Shown in pieces: positions 1-64,000 of a stretch of 64,000 nt of DNA. A program made the position numbers and the translations under genes. The notes under the pieces were generated by a model. That model ran no database searches. It saw only the letters and a list, made by a program, of their open reading frames with translations, and was not told the DNA's origin. Source of the DNA: Nocardioides agri (lineage in GTDB: Bacteria > Actinomycetota > Actinomycetes > Propionibacteriales > Nocardioidaceae); contig NZ_JACEIC010000001.1 of NCBI RefSeq assembly GCF_013778305.1, positions 62,001 through 126,000 on the forward strand, given 5' to 3'. Every line of letters starts with the position of its first letter. Positions within the stretch are counted from its first letter, which is position 1.

Positions 1-310
1 CGAGCAGCCGGAGGCCGGACGGCGCCAACACCACGGTCCACAGCTCGACAGCGACGTCGCCGATGGGGGAGGGCACGGTCGCCCGGTGGGTGAGGACCTG
101 GGAGCCGGGCTGGCTGGAGACCGGCCGGCGCTCCTCGACCTGCAGGTTGGTGACGGTGTCCAGCCAGGCCTCGAAGTGCTCGGCGAAGATCCGAATCTGG
201 ATCGGGTCGCCGGTGTGGCGCGGGGCATCGACTGCGTCGAGGGCGAGGCCGTGGTCGGCGGCGTGCTGGGCGACCGCGAGCAGCGCCAGGGTGGTGACCG
301 GGGTGCTCAC
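1..310 (-). CDS. Hypothetical protein, 5' part only
   Basis: A minus-strand frame opens at a GTG at 310 and runs without a stop off the left end of the window (103 codons visible). Its start overlaps the stop of the upstream gene (GTGA, 307-310), showing translational coupling. The visible protein starts VSTPVTTLALLAVAQHAAD and contains an IRIFAEHFEAWLDTV stretch. I recognise no domain. Position next to the 151-residue gene suggests a shared role in the element. It is partial because the window ends, not because it is broken. Confidence 0.65.
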   Translation of the reverse strand, partial: MSTPVTTLALLAVAQHAADHGLALDAVDAPRHTGDPIQIRIFAEHFEAWLDTVTNLQVEERRPVSSQPGSQVLTHRATVPSPIGDVAVELWTVVLAPSGLRLL

Positions 311-762
311 GCCGACACCGCCTCGTCGGCCAGGAGCGGGTGGCAGCGCCACTCGACGACCTCGCGCTGCTCGGTGCGCTCGGGCTGCGCCTCGACGGCC
401 GGGATCGTGACGGTCTCGCTGCCGGTGACGATGCGCTCACACAGCTGATCGCGATGCGCGAAGATCTGGAGCGTGATGCCGCCGTCGAGCGGCCGGGCGA
501 AGTCGAAGCGGTCGTCCCACGGATTCTTGGTCCACTTCCCGCCGAGGGCGGCGATGATCGTCCGGGCGGCGTCCCGCTGGTTGTCCTTGTGGCCGTCGGT
601 GTTCATCAGCTGCCAGGTGACCTCGACGTGGCCGCTGCCGGAGTACGCGAAGACGCATGGGGCAGGCAGGTCGGGGTGAGCGGCGAGGAGGTCGGCGACG
701 ACCTTGAGCCGGTCGGCGGTGGCCGCCGCGGTGTTCCTGCTGGTGGTGCTGGTCTCCGTCAT
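307..762 (-). CDS. Hypothetical element protein, 151 aa
   Basis: A 151-residue soluble protein with a Thr/Ala-rich N-terminus and a compact middle (VEVTWQLMNTDG, GGKWTKNPWDDRFDF). There is no signal peptide or membrane segment. The ATG at 762 is the only good start, and the stop overlaps the GTG of the next gene. Proteins of this look occur in actinobacterial integrative elements without a known role. I do not recognise a family. It is probably co-transcribed with the 85-residue and XRE genes further upstream on the same strand. Confidence 0.6.
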   Translation of the reverse strand: MTETSTTSRNTAAATADRLKVVADLLAAHPDLPAPCVFAYSGSGHVEVTWQLMNTDGHKDNQRDAARTIIAALGGKWTKNPWDDRFDFARPLDGGITLQIFAHRDQLCERIVTGSETVTIPAVEAQPERTEQREVVEWRCHPLLADEAVSA

Positions 763-833
763 GGGAGACTCCTCTCGTTCGTGGGGTCCGGTCGCTGCCG
801 AGCGATGAGCCGGGCCCTGCGGGCTTTTCTGAG

Positions 834-1091
834 TCAGGCGGACTTCTTCGCGCGCCGGGCCTGGGCCGACTTGAGGGCGATGCGCTGGTAGTGCGCGCGC
901 TTGGCGTTCTCCGCCCGCTTCGCGCGCTCCGCAGCGGGGAGGACGCGGTCGGGGTCGACCTGGTCCTCGAACTTCCGGGCCATCGCGTCACGCGCGGGCT
1001 GGGTGGCGGCCGACCGGTCCTCGGTCTTCGCCCACCGCTCGTTCGCCGCGATCCGCGCGATCGTGCTGCGAGCCGTGCTGCTCTTTCTCAT
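834..1091 (-). CDS. Small basic hypothetical protein, 85 aa
   Basis: An 85-residue Arg/Lys/Ala-rich helical protein (MRKSSTARSTIARIAANERW start; C-terminal run rich in RAKRAENAKRAH). Its ATG overlaps the stop of the upstream XRE gene by 4 bases (1088-1091), so the two are translationally coupled. The composition would suit nucleic-acid binding, but no fold is recognised. A 71-base gap separates it from the 151-residue gene downstream, with no clear terminator. Confidence 0.6.
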   Translation of the reverse strand: MRKSSTARSTIARIAANERWAKTEDRSAATQPARDAMARKFEDQVDPDRVLPAAERAKRAENAKRAHYQRIALKSAQARRAKKSA

Positions 1092-1345
1092 GCCACCTGT
1101 TCCTTGCCGGTACGGCTAGCAGTGCTTGCCTGCTCGGGCACGAAAAGGACGTGGAGCGGGACGTCAAGCGCCTCCACGATGAGTTCGGCAGTACGCGGTT
1201 CACACGACTTCCGCCGACCGCTGGTGAGGTGGTTGATGAACGACGGGTGCTTGCCGGCGTACCTCGCCAGCTTGCGCTGGCTCATCTTTGCGCCCTCGTG
1301 GTCGCCGACCAGCGCCTTCAGCAACTGGCGGTTGGTGAGCTTCAT
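1088..1345 (-). CDS. XRE (Cro/CI) family HTH regulator, 85 aa
   Basis: The protein is almost only a helix-turn-helix domain: MSQRKLARYAGKHPSFINHLTSGRRKS, followed by a segment (AELIVEALDVPLHVLFV) typical of the ends of XRE domains. I chose the ATG at 1345 (MKLTNRQLLKALVGD); an upstream ATG at 1381 adds 12 unlikely residues. It faces a divergent HTH gene across a 271-base region packed with GGTAGG/CCTA repeats, so it probably represses its own and the divergent promoter, as a CI-like switch would. The DNA target is inferred from position only. Confidence 0.8.
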   Translation of the reverse strand: MKLTNRQLLKALVGDHEGAKMSQRKLARYAGKHPSFINHLTSGRRKSCEPRTAELIVEALDVPLHVLFVPEQASTASRTGKEQVA

Positions 1346-1395
1346 GAACGTTCCCCTCGGCCATCTTCGTGCTCTGTGCATTGATCCTCCGTCGG

Positions 1396-1573
1396 TAGGT
1401 GCCTATCTGTCAAGCAGTAGTGGGCAACAGAGTGCCTACCGCTAGGCAGGCTGTCAAGAAATTCGATCGCTGTAGTTCTGCACGTCAACGCATCGACGCA
1501 GGTCAGAACGCACATTTCTGGTAGGCGCTAGGGCTACTCTGAGACGGCAAACAGCGGTAGGCGGGCGTCCCTA
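1396..1573. promoter_or_regulatory. Cluster of TAGG/CCTA operator-like repeats
   Basis: The divergent region between the XRE gene and the HTH gene at 1617 holds four related motifs: TAGGTGCCTA (1396-1405), GCCTACCGCTAGGC (1434-1447, 5-base inverted arms), TAGGCGCTAGGG (1522-1533) and TAGGCGGGCGTCCCTA (1558-1573). CTGTCAAG also occurs twice (1407-1414 and 1451-1458). Two pairs, one near each gene start, fit cooperative repressor sites for a divergent switch. The rest of the 1346-1616 gap shows nothing else. Confidence 0.5.
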
Positions 1574-1616
1574 GATGGGGCTTGCCCGCACGTGGCAAGC
1601 GGTGGAGGGTGGCGGC

Positions 1617-2336
1617 GTGGACCTGGGCAGGCTCATCGACACACATCGAGGAGCCCGTTCGTACGGCGAGCTCTCCCGAGACTGCGGGGGCAGCCCGTCC
1701 AGCAAGAGGCTCCAGCAGCTGGTGACGCAACCGATCAAGAACTTCCCCGACCCACCGACCGTGAAGGCGCTGGCTCGGGGGCTAAAGCTCTCCGAGAAGG
1801 TCGTGACGCTGGCGGCCGCGGAGTCGCTAGGGCTGGACGTCTCTCAAGGGGAGGCCCGGCTGGTCGAGCTGCTGCCAGCTGGCACTCGGGACCTCACCGA
1901 GGAACAGGCGGCCGCTGTAGCTCACCTGGTTCGCACCATCGTTGATGCGACGACCGAGCGAGGTGATGGCGATGTCCACCGAGACGCCGCCCCCATGACG
2001 GAACCGAAGGGCGTCGTCTGGGCGCGCACAGGTAGCGGCAAGACGGCCACGATGGCGGCGGCCATTGCGAACTGGTACGCGAAGTACCCCAGTGGCCGTG
2101 TCGTCCTCGTGACGGGGCCGCAGGTCGAGGCCTTCAGCGAGGACCCGGACCTCGGGCAGAAGGTCCTCGATGCGTACCGGGCCACGCTCCCGCATGCGTT
2201 CGAGCTGACGGACGAGGTGTCCGATCTCCCCGGAGATGCCGAGGACCAGGTCTCCTGGGAAGAGTTCACCGCTGCGGTGGAGGACTACCGTCGATCTCTG
2301 CTCGACGACATCGCGGCCCGGACCTCGACGACGTAG
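1617..2336 (+). CDS. HTH protein with C-terminal P-loop-like segment, 239 aa
   Basis: The N-terminal 75 residues (DLGRLIDTHRGARSYGELS, then VTQPIKNFPDPPTVKALAR) match the actinobacterial XRE-like type that usually starts M/VDLGRLID; I therefore chose the GTG at 1617, preceded by GGAGGGTGGC, over the ATG at 1575. Such proteins often end after about 160 residues. This one continues with ARTGSGKT (residues 136-143), a formal Walker A match, and a hydrophobic VVLVTG strand, but no clear Walker B. The next gene encodes an ImmA/IrrE-like protein, a common partner of XRE repressors. The extra segment's function is unknown. Confidence 0.65.
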   Translation: MDLGRLIDTHRGARSYGELSRDCGGSPSSKRLQQLVTQPIKNFPDPPTVKALARGLKLSEKVVTLAAAESLGLDVSQGEARLVELLPAGTRDLTEEQAAAVAHLVRTIVDATTERGDGDVHRDAAPMTEPKGVVWARTGSGKTATMAAAIANWYAKYPSGRVVLVTGPQVEAFSEDPDLGQKVLDAYRATLPHAFELTDEVSDLPGDAEDQVSWEEFTAAVEDYRRSLLDDIAARTSTT

Positions 2337-2379
2337 AGGGACTGTCGCGATGTCGGCGGTGGTCTCTACGGTCCCGGCC

Positions 2380-2811
2380 ATGCAGTACCACCCCTGGCGC
2401 CGGCTCCGAGAGCTCGTGCACGTCACGCTCCACTGGCACGACGACGGCCCCGCGGGCTGGTGCCGGCACTCCACCCAGGACGTGTCGATCCGGCGGGGGA
2501 TGACGCAGGCCGAGCGTCGATCGACGGTGACCCACGAGGTGGTGCACCTCGAGCGCGGGCCGGCGGTGCGAGGGTTCAGCGAGCGCGAGGAGCGCGAGGT
2601 CGACAAGGAGGCCGCCCGCCGACTGCTCCCCGACATCCGCGAGGTGGGGGAGGCACTCGCCTGGGCGTCGTGCGTCGACGAGGCCGCCGATGAGCTGTGG
2701 GTCGACCGCGGCACGCTCCGGGCCCGCCTCGAGCACCTACACCCCGCCGAGCGGGCCTACCTACGGCGTCGGCTCGCCGACGATGATGTTCATCAGGAGG
2801 AGACGGCATGA
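2380..2811 (+). CDS. ImmA/IrrE-type metallopeptidase-like protein, 143 aa
   Basis: The protein carries HEVVH (residues 52-56), the zinc-binding HExxH signature, followed by EREEREVDKEAARRLLP, which resembles the E-x3-D/A-x2-A helix of ImmA/IrrE (Peptidase_M78) proteins. ImmA cleaves phage/ICE repressors after DNA damage, and IrrE acts on DdrO. Here it sits 43 bases behind a divergently regulated HTH gene, the usual repressor/anti-repressor arrangement. I chose ATG 2380 (MQYHPWRRL); ATG 2350 is an alternative. The stop overlaps the next ATG (ATGA). Repressor cleavage is inferred from the family. Confidence 0.7.
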   Translation: MQYHPWRRLRELVHVTLHWHDDGPAGWCRHSTQDVSIRRGMTQAERRSTVTHEVVHLERGPAVRGFSEREEREVDKEAARRLLPDIREVGEALAWASCVDEAADELWVDRGTLRARLEHLHPAERAYLRRRLADDDVHQEETA

Positions 2812-3137
2812 AGCTTGCGACGATCGCGCTGACCCCCGTGCTTGCGGTACTCGCCGTCGGCTGCAGCAGCGGCGGCGAGGACGACGGCGGGGGAGAGTAC
2901 GGCGCCAAGGACGTGTGCCAGCAGTTCGTGGAGGACCGGCTGAAGTCGCCGGGCACAGCGGACTTCTCCAGCGAGGTCGCCTCCGAAAACTCCGACGGCA
3001 GCTGGACGGTGCGAGGCGACGTCGACTCCGAGAACGGCTTCGGCGCGCTGCTCCGCAACAGCTACGAGTGCACCGTCCGGTACCAACCGAGCACCGAGCG
3101 CTGGAAGCTCGAGGACATGCAGACCACCGAGAACTGA
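2808..3137 (+). CDS. Small lipoprotein, 109 aa
   Basis: A lipoprotein signal (MKLATIALTPVLAVLAVGCS, lipobox LAVGC, lipidated Cys at residue 19) is followed by a Gly/Asp-rich linker and a roughly 75-residue domain with two further cysteines (DVCQQFVEDRL; SYECTVRY) that could form a disulfide. Similar small lipoproteins are common in actinobacterial phages and ICEs; surface exclusion or anchoring has been suggested for some, but no function is shown here. It overlaps the ImmA-like gene by 4 bases and is the last gene before the attachment site. Confidence 0.75.
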   Translation: MKLATIALTPVLAVLAVGCSSGGEDDGGGEYGAKDVCQQFVEDRLKSPGTADFSSEVASENSDGSWTVRGDVDSENGFGALLRNSYECTVRYQPSTERWKLEDMQTTEN

Positions 3138-3191
3138 GCCTCGGCTTGACCACCTTCCTTGATGCACAATGCTCGGGATCCGACGCCGTTT

Positions 3192-3202
3192 CCGCAGGTC
3201 AG
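3192..3202 (+). other. Putative integrase arm site next to the tRNA fragment
   Basis: CCGCAGGTCAG lies 21 bases before the tRNA-Val fragment. The core CGCAGGTCAG is identical to repeats placed the same way at the right end of the unrelated rnpB element (40618-40627 and 40638-40647). Integrase arm-type sites normally sit within 100-200 bases of the crossover, so I call it a likely arm site. One copy of a short motif is weak evidence alone. Confidence 0.4.
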
Positions 3203-3223
3203 CACAACGCATATCCGGCCATT

Positions 3224-3269
3224 CCTTACAAGGAGGTGGTCGGGGGTTCGATCCCCTCTGCGCCCACCA
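3224..3269 (+). other. Displaced 3' half of tRNA-Val(UAC): element attachment site
   Basis: The stretch reads as tRNA positions 31-76: anticodon loop CTTACAA (anticodon TAC at 3227-3229), stem 3' strand GGAGG, variable TGGTC, T-stem GGGGG, T-loop TTCGATC, T-stem CCCTC, acceptor TGCGCCC, discriminator A and encoded CCA ending at 3269. The 5' strand of the anticodon stem (CATTC) no longer pairs properly, and no D-arm or 5' acceptor strand is present. This is a 3' half displaced by integration with crossover in the anticodon loop, as tyrosine integrases do. It is not a functional tRNA. Confidence 0.85.
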
Positions 3270-3964
3270 TGGACCGCCCCGATGCCGACGACCTCGTGGC
3301 CGCCGTGCGGGCCGCGCTGGCGGCCGGCGGCGACCCCGAGCGCGCGGCCGAGCAGCAGCGCTACATGAAGTCCGAGCTGCCCTGCCGCGGCTACACCGCG
3401 CCCGAGCTCAAGGCGCTGCTGCGACCGCTGCTGGCCGGCTACCGGCCCGTCGACCGCGGCGCGTGGGAGACGTCGATTCGGACGCTGTGGGACGGAGCGA
3501 CCCACCGCGAGGAGCGGTACGCCGCGCTGGCGGTCGCGCGGCACCGTCGCGCCCGGGCGTGGCTCGCGCCGCCGTCGGTGCCGCTCTTCCGCCACCTCGT
3601 CGTCACCGGCGCGTGGTGGGACGTGGTCGACGAGACCGCGCAGCACCTCGTCCGACCGTCGCTCGAGGCGCACCCCGCCGACCTCACCGCCACGCTGATG
3701 TCCTGGGCGACCGACGCCGACCTGTGGGTGCGGCGGGTGGCCGTGATCTGCCAGGTGGGCCGCAGGGGCGAGACCGACGTCGCCCTGCTGCGGCACGCGA
3801 TCGACGCCAACGTCGACGACCAGACGTTCTGGCTGCGCAAGGCGATCGGCTGGGCGCTGCGCGACTACGCGCGCACCGACCCGGCATGGGTGCGGGCCGA
3901 GGTGGCCCGGCACGGCGATCGGCTCTCCGGGCTGTCGCGCCGCGAAGCCCTCAAGCACCTCTAG
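3269..3964 (+). CDS. DNA alkylation repair protein, AlkD-like HEAT-repeat glycosylase
   Basis: A 231-residue protein of alpha-helical repeats with the AlkD family pattern: YMKSELPCRGYTAPELKAL near the N-terminus, then W-rich repeats (VVTGAWWDVVDETAQHL, DLWVRRVAVI, FWLRKAIGWALRDYARTDP). The family excises positively charged alkylated bases such as 3-methyladenine and 7-methylguanine from DNA. The ATG at 3269 begins on the last base of the tRNA-Val CCA; no other start keeps the conserved N-terminus. The TAG stop is shared palindromically (CTAG, 3961-3964) with the convergent glycosyltransferase gene. It is the first chromosomal gene after the element. Confidence 0.88.
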   Translation: MDRPDADDLVAAVRAALAAGGDPERAAEQQRYMKSELPCRGYTAPELKALLRPLLAGYRPVDRGAWETSIRTLWDGATHREERYAALAVARHRRARAWLAPPSVPLFRHLVVTGAWWDVVDETAQHLVRPSLEAHPADLTATLMSWATDADLWVRRVAVICQVGRRGETDVALLRHAIDANVDDQTFWLRKAIGWALRDYARTDPAWVRAEVARHGDRLSGLSRREALKHL

Positions 3965-4749
3965 TCGGTCAGTGCCTTCGCCCGGTCGTTGAGCCGTTGC
4001 GCGGCCCAGCGGCTCGCGAGCCGGACGGGCACGTCCCACAGCGGAGCGAACGGCCGGACCCACGGGCGCAGGTAGCGGTGCTTGATCGCCTCGGACTCGG
4101 CGCTGGACAGGGCCCGGTTGGCCACCGTGATCGAGTCGGGGTGCCAGCGGAAGCACGAGGTGATCGTCGGCGTCGCGATGAAGCGGCCCTGCCTGCGCAG
4201 TCGCAGGAACACGTCCAGGTCCATCGCGTACTTCAACGACTCGTCGTAGGGGCCGACGGCGTCCAGGGCGCTCAGCCGGATCAGGGACGACGGCATCGGC
4301 ACCAGGTTGGGTCCCCAGCCGAGGATCCGCGTGGCCCACGCACCGGCGCGGCTGACGCCGACCGATCGGCCGTCGGGGTCGATGTAGTCGCAGGCGCCGT
4401 ACGCGACGACCGCCGAGGGCTGTGCCTCGAGCAGCCCGGCCAGGTGGGCCAGGGCGCCGGGCAGGAAGAGGTCGTCGTCGTTGAGCCAGGCGTAGAACTC
4501 CTCGCCCCGCCGGGCGTCGAGACCGGCGTTGACCGCGGCGGTCAGTCCGCGGCGCGGGTCGTCGACGACGTCGGCACCCAGCTCGCGGGCGACGGCGCGG
4601 GCGTCGACGGCGGCCGTCGGGACGACGAGCACGAGCCGGACGTCGACGCCCTCCTGGTCGAGCGCGCTGCGCATCGCGTCGGTCAGCGTCGCGGGACGCT
4701 CGCCGAGCGTCGGCATCACGACGAGCACCGACGGGCGGCTCGCCGTCAT
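3961..4749 (-). CDS. Family 2 glycosyltransferase, 262 aa
   Basis: A GT-A fold enzyme: N-terminal strand VLVVMPTLGERPATLTDAM, a DDD metal/nucleotide-sugar motif at residues 91-93 (WLNDDD), and a later DESLKYAMDLDVFLRLRR stretch typical of family 2 transferases. It would transfer a sugar from a nucleotide donor to a cell-wall or surface glycan; the donor is not evident. Its ATG overlaps the stop of the GDP-mannose dehydratase gene by 4 bases, so the two form one operon. This suggests a deoxysugar derived from GDP-mannose may be its substrate (inference). Confidence 0.85.
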   Translation of the reverse strand: MTASRPSVLVVMPTLGERPATLTDAMRSALDQEGVDVRLVLVVPTAAVDARAVARELGADVVDDPRRGLTAAVNAGLDARRGEEFYAWLNDDDLFLPGALAHLAGLLEAQPSAVVAYGACDYIDPDGRSVGVSRAGAWATRILGWGPNLVPMPSSLIRLSALDAVGPYDESLKYAMDLDVFLRLRRQGRFIATPTITSCFRWHPDSITVANRALSSAESEAIKHRYLRPWVRPFAPLWDVPVRLASRWAAQRLNDRAKALTD

Positions 4750-5756
4750 GCGTGCACCTCGCCGTCGAGCGCCGGGGTCGCCTCGAGCTCGTCGAGGTCG
4801 GCCTGCACCATGGTGCGCACGAGCTCCGAGAAGCTGACGGTCGGCTCCCAGCCGAGCTCCCGGAGCCGGGCGGCGTCGCCGACCAGCGCGCGCGGGTCGG
4901 CCGGCCGGTAGAGGTTCGGGTCGACGGAGACGTAGGACTCCCAGTCGTCGATCCCGACCACGGCGAACGCCTCGCGGAGGAAGTCGCGCACGCTGTGGGC
5001 GTTGCCCGTGGCGACGATGTAGTCATGCGGCTCGGGGGCGTCGAGGATGCGCATCATCGCGTCGACGTAGTCGGGGGCGTAGCCCCAGTCGCGCAGCGCG
5101 TCCATGTTGCCCAGCGACAGGTGGTCGAGCCGCCCGCGTGCGATCGCCGCCACGGCGGCGGTGATCTTGCGGGCGACGAACGTCGTGGGCCGGCGCGGCG
5201 ACTCGTGGTTGTAGAGGATCGCCGCCGTGGCGTAGAGCCCGCGGTGCCGGTAGACCTGCACCATCGTGTGCGCGAAGTCCTTCGCGGCGCCGTACGGCGT
5301 GATCGGGTTGCGCGGCGTCCGCTCGCTCTGCGGGGCGGTCGCCGGGTCGCCGAAGACCTCCGCGCTCGACGCCTGGAGGAAGCGGATCTCGCGCCCGGTC
5401 CGCTCCTGCTGCTCCCACGCCGCGGCCAGCAGGCGCACCGCGCCGATGCCGATGGTGTCCGCCGTCTCGACCGGGGCCTCCCACGAGCGGGCGACGGACG
5501 TGGAGCCGGCGAGGTTGAACAGCCGGTCGGGGGCCGCGGCGTCGAGGGCACGCAGCAGGCTGTCGTTGTCACGCAGATCCGCGACGTGGATCTGCAGGCC
5601 GGGGAGCTCGGCCGAGATGCTGTCGACGACGCTCTCGTCCCGGACGATCCCGTGCACCTCCTGGCCCTCGGCGAGCAGCCGTCGGGCGAGGTACCACCCG
5701 TCCTGGCCGGTGACCCCGGTCAGGAGGGCCCGATAGCGGGGGTGCTGGTCTGTCAC
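4746..5756 (-). CDS. gmd: GDP-mannose 4,6-dehydratase
   Basis: A 336-residue extended SDR: NAD(P)-binding TGVTGQDG at 13-20, the active-site SSAEVFG near 130-136, and the catalytic Y155-x3-K159 (PYGAAK). The order TGVTGQDGxYL, then NLAG, then SSAEVFG, is characteristic of GDP-mannose dehydratases, which convert GDP-D-mannose to GDP-4-keto-6-deoxymannose, precursor of fucose, rhamnose or colitose-type sugars. It is the first gene of an operon with the GT2 enzyme. A related NDP-sugar dehydratase activity is possible, but the motifs fit Gmd best. Confidence 0.87.
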   Translation of the reverse strand: MTDQHPRYRALLTGVTGQDGWYLARRLLAEGQEVHGIVRDESVVDSISAELPGLQIHVADLRDNDSLLRALDAAAPDRLFNLAGSTSVARSWEAPVETADTIGIGAVRLLAAAWEQQERTGREIRFLQASSAEVFGDPATAPQSERTPRNPITPYGAAKDFAHTMVQVYRHRGLYATAAILYNHESPRRPTTFVARKITAAVAAIARGRLDHLSLGNMDALRDWGYAPDYVDAMMRILDAPEPHDYIVATGNAHSVRDFLREAFAVVGIDDWESYVSVDPNLYRPADPRALVGDAARLRELGWEPTVSFSELVRTMVQADLDELEATPALDGEVHA

Positions 5757-5902
5757 AAGACTCCTCGTCGTCGTACGAGCGCCCGGCCGCGGGCACGCGG
5801 CACAAGGCTAGGGCACGCCCCGGCGGCGACGCGGTGGGCCGGTACTAGCATGAGGCCTCCCCGCGCCGAGACCGACGCCGAGAGACGGAGACGACCGCCC
5901 GC

Positions 5903-7027
5903 ATGTCCTTCTCGCCAGCGTCCACGGGCGCGTCCACCGGGCCCTCCGCCAGTCGTGTCGCGGTCGCCCTGCCGATGCTCAGCCTCGTCCCCGGCGGCAT
6001 GGGCGGCAGCGAGACCTACGCGCGCGAGCTCACGCGGGAGCTGGCCGCGATGCCCGAGCTCGACGTCACGACCTACCTGCCGCGCGCTGCTGCGGGCTTC
6101 TCCGAGGGCGTGCGCGAGCACGTGGTCGAGCGGGTGGCGGGCGCGGACGGCACCCGCGGGCGGCTCGAGAGCCAGCTCCAGTCGCGGCGGAGCAAGGACC
6201 TGCGCCGGGCGCTCGCGGACGCCGACGTGGTGCACTACCCGCTGAGCGTGCCGGCGCCACCGGCCCCGCGCGGGTCCCGGGCGGTGGTCACGCTGCTCGA
6301 CACCCAGCACAAGGACCTGCCGGAGCTGTTCTCGCGCGCCGAGCAGGTCTACCGGAGGTTCACCTACGACCGGCCGACGCGGCGGGCCTCGGCGGTGATC
6401 ACGATCAGCGAGTTCTCCAAGCAGCAGATCGTGCGCCACTACGGCCTCGACCCCGACACCGTGCACGTCGCCCACCTGGGCGTCGACACCAGCCACTTCG
6501 CGCCGGTGGTCGGGGAGCGCGAGGACTTCGTGCTGTACCCGGCCCGCGGCTGGCCGCACAAGAACCACGGGCGGCTGCTGGAGGCGATGCGCCTGGTCCG
6601 CGAGGAGGTGCCGGGCCTGCGCCTGGTGCTGACCGGTGGCGGCCTCGACTCCCTCGGCGACGACCTCCCGGAGTGGGTCGACCGGCGCGGCCTCGTCTCG
6701 CGCGAGGAGCTGCTGTCGCTCTACCGGCGAGCCTCCGTCCTGGCGTTCCCGAGCCGCTACGAGGGCTTCGGCCTGCCGCCGCTCGAGGCGATGGCCTCCG
6801 GCTGCCCGGTTGCGGCCGCGAACGCAGGGTCGCTGCCGGAGATCTGCGGTGACGCCGCGGTGATGTTCGACCCCGACGACGCCCGCGCGATCGCGCGCGC
6901 CGTGCTGGACGCCCGGGCGCAGGGGCCCGACCTCGCCGTCCGCGGGCTCGAGCACTGCCGGGAGTTCACCTGGAAGCGGTGCGCCGAGGTGCACCGCGAC
7001 CTCTACTTGTCGGTAGCAGGACGCTGA
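5903..7027 (+). CDS. Family 4 glycosyltransferase (GT-B)
   Basis: A 374-residue GT-B enzyme: an N-terminal GGMGGSETYAREL loop that closes over the donor, central ISEFSKQQIVRHYGL, then LYPARGWPHKNHGRLLEA and the E-x7-E donor motif in YEGFGLPPLEAMASG. It likely makes a mannose-type or related surface glycan. It is transcribed divergently from the gmd/GT2 operon across 146 bases containing TACTAGCAT (about 5843-5851), a plausible -10 region. The donor and acceptor cannot be read from the sequence. Confidence 0.87.
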   Translation: MSFSPASTGASTGPSASRVAVALPMLSLVPGGMGGSETYARELTRELAAMPELDVTTYLPRAAAGFSEGVREHVVERVAGADGTRGRLESQLQSRRSKDLRRALADADVVHYPLSVPAPPAPRGSRAVVTLLDTQHKDLPELFSRAEQVYRRFTYDRPTRRASAVITISEFSKQQIVRHYGLDPDTVHVAHLGVDTSHFAPVVGEREDFVLYPARGWPHKNHGRLLEAMRLVREEVPGLRLVLTGGGLDSLGDDLPEWVDRRGLVSREELLSLYRRASVLAFPSRYEGFGLPPLEAMASGCPVAAANAGSLPEICGDAAVMFDPDDARAIARAVLDARAQGPDLAVRGLEHCREFTWKRCAEVHRDLYLSVAGR

Positions 7028-7060
7028 GACGGCAGGCCTTGCTGGACTGGTGATCGGTAG

Positions 7061-7066
7061 TAGGTT
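7061..7066 (+). promoter_or_regulatory. Putative leaderless -10 box (TAGGTT)
   Basis: TAGGTT ends 7 bases before the ATG at 7074. This spacing places the transcription start at or next to the start codon. No Shine-Dalgarno sequence is present. Confidence 0.45.
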
Positions 7067-7073
7067 CTCGGGC

Positions 7074-7463
7074 ATGATCCGGCTGCTGATCAACGTGGGC
7101 ATCACACTGCTCGCGAACGCCGTGGGGCTGGGTGTCGCGGCGTACCTGCTCGACGACATGACCGTGACGGCCTCGGCGTTCCTGATCGCCGTCGTCATCT
7201 TCACGGTCGTCTACGCCCTGGCCCAGCCGATGCTCACCCAGATGGCGATCTCCGCGGCACCGGCGCTGCGCGGCGGCGTGGCGCTGGTCGCGACGCTGCT
7301 CGGGCTGATCATCACGACGCTGCTGACCGACGAGATGTCGATCACCGGCATCGAGACGTGGATCGCGGCCACGGTGATCGTCTGGCTGGCCTCGCTCGTC
7401 GGCGCGCTGCTGCTGCCGCTGGTGTTCCTGCGCAACCGCCGGGACGACCGCGCGCGCCGCTGA
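7074..7463 (+). CDS. Phage holin family / four-helix membrane protein, 129 aa
   Basis: A small protein made of about four hydrophobic helices (MIRLLINVGITLLANAVGLG, a second around VTASAFLIAVVIF, a third in RGGVALVATLLGLIITTLL, a fourth in WIAATVIVWLASLVGALLLP) with a basic C-terminal tail. It resembles the holin superfamily IV / DUF membrane proteins common in actinobacterial chromosomes, where no lytic role is known. I chose ATG 7074 over 7050 because a leaderless -10 sits just upstream. Function unknown. Confidence 0.75.
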   Translation: MIRLLINVGITLLANAVGLGVAAYLLDDMTVTASAFLIAVVIFTVVYALAQPMLTQMAISAAPALRGGVALVATLLGLIITTLLTDEMSITGIETWIAATVIVWLASLVGALLLPLVFLRNRRDDRARR

Positions 7464-7503
7464 GCTCGCGCACGACCGAAACGACCGACCGAGGAGGACG
7501 TGC

Positions 7504-9795
7504 ATGACGCAGGGCCCGAGGATCGCCGAACGGCTCGACGGACAGCACGTCCTGCTCACCGGCGTCACGGGGTTCGTCGGCGAGGCGCTGCTCCTGCTGC
7601 TGCTGAGCGACGTGCCCGGCGTGCGGGTGACCGTGCTGGTCCGGCCCAAGGGGTCCACCAGCGCCGCCGCCCGGACGGCCGCGCTGCTGCGCAAGCCGGC
7701 GTTCGCCGATGTCGTCGAGGCCGCCGGTGGCGTCGACGAGCTGATGGCCGCGCGGGTCGACGTCCTCGAGGGCGACCTGGCCGACGCGCCGGTCCTGCCG
7801 AGCGGCCTGCACGCGGTGGTGCACTGCGCGGGCGACGTCTCCTTCGACCCGCCGGTCGACGAGGGCTTCCGCACCAACGTGCAGGGCACCCGCGAGCTGC
7901 TGGCCCGGGTGCGCGAGGCGGGACCGGACCTGCACTACGTGCACATCTCCACGGCGTACGTCGCCGGCCGCCGGCGCGGCAGCATCCCCGAGGGCCCCGT
8001 CGACCACGACGTCGACCTCGAGGCCGAGCTGGCGTGGGGGCTCTCCCAGCGACGGGTCGTCGAGCACCAGAGCCGGAGCGCGACCGTGCTCGAGCGCGAG
8101 CGGCGCAAGGCCGAGCGCACCCACAGCCGCGCCGGCCTGCTGACCGCGGCCGCGGCCACCGAGTCCGCTCGCAAGGAGTGGGTGAAGCGCGAGCTCGTGC
8201 GGATCGGCTCCGAGCGGGCGCGCAGCCTCGGGTGGACCGACTGCTACACGTTCACGAAGGCGCTCGGCGAGCGGGTCGTCGAGCAGCACGCCCGCGACGC
8301 CGCCCAGCCGCGTCGGGTCTCGATCGTCCGGCCGAGCATCATCGAGTCCGCCCTGGAGCGGCCCTACCCGGGCTGGATCGAGGGCTTCAAGATGGCCGAG
8401 CCGCTGATCCTGGCCTACGGGCGCGGCGAGCTGCCGGAGTTCCCGTCCTCGCCCGACACCATCGTCGACATCGTGCCGGTCGACCACGTCGTCGCCGCCA
8501 TCGTCGCGGTGCTGGCGCACCCGCCCGAGCCCGGCGACCCGGCGTACTTCCACGTCTCCTCGGGTGACCGCAACCCGCTCACGTTCCGGGTGCTCTACGA
8601 CACCATCCGCGGCTACTTCGACGAGCACCCGTTCGCCGCGGGCGACCGCGGTGCCGCCCGGCTGCCCGACTGGCGCTTCCCGGGCGCCTCGTCCGTGGAG
8701 CGGCTGCTGACCACCAGCGAGCGTGCCCACAAGGTCGCCGACTACGTCGTGGGCCACGCGCCCCGCGGCGACCGGACCCGCGACCTCGCCCGCAAGCTCG
8801 ACCAGCAGGGCCGGCGGCTGGAGTTCCTGCGCCGCTACCTCGACCTCTACCGCGAGTACGCCCAGGCCGAGCTCCGCTTCTCCGACGCGCAGACCCACGC
8901 GCTCTACCGGTCGCTGAGCGCCGAGGACCGGGCCAGCTTCGGCTTCGACACCGCCGTCATCGACTGGCCGCACTACCTCGGCGACGTGCACTGCCCGGCC
9001 GTCACCGCGCCGGTGCGACGGATGGACGAGGCGCGTCGCAAGCGCCGGGCCGCCAGCGACCCGGTGCTCAAGCCGGTCCGCGAGGGCTCGGCGGTCGCGG
9101 CGTTCTTCGACATGGACGGGACCCTGCTGTCGTCGAACGTCATCGAGACCTACCTGTGGCTGCGGCTGCGCGAGCAGAGCGGCACCGAGCGGTGGGGCGA
9201 GATCGGGCGGGTCGCCGCGAAGGTGCCGGCGCTGGTGCGCGCGGAGCGCCGAGAGCGCAGCGCCTTCCTGCGGGCGGTCTACCGCCAGTACGAAGGTGCG
9301 CGGCTCGCCGACCTCGACGCGATCGCCGACGAGCACCTGACCGACCACGTGCTGTCCCGGCTCTCGCCCGACGCCGTGCGCCGGATCCGGGAGCACCGCA
9401 ACGCCGGCCAGCGCACGGTGCTGATCACCGGCGCGATCCGGCCGCTGACGCGTCCGCTGGCGCCGCTCTTCGACCACATCGAGGCCGCGGACCTGGCCGT
9501 CGACGACCGTGGCGTGTGCACCGGGTTCCTGGCGTCGTCGCCGCTGGTGGGGGAGTCGCGGGCCGCCTGGATGCGGTCGTACGCCGCGGCGCACGGCATC
9601 GACCTCGCGGCGTCGTACGGCTACGCGGACTCCCACTCCGACCTCCCGCTGCTGGAGGCCGTCGGCCGGCCGGTCGTCGTCAAGCCCGACGTCTCGCTCT
9701 ACCGGCACGCGCGCCGGCAGCGATGGACGATCGTCGACTGGGCCAGCTCCGAGTCCAACGGGCGCAGCCTCAACCCGGCAGGTGGTCTCGGATGA
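7504..9795 (+). CDS. Fatty acyl-CoA reductase-like SDR fused to HAD-IB phosphatase
   Basis: A 763-residue two-domain protein. Residues 1 to about 510 form a FAR / male-sterility type SDR: TGVTGFVG at 19-26 binds NADPH, and Y248-TFT-K252 is the catalytic YxxxK, followed by the FAR-like ALGE. Residues from about 530 form a HAD-IB hydrolase with nucleophile D536 (FFDMDGTLLSS) and a late GYADSHSDLPLLE acid motif. FAR domains reduce acyl-CoA to aldehyde or alcohol; HAD-IB enzymes act on small phosphomonoesters such as phosphoserine. It starts a four-gene operon; its stop overlaps the next ATG. The substrate is unknown. Confidence 0.85.
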   Translation: MTQGPRIAERLDGQHVLLTGVTGFVGEALLLLLLSDVPGVRVTVLVRPKGSTSAAARTAALLRKPAFADVVEAAGGVDELMAARVDVLEGDLADAPVLPSGLHAVVHCAGDVSFDPPVDEGFRTNVQGTRELLARVREAGPDLHYVHISTAYVAGRRRGSIPEGPVDHDVDLEAELAWGLSQRRVVEHQSRSATVLERERRKAERTHSRAGLLTAAAATESARKEWVKRELVRIGSERARSLGWTDCYTFTKALGERVVEQHARDAAQPRRVSIVRPSIIESALERPYPGWIEGFKMAEPLILAYGRGELPEFPSSPDTIVDIVPVDHVVAAIVAVLAHPPEPGDPAYFHVSSGDRNPLTFRVLYDTIRGYFDEHPFAAGDRGAARLPDWRFPGASSVERLLTTSERAHKVADYVVGHAPRGDRTRDLARKLDQQGRRLEFLRRYLDLYREYAQAELRFSDAQTHALYRSLSAEDRASFGFDTAVIDWPHYLGDVHCPAVTAPVRRMDEARRKRRAASDPVLKPVREGSAVAAFFDMDGTLLSSNVIETYLWLRLREQSGTERWGEIGRVAAKVPALVRAERRERSAFLRAVYRQYEGARLADLDAIADEHLTDHVLSRLSPDAVRRIREHRNAGQRTVLITGAIRPLTRPLAPLFDHIEAADLAVDDRGVCTGFLASSPLVGESRAAWMRSYAAAHGIDLAASYGYADSHSDLPLLEAVGRPVVVKPDVSLYRHARRQRWTIVDWASSESNGRSLNPAGGLG

Positions 9796-10982
9796 TGCTG
9801 GCGCTGGAGATGTTCCGGTCCGTGCCGCGGACCGTGGCCGGCAAGGCGATCGGCGGCCGGATGCCGGGCGTGCTGTCGGGCTTCGCCGCGCCGCTGCGGC
9901 TCGTGACGCTGGACGAGCCGCGGGTCGACCGGCCCGGGTGGGCGCGGCTGCGCACCCGGCTGTCCGGCATCTGCGGCTCCGACCTCGGCGCGCTGTCGGG
10001 GCGGACCAGCCTCTACTTCTCCGCGGTCGTCTCGCTGCCCTTCGTGCCCGGCCACGAGGTGGTCGCCGAGCTGCTCGAGGACTGCGAGGACCTGCCGAAG
10101 GGCACCCGCGTGGTCGTGGACCCGGTGCTCACCTGCGCGGCGCGCGGCGTCGAGCCGTGCACGCACTGCGCCAGCGGCCAGACCAACCGCTGCGAGCGGA
10201 TCACCGTCGGCCACCTCGCCCCCGGCCTGCAGACCGGCTTCTGCAAGGACACCGGCGGCGGCTGGGGCCAGCAGCTGGCGGCGCACCGCAGCCAGCTGCA
10301 CCCGGTGCCCGACGGCTTCTCCGACGAGCAGGCGATCCTGGTCGAGCCCCTCGCCTGTGCGGTGCACACCGCGCGGCGGGCCGGCCTGCGCAGCGGCGAC
10401 CGCGTGCTGGTGAGCGGCGCAGGATCGGTCGGGCTCTTCGCCACGCTCGCCCTGCGCGAGCTCACCGACGCCGGCGAGATCATCGTCGTCGCCAAGCACG
10501 CCCACCAGCGCGAGCTGGCTCGCGAGTTCGGCGCGACCGAGGTGGTCGCGCCCGGCGAGGTGCTCCGGCGGGTACGCCGCGCGACCGGCGCCTTCCAGCT
10601 CGAGCCGCAGTTCTCCTCGCCGTACCTGCTCGGCGGCGTGGACGTCGCGATCGACGCGGTGGGCAGCAAGCAGTCGCTCGAGACCGCGCTGCAGGCGACC
10701 CGGGCGGGCGGCCGCGTCGTGCTGTCCGGGATGCCGGCCGCCGCCGACCTGTCCGCGGCGTGGTTCCGCGAGCTCGAGGTCGTCGGGACCTACGCCTCGG
10801 CGCAGGGCGACGAGGCCTTCGACAAGGCGATCGAGCTGGCCGCGACCGACGCCGTCCAACAGCTCGCCAAGACCGTCACCGCCTATCCGCTGCACCGGTG
10901 GCGAGAAGCGCTCGACCACGCCCACTCGGCCGGCCGGCTCGGCACGGTCAAGGTGGCCTTCGACCCCCGCTCGTCACAATGA
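9792..10982 (+). CDS. Zinc-dependent medium-chain alcohol dehydrogenase
   Basis: A 396-residue MDR enzyme: catalytic zinc ligands in GICGSDLG and PGHEVV, the structural zinc lobe with four cysteines (CAARGVEPC, HC, NRC), and the cofactor loop SGAGSVGLFATLAL. It would oxidise or reduce an alcohol/aldehyde with NAD(P)H. Being coupled (ATGA, 9792-9795) to the acyl reductase gene, it may handle the aldehyde or alcohol that enzyme produces. The N-terminus before the catalytic domain is unusually long (about 45 residues) for the family. Confidence 0.85.
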   Translation: MMLALEMFRSVPRTVAGKAIGGRMPGVLSGFAAPLRLVTLDEPRVDRPGWARLRTRLSGICGSDLGALSGRTSLYFSAVVSLPFVPGHEVVAELLEDCEDLPKGTRVVVDPVLTCAARGVEPCTHCASGQTNRCERITVGHLAPGLQTGFCKDTGGGWGQQLAAHRSQLHPVPDGFSDEQAILVEPLACAVHTARRAGLRSGDRVLVSGAGSVGLFATLALRELTDAGEIIVVAKHAHQRELAREFGATEVVAPGEVLRRVRRATGAFQLEPQFSSPYLLGGVDVAIDAVGSKQSLETALQATRAGGRVVLSGMPAAADLSAAWFRELEVVGTYASAQGDEAFDKAIELAATDAVQQLAKTVTAYPLHRWREALDHAHSAGRLGTVKVAFDPRSSQ

Positions 10983-10992
10983 GGAGTTCGCA

Positions 10993-12576
10993 ATGAGTCG
11001 CCCTGGATTCGTGCTCGAGGTGGACGACCGCACCCCGCCGCTCGTCGTCCACGAGGGACTCGGCTTCCGGCTGGAGGACTCCTTCCCCCTCGGGACCCGT
11101 GTCGTCTACCCGCCCGAGTCCCTGCCCGCCGTCCCCGACGTGGACGCGGCGATCCGTGAGGCGCTGCTGCACCCGGTGGACTCCGACCCGCTGCCGACGC
11201 TGCTCTTCCCCGGCATGCGGCTCACGATCGCCTTCGACGACCTGTCGCTGCCGCTGCCGACCATGAAGGCGCCCGACATCCGCGGCCGGATCATCGAGCA
11301 CGTGCTGACGATGGCGGCCGAGGCGGGCGTCGACGACGTGAAGCTGATCGCCGCCAACGCGCTGCACCGGCGCATGACGGCGGCGGAGCTGAAGCACATC
11401 GTGGGGGAGCGGGTGTTCCGCTCGTTCTACCCGCAGGGCGACCTCTACAACTTCGACGCCGAGGACCGCGACGACCTCGCCCACCTCGGCACGACCGACA
11501 AGGGCGAGGACATCGAGATCAGCAAGCGGGCCGCCGAGTCCGACCTGCTGGTCTACGTCAACGTCAACCTCGTCGCCATGGACGGCGGCCACAAGTCCGT
11601 CGGCATCGGGCTCGCGTCGTACACGTCGCTGCGCCACCACCACAACGCCAAGACGATGGTGCACTCGCGATCGTTTATGGACCACAAGCACTCCGCGATG
11701 CACCACTCCGCCTGGCGGATGGGCCGGGTCATCAAGGAGACGGTCAAGGTCTTCCAGATCGAGACCACGCTCAACAACGACATCTTCCCCAAGCCCTACG
11801 AGTTCCTGCAGAAGCGCGAGTGGGAGTGGTCGGTCAAGGACCAGGCCACGATGCTCGGCGTACGGCGGGGGCTGTCGGTCGCGCCGCAGAAGCTGCGGCA
11901 CAAGATGTTCCACGACATGCGCTCGGTCTACGGCCTCACCGGCGTCAACGCCGGCGAGGTCGAGGCGGTGCACGAGCGGACGCTGCAGAAGGTGCACCAG
12001 CAGCACCTGGTCGAGGTGCAGGGCCAGTCCGACGTGCTGGTGATGGGGATCCCGTACGTCGGGCCCTACAACGTGAACTCCTCGCTCAACCCGATCCTGG
12101 CCACCTGCATGGGCCTGGGCTACTACTTCAACTCCTACCTCGGGCAGCCCGTCGTCCGGAAGGGCGGCGCGGTGATCCTCTACCACCCGCTCAACGAGGG
12201 GTTCAACCAGCTGCACCACCCGTCGTACGTCGACTTCTACGAGGAGGTGCTCGCGGAGTCGACCGACCCGGCGGTCGTGGGGGAGAAGTACGAGCAGCAG
12301 TTCGCCGAGGACCCCTGGTACCGCCACCTCTACCGCACTTCGCACGCCTACCACGGCGTCCACCCGTTCTACATGTGGTACTGGTCGGCGCACGCGATGG
12401 ACCACGTCGACGAGGTGATCTGGGTCGGCGCGGACCGCCGCGCCGCCGCCCGGCTGGGCTTCCGGGCCGCGACGACGCTCCAGGACGCGCTGGAGATGGC
12501 GTCGGGCACCGTCGGCTCGTCGCCGTCGATCACCTATCTCCACAACCCGCCGCACCTCCTGGCGCACGTGCGATGA
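10993..12576 (+). CDS. LarA-like (DUF2088) lactate racemase-domain protein, 527 aa
   Basis: The N-terminal half resembles the LarA catalytic domain: LTIAFDDLSLPLP at the site of the usual D-x-T-R-P loop, ALHRRMT at the conserved H-R loop (GxHRPxT), and GGHKSVGIG at the conserved GG-x-K loop holding the nickel-pincer lysine. However, the Arg of the D-x-T-R-P loop and the His normally before the GGxK loop are not seen, so lactate racemisation is doubtful. The 527-residue length exceeds typical LarA (about 425). No larB/C/E cofactor genes are nearby. It follows the dehydrogenase by 10 bases and belongs to the operon. Confidence 0.75.
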   Translation: MSRPGFVLEVDDRTPPLVVHEGLGFRLEDSFPLGTRVVYPPESLPAVPDVDAAIREALLHPVDSDPLPTLLFPGMRLTIAFDDLSLPLPTMKAPDIRGRIIEHVLTMAAEAGVDDVKLIAANALHRRMTAAELKHIVGERVFRSFYPQGDLYNFDAEDRDDLAHLGTTDKGEDIEISKRAAESDLLVYVNVNLVAMDGGHKSVGIGLASYTSLRHHHNAKTMVHSRSFMDHKHSAMHHSAWRMGRVIKETVKVFQIETTLNNDIFPKPYEFLQKREWEWSVKDQATMLGVRRGLSVAPQKLRHKMFHDMRSVYGLTGVNAGEVEAVHERTLQKVHQQHLVEVQGQSDVLVMGIPYVGPYNVNSSLNPILATCMGLGYYFNSYLGQPVVRKGGAVILYHPLNEGFNQLHHPSYVDFYEEVLAESTDPAVVGEKYEQQFAEDPWYRHLYRTSHAYHGVHPFYMWYWSAHAMDHVDEVIWVGADRRAAARLGFRAATTLQDALEMASGTVGSSPSITYLHNPPHLLAHVR

Positions 12577-12643
12577 ACCACCCCACTCGATTCTCGAGCT
12601 CCCCCGCTTCGCTCCTCCGCCCGACAATCGATCGGGGACCCCG

Positions 12644-13573
12644 ATGAGCAGCTTCATCAAGGAGTCGGTCGACGAGGTCCGCCTGGTCGCGCGCGGGTGG
12701 CGGTGGGGCCGGCGCAGCCAGGTGCCGCGGTCCGCCGAGGAGTGGGTGCCGGCCGCGCACTCGACGGTGTTCCGCACGGAGTGGTCGCGGCGCCGGCCGG
12801 CCATGGCGGCCCGTGAGGTGGCCCAGAAGGCCGGGCTCGAGCCGCTCTTCCGCTCGCAGGTGCGCGCCCGGGTCGAGGGTCTCGACGTGCTCGAGCGGAT
12901 CGACGGTCCGGTGATCTTCGTCGCCAACCACGCCTCGCACCTCGACACCCCGCTGATCCTGCTGTCGCTGCCCGACGCGTGGCGGCGGCGCACCGCGGTG
13001 GCGGCCGCGGCCGACTACTTCTTCGACACGTGGTGGCGCGCGGTCGGCTCGTCCCTGCTCTTCAACACGTTCCCGATCGACCGTCGCGGCGGCACGATGG
13101 CCGCCACGCCGGGCGAGGTGCTCGCCGACGGCTGGAGCCTGGTGATCTACCCCGAGGGCACCCGCTCGGTCGACGGCTGGATGGGCAAGTTCCGGATGGG
13201 AGCCGCGTTCCTGGCCAAGGAGCACGGCGTCCCCGTCGTCCCCGTCGCGCACCGGGGCACCTACGCCGCCATGCCGCGCGGCGCCGGGTGGCCCGCCGCC
13301 GGCCGGCGGCAGCTGACGGTCCGCTTCGGTGAGCCGCTCGTGCCCGGCGAGGACGAGTCCGTGCGTGACTTCGCGCCCCGGATCAAGGACGCGGTCGCCG
13401 CGCTGCTCGACGAGGACCGCACGACCTGGTGGGAGGCCCGGCGCCGGGTCGCCGCCGGTGCCGTGCCGGACCCGTCGGGGCCGGACGTCGCCCGCTGGCG
13501 GCGCGTCTGGGAGCAGTCCGAGTCACCCGTCGCCGACGCGCCCGCCCGGAGGCTGACCGCCTGGCGTCGGTGA
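12644..13573 (+). CDS. Lysophospholipid acyltransferase, PlsC family
   Basis: A 309-residue PlsC-type acyltransferase: H96-x4-D101 (NHASHLD), then FPIDRRGG, the glycerophosphate-binding YPEGTRS, and PVVPVAHRG. The family esterifies 1-acylglycerol-3-phosphate or related lysolipids with acyl-CoA at the inner membrane face. It is the last gene of the FAR-HAD operon, after a 67-base spacer without an obvious promoter. Its presence supports a lipid product for the operon (inference). The acceptor could be another alcohol. Confidence 0.87.
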   Translation: MSSFIKESVDEVRLVARGWRWGRRSQVPRSAEEWVPAAHSTVFRTEWSRRRPAMAAREVAQKAGLEPLFRSQVRARVEGLDVLERIDGPVIFVANHASHLDTPLILLSLPDAWRRRTAVAAAADYFFDTWWRAVGSSLLFNTFPIDRRGGTMAATPGEVLADGWSLVIYPEGTRSVDGWMGKFRMGAAFLAKEHGVPVVPVAHRGTYAAMPRGAGWPAAGRRQLTVRFGEPLVPGEDESVRDFAPRIKDAVAALLDEDRTTWWEARRRVAAGAVPDPSGPDVARWRRVWEQSESPVADAPARRLTAWRR

Positions 13574-13595
13574 GAGGAGTCTCATCCGGGGCTCA
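13571..13595 (+). promoter_or_regulatory. 25-base two-component operator, copy A
   Basis: The pattern TGAGAG-N3-TCTCATC-N5-CTCA lies 63 bases before the small exported protein gene at 13659. CTCAT occurs twice at 11-base spacing (13581 and 13592), the tandem layout bound by OmpR/PhoB-family regulators. The same pattern with identical spacing occurs at 18568-18592 upstream of the operon encoding the OmpR-family regulator itself. Confidence 0.55.
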
Positions 13596-13658
13596 TGGCC
13601 GCCTCACCGCCGGCCGGGATCGTCGTCCTCGTCGCAACACCGAGACGAGGAGACGACG

Positions 13659-14027
13659 ATGAGCAAGCTGATGACCACCGGTGCCCTCGGGCTGGCCACC
13701 ATGGTGACGACCGGGCTGATCGCCTGGCAGGCGCCCGCGGCGTTCGCCGACCACCACGACAAGAAGACCGCGTTCAAGCGCGACGACGACAGCCAGGTGC
13801 TGGTCACCACCGTCGACGACGACGATGACGACGACACCGGGCTCAACCACCAGACCCGCACCCGCACCCGCGGCGGCGACGACACCGGCACGCACACCCG
13901 CACCGGCGGCGACGACAGCCGCGGCGACCGGGTCCGCGACCTCACCAGCGACGGCCCGGGCAGCGGCAACGTCGACCGCTCGCGGCACCACACCAACGAC
14001 GGCACCCGCCACAACACCCGGGGCTGA
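13659..14027 (+). CDS. Small exported Asp/Arg/Thr-rich protein, 122 aa
   Basis: A cleavable signal peptide (MSKLMTTGALGLATMVTTGL, with AFA cleavage near residue 30) precedes a low-complexity mature chain: HHDKK, a run of seven Asp, then repeated TRTRGGDD/GGDDSRGD segments and a His-rich tail. It is probably disordered and exported, possibly binding cations through its Asp/His clusters (inference). Strong SD GAGGAG lies upstream. It shares a promoter motif with the two-component operon at 18533 and is followed 5 bases later by a kinase gene. Confidence 0.7.
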   Translation: MSKLMTTGALGLATMVTTGLIAWQAPAAFADHHDKKTAFKRDDDSQVLVTTVDDDDDDDTGLNHQTRTRTRGGDDTGTHTRTGGDDSRGDRVRDLTSDGPGSGNVDRSRHHTNDGTRHNTRG

Positions 14028-14032
14028 CTCCG

Positions 14033-14866
14033 ATGGCAGAGGCCACCTGGGGCTTCGCCGAGGGTGACCCGATCACCGCCGAGCTGACGGCCGTCCGTCG
14101 GCTCGGCGGCGGGTCCGCCTACGAGGCGTACCTCGCGTTCGACGACACCACCTACGGCCCGGTCGTCGTGAAGGTCGTGCGACCCGACCAGGTCGACGAC
14201 GCGCGGGCGCTGCGGGGACTGGCCCGCGAGGTGGACGCGCTGGCGACGGTGAACCACCCGGTCGTCGTACGCGGGCTGCGGCACGAGCTCGCGGGTCCAC
14301 GCCCGCACGTCGTGCTCGAGCAGATCGACGGGCCGCGGCTGTCCTCGCTCGTGCGTCGCTACGGGCCGCTGCAGGAGCTGCAGTACCTCCCGCTCGCCGT
14401 CGAGCTCGCCAGCGCCCTGCACTACCTCGCGCACCTCGGCTGGGTGCACCTCGACGTGAAGCCGAGCAACATCATCATGGGCGCCCCGGCCCGGCTGATC
14501 GACCTCTCGATCGCGCGGCCCGCAGCCGACGCCGTGGGGTCGCGGCGACTCGGCACCGACGCCTACATGTCGCCCGAGCAGTGGGACCCGGACGCCTACG
14601 GCGAGCCCTCACCCGCCTCCGACGTCTGGGGCCTGGGTGCGACGCTCTTCGAGGCGGTCGCCGGGCACCGCGCCTACCGCGTGCCGACGGAGGAGCCCGC
14701 GCGGCTCCCCGACCGCGTGCCCTCGGACGTCGCCAAGATCGTCGACGCCTGCCTGTCGCCGCGCTCGGGCGACCGGCCGCTGCCGCGGGAGGTCGCGGAG
14801 GCCCTCGAGCCCGTGCTGGACGGCCAGCCCGCGGTGCGGCTGGGTGGTGGTTTGCGCACCCGCTGA
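14033..14866 (+). CDS. Ser/Thr protein kinase, soluble, with atypical DFG
   Basis: A 277-residue kinase-only protein without a membrane segment: Gly-rich loop LGGGSAYEAY, VAIK-equivalent lysine K47 (VVVKVV), catalytic loop HLDVKPSN (D141, N146) and activation segment GTDAYMSPEQ. The metal-binding DFG reads DLS (D157), so the Asp is kept but Phe-Gly are lost. The loop lacks the RD arginine (HLD). It is probably still active because K, D, N and D are all present. It follows the acidic exported protein gene by 5 bases and may be co-transcribed. Substrates are unknown. Confidence 0.85.
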   Translation: MAEATWGFAEGDPITAELTAVRRLGGGSAYEAYLAFDDTTYGPVVVKVVRPDQVDDARALRGLAREVDALATVNHPVVVRGLRHELAGPRPHVVLEQIDGPRLSSLVRRYGPLQELQYLPLAVELASALHYLAHLGWVHLDVKPSNIIMGAPARLIDLSIARPAADAVGSRRLGTDAYMSPEQWDPDAYGEPSPASDVWGLGATLFEAVAGHRAYRVPTEEPARLPDRVPSDVAKIVDACLSPRSGDRPLPREVAEALEPVLDGQPAVRLGGGLRTR

Positions 14867-14882
14867 CCCGCTGTGGGGCGGA

Positions 14883-16079
14883 TCAGCGCTTCGTGATCGT
14901 GATGCTGCCCCGGTAGCCGCACGTCGCGGTGCCGATCGTGCCGGCGGCGCTGTCGAGGTAGATCGACGACCGAGCGCGCTCGTTGTCGACGCGCACGCAG
15001 AAGGCACCGCTGCCGTTGCGGGCGAGGGTGATCGTGATCGCGTCACCGGGTCTGGGCTCGAGCCTCGCGTCGCCGACGACGCCGACGGTGCCCTCGTCGA
15101 TCACGATCGGGAACGCGAGGGTGCCGTGCGCGGCCACGAGGGTGCTGGCGGCGGCTTCGGCGTCCTGCCGCATCTGGACGTCGATCGCCTTGTCCCGCTG
15201 GTTGAGGAACACCGGGACGACGATCGCGGCCAGGATCGCGACGACCATGATCGCGGCGACCACGCAGGCGAGCGAGATGAGCACGACGGTGGCGGCCGAG
15301 GGCGGCCGCCTGTTCAGCATCGGATACCCATCCGCGGGCGACCAGTCCGACCGCACCACGCGGGTGCCGGACGCGCGGTCGTGGACGGCGCGGCGCTCGG
15401 GGGAGTCGGTGCCGGCGACGAGGAGGTTGATCAGGGACCCGAGCGGGACGACCTCGAAGCACACCTGCACGAGGCACCGGACGGCGCCGTACCCGTAGCC
15501 GGGAGGAGTGACGAGATCGTCCGCCCGCACCACGCGGATCCCGAGGGCCGCCTTGCCGAGCGTCCGGCCGGCCCGGGCAGTCGGCACGTACCAGTAGAGC
15601 GCGACGACCGCGACCCACCCGAAGAACATCACGGTCCCGGCGACGTCGTCGTTGCCGCCGGCGAGGGCAGCCCCGAGGAAGCCCGCCGCGATCGCGAGCA
15701 CCGACATCAGCACCCCGTCGAGCAGGTAGGCCACGACCCGTCGGCCCAGGGAGGCGAACGGGTCGCGCGCGGGCGGGCGGACCGGTGGCCCGGGCCAGGG
15801 TCCGGCCGGGGTCGGGGGGTAGCCGTAGCCCACCTGCGGCGCGGCGTACGGCGTCGGCGCGGCGTAGGGCGTCGGCGCGGTGATGGGTGCCGTCACCGGT
15901 TGCGGTCTCGGGGCGGCGCCGAGCGTGTCCCACGGCTCGACGCGAGACCGGTAGCTGGGGACAGGGACGGGCTCGGCGGCCGGCGGGACCGCACCCTCCG
16001 GGGCAGGGCCGAGCTTGTCGCAGTCGACGCAGAGGGCGGGGAGCAGGGTGAAGTCCCCGCACCGCTGGCAGTTCGGCAT
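14883..16079 (-). CDS. RDD-domain membrane protein with zinc-ribbon and pilin-like C-terminus
   Basis: A 398-residue mosaic: an N-terminal four-cysteine zinc ribbon (C4, C7, C17, C20), a Pro/Ala/Tyr-rich linker, an RDD domain of about three membrane helices (GRRVVAYLLDGVL, then GRTLGKAALGIRVV), and a C-terminal segment with one hydrophobic helix ending AAIVVPVFLNQRDKA, then an alpha-helix and beta-rich tail like actinobacterial pseudopilins. RDD proteins have been linked to transport in some bacteria, but most are uncharacterised. It is convergent with the kinase gene and stands alone upstream. Confidence 0.75.
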   Translation of the reverse strand: MPNCQRCGDFTLLPALCVDCDKLGPAPEGAVPPAAEPVPVPSYRSRVEPWDTLGAAPRPQPVTAPITAPTPYAAPTPYAAPQVGYGYPPTPAGPWPGPPVRPPARDPFASLGRRVVAYLLDGVLMSVLAIAAGFLGAALAGGNDDVAGTVMFFGWVAVVALYWYVPTARAGRTLGKAALGIRVVRADDLVTPPGYGYGAVRCLVQVCFEVVPLGSLINLLVAGTDSPERRAVHDRASGTRVVRSDWSPADGYPMLNRRPPSAATVVLISLACVVAAIMVVAILAAIVVPVFLNQRDKAIDVQMRQDAEAAASTLVAAHGTLAFPIVIDEGTVGVVGDARLEPRPGDAITITLARNGSGAFCVRVDNERARSSIYLDSAAGTIGTATCGYRGSITITKR

Positions 16080-16118
16080 GCCGGGGTATCGGTCGGAGCG
16101 ACGGGTGACTTGACGCGC

Positions 16119-16787
16119 TCAGCGGGCGAACCGGTAGCCCATGCCGCGCACGGTGGCGATGCTGTCGGCGCCGAGCTTCTTGCGCAGGTAGCCGACGTAG
16201 ACGTCGACGACGTTGGAGCCGGGGTCGAAGTCCAGGCCCCAGACGTGGTCGAGGAGCTGCTCGCGGGAGAGCACCTGGCCGGGGTTCGTCATGAACATCT
16301 CCGCGAGCGCGAACTCACGCGCTGACAGCTCGACCTCGCGATCGCCGACCGCGGCCCGCCGGGTGCGGAGGTCGAGACGGACGCCGCCGTGCTCGAGGAC
16401 GTCGTCGCGCGACGCGGCGCCGCCGGCGGCCGGGCGCAGACGCAGCCGGATCCGGGCGAGCAGCTCGGCGAAACGGAACGGCTTGGGCATGTAGTCGTCG
16501 GCGCCGCCCTCGAGGGCCGAGACCGTGTCGCCCACGGAGTCGCGGGCGGTGAGCACGATGACCGGCACCCGCGAGCCCTGGGCGCGGAGCTGCTCGAGGA
16601 CCGAGAAGCCGTCCAGGCCGGGCAGCCCGATGTCGAGCACGACCAGGTCGAAGTCGCCGCTGAGCGCCCGGTCCAGGCCCACGTGGCCGTCGGCCGCGAC
16701 CGCGGTCGTGTGCCCGTCGGCGCGCAGGCCCTTGGCCACGAACGACGCGATGCGCTCCTCGTCCTCCACGATCAGGATGCGGGCCAC
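16119..16787 (-). CDS. OmpR/PhoB-family response regulator
   Basis: A 222-residue regulator: receiver domain with phosphoacceptor D52 (LVVLDIGLPGLDG), switch VIVLTARDS and KPF lysine motif, then a winged-helix effector ending VDVYVGYLRKKLG and TVRGMGYRFA. Its start lies 16 bases inside the end of the kinase gene, so the two are tightly coupled. The likely target is the 25-base motif found at 13571 and 18568 (inference from position and 11-base repeat spacing). The closest known types are MprA/CseB/TcrA-like regulators; I do not assign a specific one. Confidence 0.9.
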   Translation of the reverse strand: MARILIVEDEERIASFVAKGLRADGHTTAVAADGHVGLDRALSGDFDLVVLDIGLPGLDGFSVLEQLRAQGSRVPVIVLTARDSVGDTVSALEGGADDYMPKPFRFAELLARIRLRLRPAAGGAASRDDVLEHGGVRLDLRTRRAAVGDREVELSAREFALAEMFMTNPGQVLSREQLLDHVWGLDFDPGSNVVDVYVGYLRKKLGADSIATVRGMGYRFAR

Positions 16788-18169
16788 TCGTCCTCCAGCT
16801 TCGTCACCCGGGGCAGGGTCAGCACGAACCGCGCGCCCGGTCGTGCGTCCTCCACTGCCACCGTGCCACCGTGCGCCCGCACGATCGCGCCGACGATGGA
16901 GAGGCCGAGCCCGAAGCCCTCGTCACCAGGAGGTACGGCGGAGCGGCCGAATCGTTCGAAGATCAGCTGACGATCTGCCGCCGGCACCCCCGGGCCGGTG
17001 TCGCGGACCCAGATGCGGACGTCGGCCCCGGTCGTCGCGGACCCGATCGCGACCGGGTCGCCCGGCGCGGTGTGCTTCACGGCGTTGTCGGCGAGCTGGA
17101 GCAGCGCCTGGGTGAGCCGCTGCTCGTCGGCCTCGACCTCGGCGTCGGCGACCGCGTCGACGATCCACTCCCGGTCGCCGAGCCCGCGGGCCTTCGCCAC
17201 GACGTCGGCGGTCAGCGCGCCGACGTCGACCTGCCTGGGTCGCAGGAAGTCCGGGCGGTCGCTCTTCGCGAGCAGGATGAGGTCGCCGACCAGCCGCGCC
17301 ATCCGGTCGATCTCGTCGAGCAGCAGCAGGCGGGTCTCGGCGACGTCGTCCGGGTTGTCGGGGTCGAGCAGCTCGAGGTGGCCGCGGAGCACGGTCAGGG
17401 GCGTCTTGAGCTCGTGGCCGGCGTCGTCGAGGAACTGCCGCTGCCCCACGAACGCGGCCTCCAGCCGGTCGAGCATGCCGTTGAACGTCCGGGTCAGCGC
17501 GGTGATGTCGTCGTTCCCGGTCACCGGCAGCCGCTGCGAGAGGTCGGTCTCGGTGATGTCGTCGGCGGTCTCCCGCAGGGTGCGCAGCGGCGCGAGCAGG
17601 CGGCCGGACAGCCAGAACGCCGCGGCCGTGACGAGCAGCAGCACCAGCAGCGCGACGATCGCGTAGGTGCGCATCGTGTCGTGGAGGCCGTCGCGTGCCC
17701 GGTCGAGGTTCGTGACGACCACCAGCGCGCCGGTCTGGTCGCCCTGCTCGATCGTCTGCACGGCGACCTGGAGCTCGCCGGCGGGGGAGTCCACCCGTGC
17801 GGTGCCGTTGTCGTCGAGCAGGGGGCGTACGACGTCGCGCAGCTCGGCGCGCGACAGCGGCAGGTCGCCGACCGACTGGGCACTGACGTCGTCGTCCCAC
17901 CAGCCGAGCAGCAGCTCGTCGTCGTCGGGCACGTTGCGCTCCAGGAAGAGCCGGATCATCGCCTCGACGCTGGCGAAGGGCCGGTCGCTCGCGCGGTCGA
18001 ACTCGCCGAGCTCGGCGAACTCCTGGTCGACCTCCGCCGCGATCTCCTGGTCGAGGCGGCGCGACTCGATCGTGAAGACGACGACGCCGGCCAGGACGAG
18101 GCCGGCGAGGACGAGGACCGCCACGGTCGCGGTGATGCGAGCCCGGACGGAGACGCTAGTCGTCCTCAC
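16772..18169 (-). CDS. Sensor histidine kinase, two membrane helices
   Basis: A 465-residue HisKA/HATPase kinase. The GTG at 18169 (VRTTSVSVRARITATVAV) fits the membrane-helix start and overlaps the upstream gene by 14 bases; longer starts add Ala/Thr-rich nonsense. TM1 lies near residues 10-32, followed by an external region rich in acidic residues (NVPDDDELLLGWWDDDV), TM2, a HAMP domain (LLAPLRTLRE), H-box DAGHELKTPLTVLRGHLELL and N/G boxes (DNAVKHT, DTGPGVP, GFGLGLSIV). It phosphorylates the regulator at 16119. The acidic sensor loop suggests cation or envelope sensing (inference). Confidence 0.88.
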   Translation of the reverse strand: MRTTSVSVRARITATVAVLVLAGLVLAGVVVFTIESRRLDQEIAAEVDQEFAELGEFDRASDRPFASVEAMIRLFLERNVPDDDELLLGWWDDDVSAQSVGDLPLSRAELRDVVRPLLDDNGTARVDSPAGELQVAVQTIEQGDQTGALVVVTNLDRARDGLHDTMRTYAIVALLVLLLVTAAAFWLSGRLLAPLRTLRETADDITETDLSQRLPVTGNDDITALTRTFNGMLDRLEAAFVGQRQFLDDAGHELKTPLTVLRGHLELLDPDNPDDVAETRLLLLDEIDRMARLVGDLILLAKSDRPDFLRPRQVDVGALTADVVAKARGLGDREWIVDAVADAEVEADEQRLTQALLQLADNAVKHTAPGDPVAIGSATTGADVRIWVRDTGPGVPAADRQLIFERFGRSAVPPGDEGFGLGLSIVGAIVRAHGGTVAVEDARPGARFVLTLPRVTKLEDEWPAS

Positions 18170-18533
18170 CGCCGCCGGGTCCGCTGTGGTCCTCGCCGCC
18201 GCCACCGCCGCCACCGCCACTGCCGTGGCCGCTGTGGTCCTCGCCGTCGTCGTCACCGTGGTCGTCGCGGTCGTCGGAGTCCTCGTAGTCGGGGACGATC
18301 ACCTCGACGTCGTCGTCGTCCGGCGTGGCCGACGGCGCGGGCGGCTCGGTCGGGGGCGTGGGGGTCGGTCGCGGCGTCGGACTGCTCGGCTGGGTCGGCT
18401 CGGGCTCCTCGATCACGATCGTCTCGCGCGGTGCCGGCTCCTCGGTGGCGGACGCCGCCAGCGAGCCCACGACGTACGCCGTCATCGGGGCGACCACGGC
18501 CACCCCGAGCAGCACCTTCCAGATCGTCCTCAT
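18156..18533 (-). CDS. Small exported acidic/Gly/His-rich protein, 125 aa
   Basis: An N-terminal hydrophobic segment (MRTIWKVLLGVAVVAPMTAY) acts as signal or anchor, followed by a Pro/Thr-rich linker and a tail dominated by Asp, His and Gly, with an eight-Gly run near residues 107-114. It is probably a disordered surface or secreted protein. Its stop overlaps the GTG of the histidine kinase gene, making a three-gene operon acidic protein - kinase - regulator. Copy B of the 25-base motif lies 34 bases upstream. Metal or matrix binding is a guess from composition. The family is unknown to me. Confidence 0.7.
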   Translation of the reverse strand: MRTIWKVLLGVAVVAPMTAYVVGSLAASATEEPAPRETIVIEEPEPTQPSSPTPRPTPTPPTEPPAPSATPDDDDVEVIVPDYEDSDDRDDHGDDDGEDHSGHGSGGGGGGGGEDHSGPGGGEDD

Positions 18534-18567
18534 GTCGGCACCATCCTCCCCGATCGTGGGGCGTCGG

Positions 18568-18592
18568 TGAGAGGTCGATGAGAGGACTCTCA
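18568..18592 (-). promoter_or_regulatory. 25-base two-component operator, copy B
   Basis: Read on the minus strand the site is TGAGAG-N3-TCTCATC-N5-CTCA, identical in spacing to copy A at 13571. CTCTCA occurs twice at 11-base spacing on the minus strand, and the site also contains the inverted repeat CGATGAGAG-GA-CTCTCATCG (18576-18595). Its place in front of the acidic protein/kinase/regulator operon suggests autoregulation by the OmpR-family regulator. Confidence 0.55.
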
Positions 18593-18607
18593 TCGGCCGA
18601 TGCTGGC

Positions 18608-18613
18608 TACAGT
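18608..18613 (+). promoter_or_regulatory. Putative leaderless -10 box (TACAGT)
   Basis: TACAGT ends 7 bases before ATG 18621 of the acyl-CoA ligase gene. It supports that start over the ATG at 18600, which lies upstream of the -10 box. Confidence 0.45.
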
Positions 18614-18620
18614 GACGGAC

Positions 18621-20165
<1,545 letters not shown>

Positions 20166-20177
20166 GCACCGGGCCGA

Positions 20178-20183
20178 TAGCCT
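20178..20183 (+). promoter_or_regulatory. Putative leaderless -10 box (TAGCCT)
   Basis: TAGCCT ends exactly 6 bases before ATG 20190, the start of the Nif3-like gene, with no SD between them. Confidence 0.5.
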
Positions 20184-20189
20184 CGACCC

Positions 20190-21308
20190 ATGCCCGCGCT
20201 CGAGGACGTCGTCGACCTGCTGCACGGGTGGTACCCGCCCGCGACGGCGGACTCCTGGGACGCCGTCGGCCTGGTGCTCGGCCACCCGATCGACCAGGTC
20301 GGCAAGGTGCTCTTCGCGGTCGACCCGACGATCGAGGTGGCGCGCGAGGCGGCGGGGTGGGGTGCGGACCTGCTGGTCGTCCACCACCCGCTCTTCCTCA
20401 AGCCCGTCCACGGCTTCGCGGCCACCACGCCCAAGGGCCGCACGCTCGCCACGCTGGCGGGGGCCGGCTGCGCGCTGCTGACCGCACACACCAACGCCGA
20501 CCAGGCGGTGGCCGGGGTCTCCGAGTCGCTCGCGCTCGCGATCGGGCTCACCGACCTCGAGCCCATCCAAGCGGCGCCGGCGGCGCCGATGGACAAGCTC
20601 ACGACCTACGTCCCGGCCGCCGACGCCCCCGCGATGCGGGTCGCGCTCGCCGCGGCAGGCGCCGGCCGCATCGGCGACTACGACCACGCGTCGTTCTCGA
20701 CGCCGGGTGAGGGCCGCTTCCGGCCGCTCGAGGGCGCGAACCCGACCATCGGCACGGTGGGCGAGGTGGAGACCGTCGCCGAGGAGCGGGTCGAGGTCGT
20801 GCTCCCGCGGTCCCGCCGCGCGTCCGTCGTCCGCGCGATGCTCGCCGCCCACCCCTACGAGGAGCCGGCCTTCGACGTCGTCGAGATGGTCGACCCGGGC
20901 ACGGCGCCGACCGGCACCGGGCGGATCGGCGACCTCGCCCCGACCACGCTGCGCCGGCTGGCTGAGACGGTGGCCGCGGCACTGCCCGAGACCGCCCATG
21001 GCGTGCGTGTCGGCGGCGACCCGGAGCGCGTCGTACGCCGGGTCGCGGTGTGCGGCGGGGCCGGCGACTTCCTCCTCGACGCGGTAGCGCGCACCGACGC
21101 CGACGTCTACCTGACCAGCGACCTGCGGCACCACCCGGCCGCGGAGTTCCTCGAGAAGGGCGGCCCCGCACTGGTCGACGTGGCGCACTGGGCGGCCGAG
21201 TGGACCTGGCTGCCGGTGGTCGAGGCGCGGCTGCGCGAGGCACTGGGCGATACTTTGGAGACCCGTGTCAGCACGATCTGCACGGACCCCTGGACGTTCC
21301 GTAGCTGA
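20190..21308 (+). CDS. Nif3-like dinuclear metal-centre protein (DUF34)
   Basis: A 372-residue NIF3/YbgI family protein: the metal-ligand signatures SWDAVGLVLG, VDPTIEVAREA, LLVVHHPLFLK (paired His), TAHTNADQA, and the C-terminal DVAHWAAEW. There is a PII-like insert (roughly residues 130-235) between the two halves, as in longer family members. The family forms hexameric rings with two metals; GTP cyclohydrolase-like activity has been proposed but the physiological role is unsettled. It leads the conserved actinobacterial set Nif3 - zinc ribbon - RNase H/phosphatase. Confidence 0.9.
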   Translation: MPALEDVVDLLHGWYPPATADSWDAVGLVLGHPIDQVGKVLFAVDPTIEVAREAAGWGADLLVVHHPLFLKPVHGFAATTPKGRTLATLAGAGCALLTAHTNADQAVAGVSESLALAIGLTDLEPIQAAPAAPMDKLTTYVPAADAPAMRVALAAAGAGRIGDYDHASFSTPGEGRFRPLEGANPTIGTVGEVETVAEERVEVVLPRSRRASVVRAMLAAHPYEEPAFDVVEMVDPGTAPTGTGRIGDLAPTTLRRLAETVAAALPETAHGVRVGGDPERVVRRVAVCGGAGDFLLDAVARTDADVYLTSDLRHHPAAEFLEKGGPALVDVAHWAAEWTWLPVVEARLREALGDTLETRVSTICTDPWTFRS

Positions 21309-21312
21309 GGAG
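21307..21312 (+). promoter_or_regulatory. Shine-Dalgarno GAGGAG deciding a CTG start
   Basis: GAGGAG sits 6 bases before CTG 21319, ideal SD spacing. No ATG, GTG or TTG lies at the conserved protein start (the family's MKADPAAQ), so CTG is the most likely start codon of the zinc-ribbon gene. Confidence 0.6.
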
Positions 21313-21318
21313 AACCCC

Positions 21319-22062
21319 CTGAAAGCCGACCCCGCCGCCCAACTGAAGCTGCTCGACGTCCAGCAGCTCGACGCCACGATCGACCAGCTGCGCCACCAGC
21401 GGGCCACGCTGCCGGAGATCGCGGAGATCGCCGAGCTCCAGGCGAAGCGCACCGATGTCGAGAACCTCGCCCGCGACGCCCGGATCGTGGTGGACGACCT
21501 CACCCTGGAGCAGCAGAAGGTCGACACCGACGTCGAGGCCGTCAAGGCGCGACGCACCCGCGACCGCGACCGCATGGACAAGGGCCTGATCACCAACCCC
21601 AAGGATCTGGAGCGGATGGGGCACGAGCTCGAGTCGCTCGAGCGCCGGATCTCGACCCTCGAGGACGAGGAGCTCGAGCTGATGGAGCGGCTCGAGGAGG
21701 CCCAGGCCGGGCTGGCCAAGCTCGAGGGCATGGTCGCCGAGACCGACGAGCGGCTCGTCGCCCTCGCCGCCGCGCGGGACGAGAAGCTCGGCGATCTCGA
21801 GGAGCGGCTGCAGGAGGTCCAGGGCCGACGCGGGCCGGCGGCCGAGGGGCTGCCCGAGGACCTGCTGGCGCTCTACGGCCGGCTGCGGGAGCAGAAGGGC
21901 GGCGTCGGCGCGGCGGCCCTGCGGGCGCGCGAGTGCGGCGGCTGCCGGCTGACCATCGACTCCGTCGAGCTGACCCGGATCAAGGGCCTGCCTGACGACG
22001 AGGTGGTCCGCTGCGAGGAGTGCCAGCGGATCCTGGTGCGGACCGCCGAGTCCGGGCTGTGA
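21319..22062 (+). CDS. Coiled-coil protein with C4 zinc ribbon (DUF164/CT398-like)
   Basis: A 247-residue protein: a long antiparallel coiled coil (residues about 10-185, rich in LEE/RLEE heptads) capped by a C4 zinc ribbon (CGGC and CEEC, spaced about 30). This is the actinobacterial homologue of the CT398/FlaC-type proteins, thought to act as adaptor; its function is unknown. The start is a CTG with strong SD at 21307, since upstream starts lie inside the Nif3 gene. The stop overlaps the next GTG (GTGA). It is the middle gene of the Nif3 - ribbon - RNase H operon. Confidence 0.85.
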   Translation: MKADPAAQLKLLDVQQLDATIDQLRHQRATLPEIAEIAELQAKRTDVENLARDARIVVDDLTLEQQKVDTDVEAVKARRTRDRDRMDKGLITNPKDLERMGHELESLERRISTLEDEELELMERLEEAQAGLAKLEGMVAETDERLVALAAARDEKLGDLEERLQEVQGRRGPAAEGLPEDLLALYGRLREQKGGVGAAALRARECGGCRLTIDSVELTRIKGLPDDEVVRCEECQRILVRTAESGL

Positions 22063-23237
22063 CCGGCCCCCGCGCCGTCGTCATCGAGGCCGACGGCGGA
22101 TCGCGGGGCAACCCCGGTCCGGCGGCGTACGGCGCGGTGCTGCGGGACGCGGAGACCGGCGCCGTCATCGCCGAGGACGGCAGCACGCTGGGGATCGCGA
22201 CCAACAACGTCGCGGAGTACTCCGGGCTGATCGCCGGGCTCAAGATGGCCGCCGACCTCGCCCCGGGCGCCGCGGTCGAGGTGCGGATGGACTCCAAGCT
22301 CGTCGTCGAGCAGATGTCCGGTCGCTGGCAGGTCAAGCACCCGGGCATGAAGCCGCTGCACGCCGAGGCCTCGCGCCTCGCGCCGGCCGGCACGGCGTAC
22401 ACCTGGGTGCCGCGGGCGCAGAACGCGCACGCCGACCGGCTCGCCAACGAGGCGCTCGACGGCACCCGCGACGGCGTCACCGTCGCCTGGGAGCAGGAGC
22501 CGGAGTCCGTCGCCGAGGCGGTGCAGGACCCCGACACGCAGCCGCGGTCGATGCAGGAGCAGGCCCGCGGCTGGTCCGGCGGCACCGACCGGCCGACCAC
22601 CGTCGTCCTGGTGCGGCACGGCGTCACCCCGCACACGAAGGAGAAGCGGTTCTCCGGCGGCCTCGCGTCGGCCAACCCCGGCCTCAGCGACGAGGGCCGG
22701 GCGCAGATCCGGGCGGTCGCCGACTGGCTCTCGCCGATCGCGGACCGCGTCGACGCGATCGTCGCCTCGCCGGTGCGTCGGACGCGGGAGTCGGCCGAGA
22801 TCATCGCCGAGGTGCTCGGGCACGCGGTCGAGGAGGAGCCGGGCTTCGCGGAGATGGAGTTCGGCGCGTGGGACGGGATGACCTTCGCCGAGGTGGGGGA
22901 GCGCTACCCCGACGAGCTGACGACGTGGCTGGGCTCGCTCGACCACGCGCCCGGCGGCGGGGAGTCCTTCCGCACCGTCCAGGAGCGCGTCCGCGCCGGA
23001 CTCGGGCGGCTGCTGGAGGCCCACGCCGGCCGCACGGTCGTGGTCGTCAGCCACGTGACGCCGATCAAGACGCTCGTGGCCGAGGCGCTGGACGCCCCGC
23101 TGGAGGCGGTCTTCCGGATGGAGCTCACGCCGGCGTCGGTGACGGTGCTCGCGTGGTTCGGCGACCGGCCGTCGATGCGGATGTACAACGCGCTGCCGCC
23201 GGGCAACGACCTCTTCTCGACCGCCTCGACCTGGTGA
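22059..23237 (+). CDS. Bifunctional RNase HI / acid phosphatase
   Basis: A 392-residue fusion. The N-terminal RNase HI domain carries D (EADGGSRGNPGPAAYG), E (NNVAEYSGL) and D (RMDSKLVVEQ), and cuts RNA in RNA-DNA hybrids. The C-terminal histidine phosphatase domain carries VLVRHGVTPHT with the catalytic His, and the second VVSHVTPIK. This is the Rv2228c-type fusion, whose phosphatase part was linked to alpha-ribazole-phosphate (CobC-like) activity. The GTG 22059 overlaps the previous stop. Confidence 0.92.
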   Translation: MTGPRAVVIEADGGSRGNPGPAAYGAVLRDAETGAVIAEDGSTLGIATNNVAEYSGLIAGLKMAADLAPGAAVEVRMDSKLVVEQMSGRWQVKHPGMKPLHAEASRLAPAGTAYTWVPRAQNAHADRLANEALDGTRDGVTVAWEQEPESVAEAVQDPDTQPRSMQEQARGWSGGTDRPTTVVLVRHGVTPHTKEKRFSGGLASANPGLSDEGRAQIRAVADWLSPIADRVDAIVASPVRRTRESAEIIAEVLGHAVEEEPGFAEMEFGAWDGMTFAEVGERYPDELTTWLGSLDHAPGGGESFRTVQERVRAGLGRLLEAHAGRTVVVVSHVTPIKTLVAEALDAPLEAVFRMELTPASVTVLAWFGDRPSMRMYNALPPGNDLFSTASTW

Positions 23238-23993
23238 CTACAGCTCGCTGACGACGACGTCGAGGCGCGAGCCGTCGACCTCGACCACCCAGCCGAGGTC
23301 CCGGAGCGCGTCGGCCAGCCTCCCGGGGGTGCGCGGGTCCGCCCCCGCCTCGAGGAGGGCCCGGACGATCCGCCCCTTCGTGGCCTTGTTGAAGTGGCTG
23401 ACGACCTTGCGGGTGCCCTGGTGCTCGTGCAGCACCCGCACGGTCGCGGCGCGCACGCCCGCCGGCCGCCAGAACGCGACGTACGTGCCGCTGCGCAGGT
23501 CGACGAGCAGCCCCGAGCCGACCGCGTCGGTGATGACCTCACCCAGCTCCTCGCGCCAGACGCCCGCGACCGCGCCGAGGCCGGGCAGGGTGGTGTCGCC
23601 GGAGAGGCGGTACGCCGGGATCCGGTCGCTCGGCCGCACCAGCCCGAAGAGGCTGGAGGTGACCGCGAGCCGCGCGGTCGCGCGGCGCTTGGCCGCCGTC
23701 GAGAGCGTGGCCACGTCCAGGGCGTCGTACAGGACCCCGGTGTAGACCTGGTCCGCGCGCGCGGTCGGGTTGCCGCGCAGGCCGCGGTTGAGCTCGACCA
23801 GGTCGAGCTGGGTGCTGCCGATGCCGAGCGTCTTCGCGGCGACGTCGGGGTCGCCCTCGCACAGCTCGACGAGCGCGTCGAGCACCCGCCCGCGGGCGGC
23901 GGTGAGCGGGGCGAAGTCGAGGCCGGCGAGGTCGAGCGGCTTGCCGCGGCGCGGCGCGGCCTTGCCCTCGCTGGGCGGCAGCAGGATCAGCAC
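23238..23993 (-). CDS. yaaA: YaaA-family peroxide stress protein (UPF0246)
   Basis: A 251-residue protein with the family opening LILLPPSEGK, then DVATLS, LYDALD-type and C-terminal SHFNKATKGRIVRAL (the KxxKG motif). E. coli YaaA lowers free iron during H2O2 stress and binds DNA; the actinobacterial role is inferred. It is convergent with the RNase H gene, with adjacent stops at 23237/23238. The peroxidase-like gene on the other side of its promoter (24048) may reflect a shared oxidative theme (inference). Confidence 0.85.
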   Translation of the reverse strand: MLILLPPSEGKAAPRRGKPLDLAGLDFAPLTAARGRVLDALVELCEGDPDVAAKTLGIGSTQLDLVELNRGLRGNPTARADQVYTGVLYDALDVATLSTAAKRRATARLAVTSSLFGLVRPSDRIPAYRLSGDTTLPGLGAVAGVWREELGEVITDAVGSGLLVDLRSGTYVAFWRPAGVRAATVRVLHEHQGTRKVVSHFNKATKGRIVRALLEAGADPRTPGRLADALRDLGWVVEVDGSRLDVVVSEL

Positions 23994-24047
23994 CGGAGGA
24001 GTCTCCCAGAGGTGTCACAGACCGCCCGCGGCCGGTGTCTTGATGGC

Positions 24048-24524
24048 ATGACCGAGACACGATTCGACCTCTTCGGCTCCGAGCTCATGACGGGCTTCGT
24101 CCGACGCTTCCAGGGCGCCTCGCGCGTCGTCACCGAGTCCACCCTCCCCCCGACCGTGCAGGAGCTGGTCAAGGTCCGCGCCAGCCAGGTCAACGGCTGC
24201 GGGATGTGTATCGACATGCACGTCAAGGACGCGCTGGCCGCCGGCGAGGACCAGACCCGGCTCTTCCTCGTCGCCGCCTGGCGCGACGCCACGGTGTTCA
24301 CCGAGGCCGAGCGGGCCGCCCTCGCGCTGGCCGAGGAGGGCACCCGCCTCGCCGACGCCTCGACCGGCGTCAGCGAGGAGACCTGGCAGGCGGTGCGCAA
24401 GCACTACGACGACGAGCAGGTCGCCGCGCTGATCGCGATCATCGCCGTGATCAACGCCTGGAACCGGCTCAACGTCATCGCCGGCACGCCCGCCGGGGGC
24501 TACCAGCCCGGGATGTTCGGCTGA
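24048..24524 (+). CDS. AhpD-like carboxymuconolactone decarboxylase family protein
   Basis: A 158-residue all-helical protein with the redox motif C51-x2-C54-x3-H58 (NGCGMCIDMH), the signature of AhpD-like alkylhydroperoxidases, then AWRDATVFTEAERAALALAE and NAWNRLNVIAG. AhpD reduces peroxide-linked lipoyl partners; many family members have unknown substrates. The ATG at 24048 is the natural start (MTETRFDLF). It is divergent from yaaA across 54 bases. Confidence 0.87.
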   Translation: MTETRFDLFGSELMTGFVRRFQGASRVVTESTLPPTVQELVKVRASQVNGCGMCIDMHVKDALAAGEDQTRLFLVAAWRDATVFTEAERAALALAEEGTRLADASTGVSEETWQAVRKHYDDEQVAALIAIIAVINAWNRLNVIAGTPAGGYQPGMFG

Positions 24525-24552
24525 CGGGCGTTTCGCTCGGCGTACCGATGGC

Positions 24553-24558
24553 TAGGGT
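24553..24558 (+). promoter_or_regulatory. Putative leaderless -10 box (TAGGGT)
   Basis: TAGGGT ends 6 bases before ATG 24565 of the RNB nuclease gene; there is no SD. Confidence 0.5.
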
Positions 24559-24564
24559 GCCGGT

Positions 24565-26013
24565 ATGCCGAGCAGCCGCGTGGTCCGGGTCCGGTCCGTC
24601 GATGACGGGGTGGCCGGTGCCGCGCTGCGCGAGGGCATCGAGCGCATCCAGTCCGAGCTCGGGGTGTCGGCGTCGTTCCCGCCGGACGTGACGGCGGCGG
24701 CGGAGGCGGCCGCGGCGGCGCCGCGGCTGCCCGACCTCGACCGCACCGACCTGCCGCTCGTGACCATCGACCCCGAGGGTGCGCGGGACCTCGACCAGGC
24801 GCTGCACATCGAGCGGTCCGACGACGGCTACGTCGTCCACTACGCGATCGCCGACGTCGCCGCGTTCGTGCAGGCCGGGGATCCGGTCGACCTCGAGGCC
24901 AACCGGCGCGGCGAGACGCTCTACGGCGCGGACACGAAGGTCCCGCTGCACCCGCCGGTGCTCAGCGAGGACGCCGCGTCGCTGCTGCCGGACCAGGTGC
25001 GGCCGGCGCTGCTGTGGACCATCCGGCTGGACGCCGAGGGGGCCCGCACCGACGTGCACGTCGAGCGGGCCGTCGTACGCTCCACGGCGCAGCTCAGCTA
25101 CGTCGAGGCGCAGGCCGCGATCGACGCGGGCACGGCCGTGGAGTCGCTGCTGCTGCTGCGCGAGGTCGGCGAGCGCCGGATCACCCGCGAGGCCGTCCGT
25201 GGCGGCGTCTCCCTGCCCCTGCCGGAGCAGGAGGTCGACATCGACGGCGGCCGCTGGCGGCTGGAGTTCCGCAAGCAGCTGCCGGTGGAGCTGTGGAACG
25301 CGCAGATCTCGCTCCTCACCGGCTTCGCCGCCGCCGACCTGATGCTCTACGCGCGGATCGGGCTGCTGCGCACGCTGCCGCCGCCGGACCCGCACGACGT
25401 GCAGCGCCTGCACCGCACCGCCCGGGCGCTCGGCATCAGCTGGCCCGCCGAGCAGCTCTACCCCGACTTCATCCGCACCCTGGACCCGTCGATCCCGGCC
25501 CACGCCGCGATGGTGAACGCGTGCACCCGGCTGCTGCGCGGCAGCGGCTACGTCGCCTTCGACGGCGAGACCCCCGAGCAGCCGCTGCACTCGGCGCTCG
25601 CCGAGGAGTACGCCCACGTCACCGCCCCGCTGCGCCGGCTCGGCGACCGCTACGCCGGCGAGGTCTGCCTCGCCCTGTGCGCGGGCACCGAGGTGCCCGA
25701 CTGGGTGCGCGCAGCCCTGCCCGGGCTGCCGAAGACGCTCCAGGCCTCGGGACAGAAGGCGCACGCCTACGAGCGAGCGGTGCTCGACCTCGTCGAGGCG
25801 GGCGTGCTCGCGGACGAGGTCGGCTCGGAGTTCTCCGGGGTGGTGGTCGACATCGACGAGGACGACGCGCGCCGTGGCGTGGTCGTCGTCCACGACCCCG
25901 ATGTCGAGGCGCGGGTCGTGGGGGAGCGGCCGCTGCCGCTCGGCACCGACGTGCGGGTGCGGCTCACCGTCGCCGACGTGGCAACCCGGCGGGTCGAGTT
26001 CGAGCTCGTCTGA
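24565..26013 (+). CDS. RNB-domain ribonuclease (RNase II/R family, short form)
   Basis: A 482-residue exoribonuclease: catalytic RNB motif TIDPEGARDLDQAL with the acidic metal ligands, YAIADVAAFVQAGDPVD, and EEYAHVTAPLRRLGDRYA. RNase II/R degrade RNA 3' to 5'. Compared with RNase R (over 700 residues), the N-terminal cold-shock domains and C-terminal S1/basic tail are short or missing, as is usual for this actinobacterial type. It is probably a single-gene unit. Confidence 0.87.
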   Translation: MPSSRVVRVRSVDDGVAGAALREGIERIQSELGVSASFPPDVTAAAEAAAAAPRLPDLDRTDLPLVTIDPEGARDLDQALHIERSDDGYVVHYAIADVAAFVQAGDPVDLEANRRGETLYGADTKVPLHPPVLSEDAASLLPDQVRPALLWTIRLDAEGARTDVHVERAVVRSTAQLSYVEAQAAIDAGTAVESLLLLREVGERRITREAVRGGVSLPLPEQEVDIDGGRWRLEFRKQLPVELWNAQISLLTGFAAADLMLYARIGLLRTLPPPDPHDVQRLHRTARALGISWPAEQLYPDFIRTLDPSIPAHAAMVNACTRLLRGSGYVAFDGETPEQPLHSALAEEYAHVTAPLRRLGDRYAGEVCLALCAGTEVPDWVRAALPGLPKTLQASGQKAHAYERAVLDLVEAGVLADEVGSEFSGVVVDIDEDDARRGVVVVHDPDVEARVVGERPLPLGTDVRVRLTVADVATRRVEFELV

Positions 26014-26113
26014 GCGATAGATGGGTGGCTGCTCCCCATGTGCCGCGGCGCGCGCGGCGGGAGTGTTGGAGCACCGACGGCACGAGGCCGCGGACCAACC
26101 CGAAGGAGTAGTC

Positions 26114-26389
26114 ATGCAGCGTTTCATCATCGAGCGGGAGATCCCCGACGCGAAGGACCTGACCCAGGACCAGATGGCCGAGATCGCCCGCACGTCCAAC
26201 GCGGCCGTCGAGTCACTCGGTGTGCCCTACGAGTGGGTCGTCAGCTACGTGGCCGGCGACAGGATCTACTGCGTCCACGACGCCGTGGACGCCGACGCGG
26301 TGCTCGAGCACGCCCGGCGCGGGGGCTTCCCGGCCAACAAGGTCACGCCGGTCGCGGCGGAGTTCGGCCCGCACACGGCCACGCTCTGA
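26114..26389 (+). CDS. DUF4242 small protein, 91 aa
   Basis: A 91-residue ferredoxin-like protein (MQRFIIEREIPDAKDL, ..WVVSYVAGDRIYCVH, AVLEHARRGGFPANKV) matching DUF4242, sometimes called a nickel-binding-like domain. Its biochemical role is not established. I chose ATG 26114, preceded by SD GAAGGAG; the frame is open to 26021 but lacks family sequence there. The regulator gene follows 14 bases later. Confidence 0.8.
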   Translation: MQRFIIEREIPDAKDLTQDQMAEIARTSNAAVESLGVPYEWVVSYVAGDRIYCVHDAVDADAVLEHARRGGFPANKVTPVAAEFGPHTATL

Positions 26390-26403
26390 CCCGACGCCGT
26401 CCC

Positions 26404-29022
26404 GTGACGACCAGCAACTCGCCTGGCGTCAGCCCGGAGGACACCTACACTCAGGCCGTGCGGCTGTTGGAGCGCGACGCCGAGACGGGTGTCCTCCGGG
26501 CAGCGCTCGGGAGCGCCCGCGACGGCGAGGGCAGCATCGTGGTCATCGCCGGTGAGAGTGGTGCCGGCAAGTCGTCCCTGGTCGACGCGCTGGTCTCCGA
26601 GGCCGACGGCGTACGGGTGCTGCGAGCGCACTGCGACCCGCTCGACACGCCACGACCGCTCGGTCCCTTCCGCGACCTCCGGCTGGTCGACACCTCCGGT
26701 CGGGAGGACGCCTCCCGCGCGGAGCTCTGCGAGCGCGTGTACGACGCGGTCCGCGACGAGCCCGCCCTGCTGGTCGTCGAGGACCTGCACTGGGTCGACG
26801 CGGCGACGGTCGACGTGCTGCGGTTCCTGGCGCGGCGCGTGGAGTCGATGCCACTCCTGCTCGTGCTCACCTATCGCGACGGCGAGATCGACCCGCGGCA
26901 CTCCGTGCGGCCGCTCCTCGGCGACGTCGCCTCGCTCGACGGCATCGTCCAGCTCGCGCTGGCCCCCCTCTCCGTCCACGCGGTCCGCGACGTCGTCGCG
27001 GGCACCCACCTCGACGCCGAGCGCGTGCACGCGCTCACCGGCGGCAACCCGTTCTTCGTCACCGAGGTCGCCAAGGAGCCCGACCGGCCGCTCCCGAACT
27101 CGGTGCGTGACGCGGTCCTGGCGCACATCGCCGACGTGACCGATCACGACCTCGAGGTCCTCCAGCTGATCGCGGCCGCGCCCGACCGGCTCGACAACCG
27201 GGTGCTGCCGCACCTGGGCGTCGACCTGCCGACCCTGCGCCGCCTCCAGGACACCGCCCTGCTGACCCGGACCGCCGAGGGCCTGGTGTTCCGGCACGAG
27301 CTGGCGCGGCAGGCCGTCGAGAGCACGGTCCCGCCCGGTGGCGGACCGCGGCTGCACGCGCGGCTGCTCGAGGCGCTGCAGACCATCGAGCCGGCCGACC
27401 CCGCCGTGTTCACGCACCACGCGGTCGCCGCGCGCGACAACGCCCGCGCTACGGCGTACGCGTGCCAGGCCGCGGAGGAGGCGAGCACGGCGGGCTCGCA
27501 CAGCGAGGCGGCCGCGTTCTTCGAGATCGCGCTCGAGCACCTGGAGTCGCGCGACCCGGTGGAGCGCGCCGGGCTGCTGCTGCGGCTCGCCTACCAGCAG
27601 TACATGACCAGCCGCCTCGCCGAGGCGATCGCCAACACCCGCGCGACCTTCCGGTTGTGGGAGGAGGCCGGGGACGACGACGGCCTCGCCGCCGCACACG
27701 ACGCCGTCGCGCTGTACGAGTACTACAACGCCCACCGGGCCAAGGCCGAGCACCACGCGGACACCGCCGCTCGGATCGCGCAGGGCGCCGGCACCGCGTC
27801 GACCTATGGCGCCAGCCGCGCGACGCGGGGATTCATGGCCTACATGCGCAACGACCTCGACCAGGCCCGAGCACTGGCGACCGAGGCGCACGAGGTGGCG
27901 CGGCGCAACGAGCTCGCGCAGCTCGGCCTGCGCAGCGAGGTCGTCGCGAGTGTCGTCGACCTCGTCAGCGGCGACGAGTCCGCACGACCGGTGCTGCTGA
28001 CCCAGGTCGAGGCCGCCCGGGACCGCGGGTGGGACGAGCTGGCGTCGACGGTCTACTCCCAGGTCGCCAGCCTGGACGTCGAGCACGGCCGGCTCCGCGA
28101 CGCGGAGCAGGTCCTGCAGGTCTCGATCCCCTTCGCCGACGCCCGCGACATCCCGATCTGTCGGCACTGGCAGACCGGCGTCCGCGCGCGTCTCCAGCTG
28201 CTGCGGGGGCGGTGGGAGGCGGCGCTCGAGGACGCGGCCGCGGTCGTCGCGGACGACGGGATGCCGCTGGCGCTCGTGTGGCCGCGACTGGTCAGCGTGC
28301 TGGTGCCGCTGCGCCGGGGCGAGCACGCCGACCTCGGCGTCCTGGACGACGCGTGGTCGCTCGTCGAGCAGATCGACGAGCCGCTGCGCCGGCTGGCGGT
28401 GCTCGCGGCGCTCGCGGAGGCGGCGTGGATGACCGGCCGGCACGACCCTCGGGTGTCCGAGGGCGCCGTGGCTCACCTCGACGGCCTCGCGTCGCGCCCC
28501 GGGGCGGAGTGGGGCGCCGGGAACTGTGGCGCCTGGCTGCGTCGGATGGGGCTCCCGGTCCCGGACGTGGCCCGCAGCGCCACGCCGTACCGACTGGTCG
28601 ACGAGGGCAGGATCGCCGACGCCGCGGCGTACTGGGCGCGGGTCGGTGATCCGTTCGCCGAGGCGATGACCTGGACCGACTCGGCGGTCCCGGAGGACCG
28701 AGTGACGGGGATCCGGCTGCTGGACTCGATCGGCGCGATCGGGACCGCCGATCGGCTCCGCGTGGCGATGCGCCAGGAGGGGAGCGTGGTCGTGCCGCAG
28801 CGGCCCCGAGAGAGCACGCGCGCGAACCCCGCCGGGCTCACGAACCGGCAGCTCGAGGTCGCCCGACTGGTCGCCCGCGGGCTGTCCAACAGCGAGATCG
28901 CCGCGCAGCTCTTCATCTCACCCAAGACCGCCGACCATCACGTCTCGGCCATCCTGACGAAGCTCGGCGTGCCCAGCCGCCGCGCGGTCGTGGTCAACGC
29001 GGAGCAGCTCGGCCTGACGTGA
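26404..29022 (+). CDS. LuxR-type ATPase regulator (LAL-like), 872 aa
   Basis: A large regulator: AAA ATPase domain with Walker A GESGAGKSSL and Walker B LLVVEDLHWVD, a middle of helical TPR-like repeats (about residues 330-790), and a C-terminal LuxR HTH (TNRQLEVARLVARGLSNSEI, KTADHHVSAIL). Such proteins activate transcription in response to small ligands, often of metabolic operons; the inducer here is unknown. I use GTG 26404; GTG 26458 (VRLLERDAETGVL) fits the family start equally well. Its last 105 bases overlap the convergent SemiSWEET-like gene. Confidence 0.85.
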   Translation: MTTSNSPGVSPEDTYTQAVRLLERDAETGVLRAALGSARDGEGSIVVIAGESGAGKSSLVDALVSEADGVRVLRAHCDPLDTPRPLGPFRDLRLVDTSGREDASRAELCERVYDAVRDEPALLVVEDLHWVDAATVDVLRFLARRVESMPLLLVLTYRDGEIDPRHSVRPLLGDVASLDGIVQLALAPLSVHAVRDVVAGTHLDAERVHALTGGNPFFVTEVAKEPDRPLPNSVRDAVLAHIADVTDHDLEVLQLIAAAPDRLDNRVLPHLGVDLPTLRRLQDTALLTRTAEGLVFRHELARQAVESTVPPGGGPRLHARLLEALQTIEPADPAVFTHHAVAARDNARATAYACQAAEEASTAGSHSEAAAFFEIALEHLESRDPVERAGLLLRLAYQQYMTSRLAEAIANTRATFRLWEEAGDDDGLAAAHDAVALYEYYNAHRAKAEHHADTAARIAQGAGTASTYGASRATRGFMAYMRNDLDQARALATEAHEVARRNELAQLGLRSEVVASVVDLVSGDESARPVLLTQVEAARDRGWDELASTVYSQVASLDVEHGRLRDAEQVLQVSIPFADARDIPICRHWQTGVRARLQLLRGRWEAALEDAAAVVADDGMPLALVWPRLVSVLVPLRRGEHADLGVLDDAWSLVEQIDEPLRRLAVLAALAEAAWMTGRHDPRVSEGAVAHLDGLASRPGAEWGAGNCGAWLRRMGLPVPDVARSATPYRLVDEGRIADAAAYWARVGDPFAEAMTWTDSAVPEDRVTGIRLLDSIGAIGTADRLRVAMRQEGSVVVPQRPRESTRANPAGLTNRQLEVARLVARGLSNSEIAAQLFISPKTADHHVSAILTKLGVPSRRAVVVNAEQLGLT

Positions 29023-29301
29023 TCCGCGGCGTCGGGCCCAGATCTCGAAGCGCAGGTACCAGGCCAGCATGAAGGCGGTGCTGACCAGGTGGAACGTGTG
29101 CAGCACCCACAACGGACCGGGCGCGAGGCTGAAGACGTAGACGGAGTGCACGCCGTTGCCGACGTTCGCCAGCGTCAGGTTGCCCAGGCTGTAGGAGCCG
29201 AGCTCACGGGTGCGCAGCGCCTTCCCGAGCATGGGCATGGTGCTCGACGCGAAGATCACCGTGGAGGCGACTCCCGCGAGCACCGGCACGGCGGCGATCA
29301 C
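28918..29301 (-). CDS. SemiSWEET-like three-helix membrane protein, 127 aa
   Basis: The first 90 residues form three membrane helices with a STMPMLGKALRTRELGSYS loop and GNGVHSVYVF and STAFMLAWYL helices, resembling bacterial SemiSWEET / PQ-loop proteins (normally 85-100 residues, working as dimeric sugar pores). The last 35 residues are polar and lie antisense to the end of the LuxR gene, so that tail may be unselected. The GTG at 29301 overlaps the stop of a 45-residue gene. Sugar transport is inferred only. Confidence 0.6.
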   Translation of the reverse strand: MIAAVPVLAGVASTVIFASSTMPMLGKALRTRELGSYSLGNLTLANVGNGVHSVYVFSLAPGPLWVLHTFHLVSTAFMLAWYLRFEIWARRRGSRQAELLRVDHDRAAAGHAELRQDGRDVMVGGLG

Positions 29302-29435
29302 GTGTCCACGCTCGGTGGACGTCTGCGCGCGCGGCGCGACGTGCGCAGCGTGCGCACGGTGCGGCTCCGCTCGGCCGCGGCGATCAGCTCCTGCTGGCGC
29401 CGACGGATCATGTCGAGCTGGTAGGGGTTGTACAT
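29298..29435 (-). CDS. 45-residue basic protein
   Basis: ATG 29435 opens a 45-codon frame, MYNPYQLDMIRRRQQELI..., ending in an Arg-rich tail, with stop TGA overlapping the GTG of the SemiSWEET-like gene (GTGA, 29298-29301). GAGGTG sits 6 bases upstream as SD. The acidic/aromatic start and Arg/Gln-rich helix look like a soluble helical peptide. No known family is recognised. Translational coupling to the membrane protein is the main support that it is real. Confidence 0.6.
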   Translation of the reverse strand: MYNPYQLDMIRRRQQELIAAAERSRTVRTLRTSRRARRRPPSVDT

Positions 29436-29581
29436 GGCATCACCTCGTCGTGTCGGTCGTGGACACGACAAGGCTCAGGTCCCGGGCCTACCCAGGACAT
29501 CGGAGGAAGTCCCCATGTTCCGCCCGAGTCAGCCCGGGATGCGGCCTTCCCACGCCGCTGGTCTCGGGCCATGCTGACGAG

Positions 29582-30166
29582 ATGGCCGACAGCACCGGTC
29601 AGAAGAGCCTGGCCGTCCCGCTCACGGCGTTCGCCGCGGGTGCGGTGGTCGCCGTGCTGCTCGGCGTCTTCGGGAAGGCGCACGACCCCACGCTCGACGG
29701 CACCACCTCCCTCGGCTTCGACACCGTCATCGGGATGAAGGTCGTGTTGTCGGTCGGGATCGGCGTCCTGGTCGTCGTCCAGCTGTTCAGCGCGTTGTGG
29801 CTCTACGGCAAGCTGCCGGGCCGGCCCCCGCGGTGGCTCGGCACCGCCCACCGCGCCTCCGGCACGATCGCCCTGCTGCTCGCCGTCTTCGTCGGCTACC
29901 ACTGCCTCTGGGCGCTCGGCCTCGAGACAGGCCACCTCCACAACGGCGAGAAGGTGCCGCTGCGCACCGTCGTCCACGGCGTCCTCGGCTGCGCCGTCTT
30001 CGGCGCCGTCATCGTCAAGGTCGTCGCCGTCCGCTCCCGCCGCGCGCCCGGCTGGTTCCTGCAGGTCGCCGGCGGCCTGCTGTTCACGCTGCTGGTCGTC
30101 GTCGTGCTCACCTCGGCCGGGTGGTACCTCTCCGAGAAGGGGTGGCCGGACTCCGGCGGCTATTGA
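29582..30166 (+). CDS. DUF6529-type membrane protein, 194 aa
   Basis: A 194-residue protein with about five hydrophobic helices (LTAFAAGAVVAVLLGVFG; GMKVVLSVGIGVLVVVQLF; ASGTIALLLAVFVGYHCLW; VLGCAVFGAVIVKVVAV; LLFTLLVVVVLTSAGWYL). Conserved His residues (H in YHCLW, GHLHN, VHGVLG) would suit heme binding as in cytochrome b561/DUF420-like proteins, but this is inference. ATG 29582 fits the start of TM1; CATGCT lies 6 bases upstream as a weak -10. It is the last chromosomal gene before attL of the rnpB element. Confidence 0.75.
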   Translation: MADSTGQKSLAVPLTAFAAGAVVAVLLGVFGKAHDPTLDGTTSLGFDTVIGMKVVLSVGIGVLVVVQLFSALWLYGKLPGRPPRWLGTAHRASGTIALLLAVFVGYHCLWALGLETGHLHNGEKVPLRTVVHGVLGCAVFGAVIVKVVAVRSRRAPGWFLQVAGGLLFTLLVVVVLTSAGWYLSEKGWPDSGGY

Positions 30167-30180
30167 GCCGGTGGGTGCGA

Positions 30181-30202
30181 ATGGGCTGGCCTGTAGGCCG
30201 GG
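30181..30202. repeat. attL: 22-base copy of the rnpB 3' end
   Basis: The sequence starting ATGGGCTGGCCTGTAGGC is identical over 22 bases to 40663-40684. Beyond it, this copy continues GAACGTCC whereas the rnpB copy continues TTCTGTAC, so the identity ends exactly here. It marks the left junction, with chromosome to the left. Confidence 0.85.
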
Positions 30203-30228
30203 AACGTCCCATCCTGAGAGAGAACTCG

Positions 30229-30241
30229 CCTCTGACCTGCG
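30229..30241 (-). other. Putative integrase arm site, left end
   Basis: On the minus strand it reads CGCAGGTCAGAGG, identical over 13 bases to two copies at the right end (40618-40630, 40638-40650) but in opposite orientation. It lies 27 bases inside attL. Mirror placement near both junctions is what integrase arm sites show. Confidence 0.6.
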
Positions 30242-30272
30242 GGTATTGCGTGGCGGTGATGCGCCCGCCGCG

Positions 30273-30299
30273 CCCGTGTGCACACTTTGTGCACACGGG
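30273..30299. repeat. Palindrome with TGTGCACA motifs, left end
   Basis: Perfect 11-base inverted arms CCCGTGTGCAC / GTGCACACGGG with loop ACTTT, containing TGTGCACA (30277-30284) and TTGTGCACA (30287-30295). The same motif recurs at 40528-40559. It lies just downstream of the integrase stop; lacking a T run it is less likely a terminator than a protein-binding site (integrase, excisionase or repressor). Confidence 0.5.
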
Positions 30300-30307
30300 C
30301 CAGGTCG

Positions 30308-31420
30308 TCAGGCCGACAGATGCCCGATCGCGGCCTCGGTGGCGCTGACTGAGCGTTCCTCGTCGTTGGGCCACAAGTGGGCGTAGGTCCGCAGGGTCTC
30401 GGCGACGTCGGCGTGGCCGAGCCGGTCGGCGACTGCCCGAACCGACCGCCCGTCGGCGATCAGGAGCGACGCGTGGAAGTGCCGGAGATCGTGCCAGCCG
30501 CTGCGCGCCGGTAGCCCGAGGTCCGCGGCGACCCGCTGCCAGACACCACCGGCTGCTGACCGTTCGATCGGACCGCCGACCCGCGAGCTGAAGATGAGCC
30601 CTTCGGGTCCCGTGCCGTAGGTCTCCAGGTGCTCCACCAAGACCTTGATCGTGGAGACCCCGATGGTGACCAGCCGATCCGCACGCGGAGTCTTCGGCGG
30701 CCCGAACTGTGGCACGCGTTCGCGGGTCCTGATGAGCTGACGGTCAACCGTGATCGTCACCGTCTCGGGCATCCTCAGGCCGCGCGGGAAGAGCGCCGGG
30801 CTGATCCGGTCCAGGGTCAGGCCACGCAGTTCGCCGGAGCGCATGCCCGTGGCGGCGCCGACTATCGCCATCGCCCGGTAGCGCTCGGGCAGCGCGGCCA
30901 CGATTGCTTCAAGCTGTTCGATCGTCAGCGGCGAGACCTTCTTGTCGACCACCTCCGGCAGGTTGATCCTCACGCACGGCGTGCGAGCGATGTGCTGGTC
31001 CATCACGGCCGAGTTCAGGATGGTGGCGACCAGGCTGTAGATCAGCCGGACCGTCGAGGGCGCCAAGGTCTTCGACGCCGTCGTCACCACCGTCTGTATG
31101 TCGGTGCGCCGCAGGGTGCCGATCTGGCGGCCACCGATCACGGGGTAGACGTGCAGGCGCAGCCGGCTCTCGATGTGGTCGGCGGTGCCGTCGCGATGGT
31201 GGAGCTGCGCGGCCCGCCACTTCTCGGCGTACGCCCTGAAGGTCACCTTCGACGCGCTGGGGTCGACGTAGTCCCCGCGCACCAGTGCCGCGACCTGCTC
31301 GTCCAGCCAGTTCTGCGCCTCCTTACGGAGCTTGAACCGCTTGGCGACCTGCCGACCGTCGCCGTCGCGGAATCGAACCTGGTACTTGCCGTCGGCGAGT
31401 TTCTTGATCGTGCCGGCCAT
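30308..31420 (-). CDS. int: Tyrosine-recombinase integrase, 370 aa
   Basis: The N-terminus (residues 1-60) is an arm-binding-type domain (MAGTIKKLADGKYQVRFRDG), followed by a SAM-like core-binding domain and the catalytic domain with R194 (TGMRSGELRGL), H310-x2-R313 (WHDLRHFHASLL), H336 (RLGHADV) and nucleophile Y346 (RTYAHLW). All catalytic residues are present, so it is likely active. It sits 105 bases from attL and its ATG overlaps the stop of the XRE gene. It would recombine attP with the rnpB 3' end. Confidence 0.93.
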   Translation of the reverse strand: MAGTIKKLADGKYQVRFRDGDGRQVAKRFKLRKEAQNWLDEQVAALVRGDYVDPSASKVTFRAYAEKWRAAQLHHRDGTADHIESRLRLHVYPVIGGRQIGTLRRTDIQTVVTTASKTLAPSTVRLIYSLVATILNSAVMDQHIARTPCVRINLPEVVDKKVSPLTIEQLEAIVAALPERYRAMAIVGAATGMRSGELRGLTLDRISPALFPRGLRMPETVTITVDRQLIRTRERVPQFGPPKTPRADRLVTIGVSTIKVLVEHLETYGTGPEGLIFSSRVGGPIERSAAGGVWQRVAADLGLPARSGWHDLRHFHASLLIADGRSVRAVADRLGHADVAETLRTYAHLWPNDEERSVSATEAAIGHLSA

Positions 31421-31908
31421 TACCGCTTCCTTCCGAGTCCGGTGAGCAGCGAGGCGACGGCTCCGACCTCCGCGAGCTGCCGGTCGATGCTCACGATGAA
31501 CGCCCGCTCCGCCGGCGTCTGGCGTTTCGCGTCCTTCACTTCCCGCTGCCACACCCGGTAGGCGTCGGCGAAGACTGACGCCTCGATCGACAGCGTCCGC
31601 AGCTCGGTCGTCACGTTGAACGCCGCCTGGCGAATCTCGGATCGAATCCCAGACCGGGGGGACACCAGATCGTCCAGCAGAACCCCGAACACCGCGGCGA
31701 AGGCGCTTGCTTCCATAAGCCGGACAGCTCGGTCCCCGCGTTCGGTCTTCGCGACCTGCGACTGGTTCATCTTGACGCCGTGCCGGGCCAGTTGCTGGAC
31801 GAGTTCGCGCTGGCTCCATCCCTTCGCCTCGCGGAGCGTCTTCACCGCTTGGCCAAGGTGTCGTTCGGCGTCGTGGGCCGGCCATTGCCCGATCGGGTCA
31901 GTCTCCAT
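31420..31908 (-). CDS. XRE-family regulator, candidate element repressor, 162 aa
   Basis: The HTH lies at about residues 18-70 (LGQAVKTLREAKGWSQRELV, then MNQSQVAKTERGDRAVRL), followed by a helical C-terminal domain of about 90 residues, probably for oligomerisation or inducer contact. It is divergent from the AlpA-like/primase operon over 90 bases and coupled to the integrase (stop TAA overlaps the integrase ATG). This is where PICI satellites place their master repressor (Stl) and prophages their CI. No peptidase motif is seen, so induction may need an antirepressor (inference). Confidence 0.8.
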   Translation of the reverse strand: METDPIGQWPAHDAERHLGQAVKTLREAKGWSQRELVQQLARHGVKMNQSQVAKTERGDRAVRLMEASAFAAVFGVLLDDLVSPRSGIRSEIRQAAFNVTTELRTLSIEASVFADAYRVWQREVKDAKRQTPAERAFIVSIDRQLAEVGAVASLLTGLGRKR

Positions 31909-31998
31909 GGGAATACATGATGCAGCGGCTAGAGAATCAGGTCAAGCAGTAGCACCCTAGTCCCGTCGGGCATCAACAACGATTCTCCCTGGAGGCTG
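31909..31998. promoter_or_regulatory. Divergent control region of the rnpB element
   Basis: This 90-base region separates the XRE/integrase operon from the AlpA/primase operon. It contains an inverted pair GAGAATC (31932-31938) and GATTCTC (31981-31987) that could bind the XRE dimer, and ends in a strong SD (GGAGG, 31991-31995) for the AlpA-like gene. Promoter boxes cannot be assigned with confidence. Confidence 0.4.
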
Positions 31999-32208
31999 AT
32001 GATGGAGCGACTCGTCACAATCGCCGATCTGGCGGGGGACAAGGGCGGCAGCACACCAGTCCCCGAGGGCACCTGGCGCTACTGGCGCACGAAGGGGATC
32101 GGTCCGCCATCGGTTCGTATCGGTCGCCGCGTCTTCTACCGCGCCATCGACGTTGAGCGGTGGCTCGAAGACCAGTTCGCCGATGCCGAGCGCGACCGTC
32201 CTAGTTAA
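31999..32208 (+). CDS. AlpA/excisionase-like HTH protein, 69 aa
   Basis: A 69-residue MerR-like/HTH_17 protein: PEGTWRYWRTKGIGPPSVRI then GRRVFYRAIDVERWLEDQ, the standard pattern of AlpA and excisionase proteins. In satellites and prophages such proteins activate excision or early genes. It is the first gene rightward of the divergent control region. Two consecutive ATGs (31999 and 32002) follow the SD; either may be used. Excision versus activation cannot be distinguished. Confidence 0.82.
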   Translation: MMERLVTIADLAGDKGGSTPVPEGTWRYWRTKGIGPPSVRIGRRVFYRAIDVERWLEDQFADAERDRPS

Positions 32209-32268
32209 GGCAGCCGAGCACCGGAAGGGCTCGACCGACCGTCACCACAACACGAGAGGAAGAGGAAG

Positions 32269-32610
32269 ATGGCAGTCCAACGAAGCCTCTGGGATGACCC
32301 GCGGGTCAAGCCGAAGGGCGCACGGTTCGCCAAGTTCAACGACATCGGGGACGAGCACGAGGGCGTCATCGCCGAGGTCACGATCCAGCTGTTCGACGAA
32401 GGCCGGGACACGGAGAAGGCGGTCCCCAAGCTGATCTTCGAGGACGGGACCGAGGTCACCTGCTCGGCCAGCAACCTGCACCGGATGATGTACGAGCAGC
32501 GTCCCGAGGTCGGTGACCACATCCGCATCAGGTATGTCGGTGACGATGATGCCGACTACAACCGGAAGCTGTTCGACGTCGACATCGTCCGCGCCGACCC
32601 GTCGTTCTGA
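32269..32610 (+). CDS. Hypothetical early protein, 113 aa (possible OB fold)
   Basis: A soluble beta-rich protein: RFAKFNDIGDEHEGVIAEVT, KLIFEDGTEVTCSASN, DHIRIRYVGDDDADYNRK and FDVDIVR, an alternation of strands and acidic turns that would fit an OB-fold. Its location between AlpA-like and primase genes fits a replication accessory such as an ssDNA-binding protein, but this is a guess and no family is recognised. The SD GAGGAAGAGG precedes ATG 32269. The primase gene starts 8 bases after its stop. Confidence 0.65.
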   Translation: MAVQRSLWDDPRVKPKGARFAKFNDIGDEHEGVIAEVTIQLFDEGRDTEKAVPKLIFEDGTEVTCSASNLHRMMYEQRPEVGDHIRIRYVGDDDADYNRKLFDVDIVRADPSF

Positions 32611-32618
32611 GGCCCACG

Positions 32619-34673
32619 GTGACCGCGTCCGAGCCCACCGACACCACCACGCGGCCGGGGGTTGTCCTCGAGGCCGCCGCCATGCTCGCCGACGCCGGGT
32701 TCCACGTCTTCCCGGTCGAGGGCAAGGAACCCCGCGTCCGGTGGGGGAGCGCAGCCACCCGCGACGCCGAGCAGCTCCTCGCGTGGTGGCGTCGGTGGCC
32801 GGATGCCGGCGTAGCGGTCGACTGCGGCAGGTCCGGCGTCGTGGTCGTGGACCTCGACGTCAAGGACGGAGTCGACGGGGTGACGGCATGGAAGGAGTTG
32901 GCCGACGGGAGAGCGCCGGCCACCTTCTGCGCCGTCACCCCGTCGGGCGGCCGACACCTCTACTACCGCGATTCAGCCCGGTCGTACCGGAACAGCGCGT
33001 CGCAGGTAGCGCCCGGCGTCGACGTCCGCGGCGTCGGCGGGTACGTCGTCGCACCACCGTCCCCCGGATACGCGTGGCACGCCGAGATGCCGCTGTCCGT
33101 CGATGACCTCCCGGCCCTTCCTGACGGCTTGCTTCCCATCTCGACCGGGACCAACGCCGGGCACTGGCGGCGACTCGACCTGGACCGCCTCGACCATCGG
33201 GACCGTGCCGCGCTTGCCGAGCTCCTGCGGCTCGGCGGGCACTCCGCGTATCAGGCCGACGGGTACATCGCGATCACTAGGCCGGGGAGGATGGCCGGGT
33301 TGTCGGCCTCAATCGGGCACATCGGTCCCGGGGTGGCGAAGGTCTTCACGCCGCACTGGCCGCCGCTGACGGCAGGCGGCAGATACTCGGCCGACGACCT
33401 GGTCCTTCTTTCTCGTCCAGATGTCGCCGCAACCGTGCAACCGGCGCTGGCCGCCGAGCACCGCATCCTGGACAAGTTCGGCGAAGCCGTCGCCGGACAA
33501 GGTCTCGTCGGCGAAGACGCCCTCGCCAAGCTCCTGTACCTCACGGTCACCAGCAGGCTCCTCGACCGGCAGGTCTCGGCCGGCGTCAAGGGCCACTCCG
33601 CGTCCGGGAAGTCCTGGACCGTCGAGGTGGTGCTCCGCTTCTTCCCTCGCGACGCGTACCTGACCTTCACCGCGATGTCGGAGAAGGCGCTCATCCACTC
33701 CGACGAGGAGTACGCCCACCGGACCATCGTCATCTACGAGGTGGTCGCCCTGCGCGAAGGCATTGAGGATGACCTGACCTCCTACCTGATCCGGTCCCTC
33801 CTGTCCGAGGGCCGCATCGAGTACCCGGTGACCGTCCGCGACCCCAAGGGCGGGTTCACCACCAAGACGATCGTCAAGGAAGGCCCCACCAACCTGCTCT
33901 TCACCACAACCAAGACGCGGGTCCACGCCGAGAACGAAACCCGCGTCTTGTCCCTGAACACCGACGACTCCACCGAGCAGACCGCTCGGGTCTTCCTCGA
34001 GCTCGCCAACGACGACGCGATCGCCCCGCACGGCGACCTCGACCCGTGGATCGAGCTGCAGCGGTGGCTCGAGAACCAAGACAACCGGGTCGTCATCCCA
34101 TACGCCCGCGACCTCGTCGCACGCATCCCCGCCGTCGCGGTCCGGCTGCGCCGCGACGTCGGAGCCCTGTTGTCGCTGATCCGAACCCACGCACTACTCC
34201 ACCAAGCGACCCGCCGCCGCGACCACGACGGCCGACTCGTCGCCACCCTCGACGACTACGGGACCGTCCGGGACCTGGTCGCCGACATCCTCTCCGAAGG
34301 CGTCGGCGCAACCGTCTCGGCCACCGTCCGCGGCACCGTCGGCGCGGTCGCGACGATCACCACCGGCAGCCGCGAGGCCAGCGCCCTGGACGTCGCCCGC
34401 CAACTCGGCGTGGACAAGTCCAACGCCGGCCGCCGACTCCGCGCCGCATCTGACGGCGGGTACGTCCGCAACCGCGAGGACAAGCACGGCAAGCCGGGCC
34501 GCTGGGTCCTCGGCGACCCGCTCCCGGAGGCCGTGGCGCTCCTCCCGACGGTCGAGGAGCTGCGGTCCGGTTGCGCGGTTGCGCCGGTTCCTGGGGCAGA
34601 AAGAGACCCGCGCCCAGCGAGCGTCGGCCCTCCGACGGAGACCAGGCGCGCAGGCGAGGGGAGGCCGGCATGA
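32619..34673 (+). CDS. Primase-polymerase / helicase replication protein, 684 aa
   Basis: The N-terminal domain is a bifunctional primase-polymerase (prim-pol): D78-x-D80 (VVVDLDVKDG) metal site and SGGRHLYY with H113. The middle carries a P-loop (GHSASGKSW, about residues 325-333) of a helicase-like ATPase. A C-terminal winged-helix (VARQLGVDKSNAGRRLRAAS) may bind the origin. This is the pri-rep type protein of satellites and plasmids, able to drive autonomous replication after excision. GTG 32619 is the start. The stop overlaps the next ATG by 4 bases. Confidence 0.85.
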   Translation: MTASEPTDTTTRPGVVLEAAAMLADAGFHVFPVEGKEPRVRWGSAATRDAEQLLAWWRRWPDAGVAVDCGRSGVVVVDLDVKDGVDGVTAWKELADGRAPATFCAVTPSGGRHLYYRDSARSYRNSASQVAPGVDVRGVGGYVVAPPSPGYAWHAEMPLSVDDLPALPDGLLPISTGTNAGHWRRLDLDRLDHRDRAALAELLRLGGHSAYQADGYIAITRPGRMAGLSASIGHIGPGVAKVFTPHWPPLTAGGRYSADDLVLLSRPDVAATVQPALAAEHRILDKFGEAVAGQGLVGEDALAKLLYLTVTSRLLDRQVSAGVKGHSASGKSWTVEVVLRFFPRDAYLTFTAMSEKALIHSDEEYAHRTIVIYEVVALREGIEDDLTSYLIRSLLSEGRIEYPVTVRDPKGGFTTKTIVKEGPTNLLFTTTKTRVHAENETRVLSLNTDDSTEQTARVFLELANDDAIAPHGDLDPWIELQRWLENQDNRVVIPYARDLVARIPAVAVRLRRDVGALLSLIRTHALLHQATRRRDHDGRLVATLDDYGTVRDLVADILSEGVGATVSATVRGTVGAVATITTGSREASALDVARQLGVDKSNAGRRLRAASDGGYVRNREDKHGKPGRWVLGDPLPEAVALLPTVEELRSGCAVAPVPGAERDPRPASVGPPTETRRAGEGRPA

Positions 34674-34909
34674 CCACGCCCACCGGCATCAGCCGGCGGC
34701 TGCTCACCCTGCACCAGCTCGCCCGTCGAGCCGCAGACACCGCCGAGCTCGCCTACGCCGCCCACGACCGGGACCAGCAGGAGGACGCACTGCCGTACCT
34801 GGCCGACATCGCCGAGGAACAGACCCGTGAGCTTTACCTCCTCGCTCAGCACCTCCACAAGCTCGGTCTCCTCGACCACGCCGCCGGCTGGTCATCAGGG
34901 TCCGCATGA
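34670..34909 (+). CDS. Small helical protein, 79 aa
   Basis: A 79-residue all-helical protein (RRLLTLHQLARRAADTAELA, then QQEDALPYLADIAEEQTREL) without signal or membrane segment. Its ATG overlaps the primase stop and its stop region overlaps the HNH-terminase start (34906), so three genes are translationally coupled. Position just before terminase makes a small terminase or regulator of packaging conceivable, but the sequence shows no HTH. The function is unknown. Confidence 0.65.
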   Translation: MTTPTGISRRLLTLHQLARRAADTAELAYAAHDRDQQEDALPYLADIAEEQTRELYLLAQHLHKLGLLDHAAGWSSGSA

Positions 34910-36774
34910 CCATCGCCGGAAGTCCGCAACCATGGGGAGGCTCGCACTCCCGACGCATCCGCGCCTACTGGCAGACGCGGCTCCCCATGCCCTGCGGAGT
35001 CTGCGGCATCACCATCCGACCCGGGGACCTGTGGAACGTCGGCCACATCGAGTCCCGAGCCGCGAGGCCCGACCTCGTCTACGTCATCGCCAACACCCGA
35101 CCTGAGTGCCGACGTTGCTCCGACGCGGGCGGTCAACAAGGCGTCCGGGACAAGGCTCGCGCCGACACCCTGCGGCAGTACGGCCTCCCACCCGAGACGA
35201 CGACACCGCCGCGATCCGGAGGGCGCCGACCGGATTCTTGGGGGCCACCGTCTACGACGGCAGTCCCCGCAGTCTCGCGTCTCTCCGACCAGGAGACCGA
35301 AGGTCGTCGCATCCCTTGGGATGTGCTCGTCGACAGGCCCTGGTTGGTCGGGTTCGCGGAGGTTCCGGCGGAGTCGTCGGTGCCGCTGCTCATGTCCCCG
35401 CCGCATCCGTCGGCGACCGGCAGTTATGGGGAGCTGGCGGCGAAGTGGGCGGAGGCGGAGCTCGGTCTTCGGTTGCGGTGGTGGCAGCGGTTGGCGCTCC
35501 GCCGGCTGCTCGAGCACGACGCCGAGGGGTCGCTGTGCTGGACGACCGCGCTCGTCTCGACGCCGAGGCGTGCTGGGAAGTCGACGCTGCTGATGGTGCT
35601 CGCGCTGTGGCGGATTAGCCACGGCGACCTGTTCGGCGAGCCGGTGCAGTCGGCGATTCACTGCGCAGCGGACAAGCAGGCGGTCGCCGAGGTGATGCGC
35701 AAGAGTTTCGGGTGGGCGCAGACGAACGGGCACGCCGTGCGTCGCGCCAACGGACAGGAGGCGGTCGAGCTGACGACCGGCGGCCGCTGGCTGCTCCGGT
35801 CGACGTCCGCGGTCTACGGCTACGAGGTCGACCTCGGCATCGTGGACGAGGCATGGGCGGTCGACCCCGAGACGGTCGACGACGGACTCGAGCCCGGGCT
35901 CGCGCACCGACCGTCCCCACAACTGTTGGTCACCTCCACCGCACACCGGCGTGCGACGTCGCTGATGCGCCGCCGGCTGGCGGCCGCGACCGCGGGCATG
36001 GGTGAGGACACGTCCACGTTGGTGCTGCTGTGGGGCGCGCCCGCGGATGCGCCGCTCGGGGAGGTCGGGACCTGGCGCGCCGCGAGCCCGTTCTGGACCG
36101 TCCAGGTCGAGCGCCTCATCTCGGACCGGTGGGAGCGCGTGCAGCGCGGCGAAGCGGACCCGGCGGCCGACGACCCAGACCCTGTCGAGGGGTTCGCGGC
36201 GCAGTACCTGAACAGGTGGCCGCCGACCGACGCGGTCCCGGTGCGGCGCGAGGAGCCCGCGGTGCCGGCCGAGCTGTGGACCGGCGCGCTGACCGAGGAC
36301 GGAACCCCGTCCGGGCGACCGGCGGTCGCCGCGCTCGAATCGTGGTTCGCCGTCGGTCCGGCGCTGGCGGTTGCATGGGTCGACGAGGCCGGGCGAGCCG
36401 TGGTGTCCGCCCGCCAAGCCGACACACTCGCCGACGCCGCCGACCTCGTACGGACCGCAGGTGCTCCAGTGCTGCTCGTCGGGAAGTCGCTGACCGACGA
36501 CGCCGCCCTGACGACTCTCGCCGGGTCGGTCACCATCGAGCCGACGGGAGGGACGACCTGGAACGTCGTCTCGGAGCTGCGGCGGTACCTCGACGAGGGA
36601 CGCCTCCGGCACGACGGCTCCCCGCTGCTGGCCGACCAGGTCGCGGGGCTCGTCGTGGTCGACGCCGCAACTGGTCCACGACTACGACCCGGAGCGGTCG
36701 TCTCCGCGGTCAAGGCCGCCGTCTGGGCCGCCCGCCGAGCACTCGCGGCCACCGAGCCGCCGCGCATCTTCTAG
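34906..36774 (+). CDS. HNH endonuclease fused to terminase large subunit, 622 aa
   Basis: Residues 20-75 form an HNH nuclease zinc motif: C30-x2-C33 (CGVCG), H47 (VGHIESR), N63 and C68-x2-C71 (NTRPECRRC). After a Pro-rich linker, residues about 165-620 form a terminase large subunit with Walker A STPRRAGKST (about 218-227), Walker B LGIVDEAW (D314, E315) and a C-terminal RNase H-like nuclease domain (AVAWVDEAGRAVV). Terminases pump DNA into proheads, and phages usually encode HNH as a separate neighbour required for cleavage. The fusion reads through without a stop or frameshift. Confidence 0.8.
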   Translation: MTIAGSPQPWGGSHSRRIRAYWQTRLPMPCGVCGITIRPGDLWNVGHIESRAARPDLVYVIANTRPECRRCSDAGGQQGVRDKARADTLRQYGLPPETTTPPRSGGRRPDSWGPPSTTAVPAVSRLSDQETEGRRIPWDVLVDRPWLVGFAEVPAESSVPLLMSPPHPSATGSYGELAAKWAEAELGLRLRWWQRLALRRLLEHDAEGSLCWTTALVSTPRRAGKSTLLMVLALWRISHGDLFGEPVQSAIHCAADKQAVAEVMRKSFGWAQTNGHAVRRANGQEAVELTTGGRWLLRSTSAVYGYEVDLGIVDEAWAVDPETVDDGLEPGLAHRPSPQLLVTSTAHRRATSLMRRRLAAATAGMGEDTSTLVLLWGAPADAPLGEVGTWRAASPFWTVQVERLISDRWERVQRGEADPAADDPDPVEGFAAQYLNRWPPTDAVPVRREEPAVPAELWTGALTEDGTPSGRPAVAALESWFAVGPALAVAWVDEAGRAVVSARQADTLADAADLVRTAGAPVLLVGKSLTDDAALTTLAGSVTIEPTGGTTWNVVSELRRYLDEGRLRHDGSPLLADQVAGLVVVDAATGPRLRPGAVVSAVKAAVWAARRALAATEPPRIF

Positions 36775-36799
36775 TTCCAACACACAAAGGAGAACCACC

Positions 36800-37624
36800 A
36801 TGAGCATGACGGGACTGCCCCCCGCCCCCGGCTTCATGGCCGCACCCGCGGTCCCGCTGCGACCCGCCAACCTCCCCGACGCCGCGTACGTCGCCGCCAT
36901 CGCCGGCGCCGACCTCGCCGAACCCCTGACCCGGATCAACGCCGCCTACGCGGCGGCTTCGACTGCCGTCGTCGCGCTCGACGCCGCACGCCCCGGCGGC
37001 AACCGGTTCACCGCGGAGCTCGCCGCGGACGTCGCCGACCGGGTCGCGGGCAGGACTGCTAAGACCCTCCGCGTCGACCGGCTCGTCGAAGGCGACCGCG
37101 AACGGTGGGCAGAGACGGCGATCGCCTGCAAGGCCGCGCCGGCCATCCAGCGCGCCGAGCTCGCGAACCTCGACAAGACCGCCATCGGCAAGGCTGCCCG
37201 GAAGGCAGCGGACCAGGCCGCCGCCGAATGGGCTGCCGCCGCTGCGTCGGGGTGGATCGAACGCGCCGACCACCTCGTCGCATGGACCCACCGACGCGCC
37301 GGCGAGGAGGCACTCGGAACGTACGGAGCGGCGTCGCGACTCTGGGAATGGTGCACCGGCGCGCCGGGACGCACGCCGCCCACTGTCCGGCTTCAGATCC
37401 CCGACGTAGACGCCCTGCCGCCGATCCCCACCGCCCGCGGCCAATGGCTCGCCCTCGAACGCCTCTTGCGCCCGACCACCTGGCTCAACCTTCCAACCGA
37501 GGGCATTGTCTGGCCCGACGACGCCCCCGACATCGCCCAGGCGCTCCCCGAGACAGGGCGACAGTTCGCCGACCTCGCGAACCACGGATCGTGGCCGGTG
37601 GTCCCCGAACCGCAGGGAAGGTAG
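36800..37624 (+). CDS. Hypothetical Ala-rich protein, 274 aa
   Basis: A soluble Ala/Asp/Arg-rich protein, largely helical (LTRINAAYAAASTAVVALDA; IGKAARKAADQAAAEWAAAA) with Pro-rich ends (MTGLPPAPGFMAAPAVPLRP). It lies between terminase and the protease-like gene, the place where phages carry the portal, but it shows no portal pattern and is too short. It could be a packaging accessory, scaffold or unrelated cargo. SD AAAGGAG precedes ATG 36800. The family is unknown. Confidence 0.65.
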   Translation: MSMTGLPPAPGFMAAPAVPLRPANLPDAAYVAAIAGADLAEPLTRINAAYAAASTAVVALDAARPGGNRFTAELAADVADRVAGRTAKTLRVDRLVEGDRERWAETAIACKAAPAIQRAELANLDKTAIGKAARKAADQAAAEWAAAAASGWIERADHLVAWTHRRAGEEALGTYGAASRLWEWCTGAPGRTPPTVRLQIPDVDALPPIPTARGQWLALERLLRPTTWLNLPTEGIVWPDDAPDIAQALPETGRQFADLANHGSWPVVPEPQGR

Positions 37625-37633
37625 ACGATCAGG

Positions 37634-38050
37634 ATGCTGATGGGTGTCATCCCGCTCGGCGGGCACGTCGAGCTCCGAGGAGGGCGGCTGCTAGAGATCG
37701 TCCCCGAGACCCTCGAGGACTTCCTCGACGACGGTCCGAGCGGTACGACGCCTGTCCTCCTCGAACACGACCCGACCCGACCGCTCGGCTGGGTCACCAA
37801 CGTCCGCACCAAGCATCATCGGCTGCTGGTCTACGGCGACCTGGACACGGCCTACCCGTACGCGAAGGCCGCCGAGCGGCTCATCCGCTCGCGCACCATG
37901 TACGGCTTGTCGCCGATGGTGATGACGCAGAACGCCGACCGTCTGTACGCGCCGACCGGCGCGTGGGGGCGCGGACTCGTAGCGTCGGTCCCGGAGGTGT
38001 CCCTGGTCTGGCGGCCCCGAATCATTGGTGCGGCGTGGCACCTAGGCTGA
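37634..38050 (+). CDS. Prohead-protease-like protein (HK97/S78 type), 138 aa
   Basis: The pattern VLLEHDPTRPLGWVTNVR (H45), LLVYGDLD, a Ser in MYGLSPMVM (S93) and VPEVSLVWRP follows the His...Ser...EVSL order of HK97-type prohead proteases, which cut scaffold regions of the capsid during maturation. At 138 residues it stops soon after the EVSLV strand and is shorter than typical enzymes (about 180-220), so it may be truncated. No capsid gene follows; the restriction-methylation gene begins on the opposite strand 2 bases later. Confidence 0.65.
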   Translation: MLMGVIPLGGHVELRGGRLLEIVPETLEDFLDDGPSGTTPVLLEHDPTRPLGWVTNVRTKHHRLLVYGDLDTAYPYAKAAERLIRSRTMYGLSPMVMTQNADRLYAPTGAWGRGLVASVPEVSLVWRPRIIGAAWHLG

Positions 38051-38052
38051 TG

Positions 38053-40374
38053 TCACTTGAGCAGCCCGTAGTGCCAGAGCTTGGGGGCGATCACGTCGGC
38101 GTGGTACCGAGCCACAAGCGCCTTCAGCGTCTTCAGTTCGCCGTTGAGGATGGGGTAGTCGTAGACCGTGGTCGGCTTTCCGCCCACTACGACCCGCTTT
38201 GACGTGTTCAGATCTGCGGCGATCTGAAACGGGCCGTAGCTTCGGGTCGGCGTGTAGTTGGCAGTCTGCTTCGCCGCGTCCAGCACCTTCGCCCACTGCT
38301 TAAGCAGCGTTTCTTCCACGGCCGTCAGTGAGTAGTTGTCCAGGTCCTTCTGCGCCACGGTGTCGCCGTCAAAGCACAACTCGTTGCGGTAATCGCGGCC
38401 GTCCGAGCCCAGGAACGAACGGCACTTGTTGTGGTACGCCAGGCACGTATAGATCAGGCAGGACTTCAAGAAGTCGGGGTCGCTGGAGAAGTTGTCACCG
38501 TTGTCGGCGGAGCGGTTCACCACGCCACGAATCCAGAACCGCCCCTCGGACGGGTAGCGGCCCACGACGAAGAGCGGCAACTTCGTCTGGTAGTTGTCGC
38601 TGCGGAGCGGGAAACCGTTCGTGGCACTGAAGACGGACACTCGGGTGAGCACCGTTCGCAGGTCGGTGTTCTCGAAGCCGGCCGCGTCCGCGACCAGGTA
38701 GCCGATGATGTCCGGCCCCCACAACGCCGACTTCGCGTAGCGCTTGCGCGACGTTTCGACGCCGTTCGGCTCGCATACGATGCCGGGCTCGTCTGTCGGC
38801 AGAGACCGGGTGTCGTAGAGCGACGAGAGCAACTTGTGCGTCGTGCGGACGACGATGTTCCCAGGCCCGGGGTTCTCCTTGTGCGCCGCGCCCTTCACGA
38901 GAGCACCCGTCTTGCGGTTGATGTCGAAAGGCGCCAATGGGTAGCTGTTCCGGCGTCGCTTCGGGTCCTCGTTCGACCACAGGATCACGCTCACACCTGC
39001 GTCCTTGCGGGCGTGGAAATGGCGGCGATTGAAGAGGAACCCTCGGACGAAGGTCTTGTTCACGAGGCCCTGCGACTTGAAGTACTTGGTCGGCGAAAAG
39101 AGGACGTAGGAGTCCGTCGGCTGTCGCAGGTAGTAGCGGAATCCAGACCAGATGAAGAGGTTGGTCAGTTCCCGCAGGGCGCGGTTGTTGGCGTTCTTCG
39201 TCGACTTGCCCCACTCCGCTTCCATGCGCTTTCGCACCCAGGAGTCCTTCCAGCCGAAGGACTCGCGGCCCGCGAACTTCTGAGACTCCATTCCGGCGAC
39301 GTCCGCGTACGGCGGGTTCTCGAAGAGAATGATCGTGCACTCGGGGTTGTCGAGGTACTGCTGGATCACGTTCGGAACGCGGACGCCCTGCTTATTCAGT
39401 CCGCCCAGCACGAAGCGGTCTGACAGTGCATCTCCATTGAGAAGGAAGCCCCTCTTCGGGTCGCCGGCCTTAAAGGTCGGCGGGATGACGGCTCGCACCT
39501 GCTGGCCGAACTCCCGGGCCAGTTCCAAGTACTCGAACTCCTCGTATGTGTTCACGATGACGTGGGAGAGCTCGTCCTCCGTAAGGAAGCGCTGCAGGTT
39601 CCCGGTCCCGGCACAACGGTCGATGATCACGTAGTCGTTCCCTGCGGGAACGCGCCGGATGGCCTCGCGAAGCAGTTCGTGTGACTTCTTGACGTACGGC
39701 TCGGGGGTGTAGAACGCGCCCAGCTCGATCTTCTTCAACTTGTCGTTGAGCCGATCGAGGATGTAGCTGAACTCGGCGTACGAGTCGCCTGGGTAAGGGT
39801 GGATCAGGCCCTTGAACTGACGCGGGTCTTTCAACTCGCCGAGCGGTCCCTTGGCCGGGTCGTTGTTGAGGAACGCCGCTTTGTCGGAGCCTCGGACCTC
39901 GCGGTAGAAGCGTTCTGCCCACGCGACCACGCAGTCCTCGGTGATGCGGATCGGAATGAAGCACTCCTCCTTGAGGAGGTCGACGATCGCCTGCGCACCT
40001 GTGTCCAGGTAGTCCTTGATGACGACCGGCTTCCCCTTGGCCCGGAAGCCCTTGTTGTCCCTGCTGGCCGCCGTCGTGTACGGCTGATGAAGCTCCTCGA
40101 CGTAGTCGTTGGAGTCGAACTTGTAGACGGTCAGGGCGTTGAGGTCGACCAGGAGGATGTTCGCGGGGACGTTGTGGCCATTGATCCGCAGTCGCGACAG
40201 GTACTTGATGGCCTGGAACAACACTTGGTTGACGTCGGCGATCGAGGTCTTGAACTCCAGCAGGTTCCCGTTATGGACGCCGTCGGTGTGGAGAACGATC
40301 GCCGTGGCAGGGATCTTGAACTCCTTGAAGAAGTCCGCCTGTCCCTCGGCTTCGTTGGCGTACTCCTGGATCAT
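38053..40374 (-). CDS. Type IIG-like restriction-methyltransferase, 773 aa
   Basis: A single-chain R-M enzyme. The N-terminus has D31-x8-E40-x-K42 (LHTDGVHNGNLLEFK), a PD-(D/E)xK-type nuclease site. The central N6-adenine methylase has GAFYTPEPYVKKS (219-231), SAM motif DRCAGTGN (252-259) and catalytic NPPY (353-356). The C-terminal 300 residues are probably target recognition. Its base composition is visibly lower in GC than all neighbours, with many A/T third positions, indicating separate acquisition. It would cut unmodified DNA such as phage genomes. It stands alone at the rnpB end of the element; a methylase-only defence protein is the alternative. Confidence 0.8.
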   Translation of the reverse strand: MIQEYANEAEGQADFFKEFKIPATAIVLHTDGVHNGNLLEFKTSIADVNQVLFQAIKYLSRLRINGHNVPANILLVDLNALTVYKFDSNDYVEELHQPYTTAASRDNKGFRAKGKPVVIKDYLDTGAQAIVDLLKEECFIPIRITEDCVVAWAERFYREVRGSDKAAFLNNDPAKGPLGELKDPRQFKGLIHPYPGDSYAEFSYILDRLNDKLKKIELGAFYTPEPYVKKSHELLREAIRRVPAGNDYVIIDRCAGTGNLQRFLTEDELSHVIVNTYEEFEYLELAREFGQQVRAVIPPTFKAGDPKRGFLLNGDALSDRFVLGGLNKQGVRVPNVIQQYLDNPECTIILFENPPYADVAGMESQKFAGRESFGWKDSWVRKRMEAEWGKSTKNANNRALRELTNLFIWSGFRYYLRQPTDSYVLFSPTKYFKSQGLVNKTFVRGFLFNRRHFHARKDAGVSVILWSNEDPKRRRNSYPLAPFDINRKTGALVKGAAHKENPGPGNIVVRTTHKLLSSLYDTRSLPTDEPGIVCEPNGVETSRKRYAKSALWGPDIIGYLVADAAGFENTDLRTVLTRVSVFSATNGFPLRSDNYQTKLPLFVVGRYPSEGRFWIRGVVNRSADNGDNFSSDPDFLKSCLIYTCLAYHNKCRSFLGSDGRDYRNELCFDGDTVAQKDLDNYSLTAVEETLLKQWAKVLDAAKQTANYTPTRSYGPFQIAADLNTSKRVVVGGKPTTVYDYPILNGELKTLKALVARYHADVIAPKLWHYGLLK

Positions 40375-40527
40375 TCGCTGCCCTTCGACGTCGTACCCGG
40401 CTGACGCCCGATCTTGTCACCTAGAGCCTGTTGCGTCCTGTCATTGACACCCGCGCCGGACACACAACCGTCACGGATCGCGGCTGCCGAGCGATCACCT
40501 GCGGATGGACCACGACGGCACGGGACG

Positions 40528-40559
40528 TGTGCACATCTTGTGCACACGATTTGTGCACA
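40528..40559. repeat. TGTGCACA cluster, right end
   Basis: TGTGCACA (40528-40535), TTGTGCACA (40538-40546) and TTGTGCACA (40551-40559; starts 13 bases apart) match the motifs at 30277-30295 near the left end. Recurrence at both element ends suggests binding by integrase, an excisionase or the XRE protein. Confidence 0.5.
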
Positions 40560-40617
40560 AGACACTCAATAGCCCCCATCTGCCGTCATCATCACTCGGT
40601 CGTCGAGGCGGCATTAC

Positions 40618-40650
40618 CGCAGGTCAGAGGGGGTTTTCGCAGGTCAGAGG
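40618..40650 (+). other. Two tandem putative integrase arm sites, right end
   Basis: CGCAGGTCAGAGG occurs at 40618-40630 and 40638-40650, a 20-base period (about two helical turns). The second ends 12 bases before attR. An inverted copy lies near attL. This matches the arm-site arrangement of tyrosine integrase attachment regions. Confidence 0.6.
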
Positions 40651-40660
40651 GCCGAGGGGC

Positions 40661-41063
40661 GGATGGGCTGGCCTGTAGGCCGGGTTCTGTACGCCGAAGC
40701 GTGGCGACCATCCATCTACGACGACCGTTGCCGGCCGCCTCCAGCGGTCTACCCGCGCACTCGGGCGGGCCGCCCTCAGTCGTGCGCGCGTCCGGGGCCC
40801 GAGGGCTCCGGACTTCTTGACCTTGCTCCAGGTGGGGTTTGCCGAGCCGGCCGGGTCGCCCCGGTCGCTGGTGGTCCCTTACACCACCGTTTCACCCTTA
40901 CCTGCCCTGCCGCCGAAGCAGCCGGGCAGGCGGTCTGTTCTCTGTGGCACTTTCCCGCGGGTCACCCCGGGTGGGCGTTACCCACCACCCTGCCCTGTGG
41001 AGCCCGGACCTTCCTCGGCACCTCCCTCTCGGGCGGTGACGCGGTCGCCCGGCCAGCCCATCC
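40661..41063 (-). ncRNA. rnpB: RNase P RNA (rnpB), bacterial type A
   Basis: On the minus strand the gene shows the conserved RNase P elements: P1 5' strand GGATGGGCTGGCC (near 41063), GAGGAAGGTCCGGGCTCC then ACAGGGCAGGGTG (around 41020-40985), ACAGAGAACAGACCGCC, ACGGTGGT... in the centre, and the 3' end ACAGAACCCGGCCTACAGG followed by the P1 partner GGCCAGCCCATCC. The 13-base P1 stem pairs perfectly. It is the catalytic RNA that removes 5' leaders of pre-tRNAs. Ends are set by P1 and may be off by a few bases. It is the integration target of the neighbouring element. Confidence 0.95.
40663..40684. repeat. attR: 22-base 3' end of rnpB
   Basis: This is the second copy of the 22-base direct repeat; on the minus strand it is the end of the RNase P RNA, including the 3' strand of the P1 stem. 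Because rnpB to its right is full length, the element restored the RNA's 3' end on integration. Confidence 0.85.
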
Positions 41064-41104
41064 GCGTGAAAAGGATAGGGCAGAGGGGGCGATGCCGGGA
41101 CGAC

Positions 41105-41110
41105 TAGCCT
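41105..41110 (+). promoter_or_regulatory. Putative leaderless -10 box (TAGCCT)
   Basis: TAGCCT ends 6 bases before GTG 41117 of the acetyltransferase gene. Confidence 0.5.
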
Positions 41111-41116
41111 GGCGAC

Positions 41117-41665
41117 GTGCTGGCGGAGGGGTACGAGATCAGGCCGATGCGGGCGGGGGACGCGCCGGCGTTCGCGGTCGCCTACCGGCGCAACCGGGCG
41201 CACCTGGAGCCGTGGGACCCGGACCGTCCGGAGTTCTTCTGGACCGACGAGGGCCAGGTGGAGAACGTCGCGAGCGGGCTCCGCGCGGCCGAGGAGGGTC
41301 GCACCTTCACCTACGTCGCCTGGTACGGCGACCAGGTGGTCGGCCGGGCGATGCTGACCAACATCGTGCGCGGTCCGCTGCAGAGCGGGACCGTCGGCTA
41401 CTGGGTCGACCACGAGCACACGGGCAAGGGGCTGGCGACCGCGCTCACCGAGCACGTCGCGGTCGAAGCCCTCGGCCTGGGGCTGCACCGGCTCGAGGCG
41501 GGCACAATGGTCGAGAACGTCGCCTCGCAGAGGGTGCTCAAGCGGGCGGGGTTCACGGAGTACGGCACCGCGGAGAGGTTCCTCTTCGTGCGCGGCGAGT
41601 GGCGCGACCACGTGCTCTTCCAGCGCATCCTGCACGACGACCCGCCGGGGAATCCCGGCGCCTGA
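41117..41665 (+). CDS. GNAT acetyltransferase, RimJ/RimL-like, 182 aa
   Basis: A complete GNAT fold: EIRPMRAGDAPAFAVAY start, a central GTVGYWVDHEHTGKGLATAL with the acetyl-CoA loop (H-x-G-K-G-x-A), and NVASQRVLKRAGFTEYG, typical of RimJ/RimL-type N-terminal amine acetyltransferases of ribosomal proteins or small amines. GTG 41117 is supported by the leaderless -10 box. It begins an apparent pair with the TPR gene 17 bases later. The substrate is unknown. Confidence 0.87.
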   Translation: MLAEGYEIRPMRAGDAPAFAVAYRRNRAHLEPWDPDRPEFFWTDEGQVENVASGLRAAEEGRTFTYVAWYGDQVVGRAMLTNIVRGPLQSGTVGYWVDHEHTGKGLATALTEHVAVEALGLGLHRLEAGTMVENVASQRVLKRAGFTEYGTAERFLFVRGEWRDHVLFQRILHDDPPGNPGA

Positions 41666-41682
41666 AGGGCGGTTGAGGGGAC

Positions 41683-42093
41683 ATGAACGACGACATGCTG
41701 CCGGTGCCGCGGGTCGTCTTCCCGGACCAGGCGGCCCCCGAGTCGGCCTACCGCACCGCCTACGACCTCCTCTCTCGACGGGCGCCGAAGGAGGCGCTCG
41801 AGGTGCTGGAGCCGGCGCTCGCCGACGAGCCCGACAACACCGGCCTGCTCGCGCTGCGCGCCTGGGCCTACCTGATCCGGGCCCAGCTCCAGCGCGCCGA
41901 GGCGGACCTGGAGCACCTGGTCGAGGAGAACCCGGCCGACGACTGGGCCCAGCACGCGCTCGGCCGCTGCCTCGAGCGGCAGAGCCGGTTCGAGGAGGCG
42001 CTGCCGCACCTCCGGCTGGCGGCCGCGATGAGCGGCGACCCGGACCACGGGCTCGCCGTGCTGCGGGTCGAGGAGCACCTCAACAGGTCGTGA
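41683..42093 (+). CDS. Tetratricopeptide-repeat protein, 136 aa
   Basis: About two to three TPR units are visible ([60 protein letters not shown]). Such short TPR proteins act as adaptors; no partner is evident. ATG 41683 has SD GAGGGG upstream. Its last 14 bases overlap the convergent methionine aminopeptidase gene end. Confidence 0.82.
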
Positions 42094-42925
42094 GGATCTC
42101 CGCGCCCTCGGGCGTGACCAGGATCGTGTGCTCGAACTGAGCGCTCCTGCGCCGGTCGCGCGTGACGACCGTCCAGCCGTCGTCCCACATCTCCCACTCG
42201 TGGGTGCCGAGGTTGAGCATCGGCTCGATCGTGAACGTCATGCCGACCTCGATGAGGTCGTCGTGCTCGGGGTCGTCGTAGTGCGGCACGATCAGCCCGG
42301 AGTGGAACGACGTGCCGATCCCGTGGCCGGTGAACTCCCGGACCACGCCGTAGCCGAAGCGCGCGGCGTAGGACTCGATGACCCGGCCGATGACATTGAT
42401 CCGACGACCCGGCTTCACGGCGCGGATGCCACGCGCGAGCGCCTCCTCCGTGCGCTCGACCAGCAGCCGCGTCTCCTCGTCGACGTCGCCGACGAGGAAG
42501 GTGGCGTTGGTGTCGCCGTGCACGCCGTCGAGGTACGCCGTGATGTCGATGTTGACGATGTCGCCGTCCTCGACCGGGCGGCTGTCGGGGATGCCGTGGC
42601 AGACGACCTCGTTGACGCTGGAGCACAGCGACTTCGGGAACCCGCGGTAGCCGAGGGTCGACGGGTAGGCGCCGTGGTCGCAGAGGAACTCGTGGCCGAT
42701 CCGGTCCAGCTCGTCGGTGGTGACGCCGGGCGCGACGTGGGCGCCGACCAGGTCCCGCGCCTGCGCCGCCAGCCGCCCGGCGGCGCGCATCCGCTCGATG
42801 GTCTCGGCGTCCTTGACCTCCGGGCCGTCGTAGCGGGCGGGGGCGGGCCGGTCGACGTACTCCGGCCGGGCGATGCCGACCGGCACCGGACGACGCGGCG
42901 AGATGGCTGCGGGCGTGATGGTCAC
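42080..42925 (-). CDS. map: Type I methionine aminopeptidase
   Basis: A 281-residue pita-bread peptidase with the five metal ligands in order: D in [10 protein letters not shown] and HGDTNATF, H in [12 protein letters not shown] in FTIEPMLN, E in [10 protein letters not shown]; the substrate His lies in [10 protein letters not shown]. It removes the initiator Met from nascent proteins. The N-terminal extension of about 40 residues with PxxP-like stretches ([15 protein letters not shown]) is the actinobacterial type 1c form. GTG 42925 follows a leaderless -10 (TACACT) that overlaps the divergent promoter. Confidence 0.93.
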
Positions 42926-42933
42926 GTGGAGCA

Positions 42934-42943
42934 AGTGTAGTTT
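42934..42943. promoter_or_regulatory. Interlaced divergent leaderless promoters
   Basis: Only 26 bases separate GTG 42925 (minus) and ATG 42952 (plus). TACACT on the minus strand (42939-42934) and TAGTTT on the plus strand (42938-42943) each lie 8 bases from their start codon and overlap by 2 bases. RNA polymerase could not use both at once. Confidence 0.5.
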
Positions 42944-42951
42944 CGGGAGGC

Positions 42952-43128
42952 ATGAGCCAGTTCTGGTACTGCGTGAAGCACGGCCGGGTCGAGGACGAGA
43001 CCAACATCTGCCCGCCGATCGACCGGCTCGGTCCCTACGACTCGCGTGAGGAGGCACAGCACGCGCTCGAGAAGGCCGAGCAGCGCAACGAGGACTGGGA
43101 CAACGACCCCCAGTGGAATGACGACTGA
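42952..43128 (+). CDS. Small conserved actinobacterial protein, 58 aa
   Basis: A 58-residue protein [16 protein letters not shown]..., with Cys residues in WYCVKHG and [12 protein letters not shown], then an acidic helix ([20 protein letters not shown]) ending in Trp/Asp-rich tail. This is a short protein seen widely in actinobacteria next to map or glnA-region genes, sometimes called SPOR-like; its function is unknown. GGGAGG ends only one base before the ATG, too close for an SD, so leaderless translation is likely. Its end overlaps the next gene by 11 bases. Confidence 0.8.
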
Positions 43129-43369
43129 CCCGCTCCGCACGAAGGCGTCACCCTGGCCCTTCGTCGGCATGGCGGGCATGGCCTGCGTCTTCTTCCTGTA
43201 CGCCGCGAGCGTGCTCTTCGCGCCCTGGTGGCTCGTCGTGGCCCTGCTCGTCGTCTGGGCGTTCCTGCTGGTCGTGGCGTGCGCGTGGTGGACCCCGCAC
43301 CCACGATGGGTGCCGTGGGTGCCGGGCGTCGCGCTCGTGCTGTGGGTCGCGGTCGTGCTCAGCGCCTGA
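43118..43369 (+). CDS. Small membrane protein, 83 aa
   Basis: The protein has two to three hydrophobic helices ([58 protein letters not shown]) and Trp-rich connections. ATG 43118 starts inside the preceding gene (11-base overlap), indicating coupling. No family is recognised; the function is unknown. Confidence 0.7.
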
Positions 43370-43382
43370 CCGCGCCCAGCCG

Positions 43383-44546
43383 TCAGCCTGCGCTCGGCCG
43401 CACCTGAAGGATCGCGTCGGCGCCGCCGCCGTTGTCGGTGGTGACGTAGAACGTCGAGCCCGGGCCGTCGACGACGGTGCGGATCCGGCCGAACCCGCGC
43501 AGCTCGTCGGGCACGTGCACCCGGCGGAGGTGGCCGTCGGCGGTCAGGGTCAGGAAGAGCACGCGGGAGGCCTTGAGCGCCGCGACGGCGAGCGTCCCGT
43601 CGTACGCGCCGAGGCCGGGGCCGGTGACGAAGCCACCTCCCGAGGTCGCGAGGGTCGGGTCACCCGACCGCCACACCGCGGCGCGCTGCCGGCCGGGCAG
43701 CCGCTGGTCGGTCATCGGCACCGACTCGTTGTAGCCGGGCACCGGGTTGTAGCCGTAGTCGCCGCCGCGCACCAGCCGGTTGACCTCGTCGTCGCGGTAG
43801 GTGCCCTGCTCGACCGACCACAGCGTGCCGTCGGCGCGCTCCGCGAGGCCCTGCACGTTGCGGTGGCCGTAGGTGTAGACGTAGCGCTGGACCCGGTTGG
43901 CCGACCGGATGAAGGGGTTCGAGGGCCACGGCCGGCCGCTGAAGCGGTCGAGCCGGAGCGTCTTGCCGCCGAAGGAGTGCAGGTTGCGAGGGTTGGCGCC
44001 GGTCGCGGCGTCCCCGGTGCCGACGTTGAGCGCGCCCCGGCGGTCGATCAGCAGCCGGCAGCCTCCGTGCCGGCCGGGCGTCACGGAGCTCGTGGGGAAG
44101 CCGCTGACCAGGACCCGGAGCTTGGTGGCCCGCGTGAGCGCGTCGTCGAGGCGCCACGCCACCACCCGCACGTCGGGACGGCCGCCGGCGCGGAACCCGC
44201 CGGCGCAGGTGTAGACGCGGTGGTTGGTAGCGAAGTCGGGGTCGACCTCGAGGCCCATCAGGCCCGTCTCGCCCGAGACCCACACCTCGCTGCTCGGGAA
44301 GGCCAGCGACCGCGTGCGGCCGTCCTCCCACACGCTCAGCGTCGCGCGGTCGCGCTGGGTGAAGAGCAGCCGCCCGCCGCCGATCGGGCGCACGTCCCAC
44401 GGGTGGTCGAGGCCGGTGACCAGCCGGCGCACCTGCAGGGCGGGGTACGACGCACGCTCGGCGCGGTCGAGGTCCGGGGCCGCGGCGGGCGCCGCCGCGG
44501 GGGTGATCACGAGCGCTGCGACGAGGGTGGCGAGGAGGGAGCGCAT
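43383..44546 (-). CDS. Exported PQQ-type sugar dehydrogenase (GSDH/Asd-like beta-propeller)
   Basis: A 387-residue protein with signal peptide (MRSLLATLVAALVITPAAAP), then the soluble glucose dehydrogenase propeller pattern: LDHPWDVRPIGGGRLLFTQR, GETGLMGLEVDPDFATNHRVY, GTGDAATGANPRNLHSFGGK, YTYGHRNVQGLAERADGTLW, GGDYGYNP. The family oxidises aldose sugars using PQQ; no pqq genes are nearby, and many actinobacterial members have unknown substrates. It is exported and monocistronic. A Cys pair (YTCAGG, GGCRLL) may form a disulfide. Confidence 0.85.
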   Translation of the reverse strand: MRSLLATLVAALVITPAAAPAAAPDLDRAERASYPALQVRRLVTGLDHPWDVRPIGGGRLLFTQRDRATLSVWEDGRTRSLAFPSSEVWVSGETGLMGLEVDPDFATNHRVYTCAGGFRAGGRPDVRVVAWRLDDALTRATKLRVLVSGFPTSSVTPGRHGGCRLLIDRRGALNVGTGDAATGANPRNLHSFGGKTLRLDRFSGRPWPSNPFIRSANRVQRYVYTYGHRNVQGLAERADGTLWSVEQGTYRDDEVNRLVRGGDYGYNPVPGYNESVPMTDQRLPGRQRAAVWRSGDPTLATSGGGFVTGPGLGAYDGTLAVAALKASRVLFLTLTADGHLRRVHVPDELRGFGRIRTVVDGPGSTFYVTTDNGGGADAILQVRPSAG

Positions 44547-44584
44547 CCCCGGAGGGTAACCGGCCAAGATGAGACGCCGGCCGG

Positions 44585-45193
44585 TCACAGCCAGCCGTTG
44601 CCGTCGGCGGTCAGCACCGCCTCCGCCCGGTTGGTGGCGCCGGTCTTGCCGATCGCCGACGACAGGTGGTTGCGCACCGTGCCCTCCGAGAGGAACAGCC
44701 GGGCGGCGATCGTGGCGACCGACGAGCCGTCGCGGGCGGCGCGCAGCACGTCGGTCTCCCGGGCGGTGAGCGGGGAGTCGCCGGCGACCAGGCTGTCGGC
44801 CGCGAGCGCCGGGTCGACCACCCGCAGCCCCTGGTGCACGCGGCGCACGGCGTCGGCGAGCTGGGCGGCCGGGGTGTCCTTGACGACGAAGCCCGAGGCG
44901 CCGGCCTGGAGCGCCCGGCGCAGGTAGCCCGGCCGGCCGAACGTCGTGACGATCAGGACCCGCGTCTCGGGCGCGGCCCGGCGGACCTCCGCCGCGGCGC
45001 TGATCCCGTCGAGCCCGGGCATCTCGACGTCGAGCAGCGCCACGTCCGGACGGTGCTCGAGCACGGCCGCGACGACCTCGTCGCCGGCCCCGACCTCGGC
45101 GACGATCTCGAGGTCGGGCTCGAGCCCGAGGAGCGCGGAGAGGGCACCGCGGACCAGCGCCTGGTCGTCGGCGAGCAGCAGCCGGATCGTCAC
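44585..45193 (-). CDS. NarL/FixJ-family response regulator (DesR-like)
   Basis: A 202-residue regulator: receiver with D in VALLDVEMPGLDG, switch VLIVTTFGR and lysine in VVKDTP, then LuxR HTH (LTARETDVLRAARDGSSVAT, SEGTVRNHLSSAIGK). GTG 45193 overlaps the stop of the sensor gene (GTGA), giving tight coupling. It is probably the controller of the adjacent ABC exporter, binding the inverted repeat at 48058 (inference). It is the last gene of the operon. Confidence 0.9.
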   Translation of the reverse strand: MTIRLLLADDQALVRGALSALLGLEPDLEIVAEVGAGDEVVAAVLEHRPDVALLDVEMPGLDGISAAAEVRRAAPETRVLIVTTFGRPGYLRRALQAGASGFVVKDTPAAQLADAVRRVHQGLRVVDPALAADSLVAGDSPLTARETDVLRAARDGSSVATIAARLFLSEGTVRNHLSSAIGKTGATNRAEAVLTADGNGWL

Positions 45194-46299
45194 GCCCGCA
45201 CCACCCGCAGGACGAAGCCCGGGTCGAGCTGCTGGGTGACGACGGTGGCACCGGTCGCGGCGGCGCGCTCCCGCAGGCCGGCCAGCCCGGAGCCGGTCCC
45301 GGGCACCGTCGGCCCGGCGCCGTCGTCGCGCACCTCGGCGGCCGTCGGGGAGAGCACGACCTGGCAGCGCCGGGCGCCCGAGTGCCGGAGCACGTTGGTC
45401 ACCCCCTCGCGGACCGTCCAGGCGAACAGCTCGCGCAGCTCGGTCGGCACCTCGTCGGCGGAGTTCGGCAGCTCGGCGTCGATCTCGGCTGCCGCGAGAG
45501 CGCTGCGGGCGCGCGCGAGCTCGCCGGGGAGGGTCAGCTCGCGGTAGCCCTCCACCGCCCGCCGGACGTCGGCCAGGGCGTCGCGGCTGAGCCGCTCGAG
45601 ATCCGCGAGCTCGGTGCGCGCCCGGTCCACGTCCTCGTCGGTGCCGCGGTCCAGCAGCCGCTGGGCGAGCTCGGCCTTGACGGTGATCACGGTGAGGGAG
45701 TGGCCGAGGATGTCGTGGAGGTCGCGGGCGAAGCGGGTGCGCTCGTTCTCGACGGCGAGGCTGGCGTTCTCCTGCTCGGCGCGGATGAGCTGGATGTTGC
45801 GGCGCATCACGGCGCGCATGCCGAAGATCGCCACGGAGGCCGCGAAGATGCCGAACGCGAGGCCGATCTGGCTGCCCCAGTCCTCCACGGCGCTCAGCGC
45901 GAGAGACCCGAGCACCAGGAGCACGACGACGACGGCCGCGACCCGGAACGGGAAGACCATCACCGCCGCGACCGCGATGTAGACGACGCTGGCGAGCCCG
46001 GTCTCGCCGAGCGTGGCCACCATGACCCCGGCGAGCAGCACCAGGGCGAGCAGGTAGGGCACCGTGAACCGCATCGGCGGGCACTCGACGAGGCGGTGCC
46101 GGTCCTCGCGCAACCGCACCCACAACGCCATGTAGACGGCCGCGAACGCGAGCGTCGCCACGATGCCTACCACGCCCTGCGGCTCGTCGCGGTGCGCCCA
46201 GCCCTCCAGCAGGGGGTCGAGCAGGAAGAAGAGCCAGATGCCGGCGAACAGCGGGCCCAGCCGACCGACCTGGTTCGGCGGGGTCCGCTGCTCGCTCAT
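45190..46299 (-). CDS. DesK-like sensor histidine kinase (HisKA_3), 369 aa
   Basis: About five membrane helices occupy residues 10-165 (GPLFAGIWLFFLLDPLLEGW onward) with little exposed loop, so it senses within the membrane. It then has a coiled linker, H-box RFARDLHDILGHSLTVITVK with the phosphoacceptor His, and a short HATPase domain (WTVREGVTNVLRHSGARRC, DDGAG, GSGLAGLRERAA). DesK-type kinases monitor membrane thickness or cell-envelope drugs. ATG 46299 is supported by a leaderless -10 box at 46307-46312. It is paired with the regulator at 44585 and adjacent to the ABC exporter genes. Confidence 0.9.
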   Translation of the reverse strand: MSEQRTPPNQVGRLGPLFAGIWLFFLLDPLLEGWAHRDEPQGVVGIVATLAFAAVYMALWVRLREDRHRLVECPPMRFTVPYLLALVLLAGVMVATLGETGLASVVYIAVAAVMVFPFRVAAVVVVLLVLGSLALSAVEDWGSQIGLAFGIFAASVAIFGMRAVMRRNIQLIRAEQENASLAVENERTRFARDLHDILGHSLTVITVKAELAQRLLDRGTDEDVDRARTELADLERLSRDALADVRRAVEGYRELTLPGELARARSALAAAEIDAELPNSADEVPTELRELFAWTVREGVTNVLRHSGARRCQVVLSPTAAEVRDDGAGPTVPGTGSGLAGLRERAAATGATVVTQQLDPGFVLRVVRA

Positions 46300-46306
46300 G
46301 CCCGGA

Positions 46307-46312
46307 AGGCTA
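46307..46312 (-). promoter_or_regulatory. Putative leaderless -10 box (TAGCCT)
   Basis: On the minus strand TAGCCT ends 7 bases before ATG 46299 of the DesK-like gene. It separates the two-component operon from the upstream ABC exporter genes. Confidence 0.5.
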
Positions 46313-46313
46313 G

Positions 46314-47092
46314 TCACACCCGGGCCGTGTCCTGGGCCATCTTCCACGCGGCGCCGCCGACGAACACGGCCAGCCACAGCGCGGCGTTGACGCACGCGAT
46401 CCAGCCGAGGTCGCCGGTGAGCGGGTAGCGGCTGATCTCGGCGACGCCGTACATCGGGGTCCACTGGGCGATCGTGTAGATCCACGAGCCCTCGTCGATC
46501 GGGATGAAGACGTTGCCGAGGAAGGACAGCAGGGCCAGGCCCGGGCCGAGGATCTGCATGGCGTTCTCGCCCGGCACGAGGTAGCCGACGAAGAGGCCCA
46601 GCGCGGCGAACACCGACGTGCACGCGAGCGTCAGCAGCGCGCACTCGACCCAGACGTCCGCCGGCATGTCGGGCTTGCCCTGCACGAGGCCGACGAGGTT
46701 GACCGCGGTGATAGCGACCGCGCCGAGCACGAGTGCGAGCAGCGCCTTCATCACGATGTACGCCGTGGGGTTGAGCGGGGTCAGCCGGAGCTGGCGCGAC
46801 CAGCCGAGCGCGCGCTCCAGCGCGACCTGGGTGCCGGACGCGGCGGCGGTGAGCGCTGCGCCGTACAGGGCCATCGAGACCATGACGTAGGCGGCGACGT
46901 TGCCGTGGCCGACGTCGTCGTTCCAGTTGGCGGCTGTGCCGAAGCTGAGGAACAGGGCGGCCGGGAAGACCATCGTGAAGAAGAGGGTCCGACGGTTGCG
47001 GAGCATCCGCTTCAGCTCGATGCCGAGCACGGTGAGGTTGAAGCCGCCGAGCCGCGGCACGCGGCGGGCGGTGGGGTCGAGGGTGGCGGTGC

Positions 47093-47096
<4 letters not shown>
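46314..47096 (-). CDS. ABC-2 type transporter permease, 260 aa
   Basis: The protein has six hydrophobic helices following LKRMLRNRRTLFFTMVFPAA, the coupling-helix region typical of ABC-2 exporters, and a conserved stretch before TM4 (GWSRQLRLTPLNPTAYIVMK). With the ATPase at 47093 it forms an exporter for lipids, drugs or antimicrobial peptides. The ATG overlaps the ATPase stop by 4 bases. Its association with a DesKR-like pair is the classical pattern of envelope-stress exporters. The substrate is unknown. Confidence 0.88.
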
Positions 47097-48001
<905 letters not shown>

Positions 48002-48057
48002 GCCTCCACCCTGGCGCCGCTCGGGCGCCGGACCCTCACACGCCCGTCACGACTGCC

Positions 48058-48075
48058 CCATGACAGGTGTCATGG
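48058..48075. promoter_or_regulatory. Inverted repeat upstream of the ABC exporter
   Basis: CCATGACA-GG-TGTCATGG has perfect 8-base arms. It lies 57 bases upstream of the ATPase start and ends exactly next to the panB stop codon. It is a likely operator, the prime candidate being the NarL-type regulator at 44585, whose family binds such dyads. A role as panB terminator is unlikely as there is no T run. Confidence 0.5.
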
Positions 48076-48930
48076 TCAGAACGTGTGCTCCTCCGCGGGG
48101 AACGTCCCGGCCTTGACGTCGGCGGCGTAGTCCTGCGCCGCCTTGAGGAGTACGCCGTGGAGGTCGGCGTACTGGCGGACGAAGCGGGGCATCCGGCCGG
48201 TGCGCAGGCCGAAGGCGTCCTGCCAGACGAGGACCTGGCCGTCGCACTGGCTGCCGGCGCCGATGCCGATGGTGGGGATGCCGACCGTGGCGGTCACGTC
48301 GGCGGCGACGTCACCCGGGACCATCTCCATGACGACCGCGAACGCGCCCGCGTCCTCCATCGCCTGCGCCTCCTCGACCACCTTCTTCGCGGCGTCGCCG
48401 CGGCCCTGCACGCGGTAGCCGCCCAGGTTGTGCTCGGACTGGGGCGTGAAGCCGATGTGCGCCATCACGGGGATGCCGCCCTCGGTGAGCTTGCGGACCT
48501 GCGGGGCCATCTCGACGCCGCCCTCGAGCTTCACGGCGTGCGCGTTGGCCTCCTTCATGAAGCGAACCGCGGTCAGGTAGGCCTGCTCGGGGGAGGCCTG
48601 GTAGGAGCCGAACGGCAGGTCGGCGACCACGAGCGCGCGGCGCACCGAGCGGGAGACGGCGCGGGCCAGGGGGATCAGCTCGTCGACGGTCACGGGCAGC
48701 GAGGTCTCGTTGCCGAACACGTTGTTGGAGGCGCTGTCGCCGACGAGGAGGACCTCGATGCCGGCCTCGTCGAAGGTCTGCGCCGCGTACTGCTCGTAGG
48801 CGGTGAGCATCGCGAACTTCTCGCCGCGCTGCTTCATCTCGCGCAGGTGGTGGGTGCGGATCCGCTTGATCGCGGCCGCTCCGTCCTGCGTGGCCGGACC
48901 GGTGCCGTACGGCGCCGTCTCCTCGCTCAT
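48076..48930 (-). CDS. panB: 3-methyl-2-oxobutanoate hydroxymethyltransferase
   Basis: A 284-residue TIM-barrel enzyme of pantothenate synthesis (adds a hydroxymethyl group from 5,10-methylene-THF to ketoisovalerate). Family motifs: FAMLTAYEQYAAQTFDEAGI, LLVGDSASNNVFG, LPFGSYQASPEQAY, GFTPQSEHNLGGYRVQG, LEMVPG-type VVMEMVPGDVA, and GIGAGSQCDGQVLVWQD. ATG 48930 has SD AGGAG; an upstream in-frame ATG at 48975 is less likely. Other pan genes are not adjacent. Confidence 0.94.
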   Translation of the reverse strand: MSEETAPYGTGPATQDGAAAIKRIRTHHLREMKQRGEKFAMLTAYEQYAAQTFDEAGIEVLLVGDSASNNVFGNETSLPVTVDELIPLARAVSRSVRRALVVADLPFGSYQASPEQAYLTAVRFMKEANAHAVKLEGGVEMAPQVRKLTEGGIPVMAHIGFTPQSEHNLGGYRVQGRGDAAKKVVEEAQAMEDAGAFAVVMEMVPGDVAADVTATVGIPTIGIGAGSQCDGQVLVWQDAFGLRTGRMPRFVRQYADLHGVLLKAAQDYAADVKAGTFPAEEHTF

Positions 48931-48990
48931 GCCAGCTCCTGAGGTGTCATCTCGCGGCTCCCTGATGGAGTCCACGGACCACTCGTCAGG

Positions 48991-50217
48991 CTAGCCCCGT
49001 GGGGCCGCTGGTGGACCTGTGTGCCTCGTCACCCCGGAGGCTGTGACGTCGTGCCGACCCGGTGCCCGTCCGCCGACGGTGACGACGGCGAGGCAGGCGA
49101 GCGCCGCACCGACGGCGACGAGCAGTGCGCCCTCGGCACCGACGCCGAGACCCGCCACGATGCCGAGCAGGTACGGCGCGAAGAAGCCCAGGTAGGTGAG
49201 GCCGTAGAAGACGGCGACGACCGCACCCCGCTCGTCGGGCGGGGCCAGGCGTTCGACCTCGCGCAGCCCCGAGACCAGGCCGCAGCCGTACGCCGCGCCG
49301 AAGAGCGGCGCCGCCGCCAGCACCCACCACCGGCTGTCGGTGGCCAGTGCGGCCAGGCCGACCAGCAGCGCGACCGTCGCGCACGCCAGGCCGACCCGGC
49401 CCGCGAGCAGCGGCGCGCGGTCGTCCAGCCGGCGGGCGATCGGCTGCACGAGGACGCCGGTGCCGAGCGTGACGCCGGTCAGCAGCCCCGCAAACGCCAC
49501 CGCGCCGGCGCTCGGCCCGTCGACCACGCTCGGCAGGTAGGCGAACGAGATCGACGCACAGCCGAACACCCAGGGCGCCGCCGGTGCGACGGCGAGGAGG
49601 AAGCGGCGGCCGTAGGTCACCGGAGGCAGGGTCAGCAGCGGCCGGACCGTCGGGCGCTGGGGCCGGGGACCCGGGGCAGGGAGCAGCAGCACGAGGGCCG
49701 CGACACCCAGCACGAGGTGGGGCAGGTAGGGGACCACCAGCGGGTGCGCGGAGACCTCCGCCACCACGCCGGCGACGAGTGGCCCCAGCCCGAAGCCCGC
49801 CGACAGCGAGAGCGCGGCGCGCCGCGCGCCGGCGCCCGGAGGGTCACCCTCGGAGAGGTCCGCGACCCAGGCGCTCGCCGCGCCGAACACGACGCCGGAG
49901 CTGACGCCGGCCAGCAGCCGCGAGATCGCGATCCCCGGCACCCAGTGGCTCGAGACGACCAGGAGCGCGGTCGCGACCGGCGAGAGCGCGACGAACGGGA
50001 CCACGACCGCACGCCGACCCCAGCGATCGGACGCCGCTCCGCCGACCAGCAGCGCCGGGATCAGGCCGACGGCGTACACCGCGAACAGCAGGGCGCGCGC
50101 CTGCGTCGACATCCCGAGCTCGGCGCGGTAGGCGAGCAGCATCGGCGAGAACTGGTTGGCGCCCCACCCGACGGCGAACATGGCCAGGGCGACGCGGTGC
50201 CAGGGTCGGAGGGTCAC
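48991..50217 (-). CDS. MFS transporter, 408 aa
   Basis: A 12-helix major facilitator: TM1 RVALAMFAVGWGANQFSPML, the conserved loop-2 GGAASDRWGRRAVVVP (G-x3-D-R-x-G-R-R), and a second repeat with VQPIARRLDDRAPLLAGR. It is probably a drug or metabolite exporter. GTG 50217 is chosen because the membrane domain starts at once; upstream codons run through the operator. It is divergent from the ArsR-like gene with a shared palindrome at 50241, so it is presumably repressed by that protein. Confidence 0.87.
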   Translation of the reverse strand: MTLRPWHRVALAMFAVGWGANQFSPMLLAYRAELGMSTQARALLFAVYAVGLIPALLVGGAASDRWGRRAVVVPFVALSPVATALLVVSSHWVPGIAISRLLAGVSSGVVFGAASAWVADLSEGDPPGAGARRAALSLSAGFGLGPLVAGVVAEVSAHPLVVPYLPHLVLGVAALVLLLPAPGPRPQRPTVRPLLTLPPVTYGRRFLLAVAPAAPWVFGCASISFAYLPSVVDGPSAGAVAFAGLLTGVTLGTGVLVQPIARRLDDRAPLLAGRVGLACATVALLVGLAALATDSRWWVLAAAPLFGAAYGCGLVSGLREVERLAPPDERGAVVAVFYGLTYLGFFAPYLLGIVAGLGVGAEGALLVAVGAALACLAVVTVGGRAPGRHDVTASGVTRHTGPPAAPRG

Positions 50218-50240
50218 CCGGCCACGGTAGACGCGGGACG

Positions 50241-50258
50241 CTTCAACGTGCGTTGAAG
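50241..50258. promoter_or_regulatory. Palindromic operator between MFS and ArsR-like genes
   Basis: CTTCAACG-TG-CGTTGAAG, with perfect 8-base arms, lies 24 bases from the MFS GTG and 24 bases from the regulator ATG, in the exact middle of the 64-base divergent gap. It is a strong candidate for autoregulated repression of both genes by the winged-helix protein at 50282. Confidence 0.65.
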
Positions 50259-50269
50259 GGTTCGCGCAG

Positions 50270-50275
50270 TACGGT
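50270..50275 (+). promoter_or_regulatory. Putative leaderless -10 box (TACGGT)
   Basis: TACGGT ends 6 bases before ATG 50282 and begins 12 bases after the palindrome, so a repressor bound at 50241-50258 would cover the -35 region. Confidence 0.5.
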
Positions 50276-50281
50276 CGCCCC

Positions 50282-50992
50282 ATGACCGGCGACACCGACC
50301 TCGCCGCCGTCGGCCGCCTCGTCGGCGACCGGGTCCGCGCGGCGATCCTGTTGAGCCTGCTGTCCGGCGGGGCGACCAGCGCGTCCGAGCTCGCCGCTGC
50401 CGCCGGCGCATCGGCATCCCTGACCAGCGCCCACCTGAGGAAGCTGCTGGACGGCGGCCTGGTCGAGGTGGCGACGTCGGGACGGCAGCGGCTCTACCGG
50501 ATCGCGTCGGTCGAGGTCGCCGAGATGCTCGAGGCGATGCAGCTGGTCGCTCCGGCGGCGCCCGTGACGTCGCTGCGGGGCGCGAGCTCCCGGCGCCGGT
50601 TGCGGCGTGCCCGGATGTGCTACGACCACCTGGCCGGCGTGCTGGGCATCGCCGTGACCGACGGTCTGGTCGCGCGCGAGGTGCTGGCGGACGGGTCGCT
50701 GGCGATCGCGGACGGCGCCGCGCCGGCGCTGGCGGAGATCGGGGTGTCGCTGACCCCGCTGCTGAGCGGCTCGCGGCCGGTCGTCCGCGCGTGCACCGAC
50801 TGGACCGAGCGCCGCCCCCACGTGTCGGGCGGACTCGGCGCCGCCGTGGCCTCGACGTTCGTCGACCGGGCCTGGGTGGTCCGGCGCCCCGGCTCGCGCG
50901 GCCTCGACGTCACGGCCGACGGCGCTGCGGCGCTCGAGGACTGGCTCGGCGTCAGGCTCACCGACGACGCCGCCTGGCGCGACTCGGCGTAG
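50282..50992 (+). CDS. ArsR-like winged-helix regulator, 236 aa
   Basis: The N-terminal 90 residues form an ArsR/SmtB-type wHTH (GRLVGDRVRAAILLSLLSGG, TSASELAAAAGASASLTSAH, LRKLLDGGLVEVATSGRQRLYRI). The C-terminal 140 residues (RARMCYDHLAGVLGIAVTDG onward) form a ligand-type domain common to actinobacterial two-domain ArsR-like repressors. No CxC metal site is present, so it probably senses an organic ligand. It would repress the divergent MFS gene through the central palindrome. Confidence 0.85.
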   Translation: MTGDTDLAAVGRLVGDRVRAAILLSLLSGGATSASELAAAAGASASLTSAHLRKLLDGGLVEVATSGRQRLYRIASVEVAEMLEAMQLVAPAAPVTSLRGASSRRRLRRARMCYDHLAGVLGIAVTDGLVAREVLADGSLAIADGAAPALAEIGVSLTPLLSGSRPVVRACTDWTERRPHVSGGLGAAVASTFVDRAWVVRRPGSRGLDVTADGAAALEDWLGVRLTDDAAWRDSA

Positions 50993-51028
50993 CCCGGCGC
51001 GGAGGACCCAGCGTGGAAGACTGGGCGC

Positions 51029-53083
<2,055 letters not shown>

Positions 53084-53091
53084 GCACGACC

Positions 53092-54192
53092 GTGGGCGCA
53101 GTGGGGCGGGTCCTGGGCGTGGTGCTGGTCGCGGCCGGCACCGTGCTCGCGGTCGGCCTGCTGTTGGTGGGCGCGGTCTGGCTGACGTGGGACGACCAGT
53201 CGGGACCAGCCTCCTCGGCACCGCCCGCGTCCCCCTCGCCCACCACGTCCACCGCGCCCACCACGCCGGAGGGGGCCTGCAACGGCCACGTCGAGCTCTG
53301 CGACCGCGCGTACGACGCCGTCGCCCAGCTCGCCACGCACAACTCGATGGCGGCCGCTGCGGAGCCCGGCTGGTTCTTCGCCGAGCAGCCGGACGGGATC
53401 ATCGAGCAGCTCGACCACGGCGTGCGGGTGCTGCTCGTCGACAGCTGGTACGGCCAGAGCACCGACCGCCCCGGCGTCGTCGCGACGGCGGGGCAGTCGC
53501 GCGCCGAGGCCGTCCGCGAGGCGCGCGGGCAGTGGGGCGAGGTCGCGGTCCGCGCCGCGCTGCGGGCGCAAGGCGCCACCGGCCTCGCGCCGCGCGGCCC
53601 GGTGCGGCCCTACCTCTGCCACGCGATGTGCGAGCTCGGCTCGACCGTGTGGGAGCGCAGCCTGCGCGACCTGAAGGCGTGGCTGGACGCCCACCCCCGC
53701 GAGGTCGTGACGATGTTCGTGCAGGACGAGGTCACCCCCGAGGACACCGCCGCCGTCGTCGAGGACGCCGGGCTGCTGCCCTACGTCACGGATCCTCCCG
53801 AGGACGGCTGGCCGACGCTCGGCGAGATGGTCGACTCCGGACAGCGGCTGGTGGTGCTGATGGAGAACCACGGCGGGGGTGCGGCGTACCCGTGGCTGCT
53901 CCAGGGCTTCGACTGGGTCCAGGACACGCCGTACCTCTTCACCGACCCGGCCGAGTTCTCCTGCGAGCCGAACCGCGGAGAGCCGGATGCGTCGATCTTC
54001 CTGGTCAACCACTGGATCAAGAGCAAGACCCGGATCGCGGAGTACGCCGCGGCGGTCAACGCGCGCGACGTGCTCGGGCCGCGGCTCGCCGAGTGCGCCG
54101 CCGAGCGCCGGATGCTGCCGAACTACGTCGCGGTGGACTACTACGACCTCGGGGACGCGCTCGCGCTCGTCGACGAGCTGAACGGCCTCTGA
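53092..54192 (+). CDS. Membrane-anchored PI-PLC-like phosphodiesterase, 366 aa
   Basis: One N-terminal helix (VGRVLGVVLVAAGTVLAVGL) anchors the protein outside, then a Pro/Ser/Thr linker and a PLC-like TIM barrel: AQLATHNSM with the first catalytic His, GVRVLLVDSWYG, YLCHAMCELGS with the second His, WLDAHPREVVTMFVQDEV and LMENHGGG. Cys pairs (CNGHVELC; CHAMC) suggest disulfides outside the cell. The family cleaves phosphatidylinositol or GPI-type lipids; the natural substrate is unknown. GTG 53092 follows the nadE stop by 8 bases. Confidence 0.82.
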   Translation: MGAVGRVLGVVLVAAGTVLAVGLLLVGAVWLTWDDQSGPASSAPPASPSPTTSTAPTTPEGACNGHVELCDRAYDAVAQLATHNSMAAAAEPGWFFAEQPDGIIEQLDHGVRVLLVDSWYGQSTDRPGVVATAGQSRAEAVREARGQWGEVAVRAALRAQGATGLAPRGPVRPYLCHAMCELGSTVWERSLRDLKAWLDAHPREVVTMFVQDEVTPEDTAAVVEDAGLLPYVTDPPEDGWPTLGEMVDSGQRLVVLMENHGGGAAYPWLLQGFDWVQDTPYLFTDPAEFSCEPNRGEPDASIFLVNHWIKSKTRIAEYAAAVNARDVLGPRLAECAAERRMLPNYVAVDYYDLGDALALVDELNGL

Positions 54193-54273
54193 AACGCGCC
54201 TCGCCCGTAGCGGGTGAGGCGGTCCAGCCGGGTCTCGCGGCAGCATCGGGAGGGCTCGGGACGGGAGGCACAC

Positions 54274-55743
54274 GTGTCTGAGACGGAGCGGCAGGTCCGG
54301 CAGCCGTCGCTCGCGGACGCCCTGATCCCGCTGGTCGCGCTCGCCACCCTCATCGCCGGCGCGCTCGCGCTCTTCGGCCTCGACGCGCTCGACGGCCCGA
54401 TCCAGGTCGCGCTCCTCGTGTGCTGCGGCGTCGCGGCGCTGGTCGCGATGAAGAACGGCCACCCGTTCTCGGCTGTCCAGGAGGCGAGCCGGGGTGCCGT
54501 GGCGTCGGTGACCAGCGCGATCTTCATCCTCTTCGCCGTCGGCGCCCTGATCGGCGTGTGGAACCTCAGCGGCACGATCCCGACGCTCGTCTACTACGGC
54601 ATCCAGGTGCTCTCACCCGGCTGGTACTACGCGGCCGCGGCGATCATCTGCGGCATCGTGGCTCTGAGCATCGGCAGCTCGTGGACGACGGCGGCGACCA
54701 TCGGCGTCGGGCTGGTCGGCATCGCCGGGCTGATCGGGGTCTCGCCCGAGATCACCGCGGGTGCCGTGATCTCGGGGGCCTACCTGGGCGACAAGACCTC
54801 GCCGCTGTCGGAGACGACCGTGCTCACCGCGCAGCTCGTGGGTGTCGACACCTACGAGCACATCAAGCGCCAGGTCTGGACGTCGGTGCCGGCCTTCGCG
54901 ATCGCGGTCGTCGTCTTCTTCGTGCTCGGCCTGACCGGGCCGGACACGGTGTCCGCCGCCGAGACCACCTCGGACCTGGACGAGCTGAACGAGATCTTCT
55001 GGATCACCCCCCTCGCCCTGCTGCCGTTGGTGCTCCTGGGCTACCTCTCGATCCGCAAGGTGCCCGCGTCGCTGGCGCTGCTGGCCGCCACGCTCTTCGC
55101 GGGCGTCCTGGGTGCGTTCCTGCAGCCCGACGTCTACGCCGACTTCGTGCCGGGCGCCGGCAACGTCGTCATCGAGTCGATCAAGGCGATCTGGTCGGCG
55201 ATGGCGAACGGGTTCACCATCGACTCCGGCATCCCGGACGTCGACCGGCTGCTGTCGCGCGGTGGCATGGACAGCATGCTGCTGACGATCTGGCTGATCC
55301 TCGGGGCGGTGACCTTCGGGGCGATGCTCGAGGAGTTCGGCCTGATCGGCCGCCTCGTCGACCCGATGATCGCCGCGGCGACCTCGACCGGCCGGCTCTT
55401 CCTGACCGTCTTCGCCTGCGCCTTCGGCCTCAACGTCGTCGCCGGCGACCAGTACATCGCGCTCGTGCTGCCGACGAAGATCTTCCGGGCCGAGTTCGCG
55501 AGGCGCGGCCTGGCGCCGACCAACCTCTCCCGACTGGCCGCCGACAGCGGCACCGTGACCTCGCCCCTGGTGCCGTGGAACTCGTGCGGCGCGTTCATGG
55601 GCGCGACGCTCGGCGTCGCGACCTTGCTCTACCTGCCGTACGCCATCTTCTGCTACGCAAGTCCTGCGCTGAGCGTGCTGTACGGCTTCACCGGCTTCAA
55701 GATCGAGAAGGCCGAGCCGACCCCCTTGGAGGAGCCCGCATGA
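54274..55743 (+). CDS. NhaC-family antiporter, 489 aa
   Basis: An 11-12 helix transporter of the NhaC superfamily: GSSWTTAATIGVGLVGIAGL, GAVISGAYLGDKTSPLSETT (the characteristic GDK-SP-SxT motif) and the repeat GDQYIALVLPTKIFRAEFAR, TSPLVPWNSCGA. Members exchange Na+ for H+ or for organic anions and amino acids. As the first gene of a coupled cluster with an amino-acid permease and arginine deiminase, it may balance pH or move an ADI substrate/product (inference). GTG 54274 has SD GGGAGG. Confidence 0.85.
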   Translation: MSETERQVRQPSLADALIPLVALATLIAGALALFGLDALDGPIQVALLVCCGVAALVAMKNGHPFSAVQEASRGAVASVTSAIFILFAVGALIGVWNLSGTIPTLVYYGIQVLSPGWYYAAAAIICGIVALSIGSSWTTAATIGVGLVGIAGLIGVSPEITAGAVISGAYLGDKTSPLSETTVLTAQLVGVDTYEHIKRQVWTSVPAFAIAVVVFFVLGLTGPDTVSAAETTSDLDELNEIFWITPLALLPLVLLGYLSIRKVPASLALLAATLFAGVLGAFLQPDVYADFVPGAGNVVIESIKAIWSAMANGFTIDSGIPDVDRLLSRGGMDSMLLTIWLILGAVTFGAMLEEFGLIGRLVDPMIAAATSTGRLFLTVFACAFGLNVVAGDQYIALVLPTKIFRAEFARRGLAPTNLSRLAADSGTVTSPLVPWNSCGAFMGATLGVATLLYLPYAIFCYASPALSVLYGFTGFKIEKAEPTPLEEPA

Positions 55744-57194
55744 GCACCGACGTCGAGACGGCCGCCGGAGGCACCGTCGCGAAGATGAGCGTCCCGACGC
55801 TGACCGCGATGGTGGTCGGCGGCATGGTCGGTGCGGGGGTCTTCTCGCTGCCGGCCCGCTTCGGCGTCGCGACCGGCATCCTCGGCTCGCTGATCGCCTG
55901 GGCGATCGCCGGCGCCGGCATGCTGATGCTGGCGTTCGTCTTCCAGAACCTCGCGATCCGCAAGCCCGAGCTCGACTCCGGAGTCTTCATCTACGCCAAG
56001 GCGGGCTTCGGCGACTACGCGGGCTTCAACTCCGCGATCGGCTTCTGGGCGAGCTCGATCGCCGGCAACACCTTCTACTGGGTGTTCATCGGGGCGACGC
56101 TCGGGGCCTTCTTCGACAGCTTCGGCGACGGCGACACCGTGCTCGCGGTCGCGCTGGCCACGGTCGGCGTCTGGACCTTCCACTACCTGATCGCGCGTGG
56201 GGTCCGGGACGCCGCGATCATCAACCGCATCGTCACGATCTTCAAGATCATCCCGATCCTGGTCTTCATCGTCGTGATGTTCTTCTACTTCGACGCCGGC
56301 GTCTTCGCCGACAACTGGACGGCGTACGGGTACGGCGACCTCGGGTCGCTCAACGAGCAGATCCGCAACACGATGCTGATCACCACGTTCGTCTTCATCG
56401 GGATCGAGGGCGCCAGCGTCTACTCGCGCTACGCCAAGAGGCGCGAGGACGTCGGCAGGGCCACGGTGATGGGCTTCTTGTCGGTGCTGTCGATCTTCTC
56501 GCTCGTCACCCTGTCCAGCTATGCGGCCGTGCCGCAGCCGGAGCTGGCGGCGACCCGGCAGCCGTCGATGGTCGGCGTCTTCGAGTCCCAGGTGGGCGAC
56601 TGGGGCGAGGTCTTCATGAGCGTGGCCGTGGTCGTGTCCGTGCTCGGCGCCTACCTGGCGTGGACGCTGATGGCCGCCGAGGTCATGTTCATCCCCGCCC
56701 GCCAGGACGACTTCCCGGAGTTCCTCGGCCGGGAGAACGAGGCCGGCACCCCCATCACCGCCCTGGTCGTCACGTCACTGGCGGTGCAGGGCCTGCTCGC
56801 GCTCACGCTGTTCGTCACCGACGCGCTCAACTTCATGCTCGACCTCTCGACCAGCCTGGCGCTGCTGCCCTACCTCCTTGCCGCGGCGTACGCGCTGAAG
56901 CTCGGGCTGACGGGGGAGTCCTACGAGGGCGTCTCAGCGGGGGTGCGCCGCAAGGAGACCATCGTGGCCGGTGTCGCCACGGCGTACACGATCTTCCTCT
57001 TCGACGCGGCCGGCATGAAGTTCGTGCTGCTCATGACCGTGCTGCTGGCGCCCGCGTCGCTGCTCTACGTGAAGGCGCGCAGCGAGCACGCACGACGGAT
57101 CTTCACCCCGGCCGAGATCGGCCTCTTCGCCCTCATCGTGGCCGGCGGCGTGATCGGCGCCGTCGGACTCTGGACCGGAAGGATCAGCCTGTGA
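55740..57194 (+). CDS. APC-family amino-acid permease, arginine/ornithine antiporter-like
   Basis: A 484-residue permease of 12-13 helices: [20 protein letters not shown] (the GxG loop of APC transporters), [40 protein letters not shown] and [20 protein letters not shown]. The last motifs match the ArcD-type arginine:ornithine antiporters of ADI pathways. It overlaps the NhaC-type stop (ATGA) and is followed 19 bases later by arcA. It would import arginine against ornithine at no energy cost (known for ArcD). Confidence 0.87.
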
Positions 57195-57213
57195 GATTGG
57201 AAGGAACCAACAG

Positions 57214-58461
57214 ATGAGCGTCTCCTCGACGTACGGCGTGCACTCCGAGGTCGGCCGTCTCCGCAAGGTGCTGGTGTGCGCCCCGGGTCTCGCCCACCGC
57301 CGACTCACGCCGAGCAACAACGACGAGCTGCTGTTCGACGACGTGATGTGGGTCGAGAACGCCCAGCGCGACCACGCGGACTTCGTCAACAAGCTGACCA
57401 CCCGTGGGGTCGAGGTCGTCGAGCTGCACGACCTGCTCGCGCAGACGCTCGCCGTGCCGGGGGCGAAGGACTGGATCCTGGACCGCAAGATCGTGCCCAA
57501 CCAGGTGGGCCTCGGGCTCGTCGACGACACCCGCAGCTATCTCGAGGGGTTGCCGGACCGGCAGCTCTCGGAGTTCCTGATCGGCGGCCTCGCGACCAAC
57601 GACCTGCCCGACGACTTCCGGTCCGACTACGTCAACCTGGCGCGTGAGTCGACCGGCGCGCGGGAGTACCTCATGCCGCCGCTCCCCAACACCCTCTACA
57701 CGCGCGACACCACGTGCTGGCTCTACGGCGGCCTCACGATGAACCCGCTCTACTGGGCGGCTCGCAAGGAGGAGACGCTCCTCTACAAGGCGATCTACCA
57801 GCACCACCCCGACTTCGTCGGCTCCACGGTGTGGTGGGGCGACCCCGAGCAGGACTGGGGCCAGGCGTCGTTCGAGGGCGGCGACGTGATGCCGGTCGGC
57901 AACGGCGTCGTGCTGGTCGGGATGAGCGAGCGCACCTCGCGCCAGGCGATCACCCAGGTGGCGAAGGCGCTCTTCGACCAGGGTGCGGCGACGCGGGTGG
58001 TCGTCGCGGGCATGCCGAAGCTGCGCGCGGCGATGCACCTCGACACGGTGTTCACGTTCGTCGACCGTGACATCGTCACGCTCTACCCGACGATCATGGA
58101 CGCGGTGCACACCTTCACGCTGATGCCCTCCGATCGGGCGCCGGGCGTCGAGGTCCGCGACGAGGGCACCACCCCGTTCGTCGAGGTGGTGGCCCGAGAG
58201 CTCGGCCTCCCGTCCATCCAGGTCATCGACACCGGCGGCGACGTCTACCAGTCCGAGCGGCAGCAGTGGGACAGCGGCAACAACGCCGTCGCGCTGGAGC
58301 CTGGCGTCGTGTTCACCTACGACCGCAACACCCTCACCAACACCCTTCTCCGCAAGGCCGGCGTCGAGGTGATCACGATCGTGGGCGCCGAGCTCGGCCG
58401 CGGTCGGGGTGGCGGGCACTGCATGACCTGCCCGATAATCCGGGAGGAGGTCGACTTCTGA
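57214..58461 (+). CDS. arcA: Arginine deiminase
   Basis: A 415-residue ADI of the guanidino-modifying superfamily: [17 protein letters not shown] start, [17 protein letters not shown] with the catalytic acid, [23 protein letters not shown] with the catalytic His, and [11 protein letters not shown] with the nucleophile C403. It hydrolyses arginine to citrulline and ammonia. Neither arcB (ornithine carbamoyltransferase) nor arcC (carbamate kinase) is in the window, so ATP gain would need genes elsewhere; acid protection by ammonia is the other option. SD GGAAGG precedes ATG 57214. Confidence 0.94.
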
Positions 58462-58883
58462 TGATCACCAGAATCCATTGCTTCGCCGTCGCCGTTGGCC
58501 TGGCCGGCGTCCTGTTGACCGGCTGCGGCGGTGACAGCGACAACGAGACCACGGCCGCCGACCTCAACGGGTCGACGTTCACCTCCACCGAGGTCGATGG
58601 GCACGACCTGGTCGAGGGCAGCAAGATCACGCTCACCTTCGACGACGACAAGCTCAGCGCTGAGGCGGGCTGCAACACGATGAGCGCGCCCTACGTCATC
58701 GAGGACGACCTGATGAGCTGGGACGGCGAGGTGGCCGCAACGATGATGGCCTGCTCGGACGAGCTGACCGCCCAGGACGCATGGCTCACCGACCTGCTCA
58801 AGACCGGCGTCGACGTCGAGCTGGACGGCGACACCCTGACCCTCACCCACGAGGACGAGACCATCGAGCTCGCCAAGTCCTAG
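58461..58883 (+). CDS. META-domain (HslJ-like) lipoprotein, 140 aa
   Basis: A signal peptide with lipobox LLTGC (Cys about residue 22) is followed by a META domain: LNGSTFTSTEVDGHDLVEGS, ITLTFDDDKLSAEAGCNTMS, then MSWDGEVAATMMACSDELTA and LTLTHEDETIELA. META/HslJ proteins are stress-associated envelope proteins of unknown biochemistry. The ATG starts on the last base of the arcA stop (TGATG), indicating coupling with the ADI cluster. The two Cys in the domain probably form a disulfide. Confidence 0.85.
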   Translation: MITRIHCFAVAVGLAGVLLTGCGGDSDNETTAADLNGSTFTSTEVDGHDLVEGSKITLTFDDDKLSAEAGCNTMSAPYVIEDDLMSWDGEVAATMMACSDELTAQDAWLTDLLKTGVDVELDGDTLTLTHEDETIELAKS

Positions 58884-58922
58884 TCGGCGGACGCGCGTCG
58901 ACACCGGCTCCCACGCCCGCAC

Positions 58923-58928
58923 TAGGGT
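58923..58928 (+). promoter_or_regulatory. Putative leaderless -10 box (TAGGGT)
   Basis: TAGGGT ends 6 bases before ATG 58935 of the aldo/keto reductase gene; there is no SD. Confidence 0.5.
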
Positions 58929-58934
58929 CGAAGC

Positions 58935-59942
58935 ATGAAGACTCGCAACCTCGGCGGCAGTGGTCTGAAGATCTCGGAGATCGCCTACGGCAACTGGCTC
59001 ACCCACGGATCGCAGGTGGAGGCGGACGCGGCGAACGCGTGCGTCCGGCAGGCGCTGGAGGTCGGGATCACGACCTTCGACACCGCCGACGTCTACGCGA
59101 ACACCAAGGCCGAGACCGTGCTGGGCGAGGCGCTGAAGGGGGAGCGGCGTGAGGGACTGGAGATCTTCACGAAGGTCTACTGGCCGACCGGCCCTGGCGG
59201 GCACAACGACCACGGCCTGTCGCGCAAGCACATCATGGAGTCGATCAACGGCAGCCTGAAGCGCCTGCAGACCGACTACGTCGACCTCTACCAGGCGCAC
59301 CGCTACGACTTCGACACCCCGCTCGAGGAGACGATGGAGGCGTTCGCGGACGTCGTGCGTCAGGGCAAGGCGCTCTACATCGGCGTCAGCGAGTGGCGCG
59401 CCGAGCAGATCCGCGAGGCGCACGCGCTGGCCCGCGAGCTCCACATCCCGCTGGTGTCCAACCAGCCGCAGTACTCCATGCTCTGGCGGGTCATCGAGGA
59501 GGAGATCGTGCCGACCAGCGAGGAGCTGGGGATCGGTCAGGTCGTGTTCTCGCCGATCGCGCAGGGCGTGCTCACCGGCAAGTACGTCCCGGGTCAGGCG
59601 GCGCCCGAGGGCAGCCGCGCGACCGACGACAAGGGCGGCGCCGACATGATCAGCCGCTGGATGCGCGACGACGTGCTGGAGCGGGTCCAGCAGCTCAAGC
59701 CCATCGCCGACGAGGTGGGACTGACCATGGCCCAGCTCGCCGTCGCCTGGGTGCTGCAGAACCCCAACGTCTCCGCCGCGATCGTCGGTGCCAGCCGTCC
59801 CGAGCAGGTCACCGACAACGCGAAGGCGTCCGGGGTGACTCTCGACGCGGCGACCCTCAAGGCGATCGACGAGATCGTGGAGCCGGTCGTCGAGCGCGAC
59901 CCCGGCAAGACCCAGCAGCCCCGCCGGAGCGACTTCTCCTGA
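58935..59942 (+). CDS. Aldo/keto reductase, 335 aa
   Basis: A TIM-barrel NADPH oxidoreductase of the Kv-beta/YghZ-like group: MKTRNLGGSGLKISEIAYGN, FDTADVYANTKAE (catalytic D and Y), FTKVYW (K), YVDLYQAHRYD (H), and FSPIAQGVLTGKY plus VGASRPEQVTDN for cofactor binding. It reduces aldehydes or ketones; the natural substrate is unknown. It is a single-gene unit with a leaderless promoter. Confidence 0.9.
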   Translation: MKTRNLGGSGLKISEIAYGNWLTHGSQVEADAANACVRQALEVGITTFDTADVYANTKAETVLGEALKGERREGLEIFTKVYWPTGPGGHNDHGLSRKHIMESINGSLKRLQTDYVDLYQAHRYDFDTPLEETMEAFADVVRQGKALYIGVSEWRAEQIREAHALARELHIPLVSNQPQYSMLWRVIEEEIVPTSEELGIGQVVFSPIAQGVLTGKYVPGQAAPEGSRATDDKGGADMISRWMRDDVLERVQQLKPIADEVGLTMAQLAVAWVLQNPNVSAAIVGASRPEQVTDNAKASGVTLDAATLKAIDEIVEPVVERDPGKTQQPRRSDFS

Positions 59943-59967
59943 CCCCGCGGGCGGGTCCGCGGGTGGG

Positions 59968-60567
59968 TCAGCGGTCGTAGTCCTCGGGGAGCGTCTGCCC
60001 GATCTTCACCCGCGGCTTCGGGAGCCGCATGAACTTCATCTGCAGCGCCCGGGTGACCGCGTAGTAGGTCAGACCCTTGTGGGGCTGGTCCGGGAAGCGC
60101 CGGGTGAGCTCGCGGCGCAGCCGGAAGCGGAGCACGACCATGTCGATGAGGACGAAGACGATGATGCAGAGGAGCAGCGTGTTGCCCCACTGAGCGAGCT
60201 GCCGGTTGCCGGAGTAGCCCAGGATCATCGTGACCAGCAGCAGCGGGATCACGAGCTCGATGAGGGAGAACCGGGCGTCGACGAAGTCCCGCACGAATCG
60301 TCGGACCGGGCCCTTGTCGCGGGCGGGGAAGTAGCGCTCGTCGCCGTCCCGCATCGCCTGCCGGACCGACTTGCTCGACTCCGAGCGCGACGCGCGCTGC
60401 GCGGCGGCCATCTCCTTGCGGGTCCGCGGCGTCTTGGCCCGGGCCCTGGCGGCCGCCTCGGCCTCCTTGCGGGTCGGCGTGGGACGCCCCTTGCCGCCCT
60501 CCTTCACGGTGGTGGGCTCGGGGGCGGACTCGGACTTGCTGCGACGGAACAACGCGGAGACCTTCAC
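59968..60567 (-). CDS. DUF3043 membrane protein, 199 aa
   Basis: A basic N-terminal half (KGRPTPTRKEAEAAARARAK, then AAQRASRSESSKSVRQAMRD) precedes two hydrophobic helices (FSLIELVIPLLLVTMILGYS; TLLLCIIVFVLIDMVVLRFR) and an Arg/Lys-rich tail. This is the actinobacterial DUF3043 family, of unknown function, often next to psp or quinolinate genes. It is convergent with the reductase gene and divergent from pspA over 107 bases. Confidence 0.85.
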   Translation of the reverse strand: MKVSALFRRSKSESAPEPTTVKEGGKGRPTPTRKEAEAAARARAKTPRTRKEMAAAQRASRSESSKSVRQAMRDGDERYFPARDKGPVRRFVRDFVDARFSLIELVIPLLLVTMILGYSGNRQLAQWGNTLLLCIIVFVLIDMVVLRFRLRRELTRRFPDQPHKGLTYYAVTRALQMKFMRLPKPRVKIGQTLPEDYDR

Positions 60568-60674
60568 TGACGGGACGAAACGTTGCCGTCAGGGTACCGG
60601 CGTCGTACCCGTGACTTGATTTTGCGCCTAGGGTTGAGGCCTCAGCAGTCAGTTCTGGAGAGGGACAACCCCTG

Positions 60675-61430
60675 ATGGGCATGTGGCAGCGCTTCACCCT
60701 GATCTTCAAGACGAAGGCCAACAAGGTCCTCGACCGCGCCGAGGACCCGCGCGAGACGCTGGACTACAGCTACCAGCGCCAGGTCGAGCTCCTCGGCAAG
60801 GTGCGCCGCGGCGTCGTCGACGTCGCGACCAGCCGCAAGCGGGTCGAGCTCCAGATCGGCCAGCTCGAGCAGCAGTCGACCAAGCTGCAGGGCCAGGCGG
60901 AGAAGGCGATCGCGGCCGACCGGGAGGACCTCGCCCGCGAGGCGCTCACCCGCAAGTCCGGGCTGACGACCCAGATCAACGACCTCAAGGTGCAGCTCGC
61001 GCAGCTCCAGGGCGAGGAGGAGAAGCTCACGCTCGCCCAGCAGCGCCTGCAGGCGAAGGTCGAGGAGTTCCGCACCCGCAAGGAGACCATCAAGGCCACC
61101 TACACGGCCGCCGAGGCGCAGACCAAGATCAACGAGGCGATGACCGGCCTCGGCGGCGAGCTCGGCGACGTCGGTGCCGCGATCCAGCGGGCCGAGGACA
61201 AGACCGCGCAGATGCAGGCCCGCGCCGGTGCCATCGACGAGCTGATCGCCTCCGGCGCGCTCGACGACGTCAGCACCGTCGGCCGCGGTGACGACATCGC
61301 TCGGGAGCTCGACGCACTCAGCTCGAAGGCCGACGTCGAGGCCGAGCTCGCCGCGCTCAAGGCCGGCAGCACCCCCCAGGCGATCGAGACCGGCGAGCCC
61401 GAGCGGAGCGCCGAGGGCGACACCGCCTGA
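60675..61430 (+). CDS. pspA: Phage shock protein A homologue (PspA/IM30)
   Basis: A 251-residue mostly coiled-coil protein: amphipathic start MGMWQRFTLIFKTKANKVLD, RAEDPRETLDYSYQRQVELL, long heptad stretches (residues 40-180) and a variable tail. PspA/IM30 proteins form membrane-protecting scaffolds under envelope stress. It is followed by htpX and pspAB, forming the actinobacterial three-gene envelope-stress set. SD GGAG precedes ATG 60675. The order supports co-transcription (43 bases to htpX, though a weak -10 lies there). Confidence 0.9.
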   Translation: MGMWQRFTLIFKTKANKVLDRAEDPRETLDYSYQRQVELLGKVRRGVVDVATSRKRVELQIGQLEQQSTKLQGQAEKAIAADREDLAREALTRKSGLTTQINDLKVQLAQLQGEEEKLTLAQQRLQAKVEEFRTRKETIKATYTAAEAQTKINEAMTGLGGELGDVGAAIQRAEDKTAQMQARAGAIDELIASGALDDVSTVGRGDDIARELDALSSKADVEAELAALKAGSTPQAIETGEPERSAEGDTA

Positions 61431-61472
61431 TCCCCCTTCCGGGGCCCTTGCCCGACCCCGGACAATGAAGAC

Positions 61473-62378
61473 ATGGCACGCACGCGATTCGTCGGCGACG
61501 CCGGGCTGACGGCCCGGATGACCACCGTGATCTTCCTGCTCGGTGCGATCTTCGTCGGCGTCATCGCGGTGCTGATCGCGATCCTGCCGCAGTACGCCTT
61601 CTTCATCGCGCTGATCGGCCTCGGCGTCGTGTGGTTCCAGTGGTACAACTCCGACTCGGTCGCGATGAAGGCGATGCGGGCCCGCGAGGTCAGCCCGGAG
61701 CAGGCACCGGAGCTGCACGCGATGATCGACCGGCTCTGCGTTCTGGCCGACATGCCGAAGCCCCGCGTGGGAATCGCGGACACCGAGCTGCCCAACGCGT
61801 TCGCGACCGGTCGCTCGCCGAGCCACTCGGCGGTCGTGGTCACCACCGGCATCCTCAAGCGCCTGACCGCCGAGGAGCTCGAGGGCGTGCTCGCCCACGA
61901 GCTGTCCCACGTCGCGCACCGCGACGTGCTGGTGATGACGGTCGCCTCCTCCGCCGGCATCGTCGCCAGCATGCTGACCCGCGGTGCGCAGTACGGCGCG
62001 ATCTTCGGGGGCGGCCGCCGCGACAACAACGGAGTGCCCGTGTGGCTGGTGGTGCTGCTGGTCAGCCTGATCACGTACGCCGTGAGCTTCTTCCTCCTCA
62101 AGCTGCTCTCGCGCTACCGCGAGCTGTCCGCGGACCGCGCGGGCGCCTACCTCACGATGAAGCCCGAGGCGCTCGCCTCGGCGCTGCAGAAGATCACCGG
62201 CGAGATCAACACGATCCCCGACAAGGATCTGCGCGCGTCGCAGGCGATGAACGCCTTCTTCATCGCCCCGGCCGTCAAGGGCGTCTCGCTGCGCACCTTG
62301 ACCTCGACCCACCCGACCCTCGAGCAGCGGCTGGAGCAGCTCGCGAAGATCCGCGCCGAGCTCGACCGAGCCTCCTGA
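61473..62378 (+). CDS. htpX: HtpX membrane metalloprotease
   Basis: A 301-residue M48 protease: two N-terminal membrane helices (MTTVIFLLGAIFVGVIAVLI; YAFFIALIGLGVVWF), zinc motif HELSH in LAHELSHVAHRD, third ligand E in SRYRELSADRAG, two further helices around WLVVLLVSLITYAVSFFLL, and TSTHPTLEQRLEQL. HtpX degrades misfolded membrane proteins. GACAAT lies 6 bases before the ATG as a possible internal leaderless promoter. Its stop overlaps the pspAB ATG by one base. Confidence 0.93.
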   Translation: MARTRFVGDAGLTARMTTVIFLLGAIFVGVIAVLIAILPQYAFFIALIGLGVVWFQWYNSDSVAMKAMRAREVSPEQAPELHAMIDRLCVLADMPKPRVGIADTELPNAFATGRSPSHSAVVVTTGILKRLTAEELEGVLAHELSHVAHRDVLVMTVASSAGIVASMLTRGAQYGAIFGGGRRDNNGVPVWLVVLLVSLITYAVSFFLLKLLSRYRELSADRAGAYLTMKPEALASALQKITGEINTIPDKDLRASQAMNAFFIAPAVKGVSLRTLTSTHPTLEQRLEQLAKIRAELDRAS

Positions 62379-62959
62379 TGGGCGGCCTCTGGACGGCGCT
62401 CACCGGTCGGTCCCGGCCCAAGCGGCCGCAGCTGGACAACCTGTTCCTGGTGCCGTCCGCGGCGATCACGTTCGAGACCACCGTCGGCCTGCGCCCGACC
62501 GGCACTGGCTCGGTCTGCTACCGCGCGGCGAGCGGCCACGCGTTCGCGGAGGTGCAGCGCGAGGTCGTCGAGCTGCTCAACGCGGACCCGGACGCCCCCG
62601 ACGTCGAGACCACGCAGGACGAGTTCGGCTTCACCTGGCTGGTCGTCCACCGCGACCCCGGTGACCCCGCCGGGCCGGTGGCCGACCTGCACGCGGTCAA
62701 CACCTCGCTCGAGGAGCACGGCTTCAGCGAGGGTCTGCTCTGCTCCCTGATCCCCTTCGCGGACGCACAGGGGCGCCGGGTCGGGCTGGTCTACCTCTAC
62801 AAGCAGGGCACGTTCTACCCCTTCGCCCCGGTGGCCGGCGGCGAGCGGAAGCGCGACAACCTGCTCGAGATCCAGCTCCGCGACGTCCTGAAGGGCGAGC
62901 TCCCGATGGAGGGCGACCTCGGTCGCTGGATGGCGCTCTGGGGCGCACCCGGGCTCTGA
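62378..62959 (+). CDS. pspAB: PspAB, PspA-associated protein, 193 aa
   Basis: A 193-residue soluble protein (MGGLWTALTGRSRPKRPQLD, FLVPSAAITFETTVGLRP, FTWLVVHRDPGDPAGPVADL, RRVGLVYLYKQGTFYPFAP, ERKRDNLLEIQLRDVLKGEL), the family found only with PspA/HtpX in actinobacteria. The role is unknown; a membrane-stress function follows from its partners. Translation is coupled to htpX (TGATG). Confidence 0.87.
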   Translation: MGGLWTALTGRSRPKRPQLDNLFLVPSAAITFETTVGLRPTGTGSVCYRAASGHAFAEVQREVVELLNADPDAPDVETTQDEFGFTWLVVHRDPGDPAGPVADLHAVNTSLEEHGFSEGLLCSLIPFADAQGRRVGLVYLYKQGTFYPFAPVAGGERKRDNLLEIQLRDVLKGELPMEGDLGRWMALWGAPGL

Positions 62960-62973
62960 GGCCACCCTCGCGC

Positions 62974-62987
62974 CCCCCCGTCGGGGG
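62974..62987 (+). terminator. Weak GC hairpin after pspAB
   Basis: CCCCC and GGGGG flank a short CGTC loop 15 bases after the pspAB stop. No T run follows, so it is only a possible terminator. Confidence 0.25.
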
Positions 62988-62991
62988 AGGT

Positions 62992-63009
62992 CACAGGTCG
63001 TGCACAGGT
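62992..63009 (+). promoter_or_regulatory. 11-base-spaced CACAGGT direct repeats before the efflux gene
   Basis: CACAGGT occurs at 62992-62998 and 63003-63009, starts 11 bases apart, about 90 bases before the adaptor protein start. OmpR/PhoB-family regulators bind tandem repeats of this spacing; a two-component controller of the efflux operon may lie right of the window. Confidence 0.4.
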
Positions 63010-63098
63010 GGGCCCGAGCAGGCCCACAGACCGGCCCGCCAGGGTCCCTCTCGCGGGTCCGACCGGTCCCGCACCGACAACCGTCGAGAGGGACCACC

Positions 63099-64000
63099 GT
63101 GCGACTCCCTGCCCGTCGCCGATCGCGGGTCCTGCTGGCCGGCGCGCTGGTGGTGCTGGTCGCGGTCGCGAGCACCGGTACCTGGCTGCTCGTCCGCGAC
63201 AGCTCCGAGGCCGCCGACAGGAGCACCGCGACCGTGACCACCCAGACCGTCCGCGAGACCGTGACCGCGGACGGCGCCCTCGCTGCGCGCACCACCAGCG
63301 ACGAGGCGTTCGCCGTCTCCGGCACCGTCACCCGGGTGGCCGTCGTCGAGGGCGACAAGGTGGCCAAGGGCGACGTGCTCGCGGCCGTCGACGACGAGGG
63401 CCTGGTCGCCCAGCGCACCGCCGCGAAGTCGTCGCTCGACGCCGCCGAGAGCCAGCTCGACGAGGACCAGGACAACGGCGCCAGCGACGTGCAGGTCGCC
63501 GCCGACAAGACAGCGGTCGTCTCCGCCCAGGCGACCTACGACGACGCCCGGCAGGCGGTCGAGGACGCCACGCTGCGCGCCTCCATCGCAGGCACCGTCA
63601 CGTCCGTCGGCATCGAGAGGGGCGACACCGTCGGCTCCACGGCCTCGCCCGACGCGACCGGCGACGACGCCGCCACCACCGCGACGATCTCGATCCTCGC
63701 GACCGGCCGGTACGACGTCGTCGCGACCGTCGCCGCCGACGACGTCGACCGGCTGAAGAAGGGCCTCCAGGTCGAGATCGCCGTCACCGGCGTCACCGAG
63801 ACCGTCTACGGGACCGTCTCCGAGGTCGGCCTGGTCGCCCAGGCCAACGACAGCGGTGCGGCGGTCTTCCCGGTCACCATCGAGGTCACCGGCAGGCGCA
63901 AGGACCTGTTCGCCGGCGTCTCGGCCACCGCCACCATCGTGGTGAAGCAGCGCGACGGCGTGCTGACCGTGCCCAGCGGCGCGCTGACGACGGAGGACGG
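63099..64000 (+). CDS. Efflux periplasmic-adaptor (HlyD/MacA-like) subunit, 5' part
   Basis: A frame opens at GTG 63099 and runs off the right end (300 codons visible). It has an N-terminal membrane helix (RVLLAGALVVLVAVASTGTW), a lipoyl half-motif VTRVAVVEGDKVAKGDVLAA, a coiled-coil insert (TAAKSSLDAAESQLDEDQD), the second half LRASIAGTVTSVGIERGDTV, and a beta-barrel segment with DVDRLKKGLQVEIAVTG and GTVSEVGLVAQAN. These adaptors work with MacB-type ABC exporters in Gram-positives; those genes should follow. It is partial because the window ends. Confidence 0.87.
   Translation, partial: MRLPARRRSRVLLAGALVVLVAVASTGTWLLVRDSSEAADRSTATVTTQTVRETVTADGALAARTTSDEAFAVSGTVTRVAVVEGDKVAKGDVLAAVDDEGLVAQRTAAKSSLDAAESQLDEDQDNGASDVQVAADKTAVVSAQATYDDARQAVEDATLRASIAGTVTSVGIERGDTVGSTASPDATGDDAATTATISILATGRYDVVATVAADDVDRLKKGLQVEIAVTGVTETVYGTVSEVGLVAQANDSGAAVFPVTIEVTGRRKDLFAGVSATATIVVKQRDGVLTVPSGALTTED

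Follow-up and report, generated by a model that had tools for sequence, protein, structure and literature searches.

The window analysed here, a stretch of 64,000 nucleotides from a 4.79-Mb Nocardioides genome, raises the question of how a phage-satellite-like element in a soil-type actinobacterium comes to abut the 3' end of the essential RNase P ribozyme gene, rnpB, and what kind of element it is. RNase P RNA, which processes tRNAs, is indispensable to almost all bacteria, and tRNA and tmRNA genes are the usual RNA targets of integrases. The 10.5-kb element, at 30181-40684, is flanked by an exact 22-bp direct repeat read on the plus strand, of which the right copy (the attR core, 40663-40684) is the 3' end of rnpB, which is complete, and the left copy (the attL core, 30181-30202) is the displaced chromosomal end. 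The initial annotation had proposed that such a repeat joins the rnpB 3' end to 30181-30202, and this held, the two copies being identical and unique in the 64 kb with up to 3 mismatches allowed (0 of 100 shuffles produced any). When the whole genome was scanned with a 20-base degenerate form of the repeat (1 mismatch), only the same two places were returned. The ribozyme gene (class A; 40660-41060, minus strand) matches Rfam RF00010 with 269.9 bits over model positions 1-367 of 367, and with its flanking bases its 5' GCGGATGGGCTGGCC is complementary to its 3' GGCCAGCCCATCCGC. By this model coverage and end pairing, without transcript-end data, rnpB remains complete after the insertion.

Short repeated motifs are also present at the ends of the element. 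Copies of GCAGGTCAGAGG are confined to the ends, one at 30229-30240 on the minus strand and two direct copies on the plus strand at 40619-40630 and 40639-40650; with one mismatch allowed, 3 were observed against 0.68 expected, and 4 of 100 shuffles gave at least 3. Similarly, TGTGCACANNTTGTGCACA occurs at the ends only, at 30277-30295 and 40528-40546 (0 of 100 shuffles), and the pattern scan placed TGTGCACA-type sites at the right end, at 40526-40561. From sequence alone, we infer that GCAGGTCAGAGG is a putative integrase arm site; TGTGCACANNTTGTGCACA could be a second arm type, or an Xis or repressor site, which is likewise an inference.

Between the repeats, profile searches bore out the assignments already made by the initial annotation for the integrase, the XRE and AlpA-like regulators, the prim-pol and the terminase. 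The tyrosine integrase (370 aa; 30308-31420, minus strand; PF00589 2.4e-18, phrog_1 1e-62) retains R194, K243, H310, R313, H336 and Y346, which are invariant in an alignment of 13 rnpB-linked integrases and which we take to be the catalytic set. An XRE-type repressor (31420-31908, minus strand; HTH_31 1e-7) is divergent from the gene of a 69-aa AlpA/excisionase-like HTH protein (31999-32208, plus strand; HTH_17, phrog_66). There follow, all on the plus strand, a 113-aa protein of unknown function (32269-32610; no Pfam match, weak phrog_1911), a 684-aa prim-pol replication protein (32619-34673; PF09250 1.5e-33), a 79-aa unknown protein (34670-34909; no Pfam or PHROGs match), a 622-aa terminase large subunit (34906-36774; phrog_9 1.3e-31), the unknown protein p274 (36800-37624; no Pfam or PHROGs match) and a stand-alone prohead-protease-like protein of 138 aa (37634-38050). 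The last assignment is weak, resting on phrog_3244 at 3.4e-5 with Peptidase_S78 at only 0.32, so that the earlier claim of a protease-like gene is supported to that extent. The N-terminus of the terminase likely carries an HNH-like stretch, as judged from an HNH phrog match on a 61%-identical homologue at another locus (L201). An AlphaFold model of p274, built from two sequences, had a mean pLDDT of 42.1 and was set aside.

The remaining gene (38053-40374, minus strand) is transcribed in the rnpB direction, is of lower G+C (61-64%) and encodes a 773-aa protein that had been called restriction-modification. No relevant match was found for it in Pfam, PHROGs, NCBIfam, PADLOC or PDB sequences, and over its whole length it shares 37% identity with plasmid proteins that carry a hypothetical annotation. 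NPPY is a motif of N6-adenine methyltransferases; one was seen by eye, and on this basis alone, with no curated family match, a single-chain restriction-modification enzyme is possible. Profile searches of the element found no portal, capsid or tail genes, and no relaxase match was obtained with Pfam. A small terminase subunit (TerS) was not matched in Pfam or PHROGs, with the large subunit present and the 79-, 113- and 274-aa proteins left without assignment. The PICI-type gene order first proposed therefore held only in part: the large terminase is there, as is a protease-like protein, but no small terminase was found.

If rnpB is the target, unoccupied sites would be expected in relatives. 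Two other Nocardioides genomes (L090 and L098) have rnpB with a single unoccupied core, followed by a small ORF, a membrane protein gene and a LuxR gene that is 81-83% identical at the amino acid level to that of the window. Thus, the empty site that the initial annotation had suggested seeking exists within the genus, with the same neighbours except for a DUF6529 gene (29582-30166), which adjoins attL outside the element in the window. This gene is missing from L090 and L098, and in each of the 10 genomes, among 14 others, for which both positions are available, the gene and the core are on different contigs or 40 kb or more apart; hence, among the Nocardioides genomes compared, no empty site was found that matches the window exactly on both flanks. 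Called b561-like by eye at first and DUF6529 by Pfam, it was rejected as a means of recognising the precise empty site, being located elsewhere in other genomes. A core pair on the same strand and contig, with one copy at rnpB, is present in 21 of 215 Nocardioides genomes at spacings of 0.9-207 kb, and in 15 of these 21 an integrase of the window type lies between the cores. The six pairs without one (G025, G072, G097, G128, G133 and G172) are read here as remnants or other elements. As a side observation, single-mismatch matches to the core pattern do occur away from rnpB, and a reversed control pattern matched once in some genomes.

The same association extends well beyond the genus. A species-wide scan of genome contigs yielded 400 integrase relatives, of which the best 80 loci were analysed; the scan was seeded with rnpB-linked integrases and is thus enriched for rnpB-linked loci. 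With that caveat, rnpB lay within 5.5 kb of the integrase in 57 of the 80 and within 0.7 kb in 49, the 57 spanning nine named actinobacterial orders, while a tRNA gene was never within 3 kb (closest, 3158 bp). Seven further loci had an rnpB-end core within 1.5 kb, and 16 had neither rnpB nor core. The rnpB label is clustered on the integrase tree: it needs 11 changes, whereas shuffles gave 35.2, and none of 500 shuffles went as low. Two close subclades lack the link, one comprising L157, L159, L162, L183 and L006 and the other a Blastococcus/Geodermatophilus/Trujillonella group. To the question of whether related integrases always adjoin rnpB, the answer is mostly, not always. There are two deep integrase lineages, which read the site mostly in opposite orientation. 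Exact repeats of 22-38 bp were present in 24 of 25 loci, these having been preselected for two visible cores and including one element counted twice (L071 and L175). Within the window's own lineage, two loci share 55 and 29 exact bases (L121 and L176, respectively) with their own rnpB 3' end region on another contig, and two more (L122 and L198) have a core with one mismatch to theirs, again on another contig.

The carriers of these integrases vary, including prophage-size, small capsid-bearing and relaxase-bearing elements besides the satellite-like element of the window. Among 76 proteins of other Nocardioidaceae rnpB elements, 4 are TrwC relaxases and 3 are AbiEii, the rnpB element at L150 has major head and protease genes, and the arrangement is found in Mycobacterium in the wide sense (L144, L150, L181, L184, L187 and L188). 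The initial suggestion of a mobile family specialised for rnpB thus held for the integrase lineage, with carriers that are diverse rather than one family. The Arthrobacter phages TripleJ and Kukla have 30 nt of the rnpB 3' end directly after the integrase, and these bases are the same as those ending rnpB in one genome from the taxonomic class to which the window belongs. We predict that this stretch is attP, the integration site not having been observed. Their integrase is 40% identical to that of the window and the rnpB-end polarity is as in its lineage, but they are phages of 45.5 and 46.7 kb with their own gene sets. A gut phage contig with a complete rnpB (MT835553) had no integrase match and was not used as evidence.

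As to the nature of the element, the same genome holds a second satellite-like element, with a serine integrase, splitting a ComM-like gene. It has the same trio of terminase, p274 and protease, without portal or capsid, in open frames at 60-75% protein identity (p274 60%), and differs from the window element in integrase type and replication gene. The trio was found in this genome only. In 294 genomes of the family, p274 has two copies in the window's genome and three weak matches (2e-4 to 4e-4); no match to p274 was found in viral contigs, and 14 viral contigs with terminase relatives matched neither p274 nor the protease-like protein. The satellite module therefore could not be traced beyond the window's genome. 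On gene content alone, we lean, by no wide margin, towards a phage satellite that replicates through its prim-pol and enters helper capsids by means of its own terminase, p274 and protease-like protein, its dependence on a helper being inferred.

Other readings can be put forth. It is possible that the element is a decayed prophage of a compact Nocardioides type, which lost portal, capsid and tail, kept its integrase at rnpB and has no satellite life cycle. Terminase homologues of 40-45% identity do exist in 14 of 208 other Nocardioides genomes; in all six such loci with genes called (L202-L205, L207 and L212) the terminase is followed by more long genes, all three tested by profile (L202, L203 and L207) have a portal and a major head/protease, and the trio is known from the window's genome alone. 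Against this, the trio recurs without portal or capsid in the second element, alongside another integrase type and replication gene, and since the same three genes were kept twice, random decay is improbable. Less plausible, and in our view unlikely, is an island of the integrative mobilizable or defence type, which resides at rnpB with merely borrowed phage genes and spreads by conjugation or passive transduction. The TrwC relaxases and AbiEii of the other Nocardioidaceae elements speak for it, as does the possible restriction-modification gene of lower G+C, but the window element has no relaxase match, and its terminase, protease-like protein and prim-pol suit a phage route. Finally, a conserved RNA segment could have been duplicated by chance to give the repeat, with the link to rnpB merely coincidental gene order; the single-mismatch matches away from rnpB and the occasional hit of the reversed control might be cited for this view. 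The shuffles, the recurrence of the integrase at 57 of 80 loci and the core pairs in 21 of 215 genomes all but exclude it.

Returning to the satellite reading, comparison with known systems gives both likenesses and differences. Like PICIs, the element is about 10 kb long, with an integrase, a divergent repressor/AlpA pair, a prim-pol and no capsid or tail found, but unlike them it encodes the large terminase subunit together with a protease-like protein, and no small terminase was found. The capsid-forming and Mycobacterium candidate PICIs (PMC10654092, PMC10690885) are also small elements of actinobacteria that carry genes for phage packaging; the window element differs from the capsid-forming ones in having no major capsid or portal of its own, unlike L202, L203 and L207. 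The Streptomyces satellites MulchRoom and MiniFlayer (PMC10690885) are likewise actinobacterial with their own packaging genes, but encode both capsid and portal and lack a recognised primase, whereas the window element has a prim-pol and neither capsid nor portal. Tyrosine-integrase elements in tRNA and tmRNA genes were reportedly described by Williams in 2002 (cited in PMC10111431). They resemble the window element in having an integrase, an attP with a replacement RNA-gene 3' end and a target gene that is complete after insertion, and differ in that the target here is rnpB, with the core over the RNase P RNA 3' end, and in that the rnpB elements have two integrase lineages mostly opposite in polarity.

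The three Int-Y PICIs drawn in PMC10654092 are located at tRNA genes. In the literature searched, rnpB was nowhere reported to serve as an attachment site. In term searches, rnpB was absent from the main text of the Mycobacterium prophage papers PMC8092301 and PMC10654092, and RNase P from that of the latter. Nine other papers were discarded, rnpB being merely a marker gene, promoter source or listed gene in them (PMC2705793, PMC4256840, PMC5462765, PMC2824730, PMC6582537, PMC2516327, PMC8776855, PMC2386152 and PMC3541175).

Considering these findings, it is very likely that 30181-40684 is an integrative element placed by its tyrosine integrase, with the last ~25 nt of rnpB as attB. On this reading, the integrase belongs to actinobacterial lineages with rnpB as their site, those of the prophage-size, capsid-bearing small and relaxase elements and the two isolated phages with their predicted attP, and the attP of the element bears a copy of the rnpB end. 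Recombination in the 22-bp core, at a strand-exchange position that is inferred, would supply an equivalent 3' end to the host gene and leave the old end as attL, with the ribozyme gene staying complete. The regulator roles are inferred as well, the XRE protein keeping the element silent and the AlpA-type protein directing an excision that is itself inferred. A bolder reading would be that the rnpB 3' end is a general actinobacterial attachment-site class, with two deep integrase lineages of opposite polarity and common to phages, satellites and mobilizable elements, and that the window element and its comM-inserted cousin are a new kind of satellite, which takes over helper capsids with nothing more than a terminase, p274 and a free prohead protease. 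Taken jointly, these propositions are in our judgement a little more apt to fail than to hold.

An integrase set at the rnpB 3' end would make the core ribozyme itself an entry point for mobile elements, and rnpB targeting widens the RNA-gene rule past tRNA and tmRNA genes. For annotators, the end of rnpB is a place to search for elements, Mycobacterium included, and an rnpB attP/attB pair may be usable for integration vectors in many actinobacteria. With its two polarities at one site, the system is a natural test case for the gain and retention of targets by integrases.

The RNase P RNA gene, rnpB, lies on the minus strand at 40660-41060 and is full length against the Rfam model; the genome that carries it (G000, with the window at C1:62001-126000) comprises 4.79 Mb in 5 contigs. 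The 22-bp core from its 3' end, ATGGGCTGGCCTGTAGGCCGGG, occurs exactly at 30181-30202 (attL) and 40663-40684 (attR), with no third site in the 64-kb window at up to 3 mismatches and no match in any of 100 shuffles. Since rnpB is transcribed leftwards, its 3' end abuts the element. The 5' strand of rnpB, GCGGATGGGCTGGCC, is complementary to the 3' strand, GGCCAGCCCATCCGC (a few flanking bases added), and the displaced rnpB end at attL is CCCATTCGC. Within the core there is an inverted repeat, GGCC-TGTA-GGCC, which by inference could plausibly seat two integrase monomers. The motif GCAGGTCAGAGG is found in one inverted copy 26 bp inside attL and in two direct copies left of attR; further copies, with up to 1 mismatch, were absent from the 64 kb, yet at least three copies appeared in 4 of 100 shuffles. 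TGTGCACANNTTGTGCACA is found at both ends, 74 bp in from attL and about 116 bp in from attR. The arrangement looks like the arm-type sites of a lambda-type integrase together with sites for a second protein, roles that are only inferred. In a 52-kb viral contig (L250), GCAGGTCAGAGG adjoins the contig's own rnpB-like core, with the reverse CTGACCTGC on the opposite side.

To gauge breadth, one genome per species was scanned with an alignment of 13 rnpB-linked integrases, and the best 80 of 400 relatives were kept, rnpB being scored near a locus as a blastn stretch of more than 100 bp. Whether related integrases always sit next to rnpB, a question raised with the initial annotation, was borne out in part: rnpB lay within 5.5 kb at 57 of the 80 loci (within 0.7 kb at 49); of the remaining 23, 7 had an rnpB-end core no more than 1.5 kb away and the other 16 had neither, some of these contigs being very short. 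At none of the 80 did ARAGORN place a tRNA nearer than 3158 bp. Nine named actinobacterial orders cover 50 of the 57 rnpB-linked loci: Propionibacteriales (14), Micrococcales (11), Geodermatophilales (10), Mycobacteriales (7), Pseudonocardiales (3), Acidimicrobiales (2), and Nitriliruptorales, Jatrophihabitantales and Kineosporiales with one each. The other seven are four Actinomycetota without an order, two MAGs labelled Dormibacterota, and one UNVERIFIED record titled Bacillus sp.; MAG contigs may be misbinned. The query came from rnpB-linked integrases, so the scan shows breadth and not an unbiased rate. Covariance matching found a complete rnpB at six loci (L135, L151, L155, L174, L188 and L189) and none at locus L198. 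Exact repeats of 22-38 bp were present in 24 of 25 loci chosen since two cores had been seen there (L071 and L175 being one element), L186 being the sole exception. As a side observation, the Geodermatophilus locus L135 has a c-di-AMP riboswitch (ydaO) at 11763-11912, near rnpB.

In a tree of 110 integrases, one set of 69 rows (SH-aLRT 81) consisted of 62 with rnpB, 3 with the core and 4 with neither, and the rnpB label required 11 changes vs 35.2 in shuffles. The window integrase fell in a separate set with those of L121, L122, L152, L176 and L198 (support 100), for which rnpB was sought with RF00010 across whole genomes. For L121 and L176, whose rnpB lies on a different contig, 55 and 29 exact bases, respectively, are shared with its 3' end region; L122 and L198 match theirs in the core with a single mismatch, and L152 showed no match to its own rnpB end. 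The missing part of these elements is inferred to join the integrase and rnpB contigs. When viral contigs and phages were included in a second tree (72 rows), it split into 23 vs 49 rows (support 99). On the window side, the core lies behind the integrase in one orientation in all 10 core-bearing rows, and the other 13 rows have none in reach. Of the 49 rows opposite, 24 show the reverse orientation, in 3 the core precedes the integrase, 1 (L264) has the window's orientation, and 21 lack a core in reach. The label of the window row was assigned manually, TripleJ and Kukla are near-copies, as are L176 and L248, and both trees were quick ones without bootstrap. A subclade near the rnpB integrases (L157, L159, L162, L183 and L006) has neither core nor rnpB nearby.

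Across 98 Nocardioides genomes, the best relatives of the window integrase are 37-46% identical. With up to 4 mismatches, the core was found in the 1.5-kb flanks of 9 of 30 loci, L003-L032 (L003, L004, L005, L008, L010, L011, L012, L014 and L016), and a core at rnpB is 3-5 kb away from L007, L009 and L025. No core was found for the less similar L017-L024 and L026-L032, four of which have a tRNA within 1 kb. Since L006, L013 and L015 also lack the core despite 39-42% identity, similarity and rnpB link coincide only in part. When 215 genomes of the genus were scanned for a 20-base core pattern with 1 mismatch allowed, 21 had a same-contig, same-strand core pair with one copy at rnpB (G000, G012, G018, G025, G026, G039, G060, G063, G072, G075, G096, G097, G128, G130, G133, G147, G172, G188, G193, G195 and G208), spaced 0.9 to 207 kb apart; G193 was counted by equating it with G346, as inferred from equal coordinates. 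An integrase of the rnpB type lies between the copies in 15 of the 21, its reading frame split in G075 and G208, and none was found there in the other 6. Some further genomes, e.g. G086 and G119, have two cores on separate contigs.

Several loci stand apart. Core-flanked stretches of 0.9-2.4 kb at rnpB without such an integrase (L083, L084, L085 and L366) are possibly scars of former elements. The 16.5-kb core-flanked region at rnpB in G097 (L070) also lacks the integrase and carries defence-like cargo, a C5 cytosine methylase and a NERD/UvrD helicase protein, at 3416-4804 and 16178-17836. In G148 (L081, L082 and L343) two cores 50 kb apart, together with a split integrase, lie away from rnpB, which is at 688 kb and has arm-like motifs of its own; a rearrangement or a tandem element could account for this.

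An empty rnpB site with a single core, expected in relatives, was found at L090 (G066:C13) and L098 (G038), where rnpB is followed by a small ORF, a membrane protein and a LuxR gene, 81-83% identical to the window's 26440-29022. In the window the order is the same, with one extra neighbour, a DUF6529 gene (29582-30166) adjoining attL. This gene is present in 15 of 209 genomes, the window's among them, and in 10 of the 14 others (those with both positions listed) it is on a different contig or at least 40 kb away from the core. G066 is not itself element-free, having two complete rnpB genes, at G066:C9:449364-449750 (L077/L345; 301 bits) and G066:C13:146422-146809 (L090; 272 bits), the former with an rnpB-type integrase. 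That copy, which also adjoins a Vsr endonuclease and a C5 methyltransferase, looks as if the whole rnpB might have travelled; extra rnpB copies are reported for some mycobacteria (PMC9569102).

Sequence of the rnpB end also stands beside phage integrases. Those of TripleJ and Kukla, phages of Arthrobacter globiformis, are about 40% identical to the window's, and both have ACAGAACCCGGCGTATCGGTCAACCCATCC within 70 bp behind the integrase. The full 30-mer occurs in only three of 50,697 phage records, all TripleJ/Kukla, and among 394 genomes of the class it is exact in one and has one mismatch in another, in both ending a complete rnpB. Of 80 IMG/VR contigs listed, 42 were examined, and 10 of these, 8-94 kb long (e.g. 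L242, L248, L250 and L251), carry the core, with at most 2 mismatches, no more than 100 bp from the integrase; many records stop at the integrase. The literature searched contained no report of rnpB as an attachment site, an entry in the TIGER survey (NAR 2020) not being excluded. PMC8092301 (18 attB sites of M. abscessus), PMC10654092 (29 sites), PMC10023795 and PMC10111431 mention neither rnpB nor RNase P in the main text, and the term RNase P, the only one sought there, is absent from PMC10690885.

The element's genes run integrase, XRE repressor, AlpA-like protein, 113-aa unknown, prim-pol, 79-aa unknown, terminase large subunit, a 274-aa protein without family match (p274), a 138-aa prohead-protease-like protein and a 773-aa protein with an NPPY motif. 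Profile matches upheld the integrase, XRE, AlpA-like, prim-pol and terminase calls of the initial annotation, and the protease-like one only weakly; its restriction-modification gene, the 773-aa protein (38053-40374), rests on the NPPY motif, with no relevant family match in Pfam, PHROGs, NCBIfam, PADLOC or PDB sequences. Limosilactobacillus plasmid proteins annotated as hypothetical are 37% identical to it over its length, and its kilobases have 61-64% G+C vs 66-75% in the others shown. It begins about 290 bp beyond the 3' end of rnpB and is read in the same direction; read-through from rnpB could therefore express it.

The claimed PICI-type gene order held in part: no portal, capsid or tail genes were found in the element, but a large terminase and a protease-like gene are present. 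Among 208 other Nocardioides genomes, 14 have terminase homologues of 40-45% identity; further long genes follow the terminase in all six neighbourhoods with genes called (L202-L205, L207 and L212), and all three tested by profile have portal and major head/protease genes, where in the window p274 and the short protease-like gene follow instead. A second satellite-like element in the same genome (L201, G000:C2:507000-526900, about 1628-12971 of the locus), likewise without portal, capsid or tail genes found, shares the terminase (61% identity), p274 (60%) and protease-like protein (75%). It has a large serine integrase, a different replication gene (an AAA/primase-like protein) and a GmrSD-type protein, and it splits a Mg-chelatase/ComM-like gene, with the ChlI N-terminal part on one side and the Mg_chelatase part on the other. 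We therefore lean towards a phage satellite, a reading that rests on gene content, with helper dependence inferred. We lowered it slightly, and a widespread satellite type has less support, because the trio was seen only in G000, being absent from all other genomes and viral contigs searched. That the element is a decayed prophage remains possible, and we rank this below the satellite reading.

Other elements at rnpB differ in cargo. Among 60 proteins (a few integrases included) scanned from nine elements outside Nocardioides, four match Phage_capsid and others match tape-measure and small-terminase families; L150 (Mycobacterium) encodes a major head protein and protease, L178 a major head protein, and L155 and L168 tape-measure proteins. 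Among 76 proteins from nine Nocardioidaceae elements there were four TrwC relaxases, three AbiEii and several HTH/excisionase proteins. With capsid and tape-measure genes in the one group and relaxases in the other, the carriers at rnpB are thus of several kinds.
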